Assembly (NCBI GenBank): GCA_017470145.1
Contig: JAFUFB010000024.1
Span: forward strand, 1 to 61,707
DNA length: 61,707 nt
Direction: 5' to 3'
DNA from: Clostridia bacterium
Lineage (GTDB): Bacteria > Bacillota > Clostridia > Christensenellales > Aristaeellaceae
Below the pieces are notes generated by a model, which saw nothing but the letters and a program-made list of their open reading frames with translations, ran no database searches and had not been told where the DNA came from. This document shows positions 1-61,707 of this stretch, piece after piece. Position 1 is the first letter of the stretch. Every line of letters starts with the position of its first letter. Made by a program: the position numbers and the translations under genes.

Positions 1-3000
1 CATAGGCCGTTCCAAGCGTATTAGTAATGGTCCAGGTATTTGTAGCTGCATCAAATTCCTTCCCCGTCTGAGAATAATGATCCACAGGATTAACCTTCAC
101 ATCATAGGTAATCTGCTTTCCGTCCTTTGTATACACTGGCAGATTTTCCCAGTTCACCTTGTACTGATTCGTGCTATCCGCAACTTGCGTTGTCTGCACT
201 CCGAGAATATTCAGCGCTACCGTCTGCTTATCGCTATCTTCTCCTGTCAGGGTATAGGTAATACTACCAGGGCGCAACGACTGATCTTCATTCTCTTCTA
301 CCCAGTTGATCACAACATGCCGTTCCGTTGTTTCATACGTATTGATGATAATCGCTACGCCATCTTCATTACTTACTTGTTCGCCGCTTTCACCACCTAC
401 CACAGTGACCCATTCTCCATCTGGATTGACCTGAATCTGTTTATTCTGCGATTCAATCTCCTTCACATAATATCTGCCGGCATGCAGGCCGTCCACCTCA
501 TGCAAGTCAGCCCATCCGTCCGTTACCCGAATCTCTATGTCACCAACATCTTCCTCATTGGCCTTCTTGGCTTCCGTCCGACCTTCATCCTCATATACCT
601 TGAAGACATACACACCATCCGCAAGCTTCCCGACTGCGAGCGTATCGCTATCTGTTTGCACCTGCTTTTGAATCTTCAAGCTGCCGAGCAGTTCATTTTC
701 AAAACGAATCGTCTCCGCGTTTTCCAGCACTCCCTGCTCGACTCTATATAACCTTTGCTCCGCAATCTTGATCTTCTTCTGCGTTTCATCATAGCTCAGC
801 GTCACATGAAGCTGATATTCTGTTGCATCATACTTTGTTTCACCGAGGATATTCTGATTTGCGGCCGCAGCATCATCAATCACCTGTTTGAAGCTGTATT
901 TATACGTTCTCGCGCTGATCCGATCCTCCGCGGTTCGGAACAGATCTGCCGTTACAAATGTAATCGTTCCGAAATCAATTCCACCTTCTGCATCATTCTG
1001 CGTGGTCAACTTGTCTCCCAATACAGAAATTGTCTGTGGAGCCTTCGGCAACGGCATCGGTCCGCCATCCATCGCCGTCATGGTAAAGCGATATGTCCCT
1101 CGTTGCGTCTCATCCCGCATATCAACGGCGCCTTGTATGGGCAATTCGGCCCATGAATATGCATTTGTCAGTCTCGCTACAGCCTCTTCCTCGATCTCAT
1201 CATCATTCTTCCCTGGAGAGACAATAACCGTTTTAGTCTCTGAATCCATAACAACATACGAATTAGTGGTTTCCAACTCTCGTACATAATATGTTCCGCC
1301 ACGTAAGTAGCGAAGCTTCGTCTCTACTTCCCATGCATTGGATATATTGAACTGTAACCTTGCCAGAGACGTTCCACTCACCGTTACCGCCGGCTTTTGG
1401 CACTCGGGATCAGTAAACACGCCATATGTGTATGTTCCAGCTGCCATGGGACTACTTATCTCTTCGCCATTGATCAGCACCTGATTTATCACTTTCAGGC
1501 TGCCAAGCAGTTCATTCTCGAATTCGATTTTTGTCGCTGCCTGGCTGAAGCTTATGCTTGGATATATTTTCTTCTCATACTGAACCCGGCTAACTTCCAT
1601 TGTTCCTTCGTCCGGATCATATGTCACCGTAACTTTCACTGTATAAACCGCCGGATCGAACCGAGTATCTAAGGAGACATAGTTGTCTTCATCTCTGCCG
1701 CTGAAAATCTGCTTTACAGTGTATTCAAAGGTCTTCTCTTTCTCATATTCAGCTGTACCACGTTTGGCTAAGTCCCGCAGCGTATATGTTATCCAACCGA
1801 ACTCAATTTCCCCTGCTTGATCATTCCTCGTCTCTTTCGAATTGCCATGTTTTCCATCTGGCATAGGAGTCAGCACGTTTTGGGTTGAAAGCTCAAACTG
1901 ATAGCTTCCCAATTCTTGCTGATCTCGCATTTTGACGGTGCCGGATAGGTTCACGGCAGCGACGCCCAACTTGTAAGTAGCCACCCATACCTCGTTCGCT
2001 GTATCGTAAGCCATATTCGTCAGCGTATAATTTGACACCGGCTCTACAGATACACTATAGGTTATTTCTGTACCTTCCGCGCTGTATCTGGGCAACCCGG
2101 ACCATAGCACGCGATAAGAATTCTCTTTTTCCCCGTTCTTTTGTGCGTCGATTCCTTCCTCCTGCAATTGGATCAACGCGCCGGATGCATCCTTTGCTGA
2201 AATCGTGAAAGTCACATGCTCCGGGCGCCGGGATACATCCTGCCCCTCGTTCTCCCAGCTTGCTGTCGCACTCAGTTCAACAGTCTCATAGACGCCCTCC
2301 ACATTGACAACACCGGTTACCTGATCGCCGCTTCGGCCAGCGGTCACCTGGACGGGATAAACCTTCTGATTCTCCTGTATTCTCCGATTTCCGGAGGCTA
2401 CTTCCTTGACGTAGTAGACCCCTGCATGCAGATCAGCAATTTCGATTACCTCCGCTTCTCCCTGCGCAATCGTTATCCGTTTTTCGCCGATGGGGAGATT
2501 ATCCGCCCCCTTCGCGTCCGTGAGGCATGCATCATCCTCGTACACCTGAAACACATATGTACCATCCGCATGCTCGCCAACGCTGATCCCTTCTCGATCC
2601 GCTATAATGGATTTTTCTATTTTCAGGCTTCCCAATTGCTCGCTGGTAAAAACAGCGTCCGGCTCCCCTTCCGCGGCGCTCTTTAAGATGCTGATTCCAC
2701 CCTCGTCATTATCAATGACATATACCTGAATCCATTGCTTGCGCACATCACCATACATTACATGATGCGTATGGTCTATATTGTATTCATCCAAGCTGAT
2801 GGTTGAAGTATCCTCTTCGATCAGGAACCAATACGTTTGTCCGATATCTGCCTCGGTAAAGATGAGCCCCTCCGTATTGAACGCGATCTCCTGCTGTTTG
2901 CCCGTGCTTCTTTCTGTATACGCATGAACCGTTGCAGGCAGCTTGCTCGTGATCTGGGTTTCACTTCGCTCTCCCGCTACCTGCTTCAAAGAGAAGACAA

Positions 3001-6000
3001 ACTGCTGATCAGCCAAATCCCCGTTGATGAAGCTCTTTTTTACCTTGAATGTGGTGGTTCCTTCCGCCGAAAAAACGTTATTCACGTTCGCCTGGATCAC
3101 GCCTGATGCGGGGATATTTCCAGATAGATTTGTCACAGCGCCTTGGGAATACCCCAGATTCCCATAGTTATCCTCCGAGATAATGTATCCGGTTCCAGAG
3201 GGAATTCCCTGAATGGTGATGGATTGTCCATTCTTTAAGCTGACTTCGGCCACGTTGTTCGTGAATTGCAATGCAGTACTCTCTGTTCCCATGTTCCGAA
3301 GCATCGGATAGCTATCCGCAAGCTGCACCCCCGTCGGTGGATCCAGCCTGATCTCAAACCGGAAGGCCGTATAATTGTCCATTTTTCCAGTAACCGTCTT
3401 CGTCAACTGCAGCCCGGCTGTATTGATGTTATATTGGAAATTCGCTGATTGAATGCCTTCTTGATCATTCGCGCTGACGTTTGCCATCTGCGTCAAGCTT
3501 CCTGCCTTCAGCTCCGTTCCATTTGTAGGCATTAGCGCCGTAACACTGTATTCCCCTTCGATCAAGCCTGTCAGCGTCACGCTTCCGTTCTCTATAGATA
3601 TTGCATTTTCATCCAATTGAGCGGCGGTCGCAACGCCATTGATATATTGAATTTCCAATGATTTTACTGTTCCAGCCAAGGAGGCCCCGCTGATCGCGTA
3701 ATAATATCTCCCGCTCACCAGGTTCCTGTCCGCCTGGCTGTTTTCCGCCGAAAGAGGCAGATCATTGACTGTAACGCTTGTATTGATTCGGAGGCTGCCT
3801 CTTCCTTTGCGAGCATTCACAAAAGCAGCACGATCCACCGCTTCGTTTCCCTTTGTAATCACAGGCCCAATTAGTCTTAAGTTCCCATTTTCCTTTTTGA
3901 CTGTGATTGCAATATTATACACCGATGGATCATACACCATATCTCCTACAGTGTATCCGTTTTCAGCTGTAGCGCTGCCCGGCATCTTTTCCCGAATTTC
4001 GTAACGATAGGTTACCTCTCCATCCATTGTACTGGAACCTACATCTCCCATGCCGTATACAATGGTGCCAAAGTTGATGAACCCCGCGCTGTCGTTTTGT
4101 CTTGTGCGAGTAGATAAACCATCCCCATCATTCGTTGTGCTCGGCATGGGTGGCGAATTCAGGCCTTCCAAAACGAATTCATAGCTTCCTGGCGCGGAAT
4201 CATCCCGCATCTTCTTGTAAGCCGTCAAATTCACTTCGAAGGATTGCAGCCTGTATGTAAAGCGCCAAGTGTTTTCCGCTCCAGAAACCTGCTCTCCATT
4301 TTCTGAGGAATAACGGGGAACATCTCCCCGAAGAATCTGATATTCAATCTCGGCTCCATTGTCCGTATATAGCGGCAGGTTATTCCAGTCTGCTGCATAA
4401 TTTGGCTGCTGCGCATTTATGATCGTTTGAACTCCCAAAGCCTCCAAATTCACAGCTTGGCCATTCTTCGTATTGGCCATCAACACATACTGAATCTGTT
4501 CTGGCCGCCAGCGACTTTCGCCCTCTCCTTCTCCCACCCAGAGGGTGATCGCATGGGCTTCCGTCGTGGTGATGGGCTCCGAGTATTGATAGTCGAATTT
4601 CGCGGAAGCCTTGCTTGTAGAGATTGTTCCTGAAACAGTAGCTTCTTCCGATTGCGCTAAGGAATAATTCTCCGGAATCGTCTTCTGGGTTACGGTATAC
4701 TCAAATCCAGCTGGAATATGGATAATTTCTACTGATTTGCCCGGGTATATGGTGAAATCATGCGCTCCTTCCGAAAATGCAATCGCGTCACCAGTTGAAG
4801 TATACAAAGTATATCCGGACGCAGGATTCTTATCCTTTTTTCGCAGCTCCACCGTGAATTGGAACGCGTCATTTTCATTATCCTCTTTGCCCTCAGTCTC
4901 AACGCCGATTTCCAGGCTGCCCTCGTTGCGATTGCTGACGAAGGGGACTGTAGCAAGCGCATCCTTCTGGACTATGACTGAACGCGTGCTTCCGTCCTGA
5001 TTCTCGATGTATTTCGAGCTTAACCAGGGCGTAGTTTCAGTCACTGTATAGTTACCAATCGGTAGTTGATCTATTCTGGCGCCAGCTCCTGTTTTTATAG
5101 CGTTCCCGCTTACGCTGGTCACGTTCCCATTATTGATTGTGATCTCAACACTTATGCCCTCTTCCTCGCTGGCCGCCTCCATGCTATGAATACTGAATCC
5201 ATAGGTTCCATCCATGATGCCGGAGGTTGTCTCATTTCCGTTGATTTTCACAATCTTTTGAATTTCCAATGAACCCAGTTCTGGCTCTGCCACGGGTTCG
5301 CTCAACGTAAATGTCCACGTCAAAACACTGTTTTTCATACTCCATCCACTGTTTTTCAGGGGAAAGTCATTGATCTTCCTTGCTCTATTAAACGTGTTAT
5401 CCGTACCATTAAGGATGCTTTCACATGTTGACGCAGATATCAGTCCTGATAATAAAGTAGCCGACTCATAAATATAAACCTGTACTTTGGTTAATCTACC
5501 ATTAGTCGCATTACCGCTAATTGATGAATAGGCATTCGCATTTATCGTGATAGTTTTTAGCGCCGATAACTTTTGCATGTAATAAACTTTCTCTGGTATT
5601 CCAGAGACCACCTCGCCTTGATACCCGCATACTACCACATAGTAATACGGCCCTTCGCTCGGCAGCGTAGCTTCCACGGAATTAGAGAAAGAAATTTTTA
5701 CTTGTGATATGTCAACAAAGTCATCTGTTGGCTTTACCTCATCTTCCACCTCTGTCAGCGCAAACAGCTGTAAATCATTCATTGCGAGCAACGAGGCCAT
5801 GTCAAATGGATTGTATATTCCTTCCGCAGGTATTAATTCAGCAGGTTCCTCGGCGGTTTCTTGCCCCTCTTCTTCCGCTACCTGTTCCGATGCATTTGTC
5901 TCCTCATTGGGCAGTGTATCTTGCCCCTCTGTCACATCTTCTTCTGTCAAAATGAAATGCGGTTGATCATCAAACACGCTCCCCGACTCTTCTTCATCCT

Positions 6001-6457
6001 CCGTATTTAACTGCTGCTCCCCATTCCATTCCGCATCTGATTCCGTTTCTACCTCCGATGGTTGTCCCGGTTCATCTATACCATCATCTGCCGTAGTTTC
6101 ATCGGTCATTCCGCCCGGCGCCGCGCCATTTCCCTCAAATTCATCGGGATCGTCATTATGGATATTGGTTCCCGAATCATCATTCAAGCTCCCGGTATCA
6201 ACCATCGGCATGCTATCCCCATCACCCTCGCCATTTTCCTTCGCTTCCGTGATGGATGGATTCTCCAAGAGGCCAGTGATACTGATATCATCGTCCTTTT
6301 CCTGATTTGCCGGAAAAAGGTCAGGATTCAAAGCCCCCGTCATCTCCTCTACGCCCGCAGCAACCGCCGGAGTTATTACAGAAGCCACGTCGCCCCAGAA
6401 CATCATCATCGCACAAAGCAGGGCCACCAGCTTCTTCATTTTGTCATTCCTTCTCAT
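1..6457 (-). CDS. Giant secreted pilin/adhesin-like surface protein, partial
   Basis: An open minus-strand frame of 2,152 codons runs from ATG at 6457 off the left edge, so the C-terminus and any sorting signal are not visible. The start has AGAAGGA about 7 bases upstream. Residues 1-34 form a Sec signal peptide (MKKLVALLCAMMMFWG core). Residues 35-215 are an acidic linker. From about residue 390 there is a chain of immunoglobulin-like domains joined by the phrase LGSLKI: SpaA/Cna-B-like units, and at least three Spy0128/FctA-like isopeptide pilin domains (about 739-872, 1500-1640, 1770-1922) with the recurring pattern MRD...G.Y.F, then QND..G.I.FG.I. A Cna-B domain (NWVEENEDQSLRPGSITY) lies near the edge. 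By family, such domains form self-generated isopeptide bonds in cell-wall pili or adhesins. Function as an adhesin or pilus shaft is inferred. Confidence 0.9.
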   Translation of the reverse strand, partial: MRRNDKMKKLVALLCAMMMFWGDVASVITPAVAAGVEEMTGALNPDLFPANQEKDDDISITGLLENPSITEAKENGEGDGDSMPMVDTGSLNDDSGTNIHNDDPDEFEGNGAAPGGMTDETTADDGIDEPGQPSEVETESDAEWNGEQQLNTEDEEESGSVFDDQPHFILTEEDVTEGQDTLPNEETNASEQVAEEEGQETAEEPAELIPAEGIYNPFDMASLLAMNDLQLFALTEVEDEVKPTDDFVDISQVKISFSNSVEATLPSEGPYYYVVVCGYQGEVVSGIPEKVYYMQKLSALKTITINANAYSSISGNATNGRLTKVQVYIYESATLLSGLISASTCESILNGTDNTFNRARKINDFPLKNSGWSMKNSVLTWTFTLSEPVAEPELGSLEIQKIVKINGNETTSGIMDGTYGFSIHSMEAASEEEGISVEITINNGNVTSVSGNAIKTGAGARIDQLPIGNYTVTETTPWLSSKYIENQDGSTRSVIVQKDALATVPFVSNRNEGSLEIGVETEGKEDNENDAFQFTVELRKKDKNPASGYTLYTSTGDAIAFSEGAHDFTIYPGKSVEIIHIPAGFEYTVTQKTIPENYSLAQSEEATVSGTISTSKASAKFDYQYSEPITTTEAHAITLWVGEGEGESRWRPEQIQYVLMANTKNGQAVNLEALGVQTIINAQQPNYAADWNNLPLYTDNGAEIEYQILRGDVPRYSSENGEQVSGAENTWRFTYRLQSFEVNLTAYKKMRDDSAPGSYEFVLEGLNSPPMPSTTNDGDGLSTRTRQNDSAGFINFGTIVYGMGDVGSSTMDGEVTYRYEIREKMPGSATAENGYTVGDMVYDPSVYNIAITVKKENGNLRLIGPVITKGNEAVDRAAFVNARKGRGSLRINTSVTVNDLPLSAENSQADRNLVSGRYYYAISGASLAGTVKSLEIQYINGVATAAQLDENAISIENGSVTLTGLIEGEYSVTALMPTNGTELKAGSLTQMANVSANDQEGIQSANFQYNINTAGLQLTKTVTGKMDNYTAFRFEIRLDPPTGVQLADSYPMLRNMGTESTALQFTNNVAEVSLKNGQSITIQGIPSGTGYIISEDNYGNLGYSQGAVTNLSGNIPASGVIQANVNNVFSAEGTTTFKVKKSFINGDLADQQFVFSLKQVAGERSETQITSKLPATVHAYTERSTGKQQEIAFNTEGLIFTEADIGQTYWFLIEEDTSTISLDEYNIDHTHHVMYGDVRKQWIQVYVIDNDEGGISILKSAAEGEPDAVFTSEQLGSLKIEKSIIADREGISVGEHADGTYVFQVYEDDACLTDAKGADNLPIGEKRITIAQGEAEVIEIADLHAGVYYVKEVASGNRRIQENQKVYPVQVTAGRSGDQVTGVVNVEGVYETVELSATASWENEGQDVSRRPEHVTFTISAKDASGALIQLQEEGIDAQKNGEKENSYRVLWSGLPRYSAEGTEITYSVSVEPVSNYTLTNMAYDTANEVWVATYKLGVAAVNLSGTVKMRDQQELGSYQFELSTQNVLTPMPDGKHGNSKETRNDQAGEIEFGWITYTLRDLAKRGTAEYEKEKTFEYTVKQIFSGRDEDNYVSLDTRFDPAVYTVKVTVTYDPDEGTMEVSRVQYEKKIYPSISFSQAATKIEFENELLGSLKVINQVLINGEEISSPMAAGTYTYGVFTDPECQKPAVTVSGTSLARLQFNISNAWEVETKLRYLRGGTYYVRELETTNSYVVMDSETKTVIVSPGKNDDEIEEEAVARLTNAYSWAELPIQGAVDMRDETQRGTYRFTMTAMDGGPMPLPKAPQTISVLGDKLTTQNDAEGGIDFGTITFVTADLFRTAEDRISARTYKYSFKQVIDDAAAANQNILGETKYDATEYQLHVTLSYDETQKKIKIAEQRLYRVEQGVLENAETIRFENELLGSLKIQKQVQTDSDTLAVGKLADGVYVFKVYEDEGRTEAKKANEEDVGDIEIRVTDGWADLHEVDGLHAGRYYVKEIESQNKQIQVNPDGEWVTVVGGESGEQVSNEDGVAIIINTYETTERHVVINWVEENEDQSLRPGSITYTLTGEDSDKQTVALNILGVQTTQVADSTNQYKVNWENLPVYTKDGKQITYDVKVNPVDHYSQTGKEFDAATNTWTITNTLGTAY

Positions 6458-6580
6458 ATTCCTATCCTTCTTTCTTCGCTATCCATCTATCATTCAAAGC
6501 TTTCCAATTCTCTACCCAGGAACAAAATAGTCTCTTTTCCTCAGGCCAGCCCTTCTCAAAGGTCTATTTTGTTAAAAATA

Positions 6581-6609
6581 ATGATAATTTATTGCATTTT
6601 TGTTGTAAA
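6581..6609 (-). promoter_or_regulatory. Promoter of the giant surface protein
   Basis: On the minus strand TTTACA (6604-6609) and TATCAT (6581-6586) are separated by 17 bases; each matches the sigma-A consensus at five of six positions. The surrounding DNA is much more AT-rich than the neighbours. It would give a leader of about 115 bases. The 300 bases between this gene and dgt contain nothing else I can name. Confidence 0.55.
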
Positions 6610-6756
6610 TATTAAGAATTTTGTACCATTTTCCGAAATAATTTCGTAATGTTTATGAAATATATACCTCTCCCGGCAGGATTTTCATTCCTTTCGTTGT
6701 ATATTACACCAAGGAGCGGAGTGGTAATTCTTCTGCGGAAAGGACGGCGCACACCC

Positions 6757-7761
6757 ATGACCATCAGAGAACGGACCGAACAGGCGGAGTATCTTCTGCT
6801 TTCTCCCTTCGCCGCCCACGCAGCGGAAACCCGGGGCCGGGAGCATCCCTTGGATCCCTGCGGTCTCCGGACGGATTATCAGCGGGATCGGGATCGGGTC
6901 ATCCACTGCAAGTCCTTTCGCCGTCTGAAATTCAAGACCCAGGTGTTTCTCTCCCCGGAGGGGGATCATTATCGTACCCGCCTGACCCATACCCTGGAGG
7001 TTTCCCAAGTGGCTCGGACCCTGGCCCGCTCCCTGCGGCTGAATGAGGATCTCACCGAGGCCATCGCCTTGGGGCACGATCTAGGCCATACGCCCTTTGG
7101 GCATATCGGGGAGCGAACCCTGAACTCCTTGCTCCCCGATGGCTTTCGTCATAATGAACAGAGCCGCCGCGTGGTGGAAAAGCTGGAGCGGGATGGCGAG
7201 GGCCTGAATCTAACCTGGGAGGTGCGGGATGGTATCGAGCATCATTCCGGCGATGGTGCTCCCGCCACCCTGGAGGGAGAATGCGTCCAGAAGGCGGACC
7301 GCATCGCTTATTTAAACCATGATATGGATGACGCCCTGCGGGCCGGAGTGCTGAAGCCCTTCGAGCTACCCGCTGATTGCCTGCGCATTCTGGGCAAGAC
7401 CCATGGGGAACGCATCGATACCATGATTTCCGATATTGTCTCCAGCAGCGAGGGTCAACCCCATCTGACCATGAGCCCCGTGGTAGGCGCGGCCATGGAT
7501 GGCCTGCGGGAATTCATGTTCGACAAGGTGTATCGGGACGGCTGGCGGGATCCAGAGGAAAGGCGCTGCGATTACATCATTCGCGCCCTGTTCGATTATT
7601 TTTGTCATCATCCCGCAGAGATGCCGGAGGAATATATCATGATCACCTATCGGGACGGTTTGGAGCGGGGCGTGGCAGATTTTCTTTCCGGCATGACGGA
7701 TCGGTATGCCACCCGTCGGTTCACGGAGCTCTTTGTCCCCTCCTCCTTCCCGGCTTTCTGA
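6757..7761 (+). CDS. dgt: Deoxyguanosinetriphosphate triphosphohydrolase-like protein (HD domain)
   Basis: 334 residues from ATG 6757 (MTIRERTEQAEY); an upstream in-frame ATG at 6649 would add 36 residues unlike the family. HD-superfamily metal ligands are visible in HTLEVSQ and GHDLGHTPFGHIGE, and the FRRLKFKTQVF and RIAYLNHDMDDA segments are typical of Dgt/YpgQ-type dNTP triphosphohydrolases. The family cleaves dNTPs to deoxynucleoside and triphosphate and so controls the dNTP pool. It sits directly upstream of dnaG and rpoD, an arrangement often seen in Clostridia. Confidence 0.93.
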   Translation: MTIRERTEQAEYLLLSPFAAHAAETRGREHPLDPCGLRTDYQRDRDRVIHCKSFRRLKFKTQVFLSPEGDHYRTRLTHTLEVSQVARTLARSLRLNEDLTEAIALGHDLGHTPFGHIGERTLNSLLPDGFRHNEQSRRVVEKLERDGEGLNLTWEVRDGIEHHSGDGAPATLEGECVQKADRIAYLNHDMDDALRAGVLKPFELPADCLRILGKTHGERIDTMISDIVSSSEGQPHLTMSPVVGAAMDGLREFMFDKVYRDGWRDPEERRCDYIIRALFDYFCHHPAEMPEEYIMITYRDGLERGVADFLSGMTDRYATRRFTELFVPSSFPAF

Positions 7762-7909
7762 TCCTCTTCTCTGCGTCACGATTCCTGCTGTTTTTTTCTC
7801 TGCCCAAAAGCTCCACATCCTTACAACATGCCAACCTATACAAGGAATTTTCGCTTTTATGTGGAATAAATATCTTATTAAATAAAAAACCGGAATGGAG
7901 GTGGTTTCT

Positions 7910-9778
7910 GTGGCAGGTCGTTTCCCTCCCGCCTGGCTGGATGAGCTGCGGGCCCGCAGCGACATTGTCCAGACCATCTCCAGCTATGTTCCCTTGAAGA
8001 AGAACGGGAAGAATTACTGGGGGCTTTGTCCCTTCCATGGGGAGAAAACCGCTTCCTTCTCCGTGGACGCCGAGCATCAGCTCTATTACTGCTTCGGCTG
8101 CAAGGCCGGCGGCAGCGTTTTTACCTTCATTCAGGAGATGGAGCATCTCAATTTCTACGAAGCCGTGGAGCTGTTGGCCGATCGGGCCCATCTGCCCCTG
8201 CCGGAGATGCTGGACAACGAGGATTACGAGCGCCGCCGCTCCCAGCGGGAAAGGCTTTTCAACGCCAACCGGGACGCGGCCCGTTTCTTCTATGATACGC
8301 TGTTTTCCCCCGAGGGGGCTGCTGCCCTGGATTATCTTCGGGGCCGGGGGCTCAGCGATTCCGTCATTCGAAAATTCGGCCTGGGGGCCGCGCCGGACAA
8401 ATGGCAGGCCCTGACTGATCATCTGCTGGCCAAGGGCTATACCCTGCAGGAGCTGCAACAATTGTTTCTCACCGTGGTAAAGCCCCCGGAGCCCGCCACG
8501 GAGGATTCCCCGGCCAAGCCCCAACGGGTCTACGATGTGTTCCGGAACCGGGTCATGTTTCCCATCATCAATCAATATGGCAATGTCATCGCCTTCAGCG
8601 GGCGCATTTTGGAAAAGGGTGGGGAGAGGAAGTATGTAAACACCTCCGATACTCCGGTTTTCAACAAGCGGAAAAACGTCTTCGGCGCCAATTTGCTGAA
8701 AAAAGAACGCCATCTGGATCGGGTCATCCTGGTGGAAGGCAATCTGGACGTTGTCAGCCTGACCCAGTTCGGCATTCGCGGCGTCTGCGCCACCTTGGGC
8801 ACCGCCCTGACCCCGGAGCAGGCCCAGCTGCTGAAACGCTTTGCCCCGGTGATCTATCTGGCCTACGATGGGGACGCCGCGGGGCAGCACGCCATCCTCA
8901 AGGGTCTGGAAATTTTCCAGTCCGAGGGTATCCCCTGCCGGGTGCTGGATTTTCCCGCCGGCATGGATCCGGACGATTTCATCCGCAAGGAAGGGGTGGA
9001 AGGGTTTAACGCGCTTCCCGTCTTGACTCCGGAGGATTATCGGGTTCGCCGGCTGCGAGAGGAAGCCGATCTATCCACCCGGGACGGCAAGGTGGCCTAT
9101 GCTCGCCAGGCCATTTCCACCTTCGGCGGGCTGGATCCCTTGGAGCGGGATGGCTTCATTAAGGATCTAATGGTCCAAACCGGCTTCAGCCGGCCCGTCA
9201 TCGAGGCCCAAATCGCCGCTCAGGAGGCGGAGCAGCGCCAGAAAGAGGCAGAGAACGCTCATCCCAATCAGGGCGCGCCCCGGGCCAAAAAGGTGGATCC
9301 TCTGGAGGCCGTAGGTCTGGAGCCTGCTGATGGCGCGGCCGCTACCCCTGGTGGGGCTCGGAAGCCCCTGAGCGAGGCGGATTTGAAGATTCTGCGGGCG
9401 GAAGAGCTGCTGGTCAGCCTGATAGCCACTGGCCGCCTGCCGGGGGATCTGGCTCAGGAAGAGGATTTTACAGATCAGGAGCTGAAAAATGTTTACCTGG
9501 ATTTGAAAGCCGGGGTCTCCCCCTCCTCCCTGATCGACCAGGCCATCGATGGAGACAGCCGCTCCCGGCTTACCCGGCTGCTGCTTTCCCCTCACGCGGA
9601 CAGCACAGACGAGCTCATCGCCATGGCGCAGGATTGTATTTCTACCATTCGTCGGGGCGGATGTGAAAAGAAATTAAAGGAAATCATGGATCGTTTGACG
9701 AATTGTACGGATGAGGCGGAGAAGATGGGTCTGCTGGCGGAATATCAGGCCCTCTCTGCCAGCCTTCGCAAGCTATAA
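7910..9778 (+). CDS. dnaG: DNA primase
   Basis: 622 residues from GTG 7910, chosen because GGAGGTGG (7897-7904) sits 8 bases before it; the ATG at 7895 overlaps this site and would lack one. N-terminal CHC2 zinc finger (CPFHGEKTASF...YYCFGCKAGG, about residues 37-65), then the catalytic core with a TOPRIM fold (VILVEGNLDVVSL and LAYDGDAAG, about 255-320), and a C-terminal region that would contact the replicative helicase. It synthesises RNA primers at the replication fork. Length is normal. It lies between dgt and rpoD, the classical macromolecular synthesis order. Confidence 0.97.
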   Translation: MAGRFPPAWLDELRARSDIVQTISSYVPLKKNGKNYWGLCPFHGEKTASFSVDAEHQLYYCFGCKAGGSVFTFIQEMEHLNFYEAVELLADRAHLPLPEMLDNEDYERRRSQRERLFNANRDAARFFYDTLFSPEGAAALDYLRGRGLSDSVIRKFGLGAAPDKWQALTDHLLAKGYTLQELQQLFLTVVKPPEPATEDSPAKPQRVYDVFRNRVMFPIINQYGNVIAFSGRILEKGGERKYVNTSDTPVFNKRKNVFGANLLKKERHLDRVILVEGNLDVVSLTQFGIRGVCATLGTALTPEQAQLLKRFAPVIYLAYDGDAAGQHAILKGLEIFQSEGIPCRVLDFPAGMDPDDFIRKEGVEGFNALPVLTPEDYRVRRLREEADLSTRDGKVAYARQAISTFGGLDPLERDGFIKDLMVQTGFSRPVIEAQIAAQEAEQRQKEAENAHPNQGAPRAKKVDPLEAVGLEPADGAAATPGGARKPLSEADLKILRAEELLVSLIATGRLPGDLAQEEDFTDQELKNVYLDLKAGVSPSSLIDQAIDGDSRSRLTRLLLSPHADSTDELIAMAQDCISTIRRGGCEKKLKEIMDRLTNCTDEAEKMGLLAEYQALSASLRKL

Positions 9779-9832
9779 AAGTCGAAGTGGTTTTTACTCA
9801 CGGGGCCTACGGATTGAAAAGGAGAGATCTCT

Positions 9833-10975
9833 TTGGCGCAGGAAAAGGCAGAGAATAAAAAGAGCAAGCTGGAAGAGCTCTATGAAATCGGCAAGAAGAA
9901 GGGCGTCCTCACCTCCAAGGAGGTCATGGATCACCTGACGGAAGCCGAAATGGAGCCGGATCAACTGGATAAAATTCTGGAAACGTTGGAGGCCTATGGC
10001 ATCTCCGTCGTCAATGACGAAGCCGATATCACCCTCTCCGAAGAAGACGCTGCCGCCAAGGCCGCAGAGGTGGCCGCCGCGGCGCCCGGGGCGGAAAAGG
10101 AAATCTCCATCGAGGAGCAGCTGGATCTCTCTGTGCCGGAAGGGATCGCTATTGACGACCCGGTGCGCATGTATTTAAAGGAGATCGGCAAAGTGCCCCT
10201 GCTGACGGCGGACCAGGAGATCGAGCTGGCCAAGCGCCTGGAGCAGGGGGACGAAACCGCCAAGCAGCAGCTGGCGGAGGCCAATCTGCGGCTCGTGGTG
10301 TCCATCGCCAAGCGCTACGTAGGCCGGGGCATGCTTTTCCTGGATCTGATTCAGGAAGGGAACCTGGGGCTCATCAAGGCGGTGGAAAAATTCGACTATC
10401 GCAAGGGCTTTAAATTCTCCACCTATGCCACCTGGTGGATTCGCCAGGCCATTACCCGGGCCATTGCTGACCAGGCCCGCACCATCCGCATTCCAGTCCA
10501 CATGGTGGAAACCATCAATAAGCTGATTCGGGTTTCCCGCCAGCTGCTGCAGGAGTATGGCCGGGAGCCCACGCCGGAGGAGATTGCCAAGGAGATGAAC
10601 ATCTCCGAGGCCAAGGTGCGGGAGATCATCAAGATCGCCCAGGAGCCTGTTTCCCTGGAAACGCCCATCGGCGAGGAGGAGGACAGCCATCTGGGGGATT
10701 TCATTCCCGACGAGGATGCCCCCGCCCCGGCGGAGGCCGCTTCCTTCACCCTGATGAAGGAACAGCTGATGGAGGTTCTGGATACCCTGACTCCCCGGGA
10801 GGAGAAGGTGCTTCGGCTCCGCTTCGGCCTGGACGATGGGCGGCAACGGACGCTGGAAGAGGTGGGCCGGGAATTCAATGTCACCCGGGAGCGCATCCGG
10901 CAGATCGAGGCCAAAGCCCTCCGGAAGCTCCGGCACCCCTCCCGCAGCAAGAAGCTTCGGGACTATCTGGACTAA
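9833..10975 (+). CDS. rpoD: RNA polymerase primary sigma factor (SigA/RpoD)
   Basis: 380 residues starting at TTG 9833 with AGGAG 8 bases upstream. Region 1.1-like N-terminus, then region 1.2 ([16 protein letters not shown]), region 2 with the -10 recognition and melting segment ([38 protein letters not shown]), region 3, and region 4 ending in the helix-turn-helix [20 protein letters not shown]. Length is typical of Bacillota SigA. The promoters proposed in this window (TTGACA/TATAAT, 17-base spacing) are those this factor would read. A strong terminator follows at once. Confidence 0.97.
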
Positions 10976-10986
10976 AGAACCTATCC

Positions 10987-11015
10987 CCGGCGCGTTTCCC
11001 CGCGCCGGATTTTTT
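10987..11015 (+). terminator. Rho-independent terminator after rpoD
   Basis: Stem CCGGCGCG / CGCGCCGG with a TTTCCC loop followed by ATTTTTTC, starting 11 bases after the rpoD stop. Confidence 0.9.
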
Positions 11016-11038
11016 CGAAAGGAAACCGATTCATACCC

Positions 11039-11710
11039 ATGCTGGACGCAAGACTTTCCCTGGCCCTTTCCCTGTATGAGCCCTGCTCCCTGGCGGCGGA
11101 TATCGGCACGGACCATGCCCATCTGCCCATTGCGCTGCTGCGCAGCGGCCGCTGCCAGCGGATGATTCTTTCCGACATCAGCCCAGACGCCCTGTCCAAC
11201 GCCCGGGGGAACATCGCCAGGGCGGGGCTTACCTCTCGAGTGGACTTCCGATTGGGGGACGGACTTGCCCCCCTGGGGGAGCGCTGCGGCATGATCTCCA
11301 TCCTCGGCATGGGGGGCCGCACCATTCAGGAGATGCTGCTCCGCCATCCTGAGGCGCTTCAGGAGGCGCCGCTGCTGCTCTCCGCCCATACAGATCTGCC
11401 CTTGGTTCGCCAGGCGGTGATGGACATCGGCTATCATCTGGTGTCCGAGACGCCCTGCCTGGACGCCGGACGGTACTATCTAATGCTGAAAGCCCTGCCC
11501 GGGCCAGAAGCGCTCACGCCCCAGGAGCTGCGGCTGGGGAAACAGCTGTTTTTCTCCGACGCCCCCGCCCTCCAACCTTATCTAGCCCATCGGCTCTCCG
11601 TCCTGTCCCACAAGCTGCAAGGACTGCAAAGAGCCGCTTCTCCGGACAAAGCCCAAATCGCGGAGCTGGAATCCGATATTGAATATCTGAAAGGAGCAAT
11701 GATCCCATGA
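11039..11710 (+). CDS. trmK: tRNA (adenine(22)-N1)-methyltransferase
   Basis: 223 residues. A Rossmann SAM-binding start is visible (SLAADIGTDHAHLPIALL, about residues 18-36), then SDISPDALSNARGNI and the family-typical ILGMGGRTIQEML. TrmK methylates N1 of A22 in tRNA. Its stop overlaps the start of the Nif3-family gene by 4 bases, so the two are translationally coupled, as in Bacillus and many Clostridia. Confidence 0.93.
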   Translation: MLDARLSLALSLYEPCSLAADIGTDHAHLPIALLRSGRCQRMILSDISPDALSNARGNIARAGLTSRVDFRLGDGLAPLGERCGMISILGMGGRTIQEMLLRHPEALQEAPLLLSAHTDLPLVRQAVMDIGYHLVSETPCLDAGRYYLMLKALPGPEALTPQELRLGKQLFFSDAPALQPYLAHRLSVLSHKLQGLQRAASPDKAQIAELESDIEYLKGAMIP

Positions 11711-12465
11711 ACGTGCAAAACATCTACGACCTGCTGGACGCGGTGGCTCCCTTTGAAACCCAGGAGCCCTACGACAATTCCGGCCTGCTGGTGGGCTCCC
11801 CCTCCCAGGAGGTGACCGGCATTCTGTTCGCCCTGGACGTAACGGACTCCGTCATTCAGGAAGCTGTGTCCTTAGGCGCCAACCTTATCGTCACCCATCA
11901 TCCCCTGATGTTTGACCCCATCCGCCGGCTCACGGATGAAACCTTTGAAGGCCGGCTGATCCTGCGCCTGGCCCGGGAAAACATCTCCCTCATCGCCAGC
12001 CATACCTGCCTGGACCAAGCCCCCGGCGGCATCAATGACGCCCTGGCGGAATGCTGCGCTCTGCTGGATGTGGAAGGGGAAGGCTTCGTCCGGGTGGGAA
12101 CCCTGCCTCAGGCTATGCGGGCCGGGGAGCTGAAGGAATATCTTGCGGCCGCCTTGAACACGGAGGTGCGCCTCATGGGGGATCCGGATATCCAGGTTTC
12201 CCGGTTGGGCCTATGCTCCGGCGCCGGCGGCTCGGAATGGGAATCCGCCGTTTCCCTGGGGGCCCAGGCCTTCCTCTCCGGCGAGGTGAAGCATCATCTG
12301 GCCCTGGCCATGGCCGGCAGCGGCGTGCCCTGCTTTGAGTGCGGCCATTTTGCCACGGAGCAGCCTGGAATTTTTGCCCTGGCCGATGCTTTACAAAGCG
12401 CCCTGAATCAGGTACAATACACTTTGGGTATCTATAAAACAAAGACGGGAGCTTATCCCGCCTGA
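11707..12465 (+). CDS. Nif3-like dinuclear metal-centre protein
   Basis: 252 residues. The conserved metal-binding signatures are present: PYDNSGLLVG near the N-terminus, NLIVTHHPLMFDP, and the C-terminal GEVKHHLALAMAGSGV and CGHFATEQPG. The family (YqfO/DUF34) forms hexameric toroids with a di-metal site and lacks a settled function, although GTP cyclohydrolase-like roles have been proposed. This copy is the short form without the central PII-like insert. ATGA overlap with trmK. Confidence 0.92.
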   Translation: MNVQNIYDLLDAVAPFETQEPYDNSGLLVGSPSQEVTGILFALDVTDSVIQEAVSLGANLIVTHHPLMFDPIRRLTDETFEGRLILRLARENISLIASHTCLDQAPGGINDALAECCALLDVEGEGFVRVGTLPQAMRAGELKEYLAAALNTEVRLMGDPDIQVSRLGLCSGAGGSEWESAVSLGAQAFLSGEVKHHLALAMAGSGVPCFECGHFATEQPGIFALADALQSALNQVQYTLGIYKTKTGAYPA

Positions 12466-12471
12466 GGGCCG

Positions 12472-12504
12472 TGGCAGGCGGTGATAGATGCCTGATGCCT
12501 GCCA
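12472..12504 (+). other. Perfect 8-bp hairpin in the spacer between the Nif3 and zinc-ribbon genes
   Basis: TGGCAGGC (12472-12479) pairs with GCCTGCCA (12497-12504) across a 17-base loop. No T-tract follows, so it is more likely an mRNA processing or stability structure than a terminator. It ends just before the AGGAGG of the next gene. Confidence 0.5.
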
Positions 12505-12524
12505 GACAGGAGGCCGTATTAGAC

Positions 12525-13223
12525 ATGAATTTTGAAGCATTATGGGCGTTTCAGACAGAGGATTTAAAGGCCGAGGCCATCGCCACGGAGATTAAGCGTT
12601 CTCCCACCCGGGTGAAGCTGGAAAAATCCCGGGATTTTATCATGGAGCGCCAGAAGCAGTATAAGCAGATTGAGGACAGCATCGCCGCCATCGCGGATCG
12701 GAAGGATGTCCTGATTCACGCGCTGGAGAACACCATCGCCCAGATCGAGGGCCAGCGCCAGCGGATGGATCAGCTGGATCCGGAGGATGAAGAGGCCGTC
12801 TCCGCCCTGCGGGAAGAGGTTTCCCGCTCCCGGGAGGAGATACGTTCCCTGGAGAAGGAATTGAACCACATGACCGCCGATTCCTCCACCTATGATAAGC
12901 AGCTTCGGGCCGTCCGGGTGGACGCGGCCAAGCAGAAGCAGATTTTCGACCAGCTGAAGGTGGATTACGAAAACGAGAGCAAGGCCAAGAAGGAAGAATT
13001 AGAGCAGCAACGCGTCCGGGTCAAGAATCTGGAAAGCTCCGTGGAGCCGGAGCTGATGACGGAATACTTGGCCATCAAAAAGCACACCTCGCCCCCGGTG
13101 GTCCGCCTGCAATATGGCCAGTGCTCCGGGTGCAACACCAGCCTTCCCTCCGCCACCCTGAGCAAGATCAAGAACGGCGCCCTGGTGGAATGTGAAACCT
13201 GCGGCAGAATGATCATTCAGTAA
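12525..13223 (+). CDS. Coiled-coil protein with C-terminal C4 zinc ribbon
   Basis: 232 residues from ATG 12525, chosen because AGGAGG lies 11 bases upstream; a GTG at 12471 would extend it without a ribosome site. Most of the protein (about residues 25-185) is a heptad-rich, highly charged coiled coil. The last 35 residues carry CSGC and CETC pairs, a zinc ribbon. This is the COG1579 type, often placed after the Nif3 gene. Function is not established; nucleic-acid or ribosome-associated roles have been suggested for relatives. Confidence 0.88.
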   Translation: MNFEALWAFQTEDLKAEAIATEIKRSPTRVKLEKSRDFIMERQKQYKQIEDSIAAIADRKDVLIHALENTIAQIEGQRQRMDQLDPEDEEAVSALREEVSRSREEIRSLEKELNHMTADSSTYDKQLRAVRVDAAKQKQIFDQLKVDYENESKAKKEELEQQRVRVKNLESSVEPELMTEYLAIKKHTSPPVVRLQYGQCSGCNTSLPSATLSKIKNGALVECETCGRMIIQ

Positions 13224-13234
13224 TAGTACAATTT

Positions 13235-13265
13235 CACGCTCGCCCGCTTCCGGGTGGGTGTGTTT
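13235..13265 (+). terminator. Possible terminator before malQ
   Basis: A 12-bp stem including GU pairs (13235-13246 with 13251-13262) around a CTTC loop, followed by only TTTC. Weak T-tract, so termination may be partial. Confidence 0.45.
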
Positions 13266-13307
13266 CAAAGAAGTGAAAAATATACGCATTATCTTGGAGC
13301 GAAACAC

Positions 13308-14780
13308 ATGCGACAGTCCGGCATCTTAATGCATATCACCTCCCTGCCCTCCCCTGGCGGCATTGGCGATTTAGGCCCGGCAGCCTATCGTTTCGCCGAT
13401 TTTCTGGCCCAGAGCGGCATGAAAATCTGGCAGGTGCTGCCTGTGGGCCCCACGGGCTATGGGGAAAGCCCTTACCAGTCCGGCTCCGCCTTCGCCGGCA
13501 ATCCCCTGCTGATCTCCCTGCATCTGCTGCGTGAGGAAGGCTTGCTCTCCTTTGAGGATCGGGAGATCTATGCGCCTGCCGATCCTGAGCGGGTGAATTA
13601 TGACGCAGTCCGGCAGAACAAAACCGCCCTGTTGCGCCGCGCCTTTCAGCAGTCCGGCGGGAAGCTGTCTTCCCAGCTCTCCGTCTTCCGTCATTCCCAG
13701 CCCTGGGCCGGGGATTACGCCCTTTTCTCCGCCCTGAAGGAACATTTTGGCGGCGTGATGTGGACCCAGTGGCCGGATCGGGGCATCCGGAACCGGCGCT
13801 TCCTTTTCCTCTGGAAGTATCGCTGGCAGCTGCGCCAGGAGGTGCAGTTTCATCTCTTCTGCCAGTATCTGTTCCGGAAGCAGTGGCTGGCGCTGCGGCA
13901 GTATTGCAATCAGCGAGGCGTCTCCCTCTTTGGGGATATGCCTATCTATGTGGCGGAGGACTCCGCGGACACCTGGACCCATCCGGAGATCTTCCAGCTG
14001 GACAAGAATCGCATACCCACCCGGGTGGCCGGCGTCCCGCCGGATTATTTTTCCGAGGATGGTCAGCTCTGGGGCAATCCCCTCTATCGCTGGGATGCGC
14101 TGGAAAAGAAGGGTTTCTCCTGGTGGGTGGATCGGATGCGGGCCATGGCTGATCTGTACGACATGGTTCGGGTGGATCATTTCATCGGCTTTGGCAATTA
14201 TTATTCCATCCCCTATGGCGCCCCCAATGCCCGGAACGGCGAATGGGTCATCGGCCCCGGCCAGGCGTTGTTTGAAAAGCTGAAGCAGGCGGTACCGGAT
14301 TTAAAGATCGTCGCCGAGGATCTGGGCGAGGTCAGCGATCGGGTGCGTCAACTTATGGATTGGACGGGCTATCCCGGCATGCGGGTGCTCTGCTTCGGCT
14401 TCGATGGGGATGAATCCAATCCTCACTTCCCGACGAACTATGTGCCGAATATCGTGCTTTATACCGGCACCCATGATAACGATACCGTCCGGGGCTGGGC
14501 AGAGAAAGCCTCCCCCCAGGCCTTGGCTTTCGCGGAGAAAACTCTGGGCTTCCAGGGGGCCCAGGAGGCTCCCGCCGCCTTCCTTCGGGGCGCCGCCGCC
14601 TCCGTGGCAGATACGGTGGTCTTCCCCATGCAGGATGTGCTGGGGCTGGATAGCTCCGCCCGGATGAATCTCCCCGGCACCATCGGCGGCAACTGGCTTT
14701 GGCGCATGAGGCCGGAGGTGGATCTGGCCTCCCTTTCCCAGCAGCTCTCCCAATTGAATTTGAAATATCATCGGGCATGA
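13308..14780 (+). CDS. malQ: 4-alpha-glucanotransferase
   Basis: 490 residues from ATG 13308 (MRQSGILMHITSLPSPGGIGDLG), with GGAG 9 bases upstream. GH77 signatures: VLPVGPTGYGESPYQS, the nucleophile region MVRVDHFIGF, the acid/base region IVAEDLGEV, and TGTHDNDTVRGW. It moves alpha-1,4-glucan segments between chains (amylomaltase). It is followed after 25 bases by glgP, so the pair should process maltodextrins and glycogen to glucose-1-phosphate. Confidence 0.95.
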   Translation: MRQSGILMHITSLPSPGGIGDLGPAAYRFADFLAQSGMKIWQVLPVGPTGYGESPYQSGSAFAGNPLLISLHLLREEGLLSFEDREIYAPADPERVNYDAVRQNKTALLRRAFQQSGGKLSSQLSVFRHSQPWAGDYALFSALKEHFGGVMWTQWPDRGIRNRRFLFLWKYRWQLRQEVQFHLFCQYLFRKQWLALRQYCNQRGVSLFGDMPIYVAEDSADTWTHPEIFQLDKNRIPTRVAGVPPDYFSEDGQLWGNPLYRWDALEKKGFSWWVDRMRAMADLYDMVRVDHFIGFGNYYSIPYGAPNARNGEWVIGPGQALFEKLKQAVPDLKIVAEDLGEVSDRVRQLMDWTGYPGMRVLCFGFDGDESNPHFPTNYVPNIVLYTGTHDNDTVRGWAEKASPQALAFAEKTLGFQGAQEAPAAFLRGAAASVADTVVFPMQDVLGLDSSARMNLPGTIGGNWLWRMRPEVDLASLSQQLSQLNLKYHRA

Positions 14781-14805
14781 ATTTGATACAGGAGGAACAC
14801 ACAAA

Positions 14806-17181
14806 ATGAACGCGAAAGAATTGATTCAACGGACCGAGGCCAATCTGCTGACCCAGGCCCATACCACCCTGCAGGCTGCCACCCCAGCGCAGCTGCACAA
14901 CGCCCTCTCCGCCGCCGCCATGGAGCAGATTGCTCCCCTGTGGCAGGCGAAAGAAGCGGAGCGTTTCCCCCGCCGCCAGGCCTATTACCTGTCCATGGAG
15001 TATCTGGTGGGCCGGCTGGTGTATAACAATCTATATTGCATGGGCCTGCTGACGGAGGTGAAGGATCTGCTGGCGGAAAAGGGCGTAGACCTGGCCGCCC
15101 TGGAGGATATTGAAGATGATGCCTTCGGCAATGGCGGGCTGGGCCGGCTGGCCGCCTGCTTTCTGGATAGCGCGGTGACCTGCAATCTTCCCCTGACGGG
15201 CTATGGCCTCCGCTTCAAGTATGGCCTGTTTAAGCAATCCTTCGTGGATGGTCGGCAAGTAGAATCCCCAGATGACTGGTCCCGGTTCGGCGATCCCTGG
15301 TCCATTCGCCGGGTAGAGGAGGCGGTGGTGGTCTCCATGAAAACCGGCGATGTGCTGGCCGTGCCCTATGATATGCCCGTGGTAGGCTATGGCTTGAAAA
15401 ACGTGGGAACCCTGCGTCTCTGGCAAACCGAAAGCCTCCACGAGATCGATTTTTCCCTTTTCAATGATCAGCAGTATGCCCGGGCCGCCGCGGATAAGAA
15501 TCAGGCGGAGGATATCGTCAAGATCCTCTATCCCAACGATTCCAAGCGCGCCGGAAAGCAGCTGCGGGTCAAGCAGCAGTATGTGCTGGTCTCCGCCTCC
15601 CTGCAGGATCTGCTGCGGAAATTTGAGCAGCGTCATGGTCAGGATTATTCCGCCTTCCCCCAGGAGGTTACCGCCCAACTGAATGACACTCATCCCGTCA
15701 TGGCTATTCCAGAGCTGATCCGTCTGTTGGGGCTGCGGGGCGTGGATTTCGAAACCGCCTTCGGCATCGCTCAGCAGACCTTTGCTTACACGAATCATAC
15801 CGTCATGCAGGAAGCCCTGGAAAAATGGGATCTGCCCCTGCTCTCCTCCGTCTGCCCGGAGATCGTAGCCATCATGCGCCAAATTGACGCCCGCTTCAAG
15901 GCGGAAATGAAGCAGCTGGGGAAGGAAGTGCTGCCGGATCGGTGCATCATTGAGGGCCGCCGGGTCCATATGGCCCAGCTGGCGGTCTATGCCACCCACG
16001 CCACCAACGGCGTGGCGGAGCTGCACTCCCAGATTTTGAAGGACGATCTATTCTCCAAATGGTTCGAGATTTACCCGGATCGGTTCCAGAATAAAACCAA
16101 TGGCATTACCCAGCGACGTTGGCTGGGGCTGTGCAATCCGGAGCTCTGCGCCCTGATCGAGAGCCGGGTAGGCGCCGGCTTCGAGACGGATCTGGACCGG
16201 CTGCGGGGTTTAGTCCCCCTCATCGATGATTCCCTGTGCCAGGAGTTTATCGCCGTCAAGCGGGCGAAAAAGGAACAGCTGGCGGCGGAGATCGAAAAGC
16301 GGGAATCCATCTCCCTTTCCCCGGACATGGTTTTCGATGTACAGGTGAAGCGGCTGCACGAATATAAGCGCCAGTTCATGAACGCCCTGTCCATCCTGGC
16401 CATCTATCAGTCCCTGAAGCAGGGCGAGCTGCAGGATTTGCCTCCCGTCGCCTTTATCTTCGGCGCCAAGGCTGCTCCCGGCTATGCCCGGGCCAAGGCA
16501 GTCATCTATTGGATCCATCAAATTGCCGCCCTGGTGAACAACGATCCCGACGTGGCCGGCCGGCTGAAGGTCGTCTTTGTGCAGAATTACAATTGCTCCT
16601 GGGCGGAAAAGATCATCCCCGCGGCGGATATCTCCGAGCAAATCTCCCCCGCCGGCACGGAGGCCTCCGGCACGGGAAATATGAAGCTGATGCTGAATGG
16701 CGCGGTAACCCTGGGCACCTTTGATGGCGCTAATGTAGAGATCACGGAGGAGGCCGGCCGGGAAAATGAGTATATCTTCGGCGCCACGGTTGCGGAGCTC
16801 AATGCCCTGAAGGAAAGCTATGATCCCCAGGCCATTTACGAAGCCAATCCCGTTATCCGCGCCGCTCTGGATACTCTGGATGATGGTACCTTCCCGGAGA
16901 TTCCCGGTTTCGCCCCCGGGCAGGAGGGCACTCTGGCGGAGCTGAAGCAGGCCATTCTGAAGGGGGCCAGCTGGCATGCCCCGGATCACTATTTCGTCCT
17001 GCAGGATTTCCCCTCCTATCTGGAGGCAAAGCTGGCCGCCATCACCGATGCGGGACATCATCCCCTGTCCTTTGCCCGCAAATGCCTCATGAATGTCGCC
17101 ACCGCGGGCAAGTTCTCCTCCGACCGCACCATTCGCCAGTATGCCCAGGAGATCTGGCAGGTGGAGGAAAGCACCGATTGA
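14806..17181 (+). CDS. glgP: Glycogen/starch/alpha-glucan phosphorylase
   Basis: 791 residues with AGGAGG 10 bases before the ATG. GT35 features: the N-terminal SMEYLVGRLVYNN, EDDAFGNGGLGRLAACFLDS, and the PLP-lysine segment SGTGNMKLMLNGAVTLGT near residue 630. It phosphorolyses alpha-1,4 glucan ends to glucose-1-phosphate. It is co-transcribed with malQ. Slightly shorter than many bacterial GlgP proteins but with all conserved blocks. Confidence 0.96.
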   Translation: MNAKELIQRTEANLLTQAHTTLQAATPAQLHNALSAAAMEQIAPLWQAKEAERFPRRQAYYLSMEYLVGRLVYNNLYCMGLLTEVKDLLAEKGVDLAALEDIEDDAFGNGGLGRLAACFLDSAVTCNLPLTGYGLRFKYGLFKQSFVDGRQVESPDDWSRFGDPWSIRRVEEAVVVSMKTGDVLAVPYDMPVVGYGLKNVGTLRLWQTESLHEIDFSLFNDQQYARAAADKNQAEDIVKILYPNDSKRAGKQLRVKQQYVLVSASLQDLLRKFEQRHGQDYSAFPQEVTAQLNDTHPVMAIPELIRLLGLRGVDFETAFGIAQQTFAYTNHTVMQEALEKWDLPLLSSVCPEIVAIMRQIDARFKAEMKQLGKEVLPDRCIIEGRRVHMAQLAVYATHATNGVAELHSQILKDDLFSKWFEIYPDRFQNKTNGITQRRWLGLCNPELCALIESRVGAGFETDLDRLRGLVPLIDDSLCQEFIAVKRAKKEQLAAEIEKRESISLSPDMVFDVQVKRLHEYKRQFMNALSILAIYQSLKQGELQDLPPVAFIFGAKAAPGYARAKAVIYWIHQIAALVNNDPDVAGRLKVVFVQNYNCSWAEKIIPAADISEQISPAGTEASGTGNMKLMLNGAVTLGTFDGANVEITEEAGRENEYIFGATVAELNALKESYDPQAIYEANPVIRAALDTLDDGTFPEIPGFAPGQEGTLAELKQAILKGASWHAPDHYFVLQDFPSYLEAKLAAITDAGHHPLSFARKCLMNVATAGKFSSDRTIRQYAQEIWQVEESTD

Positions 17182-17200
17182 TTCGATTCTCTCATGTTTT

Positions 17201-17233
17201 ACCCGTCCTCCCCCTCGGGAGGACGGGTTTTTG
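17201..17233 (+). terminator. Rho-independent terminator after glgP
   Basis: Stem ACCCGTCCTCC / GGAGGACGGGT with a short CCCTCG loop and a TTTTTG run, 20 bases past the glgP stop. Confidence 0.92.
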
Positions 17234-17247
17234 TCAAAAAAACACCA

Positions 17248-17276
17248 TTGACGAAACACCGTCAGACTGTTAAAAT
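17248..17276 (+). promoter_or_regulatory. Promoter of the SH3-domain gene
   Basis: TTGACG (17248-17253), 17-base spacer, TAAAAT (17271-17276); each hexamer matches five of six consensus bases. Located between the glgP terminator and the next ATG. Confidence 0.65.
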
Positions 17277-17325
17277 TTATGCATCTGGAATTGAATGACA
17301 TTGATTTTTGAGGAGATGATGGATC

Positions 17326-17973
17326 ATGATGTCCAGGCGTTTCGGTTCCCTTCTGCTGGTTTGCCTGCTTCTGTTGGGCGTCTGTGTTTCCGCCCTGGCC
17401 GCCGGAGAGATGCAGCAGGGCTCCATGTATGTCAACACCGCCAATGGCAAAGCCCTGCGTTTCCGCTCTTCCAAGTCCACCTCGGCGGATAATGTGCTGA
17501 CCGAGATCCCCTATGGCACGAAGGTTTACGTCCTGGACTGGGATAGCACCTGGGCGAGGATTCGTTACAACAGCGCCGTGGGCTATGTGGTGAAGAAGCA
17601 TTTGTCCATCGCCCGGCCCGATTCCTATGAGGTCGTCCAGGCCGAACGGGCGGAGCAGGAAGCCATCAAGGAGCAGGAAAAAGCTGTGAAAACTGCCAAC
17701 AGCAAGCTGGATCATTCCAAGCTGAAAAAGGTGGACACCTACGATGTCACCGTTCGAACCGGCGTGGAGGATCTGGCCGCCAGCCTGTATGCCAAGGCGG
17801 ATCTGACCTCCGAGGTGCTGGTTGCCTACGAGGAAGGTACCCGGCTGGAGGTCACCGCTAAGAATAAGGATTGGGCGCTGGTTTATCATGGCGGAACCGA
17901 GCGCACTGGCTATATGCTCCTGGAGGATCTGGAAGAGGATCTGGTGGAGGACGAGATTCTGGAAGACGATTGA
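17326..17973 (+). CDS. Secreted bacterial SH3-domain protein
   Basis: 215 residues. Signal peptide MMSRRFGSLLLVCLLLLGVCVSALA, then an SH3b fold about residues 32-95 (MYVNTANGKALRFRSSKST...LTEIPYGTKVYVLDW...GYVVKKHL), a charged helix (115-145), and a second shorter SH3-like unit (DVTVRTGVEDLAASLYAKADL...TGYMLLEDL). The C-terminus is acidic. SH3b domains commonly bind peptidoglycan or mediate secreted-protein contacts; no catalytic domain is present. Monocistronic, with its own promoter and a shared terminator. ATG at 17329 is an equally good start. Confidence 0.8.
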   Translation: MMSRRFGSLLLVCLLLLGVCVSALAAGEMQQGSMYVNTANGKALRFRSSKSTSADNVLTEIPYGTKVYVLDWDSTWARIRYNSAVGYVVKKHLSIARPDSYEVVQAERAEQEAIKEQEKAVKTANSKLDHSKLKKVDTYDVTVRTGVEDLAASLYAKADLTSEVLVAYEEGTRLEVTAKNKDWALVYHGGTERTGYMLLEDLEEDLVEDEILEDD

Positions 17974-17986
17974 TTGAAGGCACAGG

Positions 17987-18016
17987 AAAACGGCGCGGGG
18001 CTCTCCCGCGCCGTTT
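17987..18016. terminator. Bidirectional terminator between the SH3 gene and sufU
   Basis: AAAACGGCGCGGG / CCCGCGCCGTTTT around a short loop: A-run on one side and T-run on the other, so it can serve both converging transcripts. Confidence 0.9.
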
Positions 18017-18031
18017 TCCTATGCTTTGTTT

Positions 18032-18454
18032 TTATTCTCCCTGGGCGATGGCGTCCAGCGTGTGCCATCCCAGCACCGCGCATTTCACCCGGGCGGGCAT
18101 GTGGCTGACGTCGATCAGCGCTCCCGCCTCTTCCATCTGTTCAATCTCCTCGTCCGTAACCTTGCCGGTAATCATTCGCCGGAAGATCTCCGAAAGCCGT
18201 TCCGCTTCCTCCTGGGTCTTCCCGATGATCAGGTCCAGCATGATATCCGCCGAGGCCTGAGAAATGGCGCAGCCGTCGCCCACAAAGCCGCCGTCCACGA
18301 TCTTCCCATCCTCCAGCCGCAGCTGCAGGGTGATATCGTCGCCGCAGCTGGGGTTGACGCCCCGTTTTTCCACGTTCGCCCCCGGCACCTCCCGCTTGTG
18401 GGCCGGACGCAGGTTGTGGTCGTTGATAATCTCCCGATAAAAGCTATTCTGCAT
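18032..18454 (-). CDS. sufU: SufU-type iron-sulfur cluster assembly protein
   Basis: 140 residues. The three conserved cysteines are in NPSCGDD, GDGCAIS and RVKCAVL, the SufU/IscU pattern, with the SufU-specific insertion before the last cysteine. In Bacillota SufU is a zinc protein that accepts sulfur from SufS. Its start overlaps the sufS end by 11 bases. Last gene of the suf operon. Confidence 0.93.
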   Translation of the reverse strand: MQNSFYREIINDHNLRPAHKREVPGANVEKRGVNPSCGDDITLQLRLEDGKIVDGGFVGDGCAISQASADIMLDLIIGKTQEEAERLSEIFRRMITGKVTDEEIEQMEEAGALIDVSHMPARVKCAVLGWHTLDAIAQGE

Positions 18455-19658
18455 ATCCCATTCTCCCCCGCACGGTGCGAAGGCTCTCCGCCAGGCGGTG
18501 AATCTCCTCCTCCGTGTTGTAAAACATGATGCTGGCCCGGACGGTGGATCGGACGCCTAAATGCTGCATCAGGGGCTGGGCGCAATGGTGTCCCGCCCGG
18601 ATGCACACGCCGTCGCTGCTCAAAATCTCCGCGATGTCGTGGGGATGCACCCCCTCCATGGTGAAGGTAAAGATGCCGTGATGCTCCTCCGCCTTTTCCG
18701 CACCAATCAACTCCAGATGGGGCACGGCCCGCAGCGCCTCCATGGCGGTCCGGCTCAGCGCCTCCTCCCGGGCCTGAATCCATTCAAACCCCAGCTCGTT
18801 GTAATAATCGATGGCTGCAGCCAGCCCCGCCGCGCCGGCGGCGTTCACCGTCCCCGCCTCGAATTTGTGGGGCAGCTCCGCCCAGGTGGCCCCGTCCCGG
18901 GTCACATATTCGATCATCTCGCCGCCCCGCAGGAAGGGAGGCATCTTCTCCAGCAGCTCCTTCCGGCCGTACAGCACGCCGATGCCCATGGGGCCGCACA
19001 TCTTGTGGCCGGAGAAGGCCAGGAAATCCACTCCCAGCTCCCCCACGTTGACCGGCAGATGGGGCACGCTCTGGGCCCCGTCGCAGACGAAGATGGCCCC
19101 CGCCTCATGGGCGATCTGGGCGAACCGCTGGATGGGATATTCCCGGCCCAGCACGTTGCTCAGCTGCGTCATGGCGACGATTCGGGTCCGCCCATTCAGC
19201 TGGGCCCGGAAGGCCTCCTCCGAAATGGAGCCGTCGGCCTCGCATTCCAGGAAGCGAATCCGAGCCCCTGCCCGTTCCGCCGCCATTTGCCAGGGCAGGA
19301 AATTGCTGTGGTGCTCCACGATGGACACCAGAATTTCGTCCCCCGCCTGCAGAAAGCTGCCGTAGCTATAGGCAATCAGGTTCATGCTCTCGGAGGTGTT
19401 GCGGGTAAAGATGATCTCCTCCGTGCTCTCCGCCCCCAGGAAGGCCCGTACCTTTTCCCGGGCGTTTTCATAGGCGGCGGTGGCCTCCTGGCTCAGCTCG
19501 TAAAGGCCCCGCAGGGGATTGGCATTGTATTTTCTGTAGAAATCCCCTTCCGCCTGAATGACGCATGCCGGCTTTTGGGCTGTGGCGGCGCTGTCCAGAT
19601 AGGCGATGTCCTTTCGCTCCTGGATCAGGGGAAAATCCGCCCGGATGTCCCTGTTCAT
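18444..19658 (-). CDS. sufS: Cysteine desulfurase SufS
   Basis: 404 residues. Group II cysteine desulfurase: PLP-lysine in FSGHKMCGPMGIGVLYG, active cysteine in RAGHHCAQPLMQHLG near the C-terminus, start motif IAYLDSAATAQKP. It supplies persulfide sulfur to SufU. Overlaps sufD by 4 bases. Confidence 0.96.
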   Translation of the reverse strand: MNRDIRADFPLIQERKDIAYLDSAATAQKPACVIQAEGDFYRKYNANPLRGLYELSQEATAAYENAREKVRAFLGAESTEEIIFTRNTSESMNLIAYSYGSFLQAGDEILVSIVEHHSNFLPWQMAAERAGARIRFLECEADGSISEEAFRAQLNGRTRIVAMTQLSNVLGREYPIQRFAQIAHEAGAIFVCDGAQSVPHLPVNVGELGVDFLAFSGHKMCGPMGIGVLYGRKELLEKMPPFLRGGEMIEYVTRDGATWAELPHKFEAGTVNAAGAAGLAAAIDYYNELGFEWIQAREEALSRTAMEALRAVPHLELIGAEKAEEHHGIFTFTMEGVHPHDIAEILSSDGVCIRAGHHCAQPLMQHLGVRSTVRASIMFYNTEEEIHRLAESLRTVRGRMGYAE

Positions 19659-20458
19659 GCGTCCTTTTCCTCCGTTCCCATCAGCCTGTCCCGGACGCCG
19701 GCGTCCGGAATCTTTCGGATCACGGCTTCCACCCGGGCCTTCGCCATCATCCGCTCCACCTCCTCCGGGCTTAATCCCCGGGTTTGCAGGTAGAAGCTCA
19801 GGTTTTCATCCAGCCGGCCGATGGAGGCGCCGTGGTTGCCCACCACGTCCTCCTCCGCACAGAGGATCACCGGCACGCTGCGGTTCCGCACCTGGGGATC
19901 CAGCAGCAGCACTTCCTCCATCTCGTTGCCCACGGCGCCCTTGCAGCCCTTGCGCAGGTCAATGGTGCCCCGCAGAATCTTCTGGCTCTCCCCGCTCATG
20001 ACGCCGGAGGCGTTGATCTGGCTTTCCGTCTTCCTGCCCAGATGGATGGCTTCCACGTTCATGTCCAGCACATCCGCCTCCGCCAGGCGGTATCCAATCT
20101 CCGCCGCGAAGGAGCTGCCGTCCCCGGCCAACTCGGCGGTGCAGTTATCGTACACCGGGCCGCCCCCCAGGATCACGCGATACCATTCAAACCGGGCGCC
20201 CTGGCCGCAGCGGACGTGAATATCGTTCACCCGCTGGCCGCCGGCGGTGGAAACCTGAATCAGCTTCAGGGTCGCCCCCTCTGCCAGCTCCGCCTGCCAC
20301 CTCCAGCTGTCTTCGCCGTTTTCCAGGATCACCGTCCGCTCCTCCTGGGGTGCCAGGGTAATCTTTTCTTCCAGTACCTTTTCCGGCAGGGAAACCTCCG
20401 TGCCGTTGCCCCCCAGCCAGCCAAAGGTTTTGGCGATCGGGGTATTTACGGTTGCCAT
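19655..20458 (-). CDS. sufD: SufD-like Fe-S scaffold subunit
   Basis: 267 residues, a short SufB/SufD-family protein with the beta-helix core and conserved C-terminal part (NRSVPVILCAEEDVVGNHGASIGRLDENLSFYLQTRGLS.EE). SufD pairs with SufB in the SufBC2D scaffold. It is shorter than usual (about 350-430 residues), reduced mainly at the N-terminus. Overlaps sufB by one base. Confidence 0.9.
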   Translation of the reverse strand: MATVNTPIAKTFGWLGGNGTEVSLPEKVLEEKITLAPQEERTVILENGEDSWRWQAELAEGATLKLIQVSTAGGQRVNDIHVRCGQGARFEWYRVILGGGPVYDNCTAELAGDGSSFAAEIGYRLAEADVLDMNVEAIHLGRKTESQINASGVMSGESQKILRGTIDLRKGCKGAVGNEMEEVLLLDPQVRNRSVPVILCAEEDVVGNHGASIGRLDENLSFYLQTRGLSPEEVERMMAKARVEAVIRKIPDAGVRDRLMGTEEKDA

Positions 20459-21867
20459 TATCCGATCGCCCCCTTCATTTCAATCCGAATCAGGTTGTTC
20501 ATCTCTACCGCGTATTCCAGCGGCAGCTCCTTGCTGACGTTTTCCGCGAATCCGCTGACGATCAGCGCCCGGGCCTCCTCTTCGCTGACGCCCCGACTCA
20601 TCAGGTAGAACACCGCCTCGTCGGAGATGCGCCCGATGCGGGCTTCGTGCCCGATGTCGGCCTGACTGGTCCGCACATCCATGGCGGGAATCGTGTCCGA
20701 CCGGGAAACGTCGTCCACCATCAGGCTTTGGCAGCTGACGGCGGATTTGCTGTTTTCCGCCTTCGGATTCACCACCACCGCGCTGCGGAAGGTGCTGATG
20801 CCCCCGTCCTTAGAGATGCTGCGGGTGTTGACATAGCTGGAAGTATCCGGCGCGTTGTGCACCACCTTGCATCCCGTGTCCAGGTTCTGGCCCTTGCCCG
20901 CGAAGGTGACGCCGGTAAACTCGCTCCGGGCCCCCTTCCCGTTCAGCACGCTCATGGGATACAAATAGCTGACATGGCTGCCGAAGCTGCCGGAAATCCA
21001 TTCCACCTTGCCGCCCTCTTCTACTCGGGCCCGTTTGGTGTTCAGGTTGTACATATTCTTGGACCAGTTTTCGATGGTGGAATAGCGCAGGGTCGCGTTC
21101 TTCGCCACGAAGAGCTCCACGCAGCCCGCGTGCAGGTTGGCCACGTTGTATTTCGGCGCGCTGCATCCCTCAATGAAGTGCAGGTATGCCCCTTCCTCCA
21201 CGATGATCAGCGTGTGTTCAAACTGGCCGGCCCCCGCCGCGTTCAGCCGGAAATAGCTCTGCAGCGGAATTTCGACGCTGACGCCTCTGGGCACATACAC
21301 GAAGCTGCCGCCGCTCCAGACCGCTCCGTGCAGCGCCGCGAATTTATGATCCGTCGGGGGCACCAGCTTCATGAAATGCTCGTGGATCATGTCGCCGTAT
21401 TCCCCATGGAGGGCGCTTTCGATGTCCGTATATACGACGCCCAGCTTCGCCACATCCTCCCGGATGTTGTGATACACAACCTCCGAGTCATACTGGGCGC
21501 CCACCCCTGCCAGGGAGGCCCGCTCCGCCTTGGGGATGCCCAGCCGATCAAAGGTGTTCCGGATGTCGTCCGGCACATCCTCCCATCGGGTGTTCATCCG
21601 CTGGGCGTTGGGGCGCACATAGGTGGCGATATGGTCCATATCCAGCCCTTCGATGGAGGGGCCCCAGTCCGGCATGGCCGTCTGGTTGAAAATCTCCAGG
21701 CTCTTCAGCCGGAATTCCCGCATCCATTCCGGGTCGTTTTTCTCTTCCGAGATCTGCTGTACAATCTCCTTCGTCAGGCCGTCGATCCGGTAGCTGTCCC
21801 GATCCTCGTATCGAAAATCGTAAAACGCCCGGTTAACGTCCTGCACCTGGGTCTTTTCGTCCGTCAT
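20458..21867 (-). CDS. sufB: Fe-S cluster scaffold protein SufB
   Basis: 469 residues, full length. Typical blocks: FRLKSLEIF, the YVPRGVSVEIPLQSYFRLN stretch, FIEGCSAPKYNVANLHAGCVELFV, and the C-terminal HEARIGRISDEAVFYLMSRG. Main scaffold for cluster assembly together with SufC and SufD. ATGA overlap with sufC. Confidence 0.97.
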   Translation of the reverse strand: MTDEKTQVQDVNRAFYDFRYEDRDSYRIDGLTKEIVQQISEEKNDPEWMREFRLKSLEIFNQTAMPDWGPSIEGLDMDHIATYVRPNAQRMNTRWEDVPDDIRNTFDRLGIPKAERASLAGVGAQYDSEVVYHNIREDVAKLGVVYTDIESALHGEYGDMIHEHFMKLVPPTDHKFAALHGAVWSGGSFVYVPRGVSVEIPLQSYFRLNAAGAGQFEHTLIIVEEGAYLHFIEGCSAPKYNVANLHAGCVELFVAKNATLRYSTIENWSKNMYNLNTKRARVEEGGKVEWISGSFGSHVSYLYPMSVLNGKGARSEFTGVTFAGKGQNLDTGCKVVHNAPDTSSYVNTRSISKDGGISTFRSAVVVNPKAENSKSAVSCQSLMVDDVSRSDTIPAMDVRTSQADIGHEARIGRISDEAVFYLMSRGVSEEEARALIVSGFAENVSKELPLEYAVEMNNLIRIEMKGAIG

Positions 21868-22616
21868 CCTTCGTTCACCTCAAACCGGCTGAAGCCATCC
21901 CGGCTGATCTCCTCGATCAGCTCCGGTCCACCTTCTTTCACGATGCGCCCGCTGACCAGCACGTGCACCCGGTCCACCTTCAGGGCGGAGAGGATGGCCG
22001 CGTTGTGGGTAATAATCAGCAGGCTGGCCTTTTCATTCTTCCGGAATTCCTCCACCCCGCGGCTCACGGTACGCACCGCGTCCACGTCCAGGCCGGAATC
22101 CGTCTCGTCCAGAATGGCCAGGCTGGGCTTCAGCAGCAGCATCTGCAGAATCTCCGCCTTTTTCTTTTCCCCGCCGGAGAAGCCCACGTTCAGATCCCGC
22201 TCGCCATAGCTCTCGTCCATGCTCAGGGCGGCCAGCGTCTCCTTCACTTCCTTGTGGAAAACCCAGGGGCGCAGCTTCTCCCCCTTACCCTGCTCGATGG
22301 CCGTGCGGATAAAGTTTTCCAGGCTGATGCCCGGCACCTCTACCGGGTTCTGGAAGCTGAGAAAAAGCCCCGCGCCCGCCCGCTGGCTGACGCTCTTTTC
22401 CAGCAAATTCTCCCCTTTGAAGGACACTTCGCCCCCCAGTATCGTATATCTCGGATCCCCCATCAGGGCGCCGGCCAGGGTGGATTTCCCCGCGCCGTTC
22501 GGCCCCATCAGCACATGGGTTTCTCCTTCGCCAATCTCCAGATCCACGCCCCGCAGGATCTCCTTTTCCTCCGCCGCCGCGCGCAGCCCGGAAACTGAAA
22601 GCAAACTGTTCGCCAT
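21864..22616 (-). CDS. sufC: Fe-S assembly ATPase SufC
   Basis: 250 residues. ABC-type ATPase with Walker A GPNGAGKST, signature GFSGGEKKKAEILQML and Walker B LAILDETDSGLD. AGGAGG lies 11 bases before the ATG. First gene of the operon; order sufC-sufB-sufD-sufS-sufU differs from the Bacillus sufCDSUB order. Confidence 0.97.
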   Translation of the reverse strand: MANSLLSVSGLRAAAEEKEILRGVDLEIGEGETHVLMGPNGAGKSTLAGALMGDPRYTILGGEVSFKGENLLEKSVSQRAGAGLFLSFQNPVEVPGISLENFIRTAIEQGKGEKLRPWVFHKEVKETLAALSMDESYGERDLNVGFSGGEKKKAEILQMLLLKPSLAILDETDSGLDVDAVRTVSRGVEEFRKNEKASLLIITHNAAILSALKVDRVHVLVSGRIVKEGGPELIEEISRDGFSRFEVNEG

Positions 22617-22663
22617 TGCAATAACTTCCTCCTAAAAACATACCAGTTAAATAGGCAATGGAC

Positions 22664-22692
22664 ATCATATCACGAAATGGCGGCCATGACAA
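22664..22692 (-). promoter_or_regulatory. Promoter of the suf operon
   Basis: On the minus strand TTGTCA (22687-22692), 17-base spacer, TATGAT (22664-22669), about 40 bases upstream of the sufC ribosome site. No Rrf2/IscR-like palindrome is obvious. Confidence 0.7.
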
Positions 22693-22878
22693 GGCGAATT
22701 GACGAAAAAAGGTAAATATGATACCTTTAAAAGGAAGGAAATCAAAGCCTCCCTGCCAGGAGGGCGGTGGAAGAAAACCACTGAAAGCGGTCCGCCGCGT
22801 GAAATGCTTTCCCGCGGCTTCCTGGCCTTCCGCGCTGCTTTTGCGGCACCATCTTCAGAAGCGAGGTCAAAAACACAG

Positions 22879-23625
22879 ATGACTCACTCGATCTCCATTG
22901 CCGAAAATCTATCCGCCATTCAGTCCAGAATCGGCGCCGCCTGCGAAAGGGCTGGCCGTTCTCCCCAGGAGGTGCGTCTCATCGCCGTCAGCAAAACCAA
23001 GCCCTTCTCCGCCGTCCAGGCCGCCCAGGCTGCGGGCATGGTGGATTTTGGCGAAAATTATGTGCAGGAGCTGACGGAGAAAATCCATGCCTGGCAGGCC
23101 CTGCCCCCGCAGGCTCAGCAGCCTGTCCGCTGGCATATGATCGGCCATCTGCAAAAGAATAAGGTGAAGTATCTGATTGGCAACGTCGCCTTGATTCATT
23201 CCGTGGACTCTTTGACCCTGGCGGAGTGCATTGAAAAGGAAGCGGCCAAGCAGGATACGTTAATGAATATTCTCCTGGAGATCAACGCCGCGGCCGAGGA
23301 AAGCAAATGGGGCTTCTCCCTGGCCGAAGCCATGGACGCCGCCCGCGCGGTCGCTTCCCTGCCGCATCTGCGGCTCCAGGGGCTGATGACCTCCGCGCCC
23401 TTTACGGAGGATCCGGAAAGCAATCGGCCCTATTTCCGTTCCATGAAGGAGCTCTCCCGGGAGATGCATTCCCAGGGCCTGTTCTCCCTCGGTTTGGAGC
23501 CTTTTCCCTTCCCCATTCTCTCCATGGGCATGTCTGGAGATTTCGAAGTCGCCATCGAGGAGGGCGCTACCATGGTCCGCGTCGGCACCAGCATCTTCGG
23601 CACCAGGGATTATTCCTCCAAATGA
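22879..23625 (+). CDS. PLP homeostasis protein (YggS/YlmE family)
   Basis: 248 residues from ATG 22879 (MTHSISIAENLSAIQSRI), with GAGGT upstream; an open frame continues 60 codons further but the added residues are unlike the family. PLP-lysine in LIAVSKTKP, then DFGENYVQE, WHMIGHLQKNK, and the C-terminal LSMGMSGDFEVAIEEGATMVRVGTSIFG... block. The family binds PLP without catalysis and buffers the vitamin B6 pool. In many Bacillota it precedes sepF and ylm genes; here it stands alone, back to back with suf. Confidence 0.94.
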   Translation: MTHSISIAENLSAIQSRIGAACERAGRSPQEVRLIAVSKTKPFSAVQAAQAAGMVDFGENYVQELTEKIHAWQALPPQAQQPVRWHMIGHLQKNKVKYLIGNVALIHSVDSLTLAECIEKEAAKQDTLMNILLEINAAAEESKWGFSLAEAMDAARAVASLPHLRLQGLMTSAPFTEDPESNRPYFRSMKELSREMHSQGLFSLGLEPFPFPILSMGMSGDFEVAIEEGATMVRVGTSIFGTRDYSSK

Positions 23626-23652
23626 CCCCCGCTTCTTGTTAAAAACATATCC

Positions 23653-23901
23653 TCATTTTTCCTTGGATTCCCGCCAGAGGCTTAGAATCAAGGAGATCAG
23701 GAACATAGGGAAGCCGATGATCCCGGCCGGAATCCACCAATCGACGCAAAAATGCAGAAAGGCTTCCCAGGTATAATCTACGCGGAACCTGCTGCGGAAC
23801 ACCTCTGGATTGCGGGAGGTCATGAGCCCGATGGCAAAAACAGCGATGAGCATAAAGCCCACGAAGATGAACACAGTGGCTGATTTATGATCCTTACGCA
23901 T
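23653..23901 (-). CDS. Small membrane protein with two predicted helices
   Basis: 82 residues, with AGGAGAGGG just upstream of ATG 23901. Two hydrophobic segments (about residues 9-29 and 55-77) flank a polar loop (TSRNPEVFRSRFRVDYTWEAF). No family recognised. It has its own promoter, so it is probably a genuine gene. Confidence 0.6.
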   Translation of the reverse strand: MRKDHKSATVFIFVGFMLIAVFAIGLMTSRNPEVFRSRFRVDYTWEAFLHFCVDWWIPAGIIGFPMFLISLILSLWRESKEK

Positions 23902-23977
23902 GGCATTCCCTCTCCTGGCATGAAACTGTGATTGTTCAAAAGGAAGATTCTTCCGCGTTCACTTTGAACCGCGATTA

Positions 23978-24006
23978 AGGTAGCACAGTCTATCGCTCCC
24001 TGTCAA
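23978..24006 (-). promoter_or_regulatory. Possible promoter of the small membrane protein
   Basis: On the minus strand a perfect TTGACA (24001-24006) with a 17-base spacer to CTACCT (23978-23983), a poor -10. The next AG-rich ribosome site is about 65 bases downstream. Confidence 0.4.
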
Positions 24007-24007
24007 C

Positions 24008-24040
24008 GAAAAAAAACGGGAAGCTCCCGCTTCCCGAAAA
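24008..24040 (-). terminator. Terminator after the ECF S-component gene
   Basis: CGGGAAGC / GCTTCCCG stem with a 4-base loop; on the minus strand it is followed by a run of seven T. Confidence 0.88.
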
Positions 24041-24111
24041 ACATATTTCGTTGATAACCGTTCAGTCCTGCGAAGGGATGTTTCACTCCCGCGCGCTTAC
24101 GACTGAACAGC

Positions 24112-24681
24112 TCACTTTCCAATTACGCCCAGCTTGTGCAGCGGCTGGTGCAGCGCGCTCATCAGGATGGGCGCGGCAATGGTCGCAAACGCTGCGTTGA
24201 TCGAGGACGCGGGCAGCTTGCTCAGCAGGGAGGCCACTGCTCCGTCGCTGGTCAGCCCCTTTACGGTAATGCCCATCACATAGGTTTTCAGCATGTACAG
24301 CGCCACATAGGTCACCGCCCCGGCCAGCGCGCCCACCACCTGCAGCACATAATCCTTCTGCTCCAGCTTGCTCTTCCGAATGGCCTTGAAGCTGATCAGC
24401 CCAGCCACCAGCGCGATGGCGCCCTTGGAAACCAGCGTAATCAGCCCCTCCAGGCCGTATCCCGCGATCAGGTCATACAGAAAATTGCCCAATCCCGCGG
24501 TCACAAATCCGGCCCAGGGACCAAGAATAAACCCGCACAGCACGCACAGCGCGTTGCTGATGGCAATCTGGGATCCCAGGAAAGGAAATCGAATATAATT
24601 TGCCACGAAGGCCAGGGCCGTCATCAGCCCGTAGGCCGTCAGCCGATAGGTCTTGCTGGTCGTAAGCGATCTGGTACTCAT
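24112..24681 (-). CDS. ECF transporter S component
   Basis: 189 residues, about five or six hydrophobic helices, with the N-terminal pattern TAYGLMTALAFVANYIRFPFLGSQIAISNALCVL and GPWAGFVTAGLGNFLYDLIAGYG that marks substrate-binding S subunits. It would capture a micronutrient and dock on a shared EcfAAT module, which is not in this window. The substrate cannot be read from sequence and no riboswitch is apparent in its short leader. Confidence 0.85.
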   Translation of the reverse strand: MSTRSLTTSKTYRLTAYGLMTALAFVANYIRFPFLGSQIAISNALCVLCGFILGPWAGFVTAGLGNFLYDLIAGYGLEGLITLVSKGAIALVAGLISFKAIRKSKLEQKDYVLQVVGALAGAVTYVALYMLKTYVMGITVKGLTSDGAVASLLSKLPASSINAAFATIAAPILMSALHQPLHKLGVIGK

Positions 24682-24717
24682 GTTTACGCAACTCCTTTCA
24701 CCCTTCAGGTTGGGAGC

Positions 24718-24746
24718 ATTATACGCCGGATATGGTCATCTGAAAA
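24718..24746 (-). promoter_or_regulatory. Promoter of the ECF S-component gene
   Basis: On the minus strand TTTTCA (24741-24746), 17-base spacer, perfect TATAAT (24718-24723). AAGGAG follows before the ATG. Confidence 0.65.
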
Positions 24747-24829
24747 TGATCAGAACAGAAGTTTTTTATATAACCAGTTTGATTCATCCCACTTTCCCAT
24801 TTCGCTCAGCATTCTTTTTGCTTTTGTAA

Positions 24830-24862
24830 AAGAACACCGGCGCGTCTTGCGCCGGTGTTCTT
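24830..24862 (-). terminator. Terminator after the amino-acid ABC operon
   Basis: Perfect 14-bp stem (24830-24843 with 24849-24862) around GTCTT, starting 6 bases beyond the ATPase stop on the minus strand. T-rich on both sides. Confidence 0.88.
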
Positions 24863-24867
24863 GGTTT

Positions 24868-25590
24868 TTATAGCACCTTGTTGAGAAATTCCTTCGTCCG
24901 GGCCTGCTGCGGGTTGCCGAAAATTTGTTCCGGCGTCCCCTGCTCCAGAATCTTGCCGCCATCCAGGAACAGCACCCGATCCGCCACCTCCCGGGCGAAG
25001 CCCATCTCATGGGTAACGCAGACCATGGTCATGCCGCTGTTGGCCAGCTCCCGCATGACGTCCAGCACCTCCCCGACCATCTCCGGGTCCAGGGCGGAGG
25101 TGGGCTCGTCGAAGAGCATTACCTCCGGATCCATGCATAGCGCCCGCACGATGGCCACCCGCTGCTTCTGGCCGCCAGAGAGCTGCGCCGGGTATCCGTT
25201 AGCCTTGTCCTCCAGCCCGACTCTCTTCAGCAGCTCCATGGCCTTCTTTTCCGCCTCCGCCTTGCTCAGATGCCCTGTGCGGACCGGCGCCAGCGTCAGG
25301 TTTTTCAATATCGTCATGTTGGGGAACAGATTAAAGTGCTGAAAAACCATGCCCATCCGCTGGCGCATCTTATCGATATCCGTCTTGGCGTCGGTCATGG
25401 ATACGCCGTCGAACAGAATCTCTCCGCTGGTGGGAATCTCCAGCAGGTTCAGGCAACGCAGAAAGGTAGATTTCCCGCTGCCGGAGGGGCCGATGAACAC
25501 AACGCATTCGCCCTTCTCTACCTCCAGGTCTACGCCCTTCAGCACTTCCAGCCCTTCGAAGTTTTTCTTTAAATCCTTAACGACGATCAC
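24868..25590 (-). CDS. Polar amino-acid ABC transporter, ATP-binding protein
   Basis: 240 residues from GTG 25590 ([20 protein letters not shown]), chosen because AGGAGG lies 10 bases upstream. Walker [10 protein letters not shown], signature [15 protein letters not shown], Walker [13 protein letters not shown], and the switch histidine in [17 protein letters not shown]. GlnQ/HisP class. Its start overlaps the permease end by 14 bases. Confidence 0.95.
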
Positions 25591-26341
25591 TTGCCCGCAG
25601 CCTCCTCTCAAAAATCCCCAGCAGCCAGGTGAAGATCATGACCAGAATCAGATAGATCACCGCGGCGCCGATGTAGGGGAACATGGCTTCATAGGTCCGG
25701 CTGACGATGCCCTTCGCGGCGTACAGCAGCTCCTGCCCGCCGATGACGGAAATCAGGCTGGTGTCCTTCAGCAGCACGATGAACTCGTTGCCCAGGGCCG
25801 GCAAAATGCTCTTGATGGCCTGGGGCACGACGATAAACCGCATGGTGTCCACATAATTGAGCCCCAGGCTGCGGCCGGCTTCCATCTGCCCCTGATCCAC
25901 CGCCATAAGGCCGCCCCGGATGATCTCCGCTGTATAAGCGCCGGAGTTGATGCCCAGGGTCAGGGCGCCAATGAGGGAAAATTCCCGGCTGCTGGAGAAG
26001 ATGACAAAGCCCATAATCAGCAGCTGAACCATCATGGGCGTCCCGCGAATCACAGTTACATAGACCTTAAAGATCGCGTTCAGCACGCCCAGCACGGGAT
26101 TCTTGTGTCCCGGGCGCTGCTGGTCATGGGCGGTGCGAACCACCGCCACCAGCACGCCCAGCGCGATGCCCAAAATCAAGGCCAGCACCGTAACATACAG
26201 GGTGGTCCCCACGCCGTTCAGGTATTGCTGCCAGCGGTTCTTCTCGATGAAGGCCTGGTAAAAATAGACGTAGAATCTTTGCCAGCCGCTGACCGGGTCT
26301 CCCGCCATGATCAGCGCTTTCCATGCGGTATAGTTTTCCAA
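25577..26341 (-). CDS. Polar amino-acid ABC transporter, permease
   Basis: 254 residues, HisM/GlnP-type with about five helices and the EAA-type loop ([29 protein letters not shown]). The first 35 residues are an extra polar segment before helix one. A single permease suggests a homodimeric channel. It is preceded by an intra-operon terminator that should lower its expression relative to the binding protein. Confidence 0.94.
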
Positions 26342-26379
26342 AAAGGATTCCTCCTTGATCGTTTGTCCGTTATACGCGG

Positions 26380-26408
26380 AAAAACGGGCGGCTTTTTACA
26401 CCGCCCGT
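26380..26408 (-). terminator. Intra-operon terminator between binding protein and permease
   Basis: ACGGGCGG / CCGCCCGT stem; on the minus strand followed by TTTTCC. Probably partial, allowing excess binding protein over membrane parts. Confidence 0.75.
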
Positions 26409-26422
26409 TCAACGTACCGGTA

Positions 26423-27169
26423 TTATTCGTTGTACTTCAGGATCAGGGCTTCCACCGTTCCGTCTTCCTTCAGGTCAGCCAGCACAGCGTTGATGGCTTC
26501 CACCAGAGCGGTGTTCCCCTTGTTGACGCCGAAGGCGAAGCTTTCGGGCTCGTAGGAGGTGGGCTGAATGCCCAGGCCAGGAATCTGCTTCACGTAGGCA
26601 TTGCCCACTGCGTCGTCCAGCAGCACGCAGTCCACCTGACCATTTTGCAGCGCCTGGAAGGCCAGAGAATAGGTCTCGTACTTGGTCACGTTCGCGCCAT
26701 AATCATCCTCGGCGTAGATCTGACCGGTGGTGCCGCTCTGAACGCCAATGATCACGTCCTTCAGCTGATCCTCCGTCACCGCGCCGTCCTTGCTGACGAT
26801 GGCCTGGGTGATGGTGGTGTAAGAATCGGTGAAATCGTAAATCAGCTTCCGCTCTTCTGTCACCGTAACGCCGGAAACCACCGCATCGGTCTTGGCGCCC
26901 TGGTCCACCCGGGCCGCCAACAGCGCGCCGTCGAAGTCCATGGCAACAGCTTCCGCTTCCAGGCCGATCTTTTCCATAATCAGGGCGATCAGCTCCGGCT
27001 CGATGCCGATGATGTTGTCGTCGTCATCCCGATACTCAAAGGGCGGGAAATCGGGGCTGGTAGAATAAAGGAACTTGCCCGCTTCGATGGTCTGAATCCC
27101 TTCCGCGCAGGCCGCCGCCAGGCTCAGAACCATGCACAGGGCCAACAGGCTCGCAATCAGCTTTTTCAT
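26423..27169 (-). CDS. Polar amino-acid ABC transporter, substrate-binding protein
   Basis: 248 residues. Signal peptide MKKLIASLLALCMVLSLAAAC; the AAAC could be a weak lipobox. SBP family 3 blocks: FPPFEYRDDDDNIIGIEPELIALI, the RKLIYDFTDSY hinge region and GVQSGTTGQIYAEDDYG. GGAGG lies 10 bases before the ATG. Specificity is unknown. First gene of the three-gene operon. Confidence 0.94.
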   Translation of the reverse strand: MKKLIASLLALCMVLSLAAACAEGIQTIEAGKFLYSTSPDFPPFEYRDDDDNIIGIEPELIALIMEKIGLEAEAVAMDFDGALLAARVDQGAKTDAVVSGVTVTEERKLIYDFTDSYTTITQAIVSKDGAVTEDQLKDVIIGVQSGTTGQIYAEDDYGANVTKYETYSLAFQALQNGQVDCVLLDDAVGNAYVKQIPGLGIQPTSYEPESFAFGVNKGNTALVEAINAVLADLKEDGTVEALILKYNE

Positions 27170-27235
27170 TCTTCGTCATCCTCCATTTAGTGCTTATTCT
27201 CCCCTCCCGAAGGGCTCTCCGAAAGGATTGGCGCA

Positions 27236-27264
27236 AGTATAGCACTGGGAAACCCCCTTGTCAA
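27236..27264 (-). promoter_or_regulatory. Promoter of the amino-acid ABC operon
   Basis: On the minus strand a perfect TTGACA (27259-27264), 17-base spacer, TATACT (27236-27241). Palindromic sites lie immediately upstream (27274-27337). Confidence 0.8.
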
Positions 27265-27273
27265 TAGAATAAT

Positions 27274-27337
27274 TGCATTTTTATGCATGAAATTTTGCAT
27301 TTATTGTATATATACAAATAATTTTGCATAAATGCAA
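27274..27337 (-). promoter_or_regulatory. Cluster of TTGCAT/ATGCAA palindromes upstream of the ABC promoter
   Basis: Three related inverted repeats: TGCAT-4 bases-ATGCA (27274-27287), TTGTAT-2-ATACAA (27304-27317) and TTGCAT-2-ATGCAA (27324-27337). They begin about 10 bases upstream of the -35 box. Presumed operator for a dimeric amino-acid-responsive regulator; an ArgR-like protein is one possibility by resemblance to TGAAT/ATTCA boxes. Confidence 0.55.
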
Positions 27338-27340
27338 CGT

Positions 27341-27382
27341 AAAAACAGGCCTCCTTCTCCCTTTGGGGGAGAAAGAGGCCTC
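27341..27382 (-). terminator. Terminator after typA
   Basis: Long stem AGGCCTC...TCTCCC paired with GGGAGA...GAGGCCT; on the minus strand followed by GTTTTTAC, about 10 bases past the typA stop. Confidence 0.88.
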
Positions 27383-27391
27383 GTTGCTTTC

Positions 27392-29218
27392 TTATCCTTC
27401 CGTGTTATGGCTCCGCGCCTTAGCCCGCAACTGGTGGTCCAGCTGCCGTTTGCGCATCCGCAGGTGCTGGGGGGTAATCTCCAGCAGCTCGTCATCGTCG
27501 ATAAACTCCAGGCACTCTTCCAGCGTCAGGGGATGGACGGAGATCAGCCGCATGGCGTCCTCCGAGGCGGAGGCGTTTCGCATGTTGGTTACATGCTTGG
27601 CCTTGCAAACGTTGACCACCAGATCCCCCGGCCGGGCGTTCTGGCCACAGATCATGCCGGCATAGACGTTCTCTCCCGCGCCGATGAACAGGCTGCCCCG
27701 CTCCTGGCTGTAGAATAGGCCATAGCTGGTGGTCACCCCGGTTTCGAAACAGATCAGCGCCCCAGCGTTCCGGTGCGGGATGTCCCCCTTCACGGGCTCG
27801 TACCGTTCGAACACGGAGCTCATGATGCCCTCGCCCCGGGTATCCGTCATAAACTCGCTGCGATAGCCGAAAAGCCCCCGGGAGGGTACCAGGAATTCCA
27901 TCCGTACCCGGTCCGTGCCGCTCATTTCCACCAGCGTGCCCCGGCGGCGGCCAATCTTTTCAATCACCGCACCAGCGCTGGCCTGGGGGGTATCCACCAC
28001 CAGCCGCTCGATGGGCTCGCATTTCGCGCCGTCAATGGTCTTGAAGATAACCTGGGGCTTGGAAACCGCGAACTCGTATCCCTGGCGGCGCATGTTTTCA
28101 ATCAGGATGGAAAGATGCAGCTCGCCCCGGCCGCACACCTCGAAAGCGTCCGTGCTCTGGGTGTCATTGACCCGCAGGCTCACGTCCGTCTGCAGCTCCC
28201 GCATCAGCCGGGCCCGCAGATGCCGGCTGGTGACGTACTGTCCTTCCCGGCCGGCGAAGGGACTATCGTTGACGGAGAAGGTCATGGTCACGGTGGGCTC
28301 GCTGATCTTTACGAAGGGCAGCCCCTCCACGCAGTCGGGGTCGCACACCGTGTCTCCGATGGAGATATCCTCCGCGCCATACAGGGCCACGATGTCTCCC
28401 ATGCCCACCTCCGGGGCGTTGACCCGCTTCAGCCCGTCATACTGGAACAGGCCCCCCAGCCGCCATACGGGGCTGGTGACGCCGGTTTCCAGGTTGGTAT
28501 GCACCACGTTCATGCCTTCCGTGAACTTGCCCCGCACCACGCGGCCCACGCCGATGCGGCCCACGTATTCGGAGTAATCGATGGTGGAAATCAACACCTG
28601 GGCCGGGCCCTCCGCATCCCCTTCCGGCGCCGGAATGTACTTCAGAATGGCGTCAAACAAGGGCCGCAGATCCTCTCCCGGCTGCTCCAGGTCCAGGGTT
28701 GCCGTGCCCTTCCGAGCGGAAACATACAGGATGGGATTTTCAATGGTGGTCTCGTCTGCCTCCAGGTCGATCAGCAGATCCAGAATCTCGTTCACAACCT
28801 CGTCGCACCGGGCGTCGGGCCGGTCCACCTTGTTGATGACGATCAGCACCTTCAGCTTCAGTTCCAGCGCCTTCCGCAGCACGAAGCGGGTCTGGGGCAT
28901 GGGGCCTTCAAAGCTGTCCACCAGCAACAGCACGCCATCCACCATTTTCAGCACCCGCTCCACCTCGCCGCCAAAGTCCGCGTGGCCGGGGGTGTCCACG
29001 ATGTTGATCTTCGTCTTGCCGTAATGCACGGCGGTGTTCTTGCTCAGGATGGTGATGCCCCGCTCCCGCTCCAGGTCGTTGGAGTCCATGACCCGGTCCA
29101 CAGTCTGCTGGTTTTCCCGATAAACGCCGCCCTGCTTCAGCATCTGGTCCACCAGGGTGGTCTTGCCATGGTCTACGTGTGCGATGATTGCGATGTTCCG
29201 AATATCTTCCCGAACCAT
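27392..29218 (-). CDS. typA: Ribosome-associated GTPase TypA/BipA
   Basis: 608 residues from ATG 29218 (MVREDIRNIAIIAHVDHGKTT), the normal family length; the frame stays open 50 codons further but the extra sequence is low complexity. G1 AHVDHGKTT, switch II DTPGHADFGGEVERV, G4 NKVDRPDA, and TypA-specific C-terminal GERGSLF-like and PQHLRMRKRQLDH. A translational GTPase of 50S assembly and stress adaptation. It follows prfC by 83 bases. Confidence 0.96.
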   Translation of the reverse strand: MVREDIRNIAIIAHVDHGKTTLVDQMLKQGGVYRENQQTVDRVMDSNDLERERGITILSKNTAVHYGKTKINIVDTPGHADFGGEVERVLKMVDGVLLLVDSFEGPMPQTRFVLRKALELKLKVLIVINKVDRPDARCDEVVNEILDLLIDLEADETTIENPILYVSARKGTATLDLEQPGEDLRPLFDAILKYIPAPEGDAEGPAQVLISTIDYSEYVGRIGVGRVVRGKFTEGMNVVHTNLETGVTSPVWRLGGLFQYDGLKRVNAPEVGMGDIVALYGAEDISIGDTVCDPDCVEGLPFVKISEPTVTMTFSVNDSPFAGREGQYVTSRHLRARLMRELQTDVSLRVNDTQSTDAFEVCGRGELHLSILIENMRRQGYEFAVSKPQVIFKTIDGAKCEPIERLVVDTPQASAGAVIEKIGRRRGTLVEMSGTDRVRMEFLVPSRGLFGYRSEFMTDTRGEGIMSSVFERYEPVKGDIPHRNAGALICFETGVTTSYGLFYSQERGSLFIGAGENVYAGMICGQNARPGDLVVNVCKAKHVTNMRNASASEDAMRLISVHPLTLEECLEFIDDDELLEITPQHLRMRKRQLDHQLRAKARSHNTEG

Positions 29219-29301
29219 TTTTCTTCTCTTCTTCCTTCCTCTTCTTGCCTTCCATGCCGGCCTGAACTGTCCGGCCCGCGCCCATCCATCTATTTGCCTT
29301 T

Positions 29302-30918
29302 TTATCTGTCCGCCGTGTCCTTCAGCTGCAGGCCCTCGTTGTTTTCGCAGGCCAGTCGGATGCTCCATTCGTTTTCGAACAGCAGCACGTCCCGCCCATG
29401 GCTGTCCTTCGCCCGGCCGGAGGTGGAAGTCAGCTTCAGGTCCTCCACGGGCTTCGGGGTTTCCACCACCCAGCGGACGAACCGGAAGGGCATCCCTTCC
29501 ATCACGATCTCTACCTGATATTCCGTCTTCAGCCGATGCTCCAGCACTTCGAACTGCAGCATGCCGACCACGCCGACCATGAATTCCTCCCGGCCGGTTT
29601 CTGTCCGCAGGAAGGTCTGTATCGCGCCCTCCTCCGCCAGCTGGTTAATGCCCTTCTGGAATTGCTTTCGCTTCATGCTGTCCAGGGGCCGCACTCGGTT
29701 GAAGAATTCCGGCGCGAAAACCGGGATGTTGGCGTAATGCATCTTGGGCCCGGTGCTCAGGGTATCCCCCAGGCGATAAATGCCGGGGTCGAACAGCCCG
29801 ATAATATCCCCGGCCCAGGCCTCCTCCACAGCTTCCCGCTCATCCGCCATGAACTGCTGTGGCTGCTTCAGGGCCACAGGCTTTCCCGTGCCGCTGTGCC
29901 AAACCTCCATGCCCTTTTCAAAGGCGCCGCTGACGATGCGCATAAAGGCCAACCGATCCCGGTGGGCGGGATTCATATTGGCCTGAATCTTAAAGATGAA
30001 TCCAGAGAAATAGGGCTCCTGGGGCCCGATCATGCCCAGATCGCTCTCCCGGGGCAGGGGCGGCGGTGTGAAGCTCAGGAACCGATCCAGGAAGGGTTCC
30101 ACGCCGAAATTGGTCACGGCTGAGCCGAAGAACATGGGGGTCAGCTCCCCGTTCCGTACCTTCTCCAGGTCGAAGGGATCCCCCGCCTCGTCCAGCAGCT
30201 CGATCTCCTCGCTCAGCCGATCCCGATAATGCTTGTCCAGCACCTTCTCCAGCGCCGGATCATCCACCGCCAGGTCCGTCTTTTCCACCATGGTCTTGCC
30301 ATGATCCCCACCGGTGTATAGCTCTACCATCTTCGTGTCCCGATGATATACCCCCTGGAAATCCCCATCCACGCCGATGGGCCAGTTGATGGGGCAGGAG
30401 CGAATGCCCAGCACCTGCTCCAGCTCCTCCATCAGGGCGAAGGGATCCTTGGCCGCCCGGTCCATCTTGTTGACGAAGGTAAAGATGGGAATATTCCGCA
30501 TCCGGCAAACCTTGAACAGCTTGATGGTCTGGGCCTCCACACCCTTGGCCGCGTCCAGCAGCATGACCGCCGCGTCCGCCGCCACCAGCACCCGGTAGGT
30601 ATCCTCCGAGAAATCCTGATGCCCCGGGGTATCCAGAATATTGATGCGATAGCCGTCGTAGACAAATTGCATGGCGGAGGAAGTCACGGAAATGCCGCGC
30701 TGCTTCTCGATCTCCATCCAGTCGGAGGTGGCGTGCTTGTCCGTCTTCCGGGCCTTGACGCTGCCGGCGCTGCGAATGGCGCCGCCGTAGAGCAAAAGCT
30801 TCTCCGTCAGCGTGGTTTTGCCCGCGTCCGGGTGTGAAATAATCGCGAAGGTTCGCCGCTTCTCCACCTCTTCGCGCAGCAAGTTCTGAAAGGCTTCCGT
30901 GTCCTTCTCCGGCAGCAT
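29302..30918 (-). CDS. prfC: Peptide chain release factor 3
   Basis: 538 residues, with AGGAGGG 5 bases before the ATG. G1 SHPDAGKTTLTEKLLLYGGAI, DTPGHQDFSEDTYRVL, NKMDR, and the C-terminal GVVGMLQFEVLEHRLKTEY. RF3 recycles RF1/RF2 after peptide release. Placement beside typA puts two translational GTPases on one transcript. Confidence 0.96.
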   Translation of the reverse strand: MLPEKDTEAFQNLLREEVEKRRTFAIISHPDAGKTTLTEKLLLYGGAIRSAGSVKARKTDKHATSDWMEIEKQRGISVTSSAMQFVYDGYRINILDTPGHQDFSEDTYRVLVAADAAVMLLDAAKGVEAQTIKLFKVCRMRNIPIFTFVNKMDRAAKDPFALMEELEQVLGIRSCPINWPIGVDGDFQGVYHRDTKMVELYTGGDHGKTMVEKTDLAVDDPALEKVLDKHYRDRLSEEIELLDEAGDPFDLEKVRNGELTPMFFGSAVTNFGVEPFLDRFLSFTPPPLPRESDLGMIGPQEPYFSGFIFKIQANMNPAHRDRLAFMRIVSGAFEKGMEVWHSGTGKPVALKQPQQFMADEREAVEEAWAGDIIGLFDPGIYRLGDTLSTGPKMHYANIPVFAPEFFNRVRPLDSMKRKQFQKGINQLAEEGAIQTFLRTETGREEFMVGVVGMLQFEVLEHRLKTEYQVEIVMEGMPFRFVRWVVETPKPVEDLKLTSTSGRAKDSHGRDVLLFENEWSIRLACENNEGLQLKDTADR

Positions 30919-31003
30919 CCAATCCCTCCTTCTTCCTGGGTCACAACAAACCCTGATTTTACGCTTTCTCCTGCTTATTTGTCAAGGATTTGACGCCTGA
31001 TCG

Positions 31004-31030
31004 AAAAAAATTCCCCGCTTTCGCGGGGAA
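31004..31030 (-). terminator. Terminator after pyrH
   Basis: ATTCCCCGC-GAAA-GCGGGGAAT on the minus strand followed by a run of T. Confidence 0.93.
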
Positions 31031-31055
31031 TGTAGTGAATCATCGCATCCTTGGC

Positions 31056-31775
31056 TCATGGGTGAACAAAGGTTCCCATCTCGTCGCCCTCCAGAACCTT
31101 GATCAGGTTTTCCGGATCGTCCAGCCCGAAAACGCGAACCATGGGCACCTTGTTTTCCGCGCACAGGGCAAAGGCGGAAGCGTCCATTACCTTCAGCCCC
31201 TTCGCCAGGGCGTCAGCGTAGGTAATGTCTTTAATCAGGGTAGCGGTGGGATCCTTAGCTGGGTCCGCCGTGTATACGCCGTCGATGTTCTTGGCCATCA
31301 GCACCGCGTCCACTTCCATCTCGATGGCCCGCAGGGCGACGCCGGAGTCCGTGGAAAAGAAGGGATTCCCAGTTCCGCAGGCAAAGAGAACCACTCTGCC
31401 CTCGCTGAGATGCCGCCGGGCCGCCATGGCATTGAAGGGCTCCGCGAAGCGGGTCATATCCACCGCGCTCTGCACCACCGCGTCCAAGCCTTCCTTCCGC
31501 AGCGCGTCCGCCACGCAAAGGCAATTGATCACTGTGCCCAGCATGCCCATCTGGTCCGCCGTCACGGCGTCCATATGCGCGGAAGGGCCTTGCCGCCCGC
31601 GCCAGATATTGCCGGCGCCGATGACGATGCCGATCTCCACGCCCATGTCGTGCATCCGGCGAATGATCTTCGCCACCCCGTTCACCTTTTCAAAATCGAA
31701 CAGATCGTGATCCGCCTTTAAGGCTTCTCCGCTCAGCTTTAACAGCACGCGATGATAAACAGCCATCGATTCCAA
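31056..31775 (-). CDS. pyrH: UMP kinase
   Basis: 239 residues. Amino-acid-kinase fold: HRVLLKLSGEAL at the N-terminus, GIVIGAGNIWRGRQG, and VLMAKNIDGVYTADP. Converts UMP to UDP. AGGAGG lies 5 bases before ATG 31775; ATG 31766 is an alternative. It usually sits with tsf, frr and rpsB; here it stands alone with its own terminator. Confidence 0.95.
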   Translation of the reverse strand: MESMAVYHRVLLKLSGEALKADHDLFDFEKVNGVAKIIRRMHDMGVEIGIVIGAGNIWRGRQGPSAHMDAVTADQMGMLGTVINCLCVADALRKEGLDAVVQSAVDMTRFAEPFNAMAARRHLSEGRVVLFACGTGNPFFSTDSGVALRAIEMEVDAVLMAKNIDGVYTADPAKDPTATLIKDITYADALAKGLKVMDASAFALCAENKVPMVRVFGLDDPENLIKVLEGDEMGTFVHP

Positions 31776-31929
31776 CCTCCTCCCCCTGTCGGGGTTTCTG
31801 CAGGCATTATATCACAGCATGATTTGATTTTCCATCCCCGCGTCGGCACATTTTCCTCAGGGATCGCATCTTCATTGGAGCAAAAAGGGATTCTTGCTTC
31901 TTGTCCTTTCAGTCATCTAAACGTTCTTC

Positions 31930-32451
31930 TCATCTTCGCCGCAGAATCTCTCCGTATACAAAACCCTTCACAAGCTCATCCCCCGTCCAGTCCAGCTTCA
32001 GCCCACCCGGCTTTTCTGTGGTCGCTTCCTCTCCGGCGGTTTCAGCCCCCAGCGGTTCCCATTCATCGTGGCAGGGGTCCAGGCCTTCCATGGATATTCC
32101 TTCCAGGCTGCCGGAGGGCATGGCGTAGGGATCGTCATGGCAGGGATCTTTTCCTTCCATGGATTCACCCCCCAGGCTGCCCACAGGCATCTCCTCAGGA
32201 TCATCGTGGCAGGGATCCACCCCTTCCATGGATTCACCTTCCTGGCTGTACAGATGGGGAAATTCCTGCTGCATCCGTGCCTCCATGGCCGTTCCCAGGG
32301 AGGGAGCCTGTGCATCTGAATTCCTTCCCGCTTTCCCATTCACTTTGATCGTCTGCTTGCTTTTTCCTGCGCCCTTCCGCGCGCCGCCGCGCATCGCAGC
32401 GCTGAAAATCCAGAGGAGGATCAGGAAGAAGAATACACCCATTCCTTCCAT
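31930..32451 (-). CDS. Small membrane-anchored protein with three DPCHD repeats
   Basis: 173 residues from ATG 32451, chosen because AGGAGG is 7 bases upstream; ATG 32457 is only 1 base from it. One N-terminal helix (about residues 5-20, FFFLILLWIFSAAM), a basic stretch, then three 23-residue repeats starting at about residues 74, 97 and 120, each with SMEG.DPCHD, then a C-terminal helix (LKLDWTGDELVKGFVYGEILRRR). Each repeat offers one Cys-His pair. It follows floA by 48 bases on the same strand, so a membrane-microdomain link is possible. No family of known function recognised. Confidence 0.75.
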   Translation of the reverse strand: MEGMGVFFFLILLWIFSAAMRGGARKGAGKSKQTIKVNGKAGRNSDAQAPSLGTAMEARMQQEFPHLYSQEGESMEGVDPCHDDPEEMPVGSLGGESMEGKDPCHDDPYAMPSGSLEGISMEGLDPCHDEWEPLGAETAGEEATTEKPGGLKLDWTGDELVKGFVYGEILRRR

Positions 32452-32499
32452 GCTCATCCCTCCTTGTTCTCCGGATCAATTTCACCGGTCAGCATATTT

Positions 32500-33498
32500 T
32501 TACTTCTTTCCCTGGGCGTCCGGCGCGGTCTGGGGCGCGCTGGCCTTGGCGATGGATTCCCGCATCTCCGTGTCCGCCACGGTGTTCTTCATGTTGTAGT
32601 AGTCCATCACGCCCATCTTGCCTTCCCGCAGGGCGGTGGCCATAGCCTTCGGCACTTCCGCTTCCGCTTCCACCACCTTGGCCCGCATCTCCTGCACGGA
32701 GGCCTTCATTTCCTGCTCCCGGGCCACAGCCATGGCCCGGCGTTCCTCCGCCTTAGCCTGGGCGATGCGCCGATCCGCCTCCGCCTGGTCCATCTGCAAC
32801 TGGGCGCCCACGTTCCGGCCCACGTCCACGTCCGCGATGTCGATGGACAGAATTTCATAGGCCGTGCCGGCGTCCAGGCCCTTGCTCAGCACCGTGCGGC
32901 TGATCAGGTCCGGGTTCTCCAGCACTTCCTTGTGGGTCTCAGAGGAGCCGACAGTGGTCACGATGCCTTCGCCGACCCGGGCGATGACGGTTTCTTCTCC
33001 GGCGCCGCCCACCAGCCGCTCGATATTGGTGCGCACTGTGACCCGGGCCTTGGCCCGCAGCTCGATGCCGTCCTTGGCGATGGCCGCCACCACCGGGGTT
33101 TCGATTACCTTCGGGGTAACGCTCATCTGCACCGCCTGGAACACATCCCGGCCCGCCAGATCGATGGCGCAGGCCTTTTCAAAGGCCATTTCGATGTTGG
33201 CCCGCTGGGCGGCGATCAGGGCGTTGATCACCCGGTCCACGTTGCCGCCCGCCAGGTAGTGGGTTTCCAGCTGGCTGATGTTCAGGTCCAGCCCCGCCTT
33301 CCGGGCCTTGATCAGGGGATAGACCAGCCTCTGGGGCTGAATCCGCCGGATCCGCATGCCCACCAGCGTGCCGATGGAAACGTGCACCCCGCTGGCCAGG
33401 GCAGTGATCCACAGCCCCATGGGCACAAAATGCAGGAAAATGGCCAAAACCACGATGGCCAGTACAATGATCAGGGGAATCATTACCATACTATCCAT
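32500..33498 (-). CDS. floA: Flotillin-like membrane scaffold protein FloA
   Basis: 332 residues. One N-terminal helix ([19 protein letters not shown]), an SPFH-like domain ([34 protein letters not shown]...) and a C-terminal coiled coil rich in [18 protein letters not shown]. FloA organises membrane microdomains. The usual partner NfeD is not next to it; the DPCHD-repeat gene takes the downstream place. Confidence 0.96.
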
Positions 33499-33655
33499 TT
33501 CATCTACCTCCGTTAAATCTCAGTTGATTTACATCATGGGGCTCTGCCTGTCTCCCCAGTACGTTGTAGATTATACTCAATTTTGTGATGAATGAACAGT
33601 ACTATATTCGCAAAATATCCAGAGATTATTTTCGCTTTTGGTTGCAATATAAAAA

Positions 33656-33676
33656 CTCCCCCGCGGAGCGGGGGAG
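33656..33676 (-). terminator. Terminator after the flavoprotein gene
   Basis: Perfect 9-bp stem CTCCCCCGC / GCGGGGGAG with a 3-base loop; on the minus strand a TTTTTAT run follows. The same 21-base palindrome recurs at 37701-37721. Confidence 0.9.
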
Positions 33677-33731
33677 CCAGAAAACCATGATTGACACTTT
33701 CACTCTGACTCAGTCAGCATTTTTTGATGGA

Positions 33732-36245
33732 TTACTTGTCATCCGCCTTCACGGCCTGGGCCGCGGTCCGGCCGGAGACGAAGATCTCCACGATGGCGTT
33801 GCCGCCCAGACGGTTTCCGCCGTGAATGCCGCCGGTCACTTCGCCCGCCGCATACAGGCCGGGGATCGTCTCGCCCGCCGCGTTCAGCACATGCCGATCC
33901 GTATCCACCAGGATGCCGCCCATGGTGTGGTGGGTGGAGGGCGCCATCAGCCGAATGGTCAGCAGCGTGCCTTCCAGGTCATAGGTCTCCGGCAGATAGT
34001 TGCCGTTCTCGTCCTTTTCCACGTTGCCGATGGTCCGGGAGGCAATGGCCTTCTTCACATCCGGGAATTCGCCGCCAGTCATAACCGCGTTGTCGTAGTC
34101 CTTCAGGGTCTGGATAACCACCTCTGGATCCGCTTCCACGCCCAGCTCCGCGAACAGTTCGGGCAGCTCCGCGATGGTCCGGCGATAGTACCGGCCGGCA
34201 TAATCGCCCTCCGCCAGCTGAATCGGTCCGGGAATCGGCTCGGTCGCGTTGTAGAATTCCAGGAAGACGCCCTTGGTGCCGTTCACTTCCATGCCGTTGC
34301 GGAATTCCGCCAGGCTCAGCACGTCGCGCTCGGATCCCTCATCCACGAACCGCTTGCCGGTGGTGGGGTTGATCCAGGCCGCGTAGTTGCCGCCGCCGAA
34401 GGCCAGGTTGCCGTTGTCCACCCAGGAGATGGGCATCAGCTGGGTAAAGCCCATGCCCGTGGTGGCCGCGCCCACGGCTTCCGCCATGGTGATGCCGTCG
34501 CCCTGCAGGCTGGAACGGTTGGTGGTCTTCGTCGCCTTGGACAGGTATTCCGTGCTCCAGTAGACGTTGCCCTCCAGCACCAGGTCGATATTTGCCGCAT
34601 AGCCGCCGGTGGCCAGGATGACGCCCTTCTTCGCCTTGGCCGTCACTTCCGTGCCGTCAAACTTCACAGCCTTCACGCCGGTCACCCGGCCATCTTCCAC
34701 GATCAGTTCCTTCGCCGTGGTGCGCAGCAGAATCTGGTTCTGCTCATTGGCCTGCTTCATGGTGTTGATGGGCGCCGCGAAGTAGGAACCCCAGCGGCCC
34801 ATCTCCGGCGCGCCGTCGCCGTCCAGGTCGATGGTGGAGCCGATGAATTCGTTTTCACGATACCACAGGGCGCCGATCAGGGTGGGCTGGCTGTCCTCCC
34901 GGAAGGTGGCTCCCTGGTCCTCCAGCCACTCCTTCAGGCCCTGGCCGCCGTTGATGAACTGGCTCACCAGGTCCACGTCGCCATAGATCCAGCTGCTCTT
35001 GTCCGCGCTCTGGCGCAGGCCGCCGTAGTAGGTCTGGAAGATGTGCAGATTCAGCGTGGAGAACAGAGCCAGCTGGTTCTCAGGGGTGCCCGCGTCCAGC
35101 TTGGGCTGCGCCCAGTCCAGATAGGCCTGAATTTCCGCCTTCAAGGCCTGCAGGGTGGGCAGGTATTCCGCGTGCACACCATGCTTGCTCAGCTCCAGCG
35201 CGTCGCCGGCCACGAACTCGTTTTCCTTGTAATATTCTTCGTCGAAGGGCTCTTCGCTCCAGTTCAGGATCATCTTCAGCTCGTCGATGCAGCCCTGTAC
35301 GGACTTGACCTTTTCATAGGTCTGGCCGTCATGAGCATAGACGCCCGTGGTGGCGTCCGGATCCGCCGGATCCCAGACCAAGTAAGGCATCACGCTCTGA
35401 TACTGGCCGCCGGAGACCAGGGTGTTGCCGCCCACTTCAGCGTTCTTTTCGATGATCAACACAGTGTAACCGTCCTGGGCCGCCTGAGCCGCCGCCGCCA
35501 CGCCCGCGCCGCCAGCGCCGACGATCACGACGTCATACTCCAGCTCCTGGGCCTCGCCCGCCGCGTGCTCCACCTTGGCCGCCTTGAAGGCGTCCAGATT
35601 GGTGCATCCGGCCTGCTCCGCCGTGGCGTTCACCGCGCCGCGCAGCGCCCGGGTGGAAAAGGTGGCGCCAGATACGCCGTCCACACCGGAGCCATTGGCT
35701 TCCAACATCTCAGGAATCATGATGTCGAAGGCAACATCGCCCACATGGGCGGTTTCCGCGCTGGAGACGATCTCCAGGGCTTCCAGCTTGCTTTCGCTGT
35801 AGGTCGCCTTCACAGTCACCGGGCCGTTGTATCCGGCTTCCGTGGCGGTGTATTCGCCGGGCGTGAAGGAAATCTCCACCCCACTGGCGTCCGGGATTTC
35901 TTCTCCCCGGGCCAGGGCCAGGGCCTTCTCCACCGCTTCGGCCACACCGTTCCGGGTCATGGTGGCGCCGGCCACGGCGTCAATTTCGCCATCCGTGCGG
36001 CCCACCAGCGCCGCAGCGTAGGCTTCAAAGTTCATTTGCCCAAAGGGCAGTTCCTCGTCGCCGGAAATCTGGGCTTCCGTAATGGCGTTTTCATCCACCG
36101 TTACAGTCACAGTCACCGGCACCGTCTCGCCATACCCTTTTCCTGTTCCCTCATAGGTCCCAGGGGTAAAGGTGGCCGCGCTGGCAAAAGCCATGGCGCT
36201 CAGCGCCAGGCTCAGACAGAGCAGCACAGAAATAAGTTTCTTCAT
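33732..36245 (-). CDS. Secreted fumarate-reductase-type flavoprotein with two FMN-binding domains
   Basis: 837 residues. Signal peptide MKKLISVLLCLSLALSAMAFASA. Two FMN_bind domains (about 25-115 and 125-215) each carry a flavinylation motif, DAVAGAT (Thr95) and DGVSGAT (Thr195), where ApbE would attach FMN. A full FAD_binding_2 reductase domain follows (YDVVIVGAGGAGVAAAAQ from about 237, C-terminal GLYAAGEVTGGIHGGNRLGGNAI). By family it reduces an enoate-type acceptor such as fumarate, urocanate or methacrylate at the cell surface, with electrons passing through covalent flavins; the substrate is not known. ApbE is not in the window. Confidence 0.93.
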   Translation of the reverse strand: MKKLISVLLCLSLALSAMAFASAATFTPGTYEGTGKGYGETVPVTVTVTVDENAITEAQISGDEELPFGQMNFEAYAAALVGRTDGEIDAVAGATMTRNGVAEAVEKALALARGEEIPDASGVEISFTPGEYTATEAGYNGPVTVKATYSESKLEALEIVSSAETAHVGDVAFDIMIPEMLEANGSGVDGVSGATFSTRALRGAVNATAEQAGCTNLDAFKAAKVEHAAGEAQELEYDVVIVGAGGAGVAAAAQAAQDGYTVLIIEKNAEVGGNTLVSGGQYQSVMPYLVWDPADPDATTGVYAHDGQTYEKVKSVQGCIDELKMILNWSEEPFDEEYYKENEFVAGDALELSKHGVHAEYLPTLQALKAEIQAYLDWAQPKLDAGTPENQLALFSTLNLHIFQTYYGGLRQSADKSSWIYGDVDLVSQFINGGQGLKEWLEDQGATFREDSQPTLIGALWYRENEFIGSTIDLDGDGAPEMGRWGSYFAAPINTMKQANEQNQILLRTTAKELIVEDGRVTGVKAVKFDGTEVTAKAKKGVILATGGYAANIDLVLEGNVYWSTEYLSKATKTTNRSSLQGDGITMAEAVGAATTGMGFTQLMPISWVDNGNLAFGGGNYAAWINPTTGKRFVDEGSERDVLSLAEFRNGMEVNGTKGVFLEFYNATEPIPGPIQLAEGDYAGRYYRRTIAELPELFAELGVEADPEVVIQTLKDYDNAVMTGGEFPDVKKAIASRTIGNVEKDENGNYLPETYDLEGTLLTIRLMAPSTHHTMGGILVDTDRHVLNAAGETIPGLYAAGEVTGGIHGGNRLGGNAIVEIFVSGRTAAQAVKADDK

Positions 36246-36302
36246 GGGTTCCCCTCCCTTTTCATTTTTCGCGCGGACGATTATTTCCTCGCTTGTGAGC
36301 AG

Positions 36303-36330
36303 TTTATCAAATGCAGTTACCTTGCGTCAA
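36303..36330 (-). promoter_or_regulatory. Promoter of the flavoprotein gene
   Basis: On the minus strand TTGACG (36325-36330), 16-base spacer, GATAAA (36303-36308). The -10 lies inside a TTTGATA half-site, one of a set in this intergenic region. Confidence 0.5.
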
Positions 36331-36386
36331 CAAACCGTATTATCAAAGTGTATTTGATACTATGGTTTATACTCCAGATTTTGATA
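36305..36386. promoter_or_regulatory. Set of TTTGATA operator-like sites
   Basis: TATCAAA at 36305-36311; a perfect 7-bp inverted repeat TATCAAA-5 bases-TTTGATA at 36341-36359; and TTTGATA at 36380-36386. All lie between the divergent flavoprotein and aldo/keto reductase promoters, which suggests joint control by one dimeric regulator. Confidence 0.5.
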
Positions 36387-36415
36387 AAAGCTCTGAAAAA
36401 ACGGTGCCGGGGGCA

Positions 36416-36444
36416 TTGACGAAACCCAAATCAAATGAGATAAT
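36416..36444 (+). promoter_or_regulatory. Promoter of the aldo/keto reductase gene
   Basis: TTGACG (36416-36421), 17-base spacer, GATAAT (36439-36444). About 120 bases of leader precede the ATG. The rest of the 327-base intergenic region holds the TTTGATA sites. Confidence 0.65.
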
Positions 36445-36572
36445 CAACGCAGTGGGGATGGACTGAGAACGATCCTTTTGGTGGAAAGCGAATATTCCCA
36501 AAGAACGTAATTTTCCCGAAGGAAATGGAATCAGTTTCCCAGATACGTAAATTGGAAAGCGAGGAAAAACAT

Positions 36573-37571
36573 ATGTTTGAAGCATCCGAAAACAGATATG
36601 ATACCATGCAGTACAACCGCTGCGGAAGGAGCGGCCTCAAGCTGCCCGCCATCTCCCTGGGGCTGTGGCATAACTTCGGCGCCATTACGAATTTTGAAAC
36701 CCAGCAGAAGATTCTCCGCACCGCCTTCGATCAGGGCATTACTCATTTTGACCTGGCGAACAATTACGGCCCGCCCTATGGGGAAGCGGAGCGGAATTTC
36801 GGCATCCATATGGATCGGGATTGGCGGCCTTATCGGGATGAGCTGATCATTTCCACCAAGGCGGGATATGATATGTGGAAGGGCCCCTATGGGGACCATG
36901 GCAGCCGGAAGTACCTGATGGCCAGCCTGGATCAAAGCCTGAAAAGAATGCATCTGGACTACGTAGACATCTTCTATCATCATCGTCCCGACCCGGAAAC
37001 TCCCATCGAGGAAACCATGGGTGCCCTGTACGATATCGTCAAAAGCGGCAAGGCCCTCTATGTTGGCATCTCCAATTACAACGCGGAGCAGTCCCGGGTC
37101 GCGATCCAGACTCTGAAGGAGATGGGGATGCATCTGCTGATCCATCAGCCTAATTATTCCATGCTGAATCGCTCGATCGAAAAGGGCCTGACCCAGGTGC
37201 TGGAGGAGGAAGGCGTGGGCTGTATCGCCTTTGGTCCCTTGGGCGGTGGCCTGCTTACGGAGCGGTATCTGAACGGCATCCCCGCGGATTCCCGTGCGGG
37301 GCATGACCCCCGGTTTATCCGCCCCGCAGATATCACGGAAGAGAAGCTGAACACCATTCGCGCCCTGACGGAGATCGCCCATCGGCGTGGTCAGAGTCTG
37401 GCCCAGATGGCGGTGCTGTGGGATCTACGGCTCCCCCAGGTAACCACTGCCCTCATCGGCGCCAGCAAGCCGGAGCAGGTGATTGAAAACGTGAAAGCCC
37501 TGTCCGCCCCCGCCTTTACCGCAGAGGAATTGGCAGAAATCGATCAGGTGCTTGCCAGCAAAAACTGGTAA
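36573..37571 (+). CDS. Aldo/keto reductase (YghZ-like)
   Basis: 332 residues from ATG 36573 (MFEASENRYDTMQYNRCGRSGLKLP), with GAGG 8 bases upstream. AKR barrel: catalytic Asp and Tyr in HFDLANNYGPPYGEAE, Lys in IISTKAGYDMW, His in DIFYHHRPD. The DMWKGPYGDHGSRKYL insert is typical of the AKR14/YghZ group, which reduces L-glyceraldehyde-3-phosphate or methylglyoxal in other bacteria. The actual substrate is inferred only. Confidence 0.93.
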   Translation: MFEASENRYDTMQYNRCGRSGLKLPAISLGLWHNFGAITNFETQQKILRTAFDQGITHFDLANNYGPPYGEAERNFGIHMDRDWRPYRDELIISTKAGYDMWKGPYGDHGSRKYLMASLDQSLKRMHLDYVDIFYHHRPDPETPIEETMGALYDIVKSGKALYVGISNYNAEQSRVAIQTLKEMGMHLLIHQPNYSMLNRSIEKGLTQVLEEEGVGCIAFGPLGGGLLTERYLNGIPADSRAGHDPRFIRPADITEEKLNTIRALTEIAHRRGQSLAQMAVLWDLRLPQVTTALIGASKPEQVIENVKALSAPAFTAEELAEIDQVLASKNW

Positions 37572-37699
37572 AAACGCTGCCTGTTCCCCTGCGGAGTAGG
37601 GAAACAAAATCACTTTTATATAGATTGCTTTTCGCAATATCATGAAGTTCTTCTCCGCAGAATAGGGAACGATAGCTCCTGTTGTATGCTTTCAAAAAT

Positions 37700-37722
37700 G
37701 CTCCCCCGCGGAGCGGGGGAGC
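37700..37722. terminator. GC-rich hairpin downstream of the aldo/keto reductase gene
   Basis: Perfect 10-bp stem GCTCCCCCGC / GCGGGGGAGC, 3-base loop. The T-run is on the minus-strand side, although the upstream gene is on plus. Its core 21 bases equal the terminator at 33656-33676. Confidence 0.6.
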
Positions 37723-37781
37723 AAAAACTTTTCATTTTCTTTCACTCGGAAATAAACTAACTTGAAAGAGGAATATCGTTC

Positions 37782-38453
37782 TTGAAACCTGCCGTAAAAA
37801 CGGTTGCTCAATTTGGTCTCCTGGTAGCCCTGACCTTGGTGTTGGGGCTTTTCGATCGTGCGCTGCCCCTGAGCGCCCTGCTCTCCGGCGGCGTCCCCGG
37901 GCTGAAGCTGGGGCTCGCCAATACGGTGCTGCTCTACGCGGTTTTTCTCTGGGATTGGCGGGCCAGCGTCCTGCTGATGCTGGCCAAGGTGCTGCTTTCT
38001 GGATTCCTGTTCGGCTCCCTCAGCGCCATTCTTTACAGCCTCAGCGGTGGCGTATTCAGCCTCCTGGTAATGCTCCTGAGCCGAAAAAATCCCAAAGCTG
38101 CTGCCCTCACCGCCTCGGTGTTGGCCTTTCTCAGCGTAGGGTTCCTCCTCTGGCGCAATTCCACCCCGCGAGGGCAGATGCTGATCTGCATCCTTCTGAT
38201 TGCCCTCGCCGCCCTGGCCGCGTTGATCCTCTTCTTGCTGCTGCGCCGCCACCCGGATTGGGGCATCGTGGGCGTTTCCCTGGCCGGGGCGGTGGCCCAT
38301 AATCTGGGGCAGATTCTCATGGCTAGTCAGGTCCTGCACTCCCCTGCCCTGCTGTATACCTATCTGCCCGTGCTCGTCGGCCTGGGCGCTGCCGTGGGCT
38401 GCCTGACAGGCATCGTAGCCCGTCGGGTGCTACGGGCCTTGAAGCAGCTTTGA
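37782..38453 (+). CDS. Gx-type integral membrane transporter (heptaprenyl diphosphate synthase component I-like)
   Basis: 223 residues from TTG 37782, with AGAGG 10 bases upstream. Six or more helices. Family signature: GLKLGLANTVLLYAVFLWDWRASVLLMLAKVLL and GVSLAGAVAHNLGQILMA. Relatives are about 170 residues; here about 50 residues with two more hydrophobic segments (LTASVLAFLSVGFLLW and LICILLIALAALAALILFLL) are inserted in the middle. Relatives occur beside NusG-II and FMN-binding proteins in redox loci, as here. Confidence 0.85.
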   Translation: MKPAVKTVAQFGLLVALTLVLGLFDRALPLSALLSGGVPGLKLGLANTVLLYAVFLWDWRASVLLMLAKVLLSGFLFGSLSAILYSLSGGVFSLLVMLLSRKNPKAAALTASVLAFLSVGFLLWRNSTPRGQMLICILLIALAALAALILFLLLRRHPDWGIVGVSLAGAVAHNLGQILMASQVLHSPALLYTYLPVLVGLGAAVGCLTGIVARRVLRALKQL

Positions 38454-38498
38454 CCTCTCTCCGATGTTCCATTGCATATTGAAAGGAAGTTTTCCCTG

Positions 38499-38972
38499 AT
38501 GCCCGCGCGAATGAAATCCCTTCCCCTGGTTTGTCTTCTACTTTGTACGCTGTTCCTGACCGCCGTCTCCCTGGCTGACGCCGCAGAGGCCACCTCGACG
38601 CCCCTTCCCTTCGTCTCCCTGGAAGAGGCGGACTCCGCCGAGGCTGTCGTCGCCCCCGCCACGGGGTATATCCTCGTTACCAGCCCCACCCTCTCCGGCT
38701 GGCTGCCCCTTCCTGAATCGGAGGATTACCTTTTCCCCCTGAACCAGACCCTGCCAGATGGCTCCCAGGTGGAAAACATTCTCCATGTCACCCCCGAAGG
38801 CGTGTATATGGAATCCTCCAGCTGCGAGAATCAGGATTGCATCCATCAGGGCACCGTCACCCTGGAAAACAGAAATGATCGCATTCTTTATAATATGATC
38901 ATCTGCCTTCCCAATCAGGTCACCCTCCAGCTGTTTACCCCTGAGGAAGTCCTGCAGATGTATCTGCGATAA
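38499..38972 (+). CDS. Secreted NusG-domain-II-like protein
   Basis: 157 residues from ATG 38499, with GGAAG 9 bases upstream. Signal peptide (MKSLPLVCLLLCTLFLTAVSLADA), a linker, then the NusG_II pattern: VYMESSSCENQDCIHQGTV (two cysteines) and ILYNMIICLPNQVTLQL (third cysteine). Such proteins accompany Gx transporters and extracytosolic flavoproteins; their role is not known. Confidence 0.82.
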   Translation: MPARMKSLPLVCLLLCTLFLTAVSLADAAEATSTPLPFVSLEEADSAEAVVAPATGYILVTSPTLSGWLPLPESEDYLFPLNQTLPDGSQVENILHVTPEGVYMESSSCENQDCIHQGTVTLENRNDRILYNMIICLPNQVTLQLFTPEEVLQMYLR

Positions 38973-38984
38973 TCAAATATCTTC

Positions 38985-40157
38985 TCAAATCGTCTGGCTG
39001 CCCATGGGGCTAATCCGGAAATGAAATGCAATATCATTGCTGGGATACTGCTCGAAGAACAGTGTCTCCATGCGCTCCATAATCATGTTCCCGGTGCTGT
39101 AGTTCACCGTCGGCAAAAGCATCGCCACGGTGTTGGCGGAAAACCGGGTTACAATATCCCCCCGCCGCAGATTCTCTTTTAGAATTTCCATCAAGGCCGC
39201 CATCCCGCTTTCCTGCCGAACGATGTTCAATTGCTCTCCGGGATTGCCCAGCATAATCACAGCCAGGAAGATCGTGGAGCTTAACCGTTCCAGGTTTCTC
39301 ATCTGAATGTTGTAAAATTCCTTGAAGGTTTGATAGTCGCATACAAAGGGGCCCCGTCGCTCCTCCGCCTGGAGCTCATTTCGGATGATATCCAGGTTAA
39401 ATTTCACCGTCTCTCCGGCCTGAGAAAGCTCCTGATAATATGCCTGCAAATCCTCCCCCGGCTCTTCTCCCAATGCTTTTCTGGTTCGCCGGGCGACAAG
39501 ACGATATTCCTCCAGGGCTTTGTCGCTCTGGTTCAGGTTGACCATGGCCTTCATTAGTTCGATATGAATCTGCTCATCCAGGCTGTCGATCTTCTCCGCC
39601 TCCCGGCAGATGGCCACGATCTCATTATACGCTTCCCGCTTTTTCAAAATATGGATCATCGAATAGACCGCTTCCAGATATGCGTGGTGAAGCTGGTTCA
39701 CATACAGCGTCCCATCCGCCATGTCTCCCGTCTGGAACAGGTCACCCCGATAGATCCGGATCGCCTCTCGTAGCTTCTTCTCCTTCTCCGGCTCGCTTGC
39801 TGCCGCCTTCGCCGCGTGAATCGCGTCTGAAAACGCAGTAATATCCACAGTCACGCCGGCCGGAGCAGACCAGCGATAGCCGCCTCCCTCGCTTACGATG
39901 CATGCTGCCAGCTCTTCATCGATCTCCCGAAGCAGTCCCCGCGTCCGGCTCACCAGTGTTTTCAATGCCCCCGCCGGATTGTCGGAAGGCCGGTTGCCCC
40001 AAAGCTCCCGAATCAGCCGGCGGGATACCATGGCCTTCCCGCCCTGCAGAATCAGATACGTAATCAGGCTAACCCCCTTCGGGCTCTTCTCTGGCAGCCG
40101 GTCATACGTTTGGTCTGTATGCACGATGCAGTCACCCAGCAATTGAATCTGAATCAT
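38985..40157 (-). CDS. SARP-family regulator: winged helix, BTAD and degenerate GGDEF-like domain
   Basis: 390 residues from ATG 40157 (MIQIQLLGDCIVHTDQTYDRLP), with GGAAGGGG 6 bases upstream. OmpR-type winged helix (about 1-90; LIRELWGNRP and ALKTLVSRTRGLLRE), bacterial transcriptional activation domain (about 95-240; TPR-like helices, GDLFQTGDMADGTLYVNQLHHAYLEAV), and a C-terminal domain (about 270-390) that recalls GGDEF (LKENLRRGDIVTRFSANTVAMLLP) without the catalytic signature. Last gene of the sortase/SipA-like operon, so probably its local regulator; a direct target site is not visible. Confidence 0.88.
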   Translation of the reverse strand: MIQIQLLGDCIVHTDQTYDRLPEKSPKGVSLITYLILQGGKAMVSRRLIRELWGNRPSDNPAGALKTLVSRTRGLLREIDEELAACIVSEGGGYRWSAPAGVTVDITAFSDAIHAAKAAASEPEKEKKLREAIRIYRGDLFQTGDMADGTLYVNQLHHAYLEAVYSMIHILKKREAYNEIVAICREAEKIDSLDEQIHIELMKAMVNLNQSDKALEEYRLVARRTRKALGEEPGEDLQAYYQELSQAGETVKFNLDIIRNELQAEERRGPFVCDYQTFKEFYNIQMRNLERLSSTIFLAVIMLGNPGEQLNIVRQESGMAALMEILKENLRRGDIVTRFSANTVAMLLPTVNYSTGNMIMERMETLFFEQYPSNDIAFHFRISPMGSQTI

Positions 40158-40258
40158 TTTGTACCCCTTCCGCCCGTCCATACATGATGCCCGTCCGTTA
40201 TAAAATCGATATATCTATCCGTCGGCCGGCAAACCCAGGCGAAGCCGTTGCCTTCGTG

Positions 40259-42175
40259 TCAATCGAAGAAGACGCTTCCATCCTCTTCCGTGATTTCCTC
40301 GTCCGTCTCTCCCAGCCAGGCTCCGATAATCGCCTGGCCCCAGGTCGTGTTTTCAGCGATGCTGTAGTCCTGCAGATCGTCCCGATAGAAGTCGAAATAT
40401 ACGTTGCTGTATACGGGAATCATCGGCAGTGCTTCGTTAAATCGCTCCTGGAACGCAATCCAGTGCTGCATGTAGGTCAACACATCCCCTGGCTCCGTCC
40501 GCCGCATGGCAACGGCCGCCTCGTACAGCGCTTCGTCCTTCAGGTTGGTATAGGTCCAGCTGCCGTCCGGGGCGAAGTTGATCGAAGGGTCGAACACGAT
40601 GTTGAAGTTGGAGGCCAGATAAATCATGTCTTCCTCCCGCTCCTCCTGGTGATACCACCGGCTTAGCAGCTCCACCATGGGCACAGCCTCCATGTTGAGC
40701 CGAATCCCAACCTTCTCCAGATTCTCTGCCAGGTTTGTCTGCAGCGATTCGTAGATGTTGTTTCCTTCCGGATAGATCATCCGCAGGTCCAGCACCACGC
40801 CGTCCTTCTCCCGCAGGCCCTCGTCGTTGATCCGCCACCCCGCCTCATCCAGCATTTGGGCGGCCTCCGCCATGTTCAGTTCATAGGTGTTCAGCTGCTC
40901 CAGGTTCAGGGCTTCGTATTCCGCCAGCTTCTCCTCGTATTCCGCCAGAGCTTCCGCGTCGCTCTCGTCCTCCGGCTCTTCCAGGGGATAAGGCATCGTC
41001 CCCGCGATCAATCCGTACATCCATTGGCCAATGCCATAATAGCCGTCCACCCGCATGCCGAATCCGCCGGTGTAGTCGGCAGTCGTCGCGTCCCGGTCGA
41101 AGCAGTAGGCGATGGCCTGCCGAACCGCCAGCTCTGAAACCGTCGGCCGCTCGCAGGAGAAGCTGATGTAGCTGAGCCCAAGCCGTGGGTAGTTGGACAT
41201 CCCGAATCCTTCTCCGATCAGCCCAATACCCTGGGCGATCTTGTCCGCCCGCATCGTCTTGTTAAGGAGGTCGAACTCGCCGTCCTCCAGCTGGTCCACC
41301 ATGGTCTCGATCTCCGCCAGGGTATAGGTCAGATGATCGATGGCTGGCCGTTGTCCTCTGCTGTTGCCCTTGTATTCCGGGTTGATCTCAAACTCCGCCA
41401 CTTCCCCGTCCCAGGAGGTCAGGAGGTAAGGCCCGCTCACCACGCGTGGATGAGCCATGTATCCGGTGTCTGGGTCGAGAATGGTCTCCGCCAGCAGCTC
41501 CGCAGAAAACAGCGGCTCTTCGATCTTCTCGTCGATATTTGCCAGGTAAACGCCCTGTCCATCGTCCCGCACCTCCACTCCCGGCGCGATTTCGTAGATC
41601 GGATAGGGGTTGCAGGAAAGAAGCCCCATCTCATAGAAGAAGGGCAGATATTCATGGTTCAAGGTCACGGAGAGCGTGTCCTCCGTCAGCACTCGGACCC
41701 CCGCCAGCGGTTCCCCCGCTTCCATATATTCCTGGTATCCCACAATTTGCTCCCGGCGCAGGGGACTGGCCCCCAACTCATTCAGCACGGGAGAGATGGA
41801 AAGCAGATAGGAGAAGGCGTAGTCCCAGGCCGTAATCCGTGTCCCGTCAGAGTAGAACAGATCGTCGTATAGCGCCATGATGTAGGTGTGATCCCCCTCA
41901 GCGTTGATGGTCCCCGCCACGCCGCTGACCACGGAAGGATCCACGGTAAACATCCCCTGCTCCGCGTCCCAGTAAATCAGGTTGTAGGCGTGCAGCAAAT
42001 CGCGGACATCCGCGTCAGAGGTGGAGTTTCCCCACATCTCAGTGAAAAACTGGCCCCGCATCGGCGTTGAATTTCCTACCTTCAGGCGCGTCTCCTCGGG
42101 CTGAGTGTCTTCTTTCGCCCAGGCTGCGCCCACAAAAAACGTCAAGGCCAGAAGGATCGATAGCATTCTTCTCAC
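40259..42175 (-). CDS. Secreted family-5 (oligopeptide-type) solute-binding protein, orphan
   Basis: 638 residues. Signal peptide MRRMLSILLALTFFVGAAWA ends in an ordinary SPase I site with no lipobox cysteine, unusual for a Gram-positive binding protein. SBP_bac_5 fold: DDLFYSDGTRITAWDYAFSY, VSGPYLLTSWDGEVAEFEINPEY, VRQAIAYCFDRDATT, MLDEAGWRINDEGLREKDG. An acidic coiled insert (about residues 395-430) is lineage specific. No permease or ATPase is nearby. It lies between the sortase/Cna-B gene and the SARP gene on the same strand, so it may be a peptide-sensing rather than a transport component (inference). Confidence 0.9.
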   Translation of the reverse strand: MRRMLSILLALTFFVGAAWAKEDTQPEETRLKVGNSTPMRGQFFTEMWGNSTSDADVRDLLHAYNLIYWDAEQGMFTVDPSVVSGVAGTINAEGDHTYIMALYDDLFYSDGTRITAWDYAFSYLLSISPVLNELGASPLRREQIVGYQEYMEAGEPLAGVRVLTEDTLSVTLNHEYLPFFYEMGLLSCNPYPIYEIAPGVEVRDDGQGVYLANIDEKIEEPLFSAELLAETILDPDTGYMAHPRVVSGPYLLTSWDGEVAEFEINPEYKGNSRGQRPAIDHLTYTLAEIETMVDQLEDGEFDLLNKTMRADKIAQGIGLIGEGFGMSNYPRLGLSYISFSCERPTVSELAVRQAIAYCFDRDATTADYTGGFGMRVDGYYGIGQWMYGLIAGTMPYPLEEPEDESDAEALAEYEEKLAEYEALNLEQLNTYELNMAEAAQMLDEAGWRINDEGLREKDGVVLDLRMIYPEGNNIYESLQTNLAENLEKVGIRLNMEAVPMVELLSRWYHQEEREEDMIYLASNFNIVFDPSINFAPDGSWTYTNLKDEALYEAAVAMRRTEPGDVLTYMQHWIAFQERFNEALPMIPVYSNVYFDFYRDDLQDYSIAENTTWGQAIIGAWLGETDEEITEEDGSVFFD

Positions 42176-42206
42176 TTTGGTTTTTTCTCCTTTCCCCCTG
42201 GGGCCT

Positions 42207-42248
42207 GGGCTCCCGCTCCCCTCCTGAAAACAGGCGGAGCGGGAGCCC
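42207..42248 (-). terminator. Strong hairpin between the sortase/Cna-B gene and the solute-binding gene
   Basis: Perfect 13-bp stem (42207-42219 with 42236-42248) and 16-base loop, without a T-tract, 16 bases past the upstream stop. More likely an mRNA-stabilising or partial attenuator structure than a full terminator. Confidence 0.6.
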
Positions 42249-42264
42249 GTGGCCGCGAAGCGAA

Positions 42265-45200
42265 TTATTCGAGGCAGTCGTCAATGTTCAGGAAGACCTG
42301 GCCTTCTCCCAGACCCAGAGGCGTATCCAGATCCTCGATGATGATCGTGCCGTCGTTCGGCAGATAGAGCACCGTGTACTCCACGTTCCGCCCTGGCATG
42401 GTGCCTGCTACGCGAACCAGCGTCGCCCTGTATCCTGCGATGGACGGGCTCGCCACGCTGTAGGCCTCCCCCTCCCGGTAGGTTTCGGTGTAGGTTTCCG
42501 CAGCGGTGTCGCCGTTCAGGTAGCGATAGTTGATGGTCAGGTTGTATTCCGTCGTCGAAATCTCCGGCGGAATGCGGGTGTTGGTAAAGACGGTGGTCGT
42601 TCCCGTAGTCACAACGGAGGTCTGCGTATATCCCGCGATGGCGGGTTCCGTCCAGGTGTATGTCACCTCCGCGCCATTGGCGGTACGCGGCAGCCCGTTT
42701 ACCGTGGCTGTCCAGCCGTTGGCTGCGGATAGCGTAACCATCCTGGTTTCGCCATTGGATCCGCTCAGCACCATGTTCAGGGAGGCCGGCCGGGCCGTCT
42801 CGTCCTCGTCGTCCCATACCTTCTGCACTCGGACTGCGACCAGCTCGGGCACGTGGGTGTTGGTAAAGGTGGTCAGCGTGCCATTGGTGGCGCTGGTAGT
42901 GTTTGGATAGCCCGCTACCGGCGCTTCGCGCCAGCTGTAGCTTACCGCGCTCCCGTTTTCGTAGGTATATAGGTCTTCCGCTGTGTAGCTCCAGTTGTTC
43001 CCCGCGTTCAAGGTGATGGTCTCCACCGGCTCATTGTTCGCCAGCAGGTAGACGGTGAGGGAATTCGGCCGAATCCCGTCCTGATCGTTTCCGTCGTCCC
43101 ATACCTTGGCGATGGAGCGTGTGGTTCTGGCCGGCTCGTGGGTGTTGGTAAAGGTGGTAGTATTACCCGACACCGTCTGAGTACTCGTGTATCCCGCGAT
43201 GGCCTCCTCCGTCCAACTGTAATTGATTTCCCTTCCGCTTTCTCTGGCGGGAACCTCGAAGGCGGCGCTCCAGCCGTTTTCTTCGCTGAGGGTCACCGTC
43301 CGTTCTGTTTCGTCGTCCCCCCGCAGCATAACGCTCAGGCTGGCCGGCCGCATTCCGTCGCGGTTGTCCTCGTCCACCCAGATCTTGTTGACCGCCAAGG
43401 TCACGGTTTCGGGCGTGTGCGTGTTGGTGAAGGTGGTGGTCGTTCCATCCGTCGCCGCCGCCGATTCATAGCCATCCACAGTCTCTTCGTTCCAGGTGTA
43501 TTCGATGGCGGCCCCGTCGACGTTCACGGGCAGTTCCTCGAAGGTCGCTGTCCAGCCGTTGATGGCGTTCAGCGTCGCGCTGCGGATGGTCGTTCCATTG
43601 GCCATCAGGTTCACCGCCAGGGTGCTGGGCCGCATCGCGTCCCGGTCGTTGTCGTCCTCCCAGACCTTGGTCACGGTCAGGGCTGTGGTCTCCGGGAGGT
43701 GGATGTTGGTCAGGGTCGTCACGGCGCCGGCTGTCGCGCTGGTCCCGGTATACCCCGCCACGTTTTCTTCCGTCCAGGTGTAGGCGATGGCCTCTCCCCC
43801 TTCGTATACGGGGAGATCCTCCACTGTGGCTGTCCATCCGTTGGCCGCGTTCAGGCTGACCTGGGTTCCGTTGGAGAGCGTAACCCGCACCCCCTCCGGC
43901 CGGATCCCGTCCTGATCGTTTCCGTCTTCCCAAACCTTGGTTACGGTCAGGGAGGTGGTCTCCGGACGATGGGTGTTTGTCAGGGTGGTGATCAGGCCGT
44001 CTGTGGCTGTGGTCAGTTCATATCCTGCCACCGCTTCTTCGTCCCAGGTGTACGCGATGGGCCGGCCCTCCGCGTTCCGGGGCATGCCGTTCGCCGCGGC
44101 GGTCCAATTGTTTTCCGCGCTCAGCGAGAAGGTAGCCGCCGCTTCCCCGTTCTCCTTCAGCGTAATGGTGATGCGCCTCGGCCGCAGCCCGTCCTGATCA
44201 TCGTTGTCCGCCCAAACCTTCGTGGCAATGAGATCCACAGTGTCGATTTCGTGGCTGTTGGTCAGGGTGGTCGTAGTTCCGTCGAGGGTGCTAGCGCTCG
44301 TGTATCCCGCGATAGCCTCCTCCGTCCAGGAATAGGCGATGGGCTGGCCATTTTCGTTGGCCGGCAGGCCTGTAATCGTCGCCGTCCAGTTGTTCTCGGC
44401 GTTGAGCACCCGTTCTTCCCCGTTGCTTAGGGAGACGGTGATGCTTTCGGGCCGCAGGCCATCCCGGTTCTCGTCGTCGTCCCAGACCTTGATCACCGTC
44501 GCCACCGTCGTGTCAGTTTCGTGGCGGTTGGTAATCACGGTGCTGTTCCCGGTGGTCACGCTGCTGGTTTGCTCGTATCCGCTTACCTCTTCCTCCGTCC
44601 AGCTGTAGGTGATTTCCTCCCCTGAGCTAAACCGGGGCAGACCTGTAATGGTTTCGCTCCACCCGTTGCCCTCGCTCAGGGTCACCCTGCGGCCATTGCT
44701 CAGCTCGATGTTCAGGCTCCGGGGGCGCATGCCGTCCTGATTGTCGTTGTCGTCCCAGATCTTAGAAACGGTGAGATCGATGGTTTCCGGCGTATGGGTA
44801 TTGATGAGGGTGGTGGCAGTTCCGTCCGTAGCCGAGCTCAGGGTGTATCCCGCCACCGGCTCCTCTTCCCATCTGTATTCGATGGGCTGCCCCGCCTCGT
44901 TTACGTAGAGGCCGTCCATCCTGGCGCTCCATCCGTTGCTTTCCCGCAGCGTCACGGAACCCATCAGCTCGTCATTCCCGTATAGATTTACCTGCACCGT
45001 CTCCGGCCGGAGGCCGTCCTGGTTCTCGCCGTCGTTCCATTCCTTGCGGATGGAAAGGCTGGTAGTGGCCGGCCGATGGGTGTTGATCAGCTGGTTTCCG
45101 TCCACGCGCAGCTCGTATCCCTCCACCGTCTCTTCGGTCCATGTGTAGGCAATTTCCTGACCATTTTCGTAGGCAGGCAGGTTTGCGATCGTCGCTGTCC

Positions 45201-46419
45201 AGCCGTTTTCTTCGTTCAAAACAGCCGTCATTCCGTTGGAAAGCACAGCCGTTACGCTCTCCGGCCGGATGGCGTCGCGGTTGTCGTCGTCCTCCCACCG
45301 CTTTTCAACGGAGACGGAGGTCACCGCGGGGGTATGGTGGTTGGTCAGCGTCGTGGTGCGTGTCTCTTCGTCGTAGACGGAGCTCGTCATCTCGTATCCC
45401 TGGACCGCTTCCTCCGTCCAGGTGTAGCGAATCTCGCCCCGGTTGTCGAATTTCGGTACGCTCAGCGTGGCGGTCCATCCGTTCTCCGCCGTCAGCTCCG
45501 CCCTGTCTCCGCTGCTCAGGGTCACAGTCAGGCGCTCCGGCCGAATTCCATCCTGATTATCTGCGTCGTCCCATACCTTGGCGATGGTAATCTCGGTCAT
45601 GATCTTCCGCTTGGTCATGGTGCCGAAAATCACCAGCCGCCCGCTGGTGTTCGCGTTGGCGCAGGTGGAAAGCGCGACGATCTTCGTGGCGTCCGTCAAT
45701 GCGCTTTCGTCGAAGTAGGTAACCGTGGTGCCGACGCCGACGCCGCCTTCCCCGCCGGATCGCAGGAAGTCCAGCACGCTGTTCATCCGGTTGCCGACGC
45801 TGTAGATGTTCCCTTCGTAGGCGTCGGTCTGGACGACGGCGAAGAACTGAACGTCGTAGATATCGTTTTCCGTAATAATGACGCCCGTCTCCCGGCCGTT
45901 CATGCCGTCCAGCGCGCCGAACATGGCCCCGCTGTCCATGTGGTGGCCGTAGATGACGTTGTATGAGTCGGAGAAGTCCGGGCTGTTCGCCGCCGCCAGG
46001 TAGATCGCTCCCGTCAGGCTGGGCCGACCATAGATGTCGATCGCGGCGTAATAGGTGTCGTTCGGCCCCTGAACAACGGGATAGTCGATGTCCGTTCCGT
46101 ATACGGTCAGCCAGGCCCGGTAGTCCTGGTTAACCTCCTTCAGGTCGGATCCCGCCAGCGGCGTCTCGTAATCGTCGATGATTTCCGGCTTGAACTGCAG
46201 CAGATCCCACGCGTTGGAGGAGGCAGCCCGCTCCGTCGCGAAGGAGTCGTACAGCACGTATCCGGAGTAGAGAATCAACACCGCGGCCAAAAGGCCGGAA
46301 AGAAGCGTCACCACGCCTCCCCCGGCTCCCAGCGCCAGTTCAATTACTTTGTCGACAATTGTTTTTTCCGGAGCGACATGCTTTGTCGGATCCTTCATCG
46401 GATCGTATTGATCAGCCAT
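42265..46419 (-). CDS. Class B sortase fused to eleven Cna-B domains and a MucBP-like domain
   Basis: 1,384 residues, with AGGAGG 6 bases before the ATG. Cytosolic N-tail, one membrane helix (about 33-58), then a class B sortase domain (about 75-270) with catalytic His159 (NVIYGHHMDSGAMFGAL), Cys253 (LSTCANANTSG) and Arg261 (SGRLVIFG). From residue 275 eleven tandem Cna-B domains of about 90 residues follow, each opening with V.K.W.D..N.DG.RP. A MucBP-like domain (YNLTINYRYLNGDTAAETY...) is last. The C-terminus (DTPLGLGEGQVFLNIDDCLE) has no LPXTG, helix or basic tail, so anchoring is by the N-terminal helix. Sortases normally act on separate substrates; the fusion suggests self-anchoring, tethering, or a scaffold that joins itself to pilins. 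Confidence 0.92.
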   Translation of the reverse strand: MADQYDPMKDPTKHVAPEKTIVDKVIELALGAGGGVVTLLSGLLAAVLILYSGYVLYDSFATERAASSNAWDLLQFKPEIIDDYETPLAGSDLKEVNQDYRAWLTVYGTDIDYPVVQGPNDTYYAAIDIYGRPSLTGAIYLAAANSPDFSDSYNVIYGHHMDSGAMFGALDGMNGRETGVIITENDIYDVQFFAVVQTDAYEGNIYSVGNRMNSVLDFLRSGGEGGVGVGTTVTYFDESALTDATKIVALSTCANANTSGRLVIFGTMTKRKIMTEITIAKVWDDADNQDGIRPERLTVTLSSGDRAELTAENGWTATLSVPKFDNRGEIRYTWTEEAVQGYEMTSSVYDEETRTTTLTNHHTPAVTSVSVEKRWEDDDNRDAIRPESVTAVLSNGMTAVLNEENGWTATIANLPAYENGQEIAYTWTEETVEGYELRVDGNQLINTHRPATTSLSIRKEWNDGENQDGLRPETVQVNLYGNDELMGSVTLRESNGWSARMDGLYVNEAGQPIEYRWEEEPVAGYTLSSATDGTATTLINTHTPETIDLTVSKIWDDNDNQDGMRPRSLNIELSNGRRVTLSEGNGWSETITGLPRFSSGEEITYSWTEEEVSGYEQTSSVTTGNSTVITNRHETDTTVATVIKVWDDDENRDGLRPESITVSLSNGEERVLNAENNWTATITGLPANENGQPIAYSWTEEAIAGYTSASTLDGTTTTLTNSHEIDTVDLIATKVWADNDDQDGLRPRRITITLKENGEAAATFSLSAENNWTAAANGMPRNAEGRPIAYTWDEEAVAGYELTTATDGLITTLTNTHRPETTSLTVTKVWEDGNDQDGIRPEGVRVTLSNGTQVSLNAANGWTATVEDLPVYEGGEAIAYTWTEENVAGYTGTSATAGAVTTLTNIHLPETTALTVTKVWEDDNDRDAMRPSTLAVNLMANGTTIRSATLNAINGWTATFEELPVNVDGAAIEYTWNEETVDGYESAAATDGTTTTFTNTHTPETVTLAVNKIWVDEDNRDGMRPASLSVMLRGDDETERTVTLSEENGWSAAFEVPARESGREINYSWTEEAIAGYTSTQTVSGNTTTFTNTHEPARTTRSIAKVWDDGNDQDGIRPNSLTVYLLANNEPVETITLNAGNNWSYTAEDLYTYENGSAVSYSWREAPVAGYPNTTSATNGTLTTFTNTHVPELVAVRVQKVWDDEDETARPASLNMVLSGSNGETRMVTLSAANGWTATVNGLPRTANGAEVTYTWTEPAIAGYTQTSVVTTGTTTVFTNTRIPPEISTTEYNLTINYRYLNGDTAAETYTETYREGEAYSVASPSIAGYRATLVRVAGTMPGRNVEYTVLYLPNDGTIIIEDLDTPLGLGEGQVFLNIDDCLE

Positions 46420-46474
46420 GCCGAACCTCCTTTCCTTGGTCAGCCGTTTCCCTCAGGGGCTTACACAAATAGCG

Positions 46475-47266
46475 TCATAGATTGTTTCTTCTCAGGATGG
46501 TGATGACCGTTCCCAATATTTCTTCCTCGTTGACCGCGCCGAAGAATCGGCTGTCCGCGCCGCCGTTGCGGCTGTCCGCCAGCACGAAATACTGTTTCTC
46601 CCCCAGCGTCAGCGGGTATTCCACAAAGCCCGCGTATTCAGGCGTGCTGTAGAAGATGTTGGTTTCGATCATCGTGTTGCCGTTGACGATGAGCCGATCC
46701 CCCTCCCCGATCTCCACCGTATCCCCCGGCCCTGCCACTACGCGGCAGATGAAGGTGGTCATGGGAGGATCCGCCGGGTCCGCAAACCCGATCCAGTCCA
46801 ACGCCTTCCGCAGGGCTGTCTTTTCCGGCCGAGCCGTCTCGATCACATCCTCGTGCTCGTAGGATTGCTCCAGCGAGTCCGTCGGTTTCTTGAATACGAT
46901 CACATCCTGAGCGTGAATGCTTTGCTCCAGGCGATAGAAGAGCACCAGGTCGCCATGGTCGATGCGCGGATACATGTCCGCCGTAGGCATGATGGTGATC
47001 CCCACCAGGTGGAAAAACAGGATATAGATCACCAGGGCGAAGGAAATCGTGCGAATAATCAAATCCCGCAGCGCTCGCATGTGGCGCTTGTGGAGCTTCT
47101 CCCTCCGGGCCGCCTTTTCCTGGGCGTTCAGTTCCGCCGCGGTAGGAGAAGCGCTCTCCGCCAGAGCCTGCGCGCTCTGTTTCGCCGCTGCGGGAGAAAC
47201 GCTCTCCGCCGATGAACCCTGTGGTTGATTCTTCCGATGCGCCTGATGGTCCTTGTTTTTGCTCAT
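46475..47266 (-). CDS. SipA-like signal-peptidase homologue lacking catalytic Ser and Lys
   Basis: 263 residues from ATG 47266, with AAAGGA upstream. Low-complexity Ala/Ser/Gln-rich N-tail, one helix (about 67-90), then an S26 signal-peptidase fold with the late boxes intact (VVAGPGDTVEIGEGDRLIVNG; LADSRNGGADSRFFGAV). The nucleophile box reads PTADMYPRIDHGD, so Asp97 stands where Ser belongs. The lysine box reads FICRVVAGPGD, so Cys174 replaces Lys. In S. pyogenes pilus loci SipA is likewise inactive at both sites (Asp and Gly) and is needed for pilus polymerisation. First gene of the operon, 55 bases before the class B sortase fusion: probably an assembly chaperone, not a peptidase. Confidence 0.88.
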   Translation of the reverse strand: MSKNKDHQAHRKNQPQGSSAESVSPAAAKQSAQALAESASPTAAELNAQEKAARREKLHKRHMRALRDLIIRTISFALVIYILFFHLVGITIMPTADMYPRIDHGDLVLFYRLEQSIHAQDVIVFKKPTDSLEQSYEHEDVIETARPEKTALRKALDWIGFADPADPPMTTFICRVVAGPGDTVEIGEGDRLIVNGNTMIETNIFYSTPEYAGFVEYPLTLGEKQYFVLADSRNGGADSRFFGAVNEEEILGTVITILRRNNL

Positions 47267-47370
47267 TGCTGTTCCTTTCCCAGCCCTTCCCATTTCAGGG
47301 TAAAATCCCGGTTCTCATGCCCTCTGCTCGATGCATTTCGAGTTGCACGAAGCCGCACAACCCCATGTTT

Positions 47371-47400
47371 ATTATACTACAGCCTAGGGCCTCCCTGCAA
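47371..47400 (-). promoter_or_regulatory. Promoter of the SipA-like/sortase/SBP/SARP operon
   Basis: On the minus strand TTGCAG (47395-47400), 18-base spacer, perfect TATAAT (47371-47376), about 100 bases upstream of the first ATG. The spacers between the four genes are 55, 89 and 101 bases. Confidence 0.6.
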
Positions 47401-47497
47401 CCTGGCTGCATCCCTTTGTCTATATAATTGTATCATAGACCAGTTACATCATCGGTTACTTTGTCTTGTTTTTCCATTCTGCCATCGAATACTTTAT

Positions 47498-47540
47498 AAC
47501 CAGCCGCGGATAAGCATATTTTTCATTCGTGGCTGGTTTT
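47498..47540. repeat. Hairpin family member 1
   Basis: AACCAGCC (47498-47505) pairs with GGCTGGTT (47531-47538); the interior carries GCGGATAAG and TTCATTCGT. A T-rich tail on the plus side lets it act as a terminator. Same design at 51243-51283 and 52854-52900. The rest of 47401-47560 shows nothing else. Confidence 0.7.
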
Positions 47541-47570
47541 GTCTTCTTTTCAACCTACAATGAAGCCCCA

Positions 47571-48252
47571 AATGCGTCTAATTCCCCCCGCCCCGAGAAC
47601 ACAAAAATAAACCTGCAGGCCTTGTTCCGCAACCGTTCCCGAAAAATCGAGGACACAAAAGGACACAGAAGGGCACAACCAAAATGATATGATTGACTGG
47701 CTCGTCGGGGAATGGGATGCTTAATCCGCCTGATAAATTTCCGGATAGGTTTCCAGGAAGATCTTTTCATACCTTCCTTTTTGCTCCACCGGGATATCCA
47801 TGTAATCCATGGCGTCCGCCAGTGACAATCTCTGCTTATTGATAGCCCGCTTGATTCCTTCAATGATGTCCCGTTCGGTCGCAATTTCTTCTCCTTGAGT
47901 AATGCCTTGTTCAATGCCCTGGGTAATGCCTTGTTCAATACCCTGCGCAATTCCCTGGTTCAGGATCTCCTTCGCTTCGTAGTTTAAAATATGTCCTCCC
48001 ATAATCGAGTACACCCCTTCCTTTACGCTCTGCTTCTGTTGAGCCAAATGCATTGTCACTTTTCGTATCATCTGCAGAATCGTTTCCGCCTGATACATCA
48101 GAAGGATGATAGCTCGCTTAGGTCATTGAACATCGTTTTAAATACGTCATCATATGGCGTGCTGCTCATAGTCTCCGTTTGAATATCCGGCATAGGTTCA
48201 TCACCTTCTTTCCGACAGGAGTATATCATAATTCGTTATTCGCTTCAATGCA
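47571..48252. mobile_element. Internally deleted copy of the 56948-60229 element
   Basis: The first 120 bases match the leader at 56948-57090, including three of its 10-base iterons (47651-47680). Then, at a GAT shared by both ends, the sequence jumps to a segment (47691-47717) that matches the 3' end of the primase-helicase gene (59583-59609) at about 25 of 27 bases. It continues with an Rpn-type remnant matching 59718-60169 and the same right end. So about 2.5 kb holding two genes is missing. The result has no coding capacity of its own. Confidence 0.75.
47721..48193 (-). pseudogene. Rpn-type nuclease/transposase remnant, copy A
   Basis: The N-terminal piece (ATG 48193, IQTETMSSTPYDDVFKTMFNDLSEL) runs into a stop, then resumes at MYQAETILQMIRKV through SIMGGHILNYEAKEILNQGIAQGIEQG to the end at 47721. 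The catalytic PD-(D/E)XK core expected between the two is missing. This matches the ends of the Rpn/putative-transposase family (C-terminal QGI.QG repeats). Copy C has the same junction. Confidence 0.75.
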
Positions 48253-49024
48253 AACCCCCGATACGATTGTAATTTGTTTTCCAGAGTGTGGCATTTTGAT
48301 ACCCTCTCCTATTTTTCACATGGACCATGGTTTTGTAGAGCGCTGGCGGTAATATCGCTTCATAGAACGACCTGTAGATCTCCGCAATGTCTATTGTCTG
48401 ATCTCCCACAGGCATCCGCAGGATTCTATAATCTGTCCAGAAAACATTCGCCTTCACGCCTGTGTCCACCATACCGTTATTTCTGTAGAAACGAAATCGG
48501 CGCTCTCGCTTTTCTCTATCGGCATTGCTTTGGGCTTCATCCGGATCCTCGACTTCAAGAACTGCTACTTCAGCATCAGGCAGCACCGTCTCGCACAATG
48601 CCGGTAGGAATTTCCCGTCGATCCCAGTACCACGTCGAGTCTCATCCACAGCGAAATAATCCAGAAGAAAGAGATTATCTATGGTCACAAAGAAAGCGTA
48701 GGCCAGGATGTGAGACTCCTCTATGAAGCCATAGCAGCGATAGTTTCCCTTCTGGATCGCAGATTCAATAATCGCCAGAGACTTCCTTTCATTCTTTGGA
48801 AAGTCATTGACCATCCTGTGATTGTATATCTCGTGCACCTGATCCATCGTCAGTGCTTCTACTGTCAAGGCGTCCACGCTCCCTTCTGAGCTCAGATTGT
48901 ACCACATATAAGGGTGTTCAGGATAGTTCATGACCACGATAATTCGCGACGCGCTCACGGCTTCGTTTATTCGTGACGCGTTCATGGCTGCGACTATTCG
49001 CGACGTGTCGCCCAGGAGAATCAT
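48245..49024 (-). CDS. GNAT-like acetyltransferase
   Basis: Up to 259 residues; ATG 48931 (MNYPEHPYMWYNLSSEG) is a more natural start because the 31 residues before it are encoded by 27-base tandem repeats. The central part (MVNDFPKNERKSLAIIESAIQKGNYRCYGFIEE...LLDYFAVDETRRGTGIDGKFLPAL) resembles the GNAT acetyl-CoA-binding core, with RRGTGIDG in the Q/RxxGxG/A position, and RRFRFYRNNGM the late helix. Substrate unknown. Next to a divergent toxin-antitoxin-like pair. Confidence 0.7.
   Translation of the reverse strand: MILLGDTSRIVAAMNASRINEAVSASRIIVVMNYPEHPYMWYNLSSEGSVDALTVEALTMDQVHEIYNHRMVNDFPKNERKSLAIIESAIQKGNYRCYGFIEESHILAYAFFVTIDNLFLLDYFAVDETRRGTGIDGKFLPALCETVLPDAEVAVLEVEDPDEAQSNADREKRERRFRFYRNNGMVDTGVKANVFWTDYRILRMPVGDQTIDIAEIYRSFYEAILPPALYKTMVHVKNRRGYQNATLWKTNYNRIGGLH
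48936..49017. repeat. Three tandem 27-base repeats at the 5' end of the GNAT-like gene
   Basis: Units with the core ATTCGCGACGCG (variants ATTCGTGACGCG and ATTCGCGACGTG) repeat at 27 bases, in phase with the reading frame (9 residues each, AMNASRINE-like). They could change protein length by slippage, or lie wholly in the leader if translation starts at 48931. Confidence 0.7.
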
Positions 49025-49055
49025 GAATGAGTCTGCTGATTATCCCTATCACCCA

Positions 49056-49080
49056 CCCCGGCATTTATGTCGGGGTTTTT
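49056..49080 (+). terminator. Orphan terminator-like hairpin
   Basis: CCCCG (49056-49060) pairs with CGGGG (49071-49075), followed by TTTTT. No plus-strand gene precedes it, so it may be left from a lost gene or insulate the HipA-like pair. Confidence 0.6.
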
Positions 49081-49100
49081 CGTCTGGAAGGAATTATATC

Positions 49101-49129
49101 TTGACGGATGGTCGGTCAACCGATATAAT
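49101..49129 (+). promoter_or_regulatory. Promoter of the XRE/HipA-like operon
   Basis: TTGACG (49101-49106), 17-base spacer, perfect TATAAT (49124-49129). TTGAC and GTCAA (49115-49119) form an inverted repeat across the -35, a likely autoregulatory site. Confidence 0.8.
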
Positions 49130-49154
49130 AGAAGGGAAGAAAGAAGGGATGAAC

Positions 49155-49616
49155 ATGACGATGCAATCTATGCTGCGCGAGAAGAACATGTCCATGTATC
49201 GTCTGTCGCAGATCAGCGGTGTGCCCAAGACAACCGTGATTGATATTTGCTCCGGCAAAAGCGATATCGAAGGCTGCACCGCAAAGACAGTCATGCAGCT
49301 TTCCCGGGCGCTGGGCTGCACCATGGAAGAATTGATGCAGATCGACAATGCCCGTTATGACCGCACAACCGGGCTACCCAAGGATGAACGCTATCTGGAA
49401 AAGGGGCTTCCTGCCTATCTTCAAAAGTCTATCGCGGCGATGCAAGCATCCTGGGCGATCTTAGATGGCGGCGGGAATGATTTGCATTGGGATATTTATT
49501 GGAGCGAATTGAACGCTGATATTAACAGCGCGGAAACGGAGCAGGAGATTTCCAGCGACCAAGCCTGGTATCTTCGCAGGAAATATCTGCGTATGGAAAA
49601 GGATGATAACGTATGA
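49155..49616 (+). CDS. XRE-family antitoxin-like regulator
   Basis: 154 residues from ATG 49155, 6 bases after GAAGGG; ATGs at 49149 and 49161 are also possible. N-terminal helix-turn-helix (MYRLSQISGVPKTTVIDICSGKSD...TAKTVMQLSRALGCTMEELMQ, about 14-62). The C-terminal half (LPKDERYLEKGLPAYLQKSIAAMQ...) would contact the partner. Its stop overlaps the kinase start by 4 bases, the arrangement of HipB/HipA pairs. Confidence 0.85.
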   Translation: MTMQSMLREKNMSMYRLSQISGVPKTTVIDICSGKSDIEGCTAKTVMQLSRALGCTMEELMQIDNARYDRTTGLPKDERYLEKGLPAYLQKSIAAMQASWAILDGGGNDLHWDIYWSELNADINSAETEQEISSDQAWYLRRKYLRMEKDDNV

Positions 49617-50512
49617 TTGATTTCAGTACGCTACCTCGGAGGAACAAAACCTATGCCGGGGCGAATGGCAGCAAGATCGCAGTGATGTATGGGAATGAAC
49701 TGTATATGCTCAAATTTCCTGGTGTAGCCCGGAAAAACAAGGATATGAGTTATGCTAACGGCTGTATCTGCGAGTATCTTGGCTGCCATATTTTTGAGAT
49801 TGTGGGCATCCCGGTACAGAAAACACTGCTTGGCACATTTACCCGGAACGGGAAAGAGAAGATTGTTGTGGCCTGCAAAGATTTCACCACGTCCGATACC
49901 GTGATCCAGGACTTCGCTTCCCTGAAAAATACGATCATTGATTCTGAACATAATGGATATGGCACCGAATTGTCAGATATTCTGATGGCGATTGACGAGC
50001 AGCAGGCGATTGATCCTGTCGCCTTAAAGCAGCGATTTTGGGATATGTTCATTGTGGATGCGCTGATAGGCAACTGGGATCGGCATAACGGGAACTGGGG
50101 CTTCCTGTATAACAGCAGAACGGATGAAATGACGTTGGCCCCTGTCTTTGATTGCGGCAGCAGCCTTTTCCCGCAGGCGGATGACGATATCATGCAGGCT
50201 GTCCTCGACGATCCTACGGAACGAGACGTTCGCATTTTTAAGATTCCTCTTTCCGGCATTCGACAGAATGGACAGAAGATCAACTATTATGATTTCCTTT
50301 ATGCTGGGAAGAACCAGGACTGCAACGCGGCGCTGAAAAGAATCCTGCCCCGAATTGATATGAAGAAAATCGACCAGCTGATTGATGAAACCCCGTTTAT
50401 TTCCGATCTGCAAAAGCGATTCTATAAGACGATGCTCGCGGAACGGAAAGAGAAGATTTTGGATCGGTCTTTGCAAAGAATCAGGAAAAAGGAAAGAAAC
50501 CTTGCAAGATAA
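49613..50512 (+). CDS. HipA-like kinase toxin, compact CtkA-type
   Basis: 299 residues. HipA-C fold: an ATP-lysine region (YMLKFPG), the catalytic loop in DALIGNWDRHNGNWGFLYN (about 143-161), and a metal-binding DFG-like segment LAPVFDCGSSLFP (about 170-182). It lacks the N-terminal subdomain of E. coli HipA, so it resembles short HipT/CtkA forms. By family it would phosphorylate a translation-related target. Role as a toxin is inferred from the pairing with the XRE gene. Confidence 0.85.
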   Translation: MIDFSTLPRRNKTYAGANGSKIAVMYGNELYMLKFPGVARKNKDMSYANGCICEYLGCHIFEIVGIPVQKTLLGTFTRNGKEKIVVACKDFTTSDTVIQDFASLKNTIIDSEHNGYGTELSDILMAIDEQQAIDPVALKQRFWDMFIVDALIGNWDRHNGNWGFLYNSRTDEMTLAPVFDCGSSLFPQADDDIMQAVLDDPTERDVRIFKIPLSGIRQNGQKINYYDFLYAGKNQDCNAALKRILPRIDMKKIDQLIDETPFISDLQKRFYKTMLAERKEKILDRSLQRIRKKERNLAR

Positions 50513-50532
50513 TCAGATTGGAGACATGACTG

Positions 50533-50769
50533 ATGCCATACGATCCTTACAAAGCAGATGAACGTCGGGACAGCCGGTATATGAACGATGATAAATACCG
50601 CCGGATGCGAGAAGCGGAAGACGACGAATACGAGTATCATGGCGATGCTGCCGATGACGAGGAAGAAAAAGAGACTGTCATCGACGTAGGCGACGGCTAT
50701 CGAAAAATGGAGAACCGGGATTCCAAGGATCTATCAAGAAGCGAAGGAATACGGGCTGCGGGAGCCTGA
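50533..50769 (+). CDS. Small acidic protein downstream of the HipA-like gene
   Basis: 78 residues, with GGAG 9 bases upstream of the ATG. Strongly charged (MPYDPYKADERRDSRYMNDDKYRRMREAEDDEYEYHGDAADDEEE). The last third lies over a remnant in another frame, so the original end has probably been replaced. No family recognised. Possible third member of the operon. Confidence 0.45.
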   Translation: MPYDPYKADERRDSRYMNDDKYRRMREAEDDEYEYHGDAADDEEEKETVIDVGDGYRKMENRDSKDLSRSEGIRAAGA

Positions 50770-51088
50770 ACTGAAGGATTTTGGGACATCCTTCCGGATC
50801 AGCATTTATCGCAAAGAAGCTGAGACGGACGCTTATGGTGTGGTGAGGCTTGCCACCGATGCGACCGAAAGTGCGACCGATGAAGCTGGAACTGCGACCG
50901 ATGCACCCAAAAGCGCGACCGATAAAGCTGAAAATGCGACCGATGAAGCTGAAGCTGAGACCGATGCGACCGAAAGTGCGACCAATGCAAATCAAATTGC
51001 AACCGAAACAGACAATATAACGCTCAACAAAAATGAAATAACACTTTCCGTATCATCTGCAGAATCGTTTCCGCGTGATACATCGTAG
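50696..51088 (+). pseudogene. C-terminal remnant of an AlbA_2/Schlafen-type ATP-binding protein
   Basis: An open frame without a start contains GIPRIYQEAKEYGLREPE and FGTSFRISIYRK, the typical end of putative ATP-binding regulators with an AlbA_2 domain. It continues into a degenerate ATD.AE.ATD repeat (50855-50998) and finishes inside Rpn remnant B. A stop lies just upstream in the same frame. Only the C-terminal part survives. Confidence 0.65.
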
Positions 51089-51207
51089 TCTTCTCCAAAC
51101 ATCTCGTTGATCAGAGGAATGATCAGCTCGCTCAGGTCATTGCACGTCGTCTTAATTACGTCATCATATGGCGTACTGCCCATAGTCTCCGTTTGAATAT
51201 CCAGCAT
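51041..51207 (-). pseudogene. Rpn-type remnant, copy B (truncated)
   Basis: ATG 51207 starts IQTETMGSTPYDDVIKTTCNDLSELIIPLINEMFGEDY. It then passes out of frame into the MYHAETILQMIRKV segment and breaks off at 51041. It keeps about 14 residues more than copies A and C before the internal deletion, like copy D. Confidence 0.65.
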
Positions 51208-51242
51208 AGATACATCTCTTTCTTGCAGACCGAAGGAAATAA

Positions 51243-51283
51243 AATCAGCCGTGGATGAGTTTATTTCTATTTCGTGGCTGATT
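51243..51283. repeat. Hairpin family member 2
   Basis: AATCAGCC (51243-51250) pairs with GGCTGATT (51276-51283); interior GTGGATGAG and TTTATTTC as in the other members. It lies just past the 3' end of the DUF234-type ATPase gene. Confidence 0.7.
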
Positions 51284-51300
51284 ATAATTCATTGGATTCG

Positions 51301-52734
51301 TCATTCCGCAAACAAATCATCCAATGTAATCACATGAGTATAGATACTCCAGTATTCATTGCGCACAAGGCCATAGGTTGTTATCAGCGTCTGATGAATA
51401 TATGATTTCCGCGGGATGTATTTCCGCAGCAGGTTTTCCCGGTGCATCAGCTTCATATAATACGCTTTGTCAACGGTGAATTCTTCGCTGTAAAACTTGA
51501 TTTCACAGGCATTGATGACATGATCATCCCGATCAATCAACAGATCGATCTGAGCCCCCTCCGGATCATCCTCCCGCTTGGACCAGGCGGACTCAGCGGA
51601 ATGAACGCCACTGATGCCCAGGGCGCGCTTAATTTGGGGGATGTGATTAAAGCAGACGTTTTCAAAGGCAAAGCCTCGCCAACTGACAACGGGCGGTGTG
51701 TTTTGATTGTCCGCCCAGAAATTCTCCTCCAGCCCCGTATGCTGGCGAACATAATGGAGATAGAACAGGCAGAAGGGGTCTGTCAGCTTGTAATGCTCCT
51801 CCCGCTTGCTGTATCCGAAGGGGACATATCTGATGATAAAATCACTGGCAATCAACGCACTCAGTTCCTGCGTCAGAATGCCGCCGGATTCAATTCCCAG
51901 CTTTTCGCATATTTCCTTCCGCGTATAGCCTGCGTTGCGGGTATAGAGCAATTCTACAATCGACTTCATCGCCGGCGCGTTGTGAAAAACAGACGCGAAA
52001 AGGCGATCGTACTCATCGCTCAAAACGGCGTGACGGGAGAAAAACAGTTCATCGATGTTTTGCGCCAGGCTCAGTTCTTTCTTCAGATAACCCAGATAAT
52101 AAGGAATTCCTCCCAGGAGCATATAGCTCTGGACGATATCGTATCGGGAATAACGAACCTGCCTGCTTTCCAAAAATGCTTCGCATTCGCAGAGGGAAAA
52201 GGGTTCCAGTTTGATTTGATAGGTTACTCGGCCGTACAGGCCTCCGTGATTATTGATCAGGCGATCCAGAATCCAGGAACTGGCACTCCCGCACACGATG
52301 AGCATCACATTATGGCGATGGCATGCCCATCCGTTCCAGAAAGCCTCCAATCCCGTCAAAAATCCGGACTTAGGAGTATCCATCCAGGGCAACTCATCCA
52401 GGAAGATCACTTGCCTTTCCTCCGTGGCCACCGACTGCAGCCACATTTCCAGATAGAAGAAGGCTTCCAGCCAATCTTTAGGCCGACGCTCCGGGGTGGC
52501 CCCACAGCGAATCAGGGATTGGTAGAAATGGTCCAGTTGCGCGGCCATGAAGCTCTTCCCCTGCCATTCCGCAGGGGAGAGCCCGGCATGGCGAAAGGTG
52601 ATCTTGTCTTTGAAGGTTTCGTCAACCAAGTATGTTTTCCCCACCCGGCGACGCCCATATATGGCGATGAATTCTGCGTCATTTCCTGCATATCTCTCCA
52701 GCAGAATCTCCTTTTCCCGCTGTCTGCCGATCAT
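51301..52734 (-). CDS. AAA ATPase with C-terminal DUF234/nuclease-like domain
   Basis: 477 residues, with GGAGG 5 bases before the ATG. Archaeal-type ATPase: Walker A YGRRRVGKTYL (about residue 26), Walker B QVIFLDELPWMD, sensor GSASSWI. A winged-helix segment follows (YTRKEICEKLGIESGGILTQELSAL). The C-terminal domain has a PD-(D/E)XK-like end (AQIDLLIDRDDHVINACEIKFY). Function in this class is not known; mobile-element or defence association has been proposed. Related hairpins lie on both sides. Confidence 0.9.
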   Translation of the reverse strand: MIGRQREKEILLERYAGNDAEFIAIYGRRRVGKTYLVDETFKDKITFRHAGLSPAEWQGKSFMAAQLDHFYQSLIRCGATPERRPKDWLEAFFYLEMWLQSVATEERQVIFLDELPWMDTPKSGFLTGLEAFWNGWACHRHNVMLIVCGSASSWILDRLINNHGGLYGRVTYQIKLEPFSLCECEAFLESRQVRYSRYDIVQSYMLLGGIPYYLGYLKKELSLAQNIDELFFSRHAVLSDEYDRLFASVFHNAPAMKSIVELLYTRNAGYTRKEICEKLGIESGGILTQELSALIASDFIIRYVPFGYSKREEHYKLTDPFCLFYLHYVRQHTGLEENFWADNQNTPPVVSWRGFAFENVCFNHIPQIKRALGISGVHSAESAWSKREDDPEGAQIDLLIDRDDHVINACEIKFYSEEFTVDKAYYMKLMHRENLLRKYIPRKSYIHQTLITTYGLVRNEYWSIYTHVITLDDLFAE

Positions 52735-52853
52735 GTCAACCTCCGATTATATTCAGCCGCGAAATAGATTTTTTCACATCCGCGGATGAATTTATGACAG
52801 GATGATATCAGAAGGCTTACCCTTTGTCAAATATGGCAGAGATGGGAGAACCG

Positions 52854-52900
52854 AAAAAAATAGCCGCGAATGAGAAATAAACTCATCCGCGGCTATTTTT
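52854..52900. repeat. Hairpin family member 4 (bidirectional terminator)
   Basis: TAGCCGCGAATGAG (52861-52874) pairs with CTCATCCGCGGCTA (52882-52895), A-run before and T-run after. The reverse complement shares most bases with members 1 and 2. A more degenerate member 3 lies at 52752-52793 (TTCAGCCGCG ... CCGCGGATGAA). Confidence 0.75.
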
Positions 52901-52958
52901 ATTGTCATATTCTGATCCATCCGGCACGTCCGCTTCTGCGGCCTTCCGGCAGATAAGC

Positions 52959-53407
52959 TTAATCCGCCTGATAAATCTCCGGATAAGTTTCCAGGAAGAT
53001 TTTTTCATACCTTCCTTTTTGCTCCACCGGGATATCCATGTAATCCATGGCGTCCGCCAGTGACAGTCTCTGCTTATTGATAGCCCGCTTGATTCCATCA
53101 ATGATGTCCCGTTCGGTAGCAATTTCTTCTCCTTGGGTAATGCCCTGGGTAATGCCCTGTGCAATTCCCTGGTTCAGGATCTCCTTCGCTTCGTAATTTA
53201 AAACATGCCCTCCCATAATCGAGTACACCCCTTCCTTTACGCTCTGCTTCTGTTGAGCCAAATGCATCGTCACTTTCCGTATCATCTGCAGAATCGTTTC
53301 TGCCTGATACATCAGAAGGATGATAGCTCGCTTAGGTCATTGAACATCGTCTTAAATACGTCATCATATGGCGTACTGCTCATAGTCTCCGTTTGAATAT
53401 CCGGCAT
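52959..53407 (-). pseudogene. Rpn-type remnant, copy C
   Basis: Nearly identical to copy A from ATG 53407 (IQTETMSSTPYDDVFK) to the stop at 52959, with the same internal junction and the same 55-base flank upstream (53408-53466). One QGIEQG unit fewer. Its downstream flank (52925-52958) keeps a segment matching 59673-59705 of the element, which copy A lost. Confidence 0.75.
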
Positions 53408-53461
53408 AGGTTCATCACCTTCTTTCCGACAGGAGTATATCATAATTCGTTATTCGCTTCA

Positions 53462-53845
53462 ATGCAAAAACGCGATATCAAAGAGCTCCAAACGGAAGGA
53501 ACTGGGGTTAGCTTTGATACATTGCAAGTAATCGGTGAAGTGACGGACAAGGAGATCGCGACACTTTGCAACCGTATATACCTGCATGCATTGGATCGCT
53601 GTCAGACAGAAGAACAGAGGTCAGAGCAAAAGAAAGTAACGGAAAGCCAATTGGTTTCATGGAAAACAGTATATGCATATTATCGAAGGGTGATCCGCCA
53701 GAAAAGTAACACTTCCCTGGCTGGTTGCCCTATATGCTTTGAACAGCCCATAACGGGATGTTTCGAATCCAGCCCTGATCAACAGCTCCAGCCATGGATG
53801 TGCGCACAACATAGTCCGGGTGAAATTTCTCATAATAAAACTTAG
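53462..53845 (+). CDS. Hypothetical protein, doubtful
   Basis: 128 codons from ATG 53462 (MQKRDIKELQTEGTGVSFDTLQ...TDKEIATLCNRIYLHALDRCQTEEQ). The first 80 residues have protein-like composition. There is no clear ribosome site, the start lies in the element right end, and the last 116 bases overlap the 3' end of the opposite ATPase gene. Probably a gene fragment; no family recognised. Confidence 0.3.
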   Translation: MQKRDIKELQTEGTGVSFDTLQVIGEVTDKEIATLCNRIYLHALDRCQTEEQRSEQKKVTESQLVSWKTVYAYYRRVIRQKSNTSLAGCPICFEQPITGCFESSPDQQLQPWMCAQHSPGEISHNKT

Positions 53846-55019
53846 CGCTCTTCGAGCGAAGATTCTCCTCTGCTTTGACTTCTATCGGGAGAATATCCTT
53901 TCCCCTTTGAATCAGGAAATCCGTTTCATAAGTTGATTTTTCTCCAGAATAATAATAAGGGGTATAGGAAGTTGAAGAAATCAGCTGCTGCAGGACATAT
54001 TGCTCTGCAAACGCGCCTTTGAACTCTACAAAGATATCATTTCCCAGCAACACGCTGCTAATATCCAATTCGCTTAACGCTCCGAGAAGCCCAATATCGA
54101 TCATGAAAACCTTAAAGGCCGACAAATCCACATAGCTTTTCAATGGCATCGCCGGCTTTTCCACTTTATAGACCAGATGAATCAGGCCAGCATCCCTCAG
54201 CCATTGCAGCGTCAGCTCAAAATCCTTCATTCTTGCCCCGGTTTTCACCTGACCAAAGAAAAATTTCTTGTTCTCCTTGGACAATTGCGCAGGGATCGCG
54301 TTCCATGTCATTCGGATTCGCGGCAGCAGGCCAGGGCTGGCATGTTTTCCAAAATCTCCTTCATATTGATTCAGAATGCTCAATTGCATTTCACGGACCT
54401 TCTGATAATCCTGCTGCCCGCAGAATCGATCCACAACCTCCGGCATTCCTCCCACTACCATATATTCCCGCAGGAGTTCAGTATATCTTTCTTTAAAACT
54501 GGTTACCTCCGGGAGGTTCCAATCCCTGATAAACTCACCAAGCCTCGTCTCCCCTCTCGCGTTCAGATATTCCTCAAAACTCAGGGGATGAAGCCAAAGC
54601 TCATCTACTTTCCCTACAGGGAACGAACAGCCTTCGTGAATCGCAACCCCCAGCAAAGAACCCGCTGAAATCACATAATATTCAGGCGCATCTTCCTGAA
54701 AGTATTTCAGCGATTCAACCACCTTTGGCGCATATTGAACCTCATCAAAAACAAGCAGCGTTTCATCAGGGATGATTTCCACATGCAGCTCAATCTCAAG
54801 CGCCTGAATAATCCTTGAAATAGAATAATCCTGATCAAAGATAGAAGCAATTCTCCTGTTGTTATAAAAAGAGACGTAGACCATCCTTTGAAAGCAGGAC
54901 TCCCCGAATCGCTTCATCAGCCATGTTTTTCCTACCTGTCTGGCACCCCACAGAATCAGAGGTTTTCGATATGGATCATCCTTCCAGTGAATTAAATCCT
55001 GCATCAGCAGTCGTTCCAT
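53730..55019 (-). CDS. AAA_14/DUF4143 ATPase
   Basis: 429 residues from ATG 55019 (MERLLMQDLIHWKDDPYRKP); a TTG at 55046 overlaps the ribosome site GGGGGAGG. Walker A WGARQVGKTWLM, Walker B TLLVFDEVQYAP, sensor SAGSLLGVAI. The DUF4143 C-terminal part ends in a nuclease-like motif (YETDFLIQRGKDILPIEVKAEENLRSKS). Common on genomic islands; function unknown. Confidence 0.92.
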   Translation of the reverse strand: MERLLMQDLIHWKDDPYRKPLILWGARQVGKTWLMKRFGESCFQRMVYVSFYNNRRIASIFDQDYSISRIIQALEIELHVEIIPDETLLVFDEVQYAPKVVESLKYFQEDAPEYYVISAGSLLGVAIHEGCSFPVGKVDELWLHPLSFEEYLNARGETRLGEFIRDWNLPEVTSFKERYTELLREYMVVGGMPEVVDRFCGQQDYQKVREMQLSILNQYEGDFGKHASPGLLPRIRMTWNAIPAQLSKENKKFFFGQVKTGARMKDFELTLQWLRDAGLIHLVYKVEKPAMPLKSYVDLSAFKVFMIDIGLLGALSELDISSVLLGNDIFVEFKGAFAEQYVLQQLISSTSYTPYYYSGEKSTYETDFLIQRGKDILPIEVKAEENLRSKSAKFYYEKFHPDYVVRTSMAGAVDQGWIRNIPLWAVQSI

Positions 55020-55133
55020 CCTCGCAGCACCTCCCCCTTTGATCAAACAGATTATATCAGGAAATTGCCACTATTTCAATATTAATCGACGAAATAATGT
55101 TATATTATCACATTTTTTCTCCGGAAAAAATGT

Positions 55134-55344
55134 TTATCCGGCACGTTTTTTTCTGATATACGAATGCATATGGAGTATCATTTCCGAGAACTCTTCCGCA
55201 TAGGACCAAATAGCATCATCATGGGTCATAAAATGCCCATAGATTCCATTCGTAATATCATTCGCAAAGGAATGTCCCATCATCCGTTTCTGATCCGCTT
55301 CCCGCACCCCATAGCTTTCGCATAACCGACTAAAAGTATTCTCT
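55134..55344 (-). pseudogene. C-terminal remnant of a tyrosine integrase
   Basis: In frame to a TAA at 55134: FSRLCESYGVREADQKRMMGHSF.NDITNGIYGH, almost the same as the end of the full integrase at 60281, including its catalytic tyrosine. Then a different 30-residue tail (FMTHDDAIWSYAEEFSEMI...). The N-terminal part is gone. This fills most of the 336-base gap between the two ATPase genes. Confidence 0.8.
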
Positions 55345-55355
55345 TTGGGGATATT

Positions 55356-56609
55356 CTATAAATCCATACTCTCAGGATTTAGCAGGAAGTCATAAATGTT
55401 CATCACCAGAACCCCTTCCTCGTTATACAGTGGGGCAAGCGCATCCTTCGTGATAATGATCTTTTTAAATCCGTCTCCTGTATTAATCAGGGATCTCTGC
55501 TCTTGCTGCATTTTCTTTTCATCCGGCATTGCAAATGCTGACTGGATATAGTAACGTTTGGAACCTTTATTGCAGACAAAATCAATCTCCAGCTGCTTTC
55601 TTATCTTTTTACCGGCCTTGTCTGTTTCATTCATCACAACAACACCGACATCCACGTTATAGCCCCTGACCTTCAGCTCATTGAAAATGATATTCTCCAT
55701 TGCATGTGTTTCTTCGACCTGTCTGAAATTCAATCTGGCATTTCGAAGGCCTAAGTCGGTAAAGTAATACTTGGATGGCGTGTCGATATATTTCTTCCCC
55801 TTTATGTCATATCGAATCGCACTGTCAATCAGAAATGAGTCTTCAAGATAATCGATATAACGTTTGATGGTTGTCTTGCTGATCGTTTTATTCTTTACAC
55901 TCTTAAAAGCCTTCGACAGCTTGCTCAGATTGGTCAGAGAGCCTATGGAAGATGATAGGATATTCAGCAATTCTTCCAGTTCTTCTTTGTTCCTGACGTT
56001 ATTTCTCCCTATGATATCAGAGATATAGGTTTCCTCAAATAAAGACTTCAGGAAATCGGTCTTCTGATCCGGTGTCTGAAAGCTAAGCACCAGCGGAAGT
56101 CCGCCGTAAAGCACATAATCACGCCATCCTTCAGCCTTTTCACCCTCAAAGACGGACATAAACTCCGCTAATGTCAGCGGATACATATGCACTTCATCGC
56201 CTCGCCCACGAAACTCTGTAATGATATCTTTTGAAAGAAACTTCGCATTGCTGCCTGTCACATAGACATCTACATTCTTCCTTCTTACCAGACTGTTCAG
56301 GATAGATTCAAAATCATCGAGGAGCTGCACTTCATCCAGCAGTATATAATATTGACCCTGATCGCTGATCTTGTCGGTCAGATACAGGAAGAATACTTCC
56401 GGATCTTGATATTTTTTATTCTCGTAGGCATCAAAGGCCATCTCAATGATATGATCATCTGGTACCTGTTCTTTCCTCAGATACTCTCTAAACAGTTCAA
56501 AGAGCAGATAGGATTTCCCACATCTGCGAACACCGGTGACGACCTTGATCAAACCATTGTGGCGCTTAGAAATAAGCTTGTTCAGGTAGATATCTCTACG
56601 AATTTCCAT
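55356..56609 (-). CDS. AAA_14/DUF4143 ATPase, second copy type
   Basis: 417 residues, start MEIRRDIYLNKLISKRHNGLIKVVTGVRRCGKSYLL with Walker A GVRRCGKSY, Walker B YYILLDEVQLLDD, sensor YVTGSNAKFL. A winged-helix segment (ISKTTIKRYIDYLEDSFLIDSAIRYD) and a C-terminal nuclease-like part (RKQLEIDFVCNKGSKRYYIQSAFAMPD). Distinct from the 53730 gene, so independently acquired. Its promoter region holds two copies of a palindromic operator. Confidence 0.93.
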   Translation of the reverse strand: MEIRRDIYLNKLISKRHNGLIKVVTGVRRCGKSYLLFELFREYLRKEQVPDDHIIEMAFDAYENKKYQDPEVFFLYLTDKISDQGQYYILLDEVQLLDDFESILNSLVRRKNVDVYVTGSNAKFLSKDIITEFRGRGDEVHMYPLTLAEFMSVFEGEKAEGWRDYVLYGGLPLVLSFQTPDQKTDFLKSLFEETYISDIIGRNNVRNKEELEELLNILSSSIGSLTNLSKLSKAFKSVKNKTISKTTIKRYIDYLEDSFLIDSAIRYDIKGKKYIDTPSKYYFTDLGLRNARLNFRQVEETHAMENIIFNELKVRGYNVDVGVVVMNETDKAGKKIRKQLEIDFVCNKGSKRYYIQSAFAMPDEKKMQQEQRSLINTGDGFKKIIITKDALAPLYNEEGVLVMNIYDFLLNPESMDL

Positions 56610-56635
56610 TTCATCACCCTTCCATTTTATGATTC

Positions 56636-56742
56636 AAAAATGCGGAATCCGCATTTTTGTCCATTTGTATTATAACCGGTCCTAACCGGATTTTCAATGC
56701 TCTGTGTGACATTTTTACGGAATCCGCATTTTTGTTCATTTG
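56636..56742 (-). promoter_or_regulatory. Promoter with duplicated palindromic operator for the DUF4143 gene
   Basis: On the minus strand TTGAAA (56692-56697), 17-base spacer, perfect TATAAT (56669-56674). A palindrome of AAAAATGCGGA and TCCGCATTTTT around one base (56636-56658) sits at the expected transcript start. A 25-base direct repeat links it (56643-56667) with a second site upstream of the -35 (56718-56742), 24 of 25 bases identical. This suggests autoregulation with DNA looping. Confidence 0.7.
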
Positions 56743-56745
56743 AAA

Positions 56746-56905
56746 TCATATTTGTTTCTGCTTTGGGAATTCGATCACCTTCGGCACAAATGCATGCTCA
56801 ATGGTATCAGACATCCTGCCCTCCGCCTCATCTATCACATGGCTGTAAATATCCGCCGTTGTCGAGACATTTGCATGACCAATCTTGGCTGCCACGGTGG
56901 CCCAT
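56746..56905 (-). pseudogene. C-terminal remnant of another tyrosine recombinase
   Basis: In frame: AAKIGHANVSTTADIYSHVIDEAEGRMSDTIEHAF and a TGA at 56746. GH..VSTT..IY.H is the classical phage-integrase box II with the catalytic tyrosine. It differs from the 60281 integrase, so it marks a separate old insertion. Confidence 0.75.
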
Positions 56906-57037
56906 TTTTCGATGATCCATGTGGCCCGCTTTTAGATTACCCCAAACAGAAGCTCCATATGCGTCTAATTCCCCCCTCCCTGGAAACACAAAAATAAACC
57001 TGCAGGCCTTGTGCCGCAACCGTTCCAGAAAAATCGA

Positions 57038-57077
57038 GGACACGAAAGGACACAAAAGGGCGCAGAAGGACACAACT
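57038..57077 (+). repeat. Four 10-base iterons, possible replication origin
   Basis: GGACACGAAA, GGACACAAAA, GGGCGCAGAA and GGACACAACT lie head to tail before the initiator-like gene, followed by AT-rich DNA. Three of these units survive in the deleted copy at 47651-47680. Placement suggests binding sites of the 57162 product. Confidence 0.55.
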
Positions 57078-57092
57078 AAAATGATATGATGA

Positions 57093-57126
57093 CGTCGCCT
57101 TCCATGGGAGGGCGGCGATTTTCTTT
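57093..57126 (+). terminator. Hairpin in the leader of the initiator-like gene
   Basis: TCGCC (57095-57099) pairs with GGCGA (57114-57118), with further inner pairs, followed by TTTTCTTT. A possible attenuator between the iterons and the gene. Confidence 0.5.
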
Positions 57127-57161
57127 GATATATCCCATTCTGGATCGGAGGAGAATAGGCG

Positions 57162-57776
57162 ATGGCTAAAAAAGGATGGATCAAGCTCTGGCGTAGCGTT
57201 GGGGAAACGGATCGATGGCTGGCGGAGCCCTTTACCCGCGGGCAGGCATGGATAGATTTGCTGCTCATGGCCTGCTATGCCGAAGGGGATTATTGCCAGC
57301 CGGGAGATGTGTTCTGCTCCATGCGTACCCTGCGGGCCAGATGGCAGTGGAGCTATGAAAAAACGCTGCATTTCCTGCAGCAATTGGAGGCAGAAGGGCT
57401 GATCCTGTTTTTCCCGCCCAAAGGAGCGAAACGACCGGAGAAACAACCGCTTCTACGCCTTGTGGCATATGGGATGGAGCAGGAAGGCCCACCACAAAAT
57501 CGACCACCCATTTCCAGCCGACCGGGAAGCCAACAGCCCTCCCGACCACCGGCCGAAGAGCCGGAAAACGTTGCGAACAAAGGGCCGGAGGAGAGCAATG
57601 CCGTCCCAGACCAACCGATCAACCGACCGGAAGACCGACCGCCATCTTCGAAAGAAGATATAATAAAAGCCGGCCGAATCGCTGACGCGGCCGGCATAAA
57701 GAACCAAGAAATTCCGCCGGAGTATCGGGACAAATTCTCCAGCTGGGAAGAATACATTTTCTGGAGGTATCAGTAA
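57162..57776 (+). CDS. Replication initiator-like protein (winged-helix N-terminus)
   Basis: 204 residues, with GGAGG upstream of the ATG. The first 100 residues (MAKKGWIKLWRSVGETDRWLAEPFTRGQAWIDLLLMACYAEGD...LRARWQWSYEKTLHFLQQLEAEGLI) match the winged-helix head of phage replisome organisers and DnaD-like loaders. A disordered Pro/Gln-rich linker (about 110-155) and a short C-terminal helical part (PPEYRDKFSSWEEYIFWRYQ) follow. It precedes the primase-helicase by 4 bases, so the two should cooperate. Confidence 0.8.
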   Translation: MAKKGWIKLWRSVGETDRWLAEPFTRGQAWIDLLLMACYAEGDYCQPGDVFCSMRTLRARWQWSYEKTLHFLQQLEAEGLILFFPPKGAKRPEKQPLLRLVAYGMEQEGPPQNRPPISSRPGSQQPSRPPAEEPENVANKGPEESNAVPDQPINRPEDRPPSSKEDIIKAGRIADAAGIKNQEIPPEYRDKFSSWEEYIFWRYQ

Positions 57777-57780
57777 GACC

Positions 57781-59646
57781 ATGAGCTACGAACTGAAGCA
57801 GGATGACATTTTCTCCTTTGCCGCGGCCCAGGGAGCGGAAACCCGCCGCAAGGGCAGCGAGCTGGTTTTCCACTACTGCCCCTATTGCCAGGGCGGGCAG
57901 CATCGGGACCGGGAAACCTTCAGCATCCACCTGGAGAAGGGCGTGTTCAATTGCCTGCGCTCCAGCTGCGGCCGGCAGGGGCATTTTGTGGAGCTATGCC
58001 GGGATTTCAATTTTCCCCTGGCGCAGGAGCAGACACGATCCTGGAGGCAGCTGCCCCAACCCGTCCAGGCGCCGCCTATGCGGGAAAGCAGCCTGAGCTA
58101 TCTGGCCTCCCGGGGCATCAGCCAGGAAACGGCGGAGCGATACGGCGTAACTGCCCGGAAGGATAACCCCAACATTCTGTGCTTTCCCTTCTTCGACCTG
58201 CAGAAACGGCTGGTGAGCATCAAGTATCGAAACATGCGCTTCCGCCCAGGGGTGGACAAAAACAAGGAGTGGTTCGAGCGAGACACACAGCCCATCCTCT
58301 TTGGTCTCCAGGGCTGGAATGGCAAATTTGACCAATGCGTCATCACGGAAGGGCAGCTGGACAGTCTCAGCCTCAGCGAGGCAGGAATCGAAAATGCCTT
58401 CAGCGTACCCAATGGATGCCAGGGCTTCACCTGGCTGCCCCAGATCAGCGAATGGCTGAACCAATTCCAGCGGATAACCATCTTCGGGGATTGGGAAAAT
58501 GGTCGCATGACGCTGCTGGAGCCGCTGCTGCGAAGGCTGAAGGCCCCTATCCGCGGGGTGCGACCCCAGGATTATCTGCAGGAAAAGGACGCCAACGACA
58601 TCCTGCGGAAGTATGGCCCGGAGGCCCTGCGCAAGGCCGTAGCCAACGCGGAAGCGCCCCAGATAGAGCGAGTGCGGGATCTGGCCACTGTGCAGTCCGT
58701 AGACCTGAACGACTTGGAGAAGATGAAAACCGGTTTCCCGGAGATTGATCAGGCGACGGGCGGACTGATCATGGGCCAGGTGACGCTGATCAGCGGAGAA
58801 CGGGGCCAGGGCAAGAGCACCTTCCTCAGCCAGATCATTGCCAACGCCCTGAACCAGCAGGATGATCAAGGAAATCCATATCCCATCTTCGTCTATTCCG
58901 GCGAGCTGCAGGATTATCTGTTCAAAGGCTGGCTGGATTTCCAGCTGGCGGGGATGCGCCATGTGTCCATCGTCGAAAATGAGTACGACGAAAAGGTGGC
59001 CCAGATGGACAAGGACGCCGCGGCAAAGATCAACGAATGGTATCGGGGGCGCATCTGGCTGTATGACGATAGCCTCCTGCCGGAGGAAGGAGCGGACGCA
59101 TGCGCCATCCTGCTGCAAACGGTGGAGAAGGTAATTCGGCAGTATGGCTGCCGGCTGATCGCGCTGGATAACCTGATGACGGCCATGGACGGAGCTAACA
59201 CCCAGGCGGAACTGAACATGGGCCAGAGCGCCTTCGTGGGCAAATTGAAGCGCATCGCCATGAAATATAATGTGTGCATTCTGCTGGTGGCCCATCCGCG
59301 GAAAAGCTGCAGCGGACTGCAGGTCAATCGATCCCTGGGCAATGACGACATCAGCGGGTCCGGGGATATCACCAACAAGGTGGACGTGGTCCTGACCTGC
59401 GGGCGGGATCCGGAGAAGAAGGACGCCGTGCGGGTGCAGATATTGAAAAACCGGCTCTTTGGCCGGCTGCGCATGGGAGATAACGCCATATCGATGGTTT
59501 ACAGCCCCTATACCCGGCGAATCGTTTCCCCGAACCTGCCGCCGGTGACCTACGGATGGGAGAAGGAGGCGAAAGCAGAGCAGATTGGCTGGCCCGTCGG
59601 GGAATGGGAGCTCGTCCAGTTATCAGAGGCGGAATTGCCGTTCTGA
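57781..59646 (+). CDS. Bifunctional primase-helicase (T7 gp4/Twinkle type)
   Basis: 621 residues. Zinc-finger head with four cysteines (YCPYCQGGQH ... FNCLRSSCGRQGHF, about residues 32-65), TOPRIM domain (CVITEGQLDSLSLSEAGIENAFSV near 195, TIFGDWENGRM), then a RecA/DnaB-type helicase with Walker A SGERGQGKSTFL (about 340) and Walker B CRLIALDNLMTAMD, and ILLVAHPRK. It would prime and unwind the element's DNA by itself. GC-rich like the core genome. Confidence 0.93.
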   Translation: MSYELKQDDIFSFAAAQGAETRRKGSELVFHYCPYCQGGQHRDRETFSIHLEKGVFNCLRSSCGRQGHFVELCRDFNFPLAQEQTRSWRQLPQPVQAPPMRESSLSYLASRGISQETAERYGVTARKDNPNILCFPFFDLQKRLVSIKYRNMRFRPGVDKNKEWFERDTQPILFGLQGWNGKFDQCVITEGQLDSLSLSEAGIENAFSVPNGCQGFTWLPQISEWLNQFQRITIFGDWENGRMTLLEPLLRRLKAPIRGVRPQDYLQEKDANDILRKYGPEALRKAVANAEAPQIERVRDLATVQSVDLNDLEKMKTGFPEIDQATGGLIMGQVTLISGERGQGKSTFLSQIIANALNQQDDQGNPYPIFVYSGELQDYLFKGWLDFQLAGMRHVSIVENEYDEKVAQMDKDAAAKINEWYRGRIWLYDDSLLPEEGADACAILLQTVEKVIRQYGCRLIALDNLMTAMDGANTQAELNMGQSAFVGKLKRIAMKYNVCILLVAHPRKSCSGLQVNRSLGNDDISGSGDITNKVDVVLTCGRDPEKKDAVRVQILKNRLFGRLRMGDNAISMVYSPYTRRIVSPNLPPVTYGWEKEAKAEQIGWPVGEWELVQLSEAELPF

Positions 59647-59717
59647 TCAGTCACAGCCCTCACAATTCCAGTCACGCCCGTTTCTGCGTCCTTCCAGTAG
59701 ATGCAGAATCATAATCT

Positions 59718-60169
59718 TTATTCCGCCTGATAAATCTCCGGATAGGTTTCCAGGAAGATCTTTTCATACCTTCCTTTTTGCTCTACCGGAATATCCATGT
59801 AATCCATGGCGTCCGCCAGTGACAATCTCTGCTTATTGATAGCCCGCTTGATCCCTTCAATGATGTCCCTTTCGGTCGCAATTTCTTCTCCCTGGGTAAT
59901 TCCCTGGTTCAGGATATCCTTCGCTTCGTAGTTTAAAATATGCCCTCCCATAATCGAGTACACCCCTTCCTTTACGCTCTGCTTCTGTTGAGCCAAATGC
60001 ATCGTCACTTTTCGTATCATCTGCAGAATCATTTCTGTCTGGTACATCGTGGTGTTTCCCATACAGCTCTTTGATCAGAGGGCTGATCAGCTCGCTCAGG
60101 TCATTGAACATCGTTATTAATATACGTACTTGTCATGATCTCCGCTTGAATACCCGGCGTCCCGCGCAT
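59718..60169 (-). pseudogene. Rpn-type remnant, copy D
   Basis: Same family: the N-terminal part from ATG 60169 is frameshifted, a middle frame reads MFNDLSELISPLIKELYGKHHDV, and the C-terminal part starts at MYQTEMILQMIRKV and ends at 59718 (SIMGGHILNYEAKDILNQGITQGEE). The nuclease core is missing, with the same junction type as copy B. Confidence 0.75.
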
Positions 60170-60280
60170 CACCTTCCTTCGGGAGTATATCATAATTCGT
60201 TTTGAGCTTCAATGTAAAAACGCGATATTCCCGGGCAGGTAGCCAAGTCATGCTGGGATGCTCATCTATAAACATTTTTC

Positions 60281-61447
60281 TCACACGCGAATTTTCTCTA
60301 TCTCCTGCCGCAGCTCCTCCAGCGTCCGATGACCATATATTCCATTTGTTATATCATTCCCAAAGGAATGTCCCATCATCCGTTTCCGATCCGCTTCCCG
60401 CACCCCATAGCTCTCACATAACCGACTGAAAGTGTGCCTGCATGAATGCGGCGTATGATGGCGCTCATCATCATCGATCCCGATCTCTGCCATCTTCTTT
60501 TTCATCTCCCTGATAAATTTGTACTGCCCAAATCCGCAGTGATATCCTTTCCCCTCTCGCAACATCTCCTCCACTAACGGCAGAATCGCACTGTGAATCG
60601 GCACGATGCGATTTCGTCCTGCCTCCGTCTTCACTCCCCCTTTGAAATATCCCTCCTCCAGGTTCGTTTCCATATTCACATATGCGCTCCACCGAAACCC
60701 GGAATAACACATGATCAGTACCATCCGTACCATGGGATCTTTCCGATGCGCCCAAAGTGTCCGAAGCTCCTCATCCGTAAATTCTTGATGAGAAACCGAA
60801 TCGGGCGTTGCCGGAGTCCGCACATACTGCGCCGGATTTCTACTGCAAAGCTCCCGGGAAATGGCGTGCCTGTAGATTCCTTTGATCAGTGTTACCGACC
60901 GGTCCACCGCGGACCGTTTCAATCCAATCTGATTTACCACCTGCTGCAGCTCGTCCACAGTGATGCTGTCCATCTGCCGGCCCGCCAACTCCGAAAAACG
61001 CTGAAAAGCCCATCTGTCGTGATACGCAGCCGAATCTGAAAGTTGCTTCGGCGCGGATGCGCTGTATTTCCAGGCATAAAACTGCTCGAACCCTTCCTGA
61101 AGTGTACATGGAAAACAGCCATTCGGAATGAAAGCGCGAAAGTAACTCAGCATCTGCTGACAGAAGGCGTCCCGCAGCGCATCAACCTCCGGATTCAATC
61201 CTCCAAATGAAGCCCCTGCTTCGATCCTATCAGGAAGCCCAGGGTCATACTGTCCCGCATGCCATGCAGCCAACACAGCCACCCCAGTGGCCCAATTCAT
61301 TACATAGCATATAGCCCTAACGCGCGCCTTCGCTCCTTTCGTTGTCGGAAACACCGCATATGGTTTCCTCCGCCCTGGCCCCAGATAGCGGACGCTACCA
61401 AAACCTGCAGGCAGTTTGGGATGATGGCTGTAATGCTTTCCGTCCAT
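60281..61447 (-). CDS. Tyrosine integrase
   Basis: 388 residues. Arm-type N-terminal region (HPKLPAGFGSVRYLGPGRRKPYAV, about 9-32), core-binding domain about 150-225, and catalytic domain with Arg in MCYSGFRWSAY, HTPHSCRHTF (His and Arg), GHSFGNDITNGIYGH (His and Tyr). No ribosome site is obvious before ATG 61447. A near-copy of its last third remains at 55134-55344. Confidence 0.92.
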   Translation of the reverse strand: MDGKHYSHHPKLPAGFGSVRYLGPGRRKPYAVFPTTKGAKARVRAICYVMNWATGVAVLAAWHAGQYDPGLPDRIEAGASFGGLNPEVDALRDAFCQQMLSYFRAFIPNGCFPCTLQEGFEQFYAWKYSASAPKQLSDSAAYHDRWAFQRFSELAGRQMDSITVDELQQVVNQIGLKRSAVDRSVTLIKGIYRHAISRELCSRNPAQYVRTPATPDSVSHQEFTDEELRTLWAHRKDPMVRMVLIMCYSGFRWSAYVNMETNLEEGYFKGGVKTEAGRNRIVPIHSAILPLVEEMLREGKGYHCGFGQYKFIREMKKKMAEIGIDDDERHHTPHSCRHTFSRLCESYGVREADRKRMMGHSFGNDITNGIYGHRTLEELRQEIEKIRV

Positions 61448-61650
61448 TGCTTATTTACTCCTTCCCATCCACCGTGAATCTGTGGATCATGAAGAAAGAA
61501 TATCAACAGGCAGAAATCGCAGCAACAAAACAAAACCGCCACAACAAACATCTATCAGCCGTTGAATCCCTCACTCTACAGGTCTTTCCTATTAATCACA
61601 GAACGCAACAAATCCCTGCCACTATCGTTGAACCTCAATATTCATCAAAG

Positions 61651-61707
61651 ATGGCTCTGGTACTTGCACTCGCCATGGTGCTGGCAATGGGCACTGTTGC
61701 GTTTGCG
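61651..61707 (+). CDS. N-terminus of a secreted protein, partial
   Basis: The last 57 bases encode MALVLALAMVLAMGTVAFA, a textbook Sec signal peptide ending in AFA. The frame is open back to ATG 61489, but those upstream residues look non-coding. The usual MKK start and ribosome site are absent before it, so the insertion next door may have displaced them. Nothing else is seen in 61448-61650. Confidence 0.5.
   Translation, partial: MALVLALAMVLAMGTVAFA

Follow-up and report, generated by a model that had tools for sequence, protein, structure and literature searches.

A class B sortase fused to a Cna-B stalk and a lineage-specific C-terminal tail: a possible unusual route to cell-surface assembly or decoration

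RESULTS

A sortase, a pilin-like stalk and a conserved tail share one chain. Within the window, by which we mean the whole 61,707-nucleotide stretch of Clostridia-related DNA analyzed here, a single open reading frame on the minus strand (42265..46419; ATG start, 1,384 amino acids; Pfam and NCBIfam matches) encodes a class B sortase, a stalk of Cna-B domains, and a short conserved C-terminal tail. This fusion points to an unusual strategy for assembling or decorating the surface of the cell. We propose, at a probability of about one in two, that it is a Spy0129-type pilin polymerase that continues into a basal-pilin-like stalk whose tail docks an OppA-like protein, yielding one surface complex.

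The strongest hydrophobic segment of the protein begins at residue 32, in agreement with the N-terminal membrane anchor helix (about residues 32 to 57; 46249..46326, minus strand) that a previous, sequence-only reading of this DNA had proposed. That reading had also counted eleven Cna-B repeats, and Pfam recovers the same number of stretches with 628.9 bits; they occupy residues 276 to 1285 (42565..45594, minus strand) and share 34 to 57% pairwise identity. Lys and Glu lie at the expected places in all eleven repeats, and Asn was located by pattern in ten and by eye in the eleventh; we take these three to be the isopeptide residues of Cna-B. The MucBP-like domain also named in that reading is seen as a match at residues 1294 to 1344 (42388..42540, minus strand) with a sub-threshold score of 20.2 bits versus a Pfam cut-off of 23. 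As had been noted before, no LPXTG-type motif was found in the C-terminal sequence; hydropathy over any 19 residues did not exceed 0.77 within the final 120, so that the protein does not class as an LPXTG-anchored surface protein. The Cna-B, MucBP or proline-rich parts of the stalks and the gene order would be compatible with a basal pilin of the FctB type, which has an Ig-like domain, a proline-rich tail, and an acceptor Lys.

The sortase domain keeps its catalytic residues. The domain spans about residues 91 to 270 (45610..46149, minus strand) and was delimited from Pfam, NCBIfam, and PDB matches and by alignment. Its Pfam Sortase match (residues 105 to 268) scored 34.8 bits against a cut-off of 26.6, and the best NCBIfam model for the fusion was the class B sortase TIGR03064, at 105.8 bits and under its cut-off of 153.75. 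His159, Cys253, and Arg261, which had led to the description of the enzyme as intact, are among the residues invariant across eight aligned sortase domains. The domain thus has the catalytic His, the Cys in a TLXTC-like motif, and the Arg of a class B sortase. H159 is the first His of an HH pair, as is the catalytic His of Spy0129 according to the available text of the source (PMC3019223). Of the 14 orthologue loci compared, 11 have frames that match both the YGHHMD and the LSTC...GR pattern; the exceptions are L315, L318, and L284, the last two of which each hold only part of the fusion gene. Fifteen PDB sequences match the domain, 12 of them named sortase B and three named otherwise, including 3psq, the closest solved structure by sequence (E = 5.6e-26), which the available text describes as deposited under the name Spy0129 (PMC3019223).

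Relatives keep the single frame and the tail while their stalks vary. The source genome is a draft in 30 contigs, and a sequencing or assembly error at about 45.6 kb could in principle have merged two genes. We give this a vanishingly small chance, because the same one-frame architecture is present in two uncut relatives from other assemblies (L015, 1,681 amino acids; L016, 1,311 amino acids), up to the contig end in two more from other assemblies (L017 and L018), and in seven same-genus orthologues. These relatives rule out a join at that point, and none with separate frames was seen, so the central claim of the sequence-only reading, transpeptidase and stalk in one chain, holds. The idea of a tether that requires eleven Cna-B domains fares worse: orthologues carry 14, 10, 2 or none, and since several have none at all, stalk length is not the needed feature. 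What stays constant while the stalks vary is the C-terminal tail. Of 12 fusions that are not cut, 11 retain it, and the remaining one (L094) has its last part only. An OppA-like gene lies downstream of 11 of these 12.

A SipA-like gene adjoins every fusion, and pilin genes adjoin most. Directly upstream of the fusion, in the window and at all other loci (14/14), lies a gene for a SipA-like homologue of signal peptidase I (46475..47293, minus strand; 272 amino acids; Peptidase_S26, 73.9 bits in Pfam). Alignment with the L199 homologue, which retains GTSM and KR, shows that the catalytic Ser is replaced by Asp (ADMYPR) and the Lys by Cys (ICRVV), and the protein therefore probably lacks peptidase activity. 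Asp occupies the Ser position at all 14 loci. The same replacement is a feature of SipA, which in streptococci is required for pilus assembly.

Upstream of the SipA-like gene, 9 of the 14 loci (L015, L016, L184 with two pilins, L185, L187, L188, L189, L317, and L318) encode a pilin ending in ISPTG, a hydrophobic segment, and then Lys/Arg. For comparison, Spy0129 accepts (E/Q/V)(V/P)PTG, according to the available text of PMC3019223. At the other five loci (the window, L017, L018, L183, and L186), no such pilin was seen ahead of the fusion, and a profile search of the window's genome, a draft that is 84% complete, returned none at E ≤ 1e-5. The window's operon may thus be an orphan, or the pilin genes may be missing from the draft. 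Across the genus, counting pilin-profile matches at E below 1e-30, 8 genomes have both a match and a fusion, 1 a match only, 2 a fusion only, and 34 neither (Fisher P = 1.8e-6, a value that ignores relatedness); a match is thus present in 8 of the 10 genomes with a fusion. Removal of the three genomes that supplied profile rows leaves 5, 1, 2, and 34 (Fisher P = 1.4e-4, again ignoring relatedness). The SipA-like and pilin neighbors, along with the order of sortase then stalk, lend support to the pilus-base role that had been among the functions suggested for this protein.

The tail is a family-specific ending shared with giant surface proteins. The tail and the neighboring genes had gone undescribed in the sequence-only reading. 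The tail has about 22 residues with the consensus [IF][DE][DE]Y-x-T-[PA]-L-G-...-G-[DE]-C-[FYI]-[DE], and among the sampled genomes its matches are confined to the family Aristaeellaceae. Many giant surface proteins of this lineage end in it, and tail-bearing open frames reach up to 11,632 codons. The copy in the window, IEDLDTPLGLGEGQVFLNIDDCLE (42268..42339, minus strand), is divergent, with two extra residues and Asp for Gly at position -5; it matched profiles of 12 and 61 rows at E = 1.8e-10 and 4.1e-8, respectively, each profile including the window's own tail. The profile found 85 tails adjoining an OppA-like gene; when their C-terminal 22 residues were counted, the final residue was acidic in 85/85, in a set that the profile itself selects. 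Cys at -3 (69/85) was rejected as an invariant.

The 61 tails gave no NCBIfam match at E ≤ 1, and Pfam contributed a single hit, SNAPC3, for one of them (E = 0.026), so the tail does not correspond to a known signal in these collections. A search of open-access papers for four tail strings found no paper containing them. In the window's own genome, a DNA pattern for tail-like endings, one that misses the copy in the window itself, gave 35 matches versus 25 for the reversed pattern; 30 of the 35 came as loci, two of which were tails (C16 and C25). In a second type of cluster, a sortase-like gene is followed by a separate tail-bearing protein and then by an OppA-like gene.

The tail is often paired with the gene of a secreted OppA-like protein. 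The presumed partner of the tail (40259..42175, minus strand; 638 amino acids; SBP_bac_5 in Pfam) has an apparent cleavable signal peptide and no lipobox, and it distantly matches OppA structures (9p48, E = 2.7e-21). An OppA-like gene lies downstream of 65 of 110 strong tails and is missing there from the other 45; conversely, a tail lies upstream of about 101 of 114 among the OppA-like genes listed. The SBP_bac_5 domain is common to these proteins and the OppA/AppA-type extracellular solute-binding proteins of family 5. Unlike those, however, the proteins studied here are encoded next to surface proteins and lack a lipobox in 92 of 102 cases, and Pfam identified no permease in the 24 proteins of the window on which it was run. 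With a lipobox-like stretch in only 10/102, an identity as lipoproteins was rejected. So was conservation of the SARP-like regulator at 38985-40181, for which none of the 25 loci compared gave a match.

Distances among tails correlate with those among OppA-like proteins (Mantel r = 0.78), but so do those among the 60 residues before the tail (r = 0.64), and in the largest group the latter correlate at 0.755 and the tail at 0.535. Since the OppA-like gene is linked to the tail, and since the preceding residues correlate as well, co-inheritance explains much of the match, and we rejected it as proof of contact.

DISCUSSION

In the arrangement that we favor, the enzyme part of the fusion would act as a class B, Spy0129-type pilin polymerase held at the membrane. 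Together with the SipA-like helper, it would join the ISPTG pilins that most of the relatives examined encode alongside, and the window's own organism would presumably still have such pilins. The stalk would extend the extracellular side of the sortase in the same chain and replace the basal pilin, so that the pilus would be attached to it. At its end, the tail may act as a linear docking peptide for the neighboring OppA-like protein; if it is bound in this way, sortase, pilus base, and peptide-binding protein would form one surface complex. More broadly, the tail and the secreted OppA-like protein could constitute a new surface docking system in which the tail acts as ligand and each tail type is inherited along with its OppA clade; one version of it would have been incorporated into a pilus-assembling sortase that doubles as its own base. 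We hold this wider idea tentatively and lean somewhat against it. Should the favored arrangement be right, a sortase that carries the pilus base itself, with no hand-over to a separate anchor, would represent a different logic of pilus assembly, and the tail would amount to a surface signal at the C-terminus that does without a hydrophobic segment, has a dedicated binding protein, and stands on some very long frames.

The stalk might instead merely display the peptide-binding protein beyond the wall, the sortase being an ordinary one and the pilus connection incidental in the window's organism. Eleven Cna-B domains could span the wall, tails with OppA-like genes are found on many proteins that have no sortase, and the pilin search of this genome came back empty. 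We nonetheless consider this unlikely, given the SipA-like gene next to every fusion, the window's included, and the need for its streptococcal counterpart in pilus assembly. Quite improbable, in our estimation, is that the tail is a noncanonical cell wall sorting signal cut by a sortase in or near TPLG, which would make the fusion and the giant proteins wall-anchored substrates. An LPXT-like order is absent from the tail, and conservation runs through to its last residue, which a piece that is cut off need not show; tails also occur in five genomes with no sortase match (G007, G025, G031, G033, and G065), all only 54 to 84% complete. A precedent is nevertheless offered by AbpA of oral streptococci, which a class B sortase anchors through LPKTS followed by AVK, a short signal at the C-terminus that lacks a hydrophobic segment (PMC4974636, available text), and three separate tail-bearing proteins (L196, L199, and L201) begin with what resembles a signal peptide, with no further anchor visible. 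The AbpA-SrtB pair resembles the present case in tying a class B sortase to a surface protein whose C-terminal signal is short and nonhydrophobic, but AbpA is a separate gene and the tail has no LPKTS-AVK-like motif.

Our favored reading, a Spy0129-type polymerase on its own base, draws its nearest parallel from the FCT-2 pilus operon of Streptococcus pyogenes, where Spy0129 (SrtC1) is a class B pilin polymerase encoded with SipA and FctB. Shared features are the SipA-like neighbor with Asp for Ser, PTG-type pilins in most relatives, and a sortase followed by a basal-pilin-like part; we take Spy0129 to be the sortase and Spy0130 the basal pilin, and their locus numbers suggest the same order in S. 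pyogenes. In contrast to that system, the fusion holds sortase and stalk in one chain, and its base has no LPXTG; the available text on the FCT-2 system mentions neither the tail nor an OppA-like partner. The available text of another study (PMC13257024) deals with a sortase of class A that has Cna-B in its substrates.

We recognized no description of the sortase-stalk fusion or of the tail in the open-access literature searched. Among our loci are three other class B sortase fusions, with domains assigned by eye: a pilin-like protein with a sorting signal and then a sortase (L379); a sortase and then Ig-like repeats (L380); and a sortase, a proline-rich linker, and a further domain (L381). 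They differ from the fusion described here in belonging to other families, in having another order or other domains, and in lacking the tail, but they resemble it in that a sortase shares its frame with surface-type domains.

A class B sortase and its stalk share one reading frame

The sequence-only reading had described the gene at positions 42265 to 46419 of the window (reverse strand) as a class B sortase fused to a Cna-B stalk, and its coordinates, reading frame and domains proved correct in open reading frame, Pfam and NCBIfam checks. The protein begins with a hydrophobic helix. The sortase domain that follows contains His159, Cys253 and Arg261, and after it come eleven Cna-B domains and then a MucBP match that falls under the cut-off. 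Lys and Glu occupy the expected places in all eleven Cna-B repeats, as does Asn in ten by pattern and in the last by eye. At the C-terminus there is no strongly hydrophobic segment and, as that reading had also stated, no LPXTG signal.

We ruled out that the fusion is an artefact, because the architecture recurs within a single frame at L015, a locus of Christensenella sp. UBA2853 (57% identity over the best segment), and at L016, and continues in frame as far as the contig end at L017 and L018. A search of 61 genomes with the sortase region found orthologues (E < 1e-70) in seven genomes other than the window's, each belonging to its genus. Two genomes outside that search, G063 and G066, add two more, the former read directly (L315) and the latter judged from tail and sortase matches within one 474-codon frame. 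When these orthologues were compared, the extreme C-terminus was kept and the stalk was not: there are 14 Cna-B domains in L015, 10 in L016, and at least 9 and at least 7 in the truncated L017 and L018, while the stalk consists of two Cna-B domains and a proline-rich part in L094, MBG_2 in L095, and one or two MucBP domains in L096, L097 and L315. A 476-codon sortase-like frame in another genome (L319, G062) has no tail and carries a hydrophobic segment near its C-terminus.

Homology and gene context point to a pilus

The best match of the sortase domain among solved structures was 3psq (E 5.6e-26), described as the class B sortase Spy0129 (PMC3019223). In that account, a knockout showed that the pilin Spy0128 depends on Spy0129 to polymerise, the consensus motif of Spy0129 is (E/Q/V)(V/P)PTG, and its operon also encodes the basal pilin Spy0130 and SipA. 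SipA, in which the catalytic Ser of signal peptidase is replaced by Asp and the Lys by Gly, is reported to be required for pilus assembly (PMC4049620). Directly upstream of the fusion, the signal peptidase homologue at 46475 to 47293 looks like a SipA-type protein from its sequence: it has Asp at the Ser position and Cys at the Lys site. Such a gene directly precedes the fusion at all 14 loci (the window, L015 to L018, L183 to L189, L317 and L318); Asp replaces Ser in 14/14, and Cys or Leu replaces Lys in 13/14, with L186 not matched by the Lys-site pattern.

Nine of the 14 loci encode, upstream of the SipA-like gene, a pilin-like protein that ends in ISPTG followed by a hydrophobic stretch and Lys/Arg (L015, L016, L184 with two pilins, L185, L187, L188, L189, L317 and L318); none was seen there in the window, L017, L018, L183 or L186. 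ISPTG is invariant in the six aligned pilins, and in L015 the pilin is preceded by a large protein that matches SpaA, DUF7601 and PA14. A profile of the six pilins matched 9 of 45 genomes of the genus at E < 1e-30, eight of which have the fusion; the window's genome and one other carry the fusion and gave no match at that level. Leaving out G002, G008 and G009, which are among the eight and supplied rows to the profile, five genomes have both, one the pilin only, two the fusion only and 34 neither (Fisher p 1.4e-4, a statistic that ignores relatedness). Given these counts and the lack of a pilin match here, the case for a pilus is good in the fusion family and weaker in the window's own genome.

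The C-terminal tail is often paired with an OppA-like gene

The conserved C-terminus is a tail of about 22 residues that also ends other large Cna-B proteins, among them two from the window's genome, in frames of 3,660 codons (contig C16) and 985 codons (contig C25). Both frames extend to contig ends. The window itself holds a 2,152-residue Cna-B protein with a signal-peptide-like start (2 to 6457, reverse strand), its gene cut by the contig end. A 12-row tail profile matched 41 of 45 genomes of the genus at E <= 0.05, with some of the weaker matches due to chance; the longest matching frame has 11,632 codons. With a 61-row profile, 9 of 296 genomes in a sample of the order matched. These comprise all six genomes listed for the genus and three of the 17 listed for the family's remaining genera; no match came from the other 273, of which those listed belong to other families. 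In a phylum sample of 398 genomes, the tail was matched in the window's own genome only. The 61 tails gave no NCBIfam match, and Pfam yielded one weak match, of a single model to a single tail.

Among 85 profile-found tails preceding an OppA-like gene, counted from the C-terminus, position -1 is acidic in 85, -5 is Gly in 84, -14 is Gly in 78, -20 is acidic in 83 and -3 is Cys in 69. In all 85 the frame stops no more than 12 residues from where the profile match ends, and in 70 it stops exactly at that point. The window's tail is an odd copy that is longer by two residues and carries Asp at -5.

The next gene after the fusion (40259 to 42175, reverse strand) encodes a secreted OppA-like protein. 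No permease was found among 24 window proteins scanned with Pfam, and their only ABC ATPase (21864 to 22616) adjoins a SufB/D-type gene. Homologues of the OppA-like gene lie directly downstream of tail-bearing genes, occurring within 1.5 kb on the same strand for 65/110 strong and 23/36 weaker tails. Conversely, 85 of the 114 countable OppA-like genes among the matches listed follow a profile-found tail. By eye, from script output that favoured tail-like endings, a diverged tail precedes 16 of the other 29, is doubtful in L314 and is absent in 12. About 101 of the 114 thus follow a tail, a share that may be lower overall, since the matches listed exclude homologues less like the window's. At L314, a sortase-like frame ending in AGDCFD, perhaps a bare tail, lies 780 bases before the OppA-like gene. 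In three other genera of the family, 4/4 tails are followed by an OppA-like protein (identified by eye). OppA-like proteins, the window's included, have acidic C-termini (mean 5.6 Asp/Glu in the last 14 residues), and in 40/102 the last two residues are a bulky hydrophobic one followed by Asp or Glu, resembling the tail's end.

A FastTree phylogeny of 102 OppA-like proteins, near-copies included, requires 9 changes for the eight tail types that we defined (the minimum is 7; shuffling gave 60.7 on average, with none of 200 shuffles as low). Four types form one side of a branch, and the mixed GDCxE type needs four changes. This shows that tail and OppA-like protein are inherited as a unit. It does not prove contact between them, because residues flanking the tail correlate with OppA too, and within the largest group their correlation exceeds that of the tail; at comparable OppA distance, tails differed by 0.30 versus 0.63 for the preceding 60 residues.

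A proposed mechanism and a cluster with separate parts

Homology and context suggest that the sortase domain most likely polymerises ISPTG pilins with help from the SipA-like protein, and that the stalk is most likely the base, held at the membrane by the sortase's own helix. FctB is described as an Ig-like protein with a proline-rich tail that halts polymerisation and is anchored by SrtA (PMC7900414). The fused stalk would take its place. The tail, in turn, would serve to hold the OppA-like protein, as the gene pairing suggests.

A second cluster type (L196, L199 and L201), whose pilins end in LPSTGG, encodes a sortase-like protein; next comes a gene of its own for a protein that combines a proline-rich linker with the tail, and after it the OppA-like gene. 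The genes here stand in the same order as the corresponding parts of the fusion, an agreement that favours a working link. By eye, the sortase-like protein is without the usual His and Cys motifs; that of L196 scored 40.8 bits, above the Pfam sortase cut-off. The first part of the separate tail protein appears by eye to be a small pilin domain, with sub-threshold Pfam matches only. An LPSTGG pilus cluster at L193 likewise has a sortase-like gene without these motifs (by eye). In L196 and L201 the sortase-like gene lies behind a signal peptidase homologue in which Gly or Ala aligns with the catalytic Ser.

Other sortase fusions and genome context

Class B sortase matches listed from a class sample of 391 genomes include some long frames, nine of which we read. 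By eye, three carry added surface-type parts (L379, L380 and L381) and five show no added surface domain; in L383, from another family, a signal-peptidase-like part (GSM kept) precedes the sortase in one 435-codon frame. Fusion of a sortase to other parts is thus not unique in itself; only in the window's family was it seen together with the tail. Our open-access literature searches turned up no account of either the fusion or the tail, and absence from open-access papers is weak evidence of novelty. L383 joins signal-peptidase-like and sortase functions in one frame. The L379 frame, found in another family, encodes a giant pilin-like protein that bears a sorting signal and continues in frame into a class B sortase. 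On contigs C2 and C9 of the window's genome, four pattern matches are mirrored, as if one sequence lay in opposite orientations. Upstream of the operon lies an HTH and HipA-like pair (48930 to 50512), and beyond it DUF4143 ATPases and a sub-threshold integrase match.
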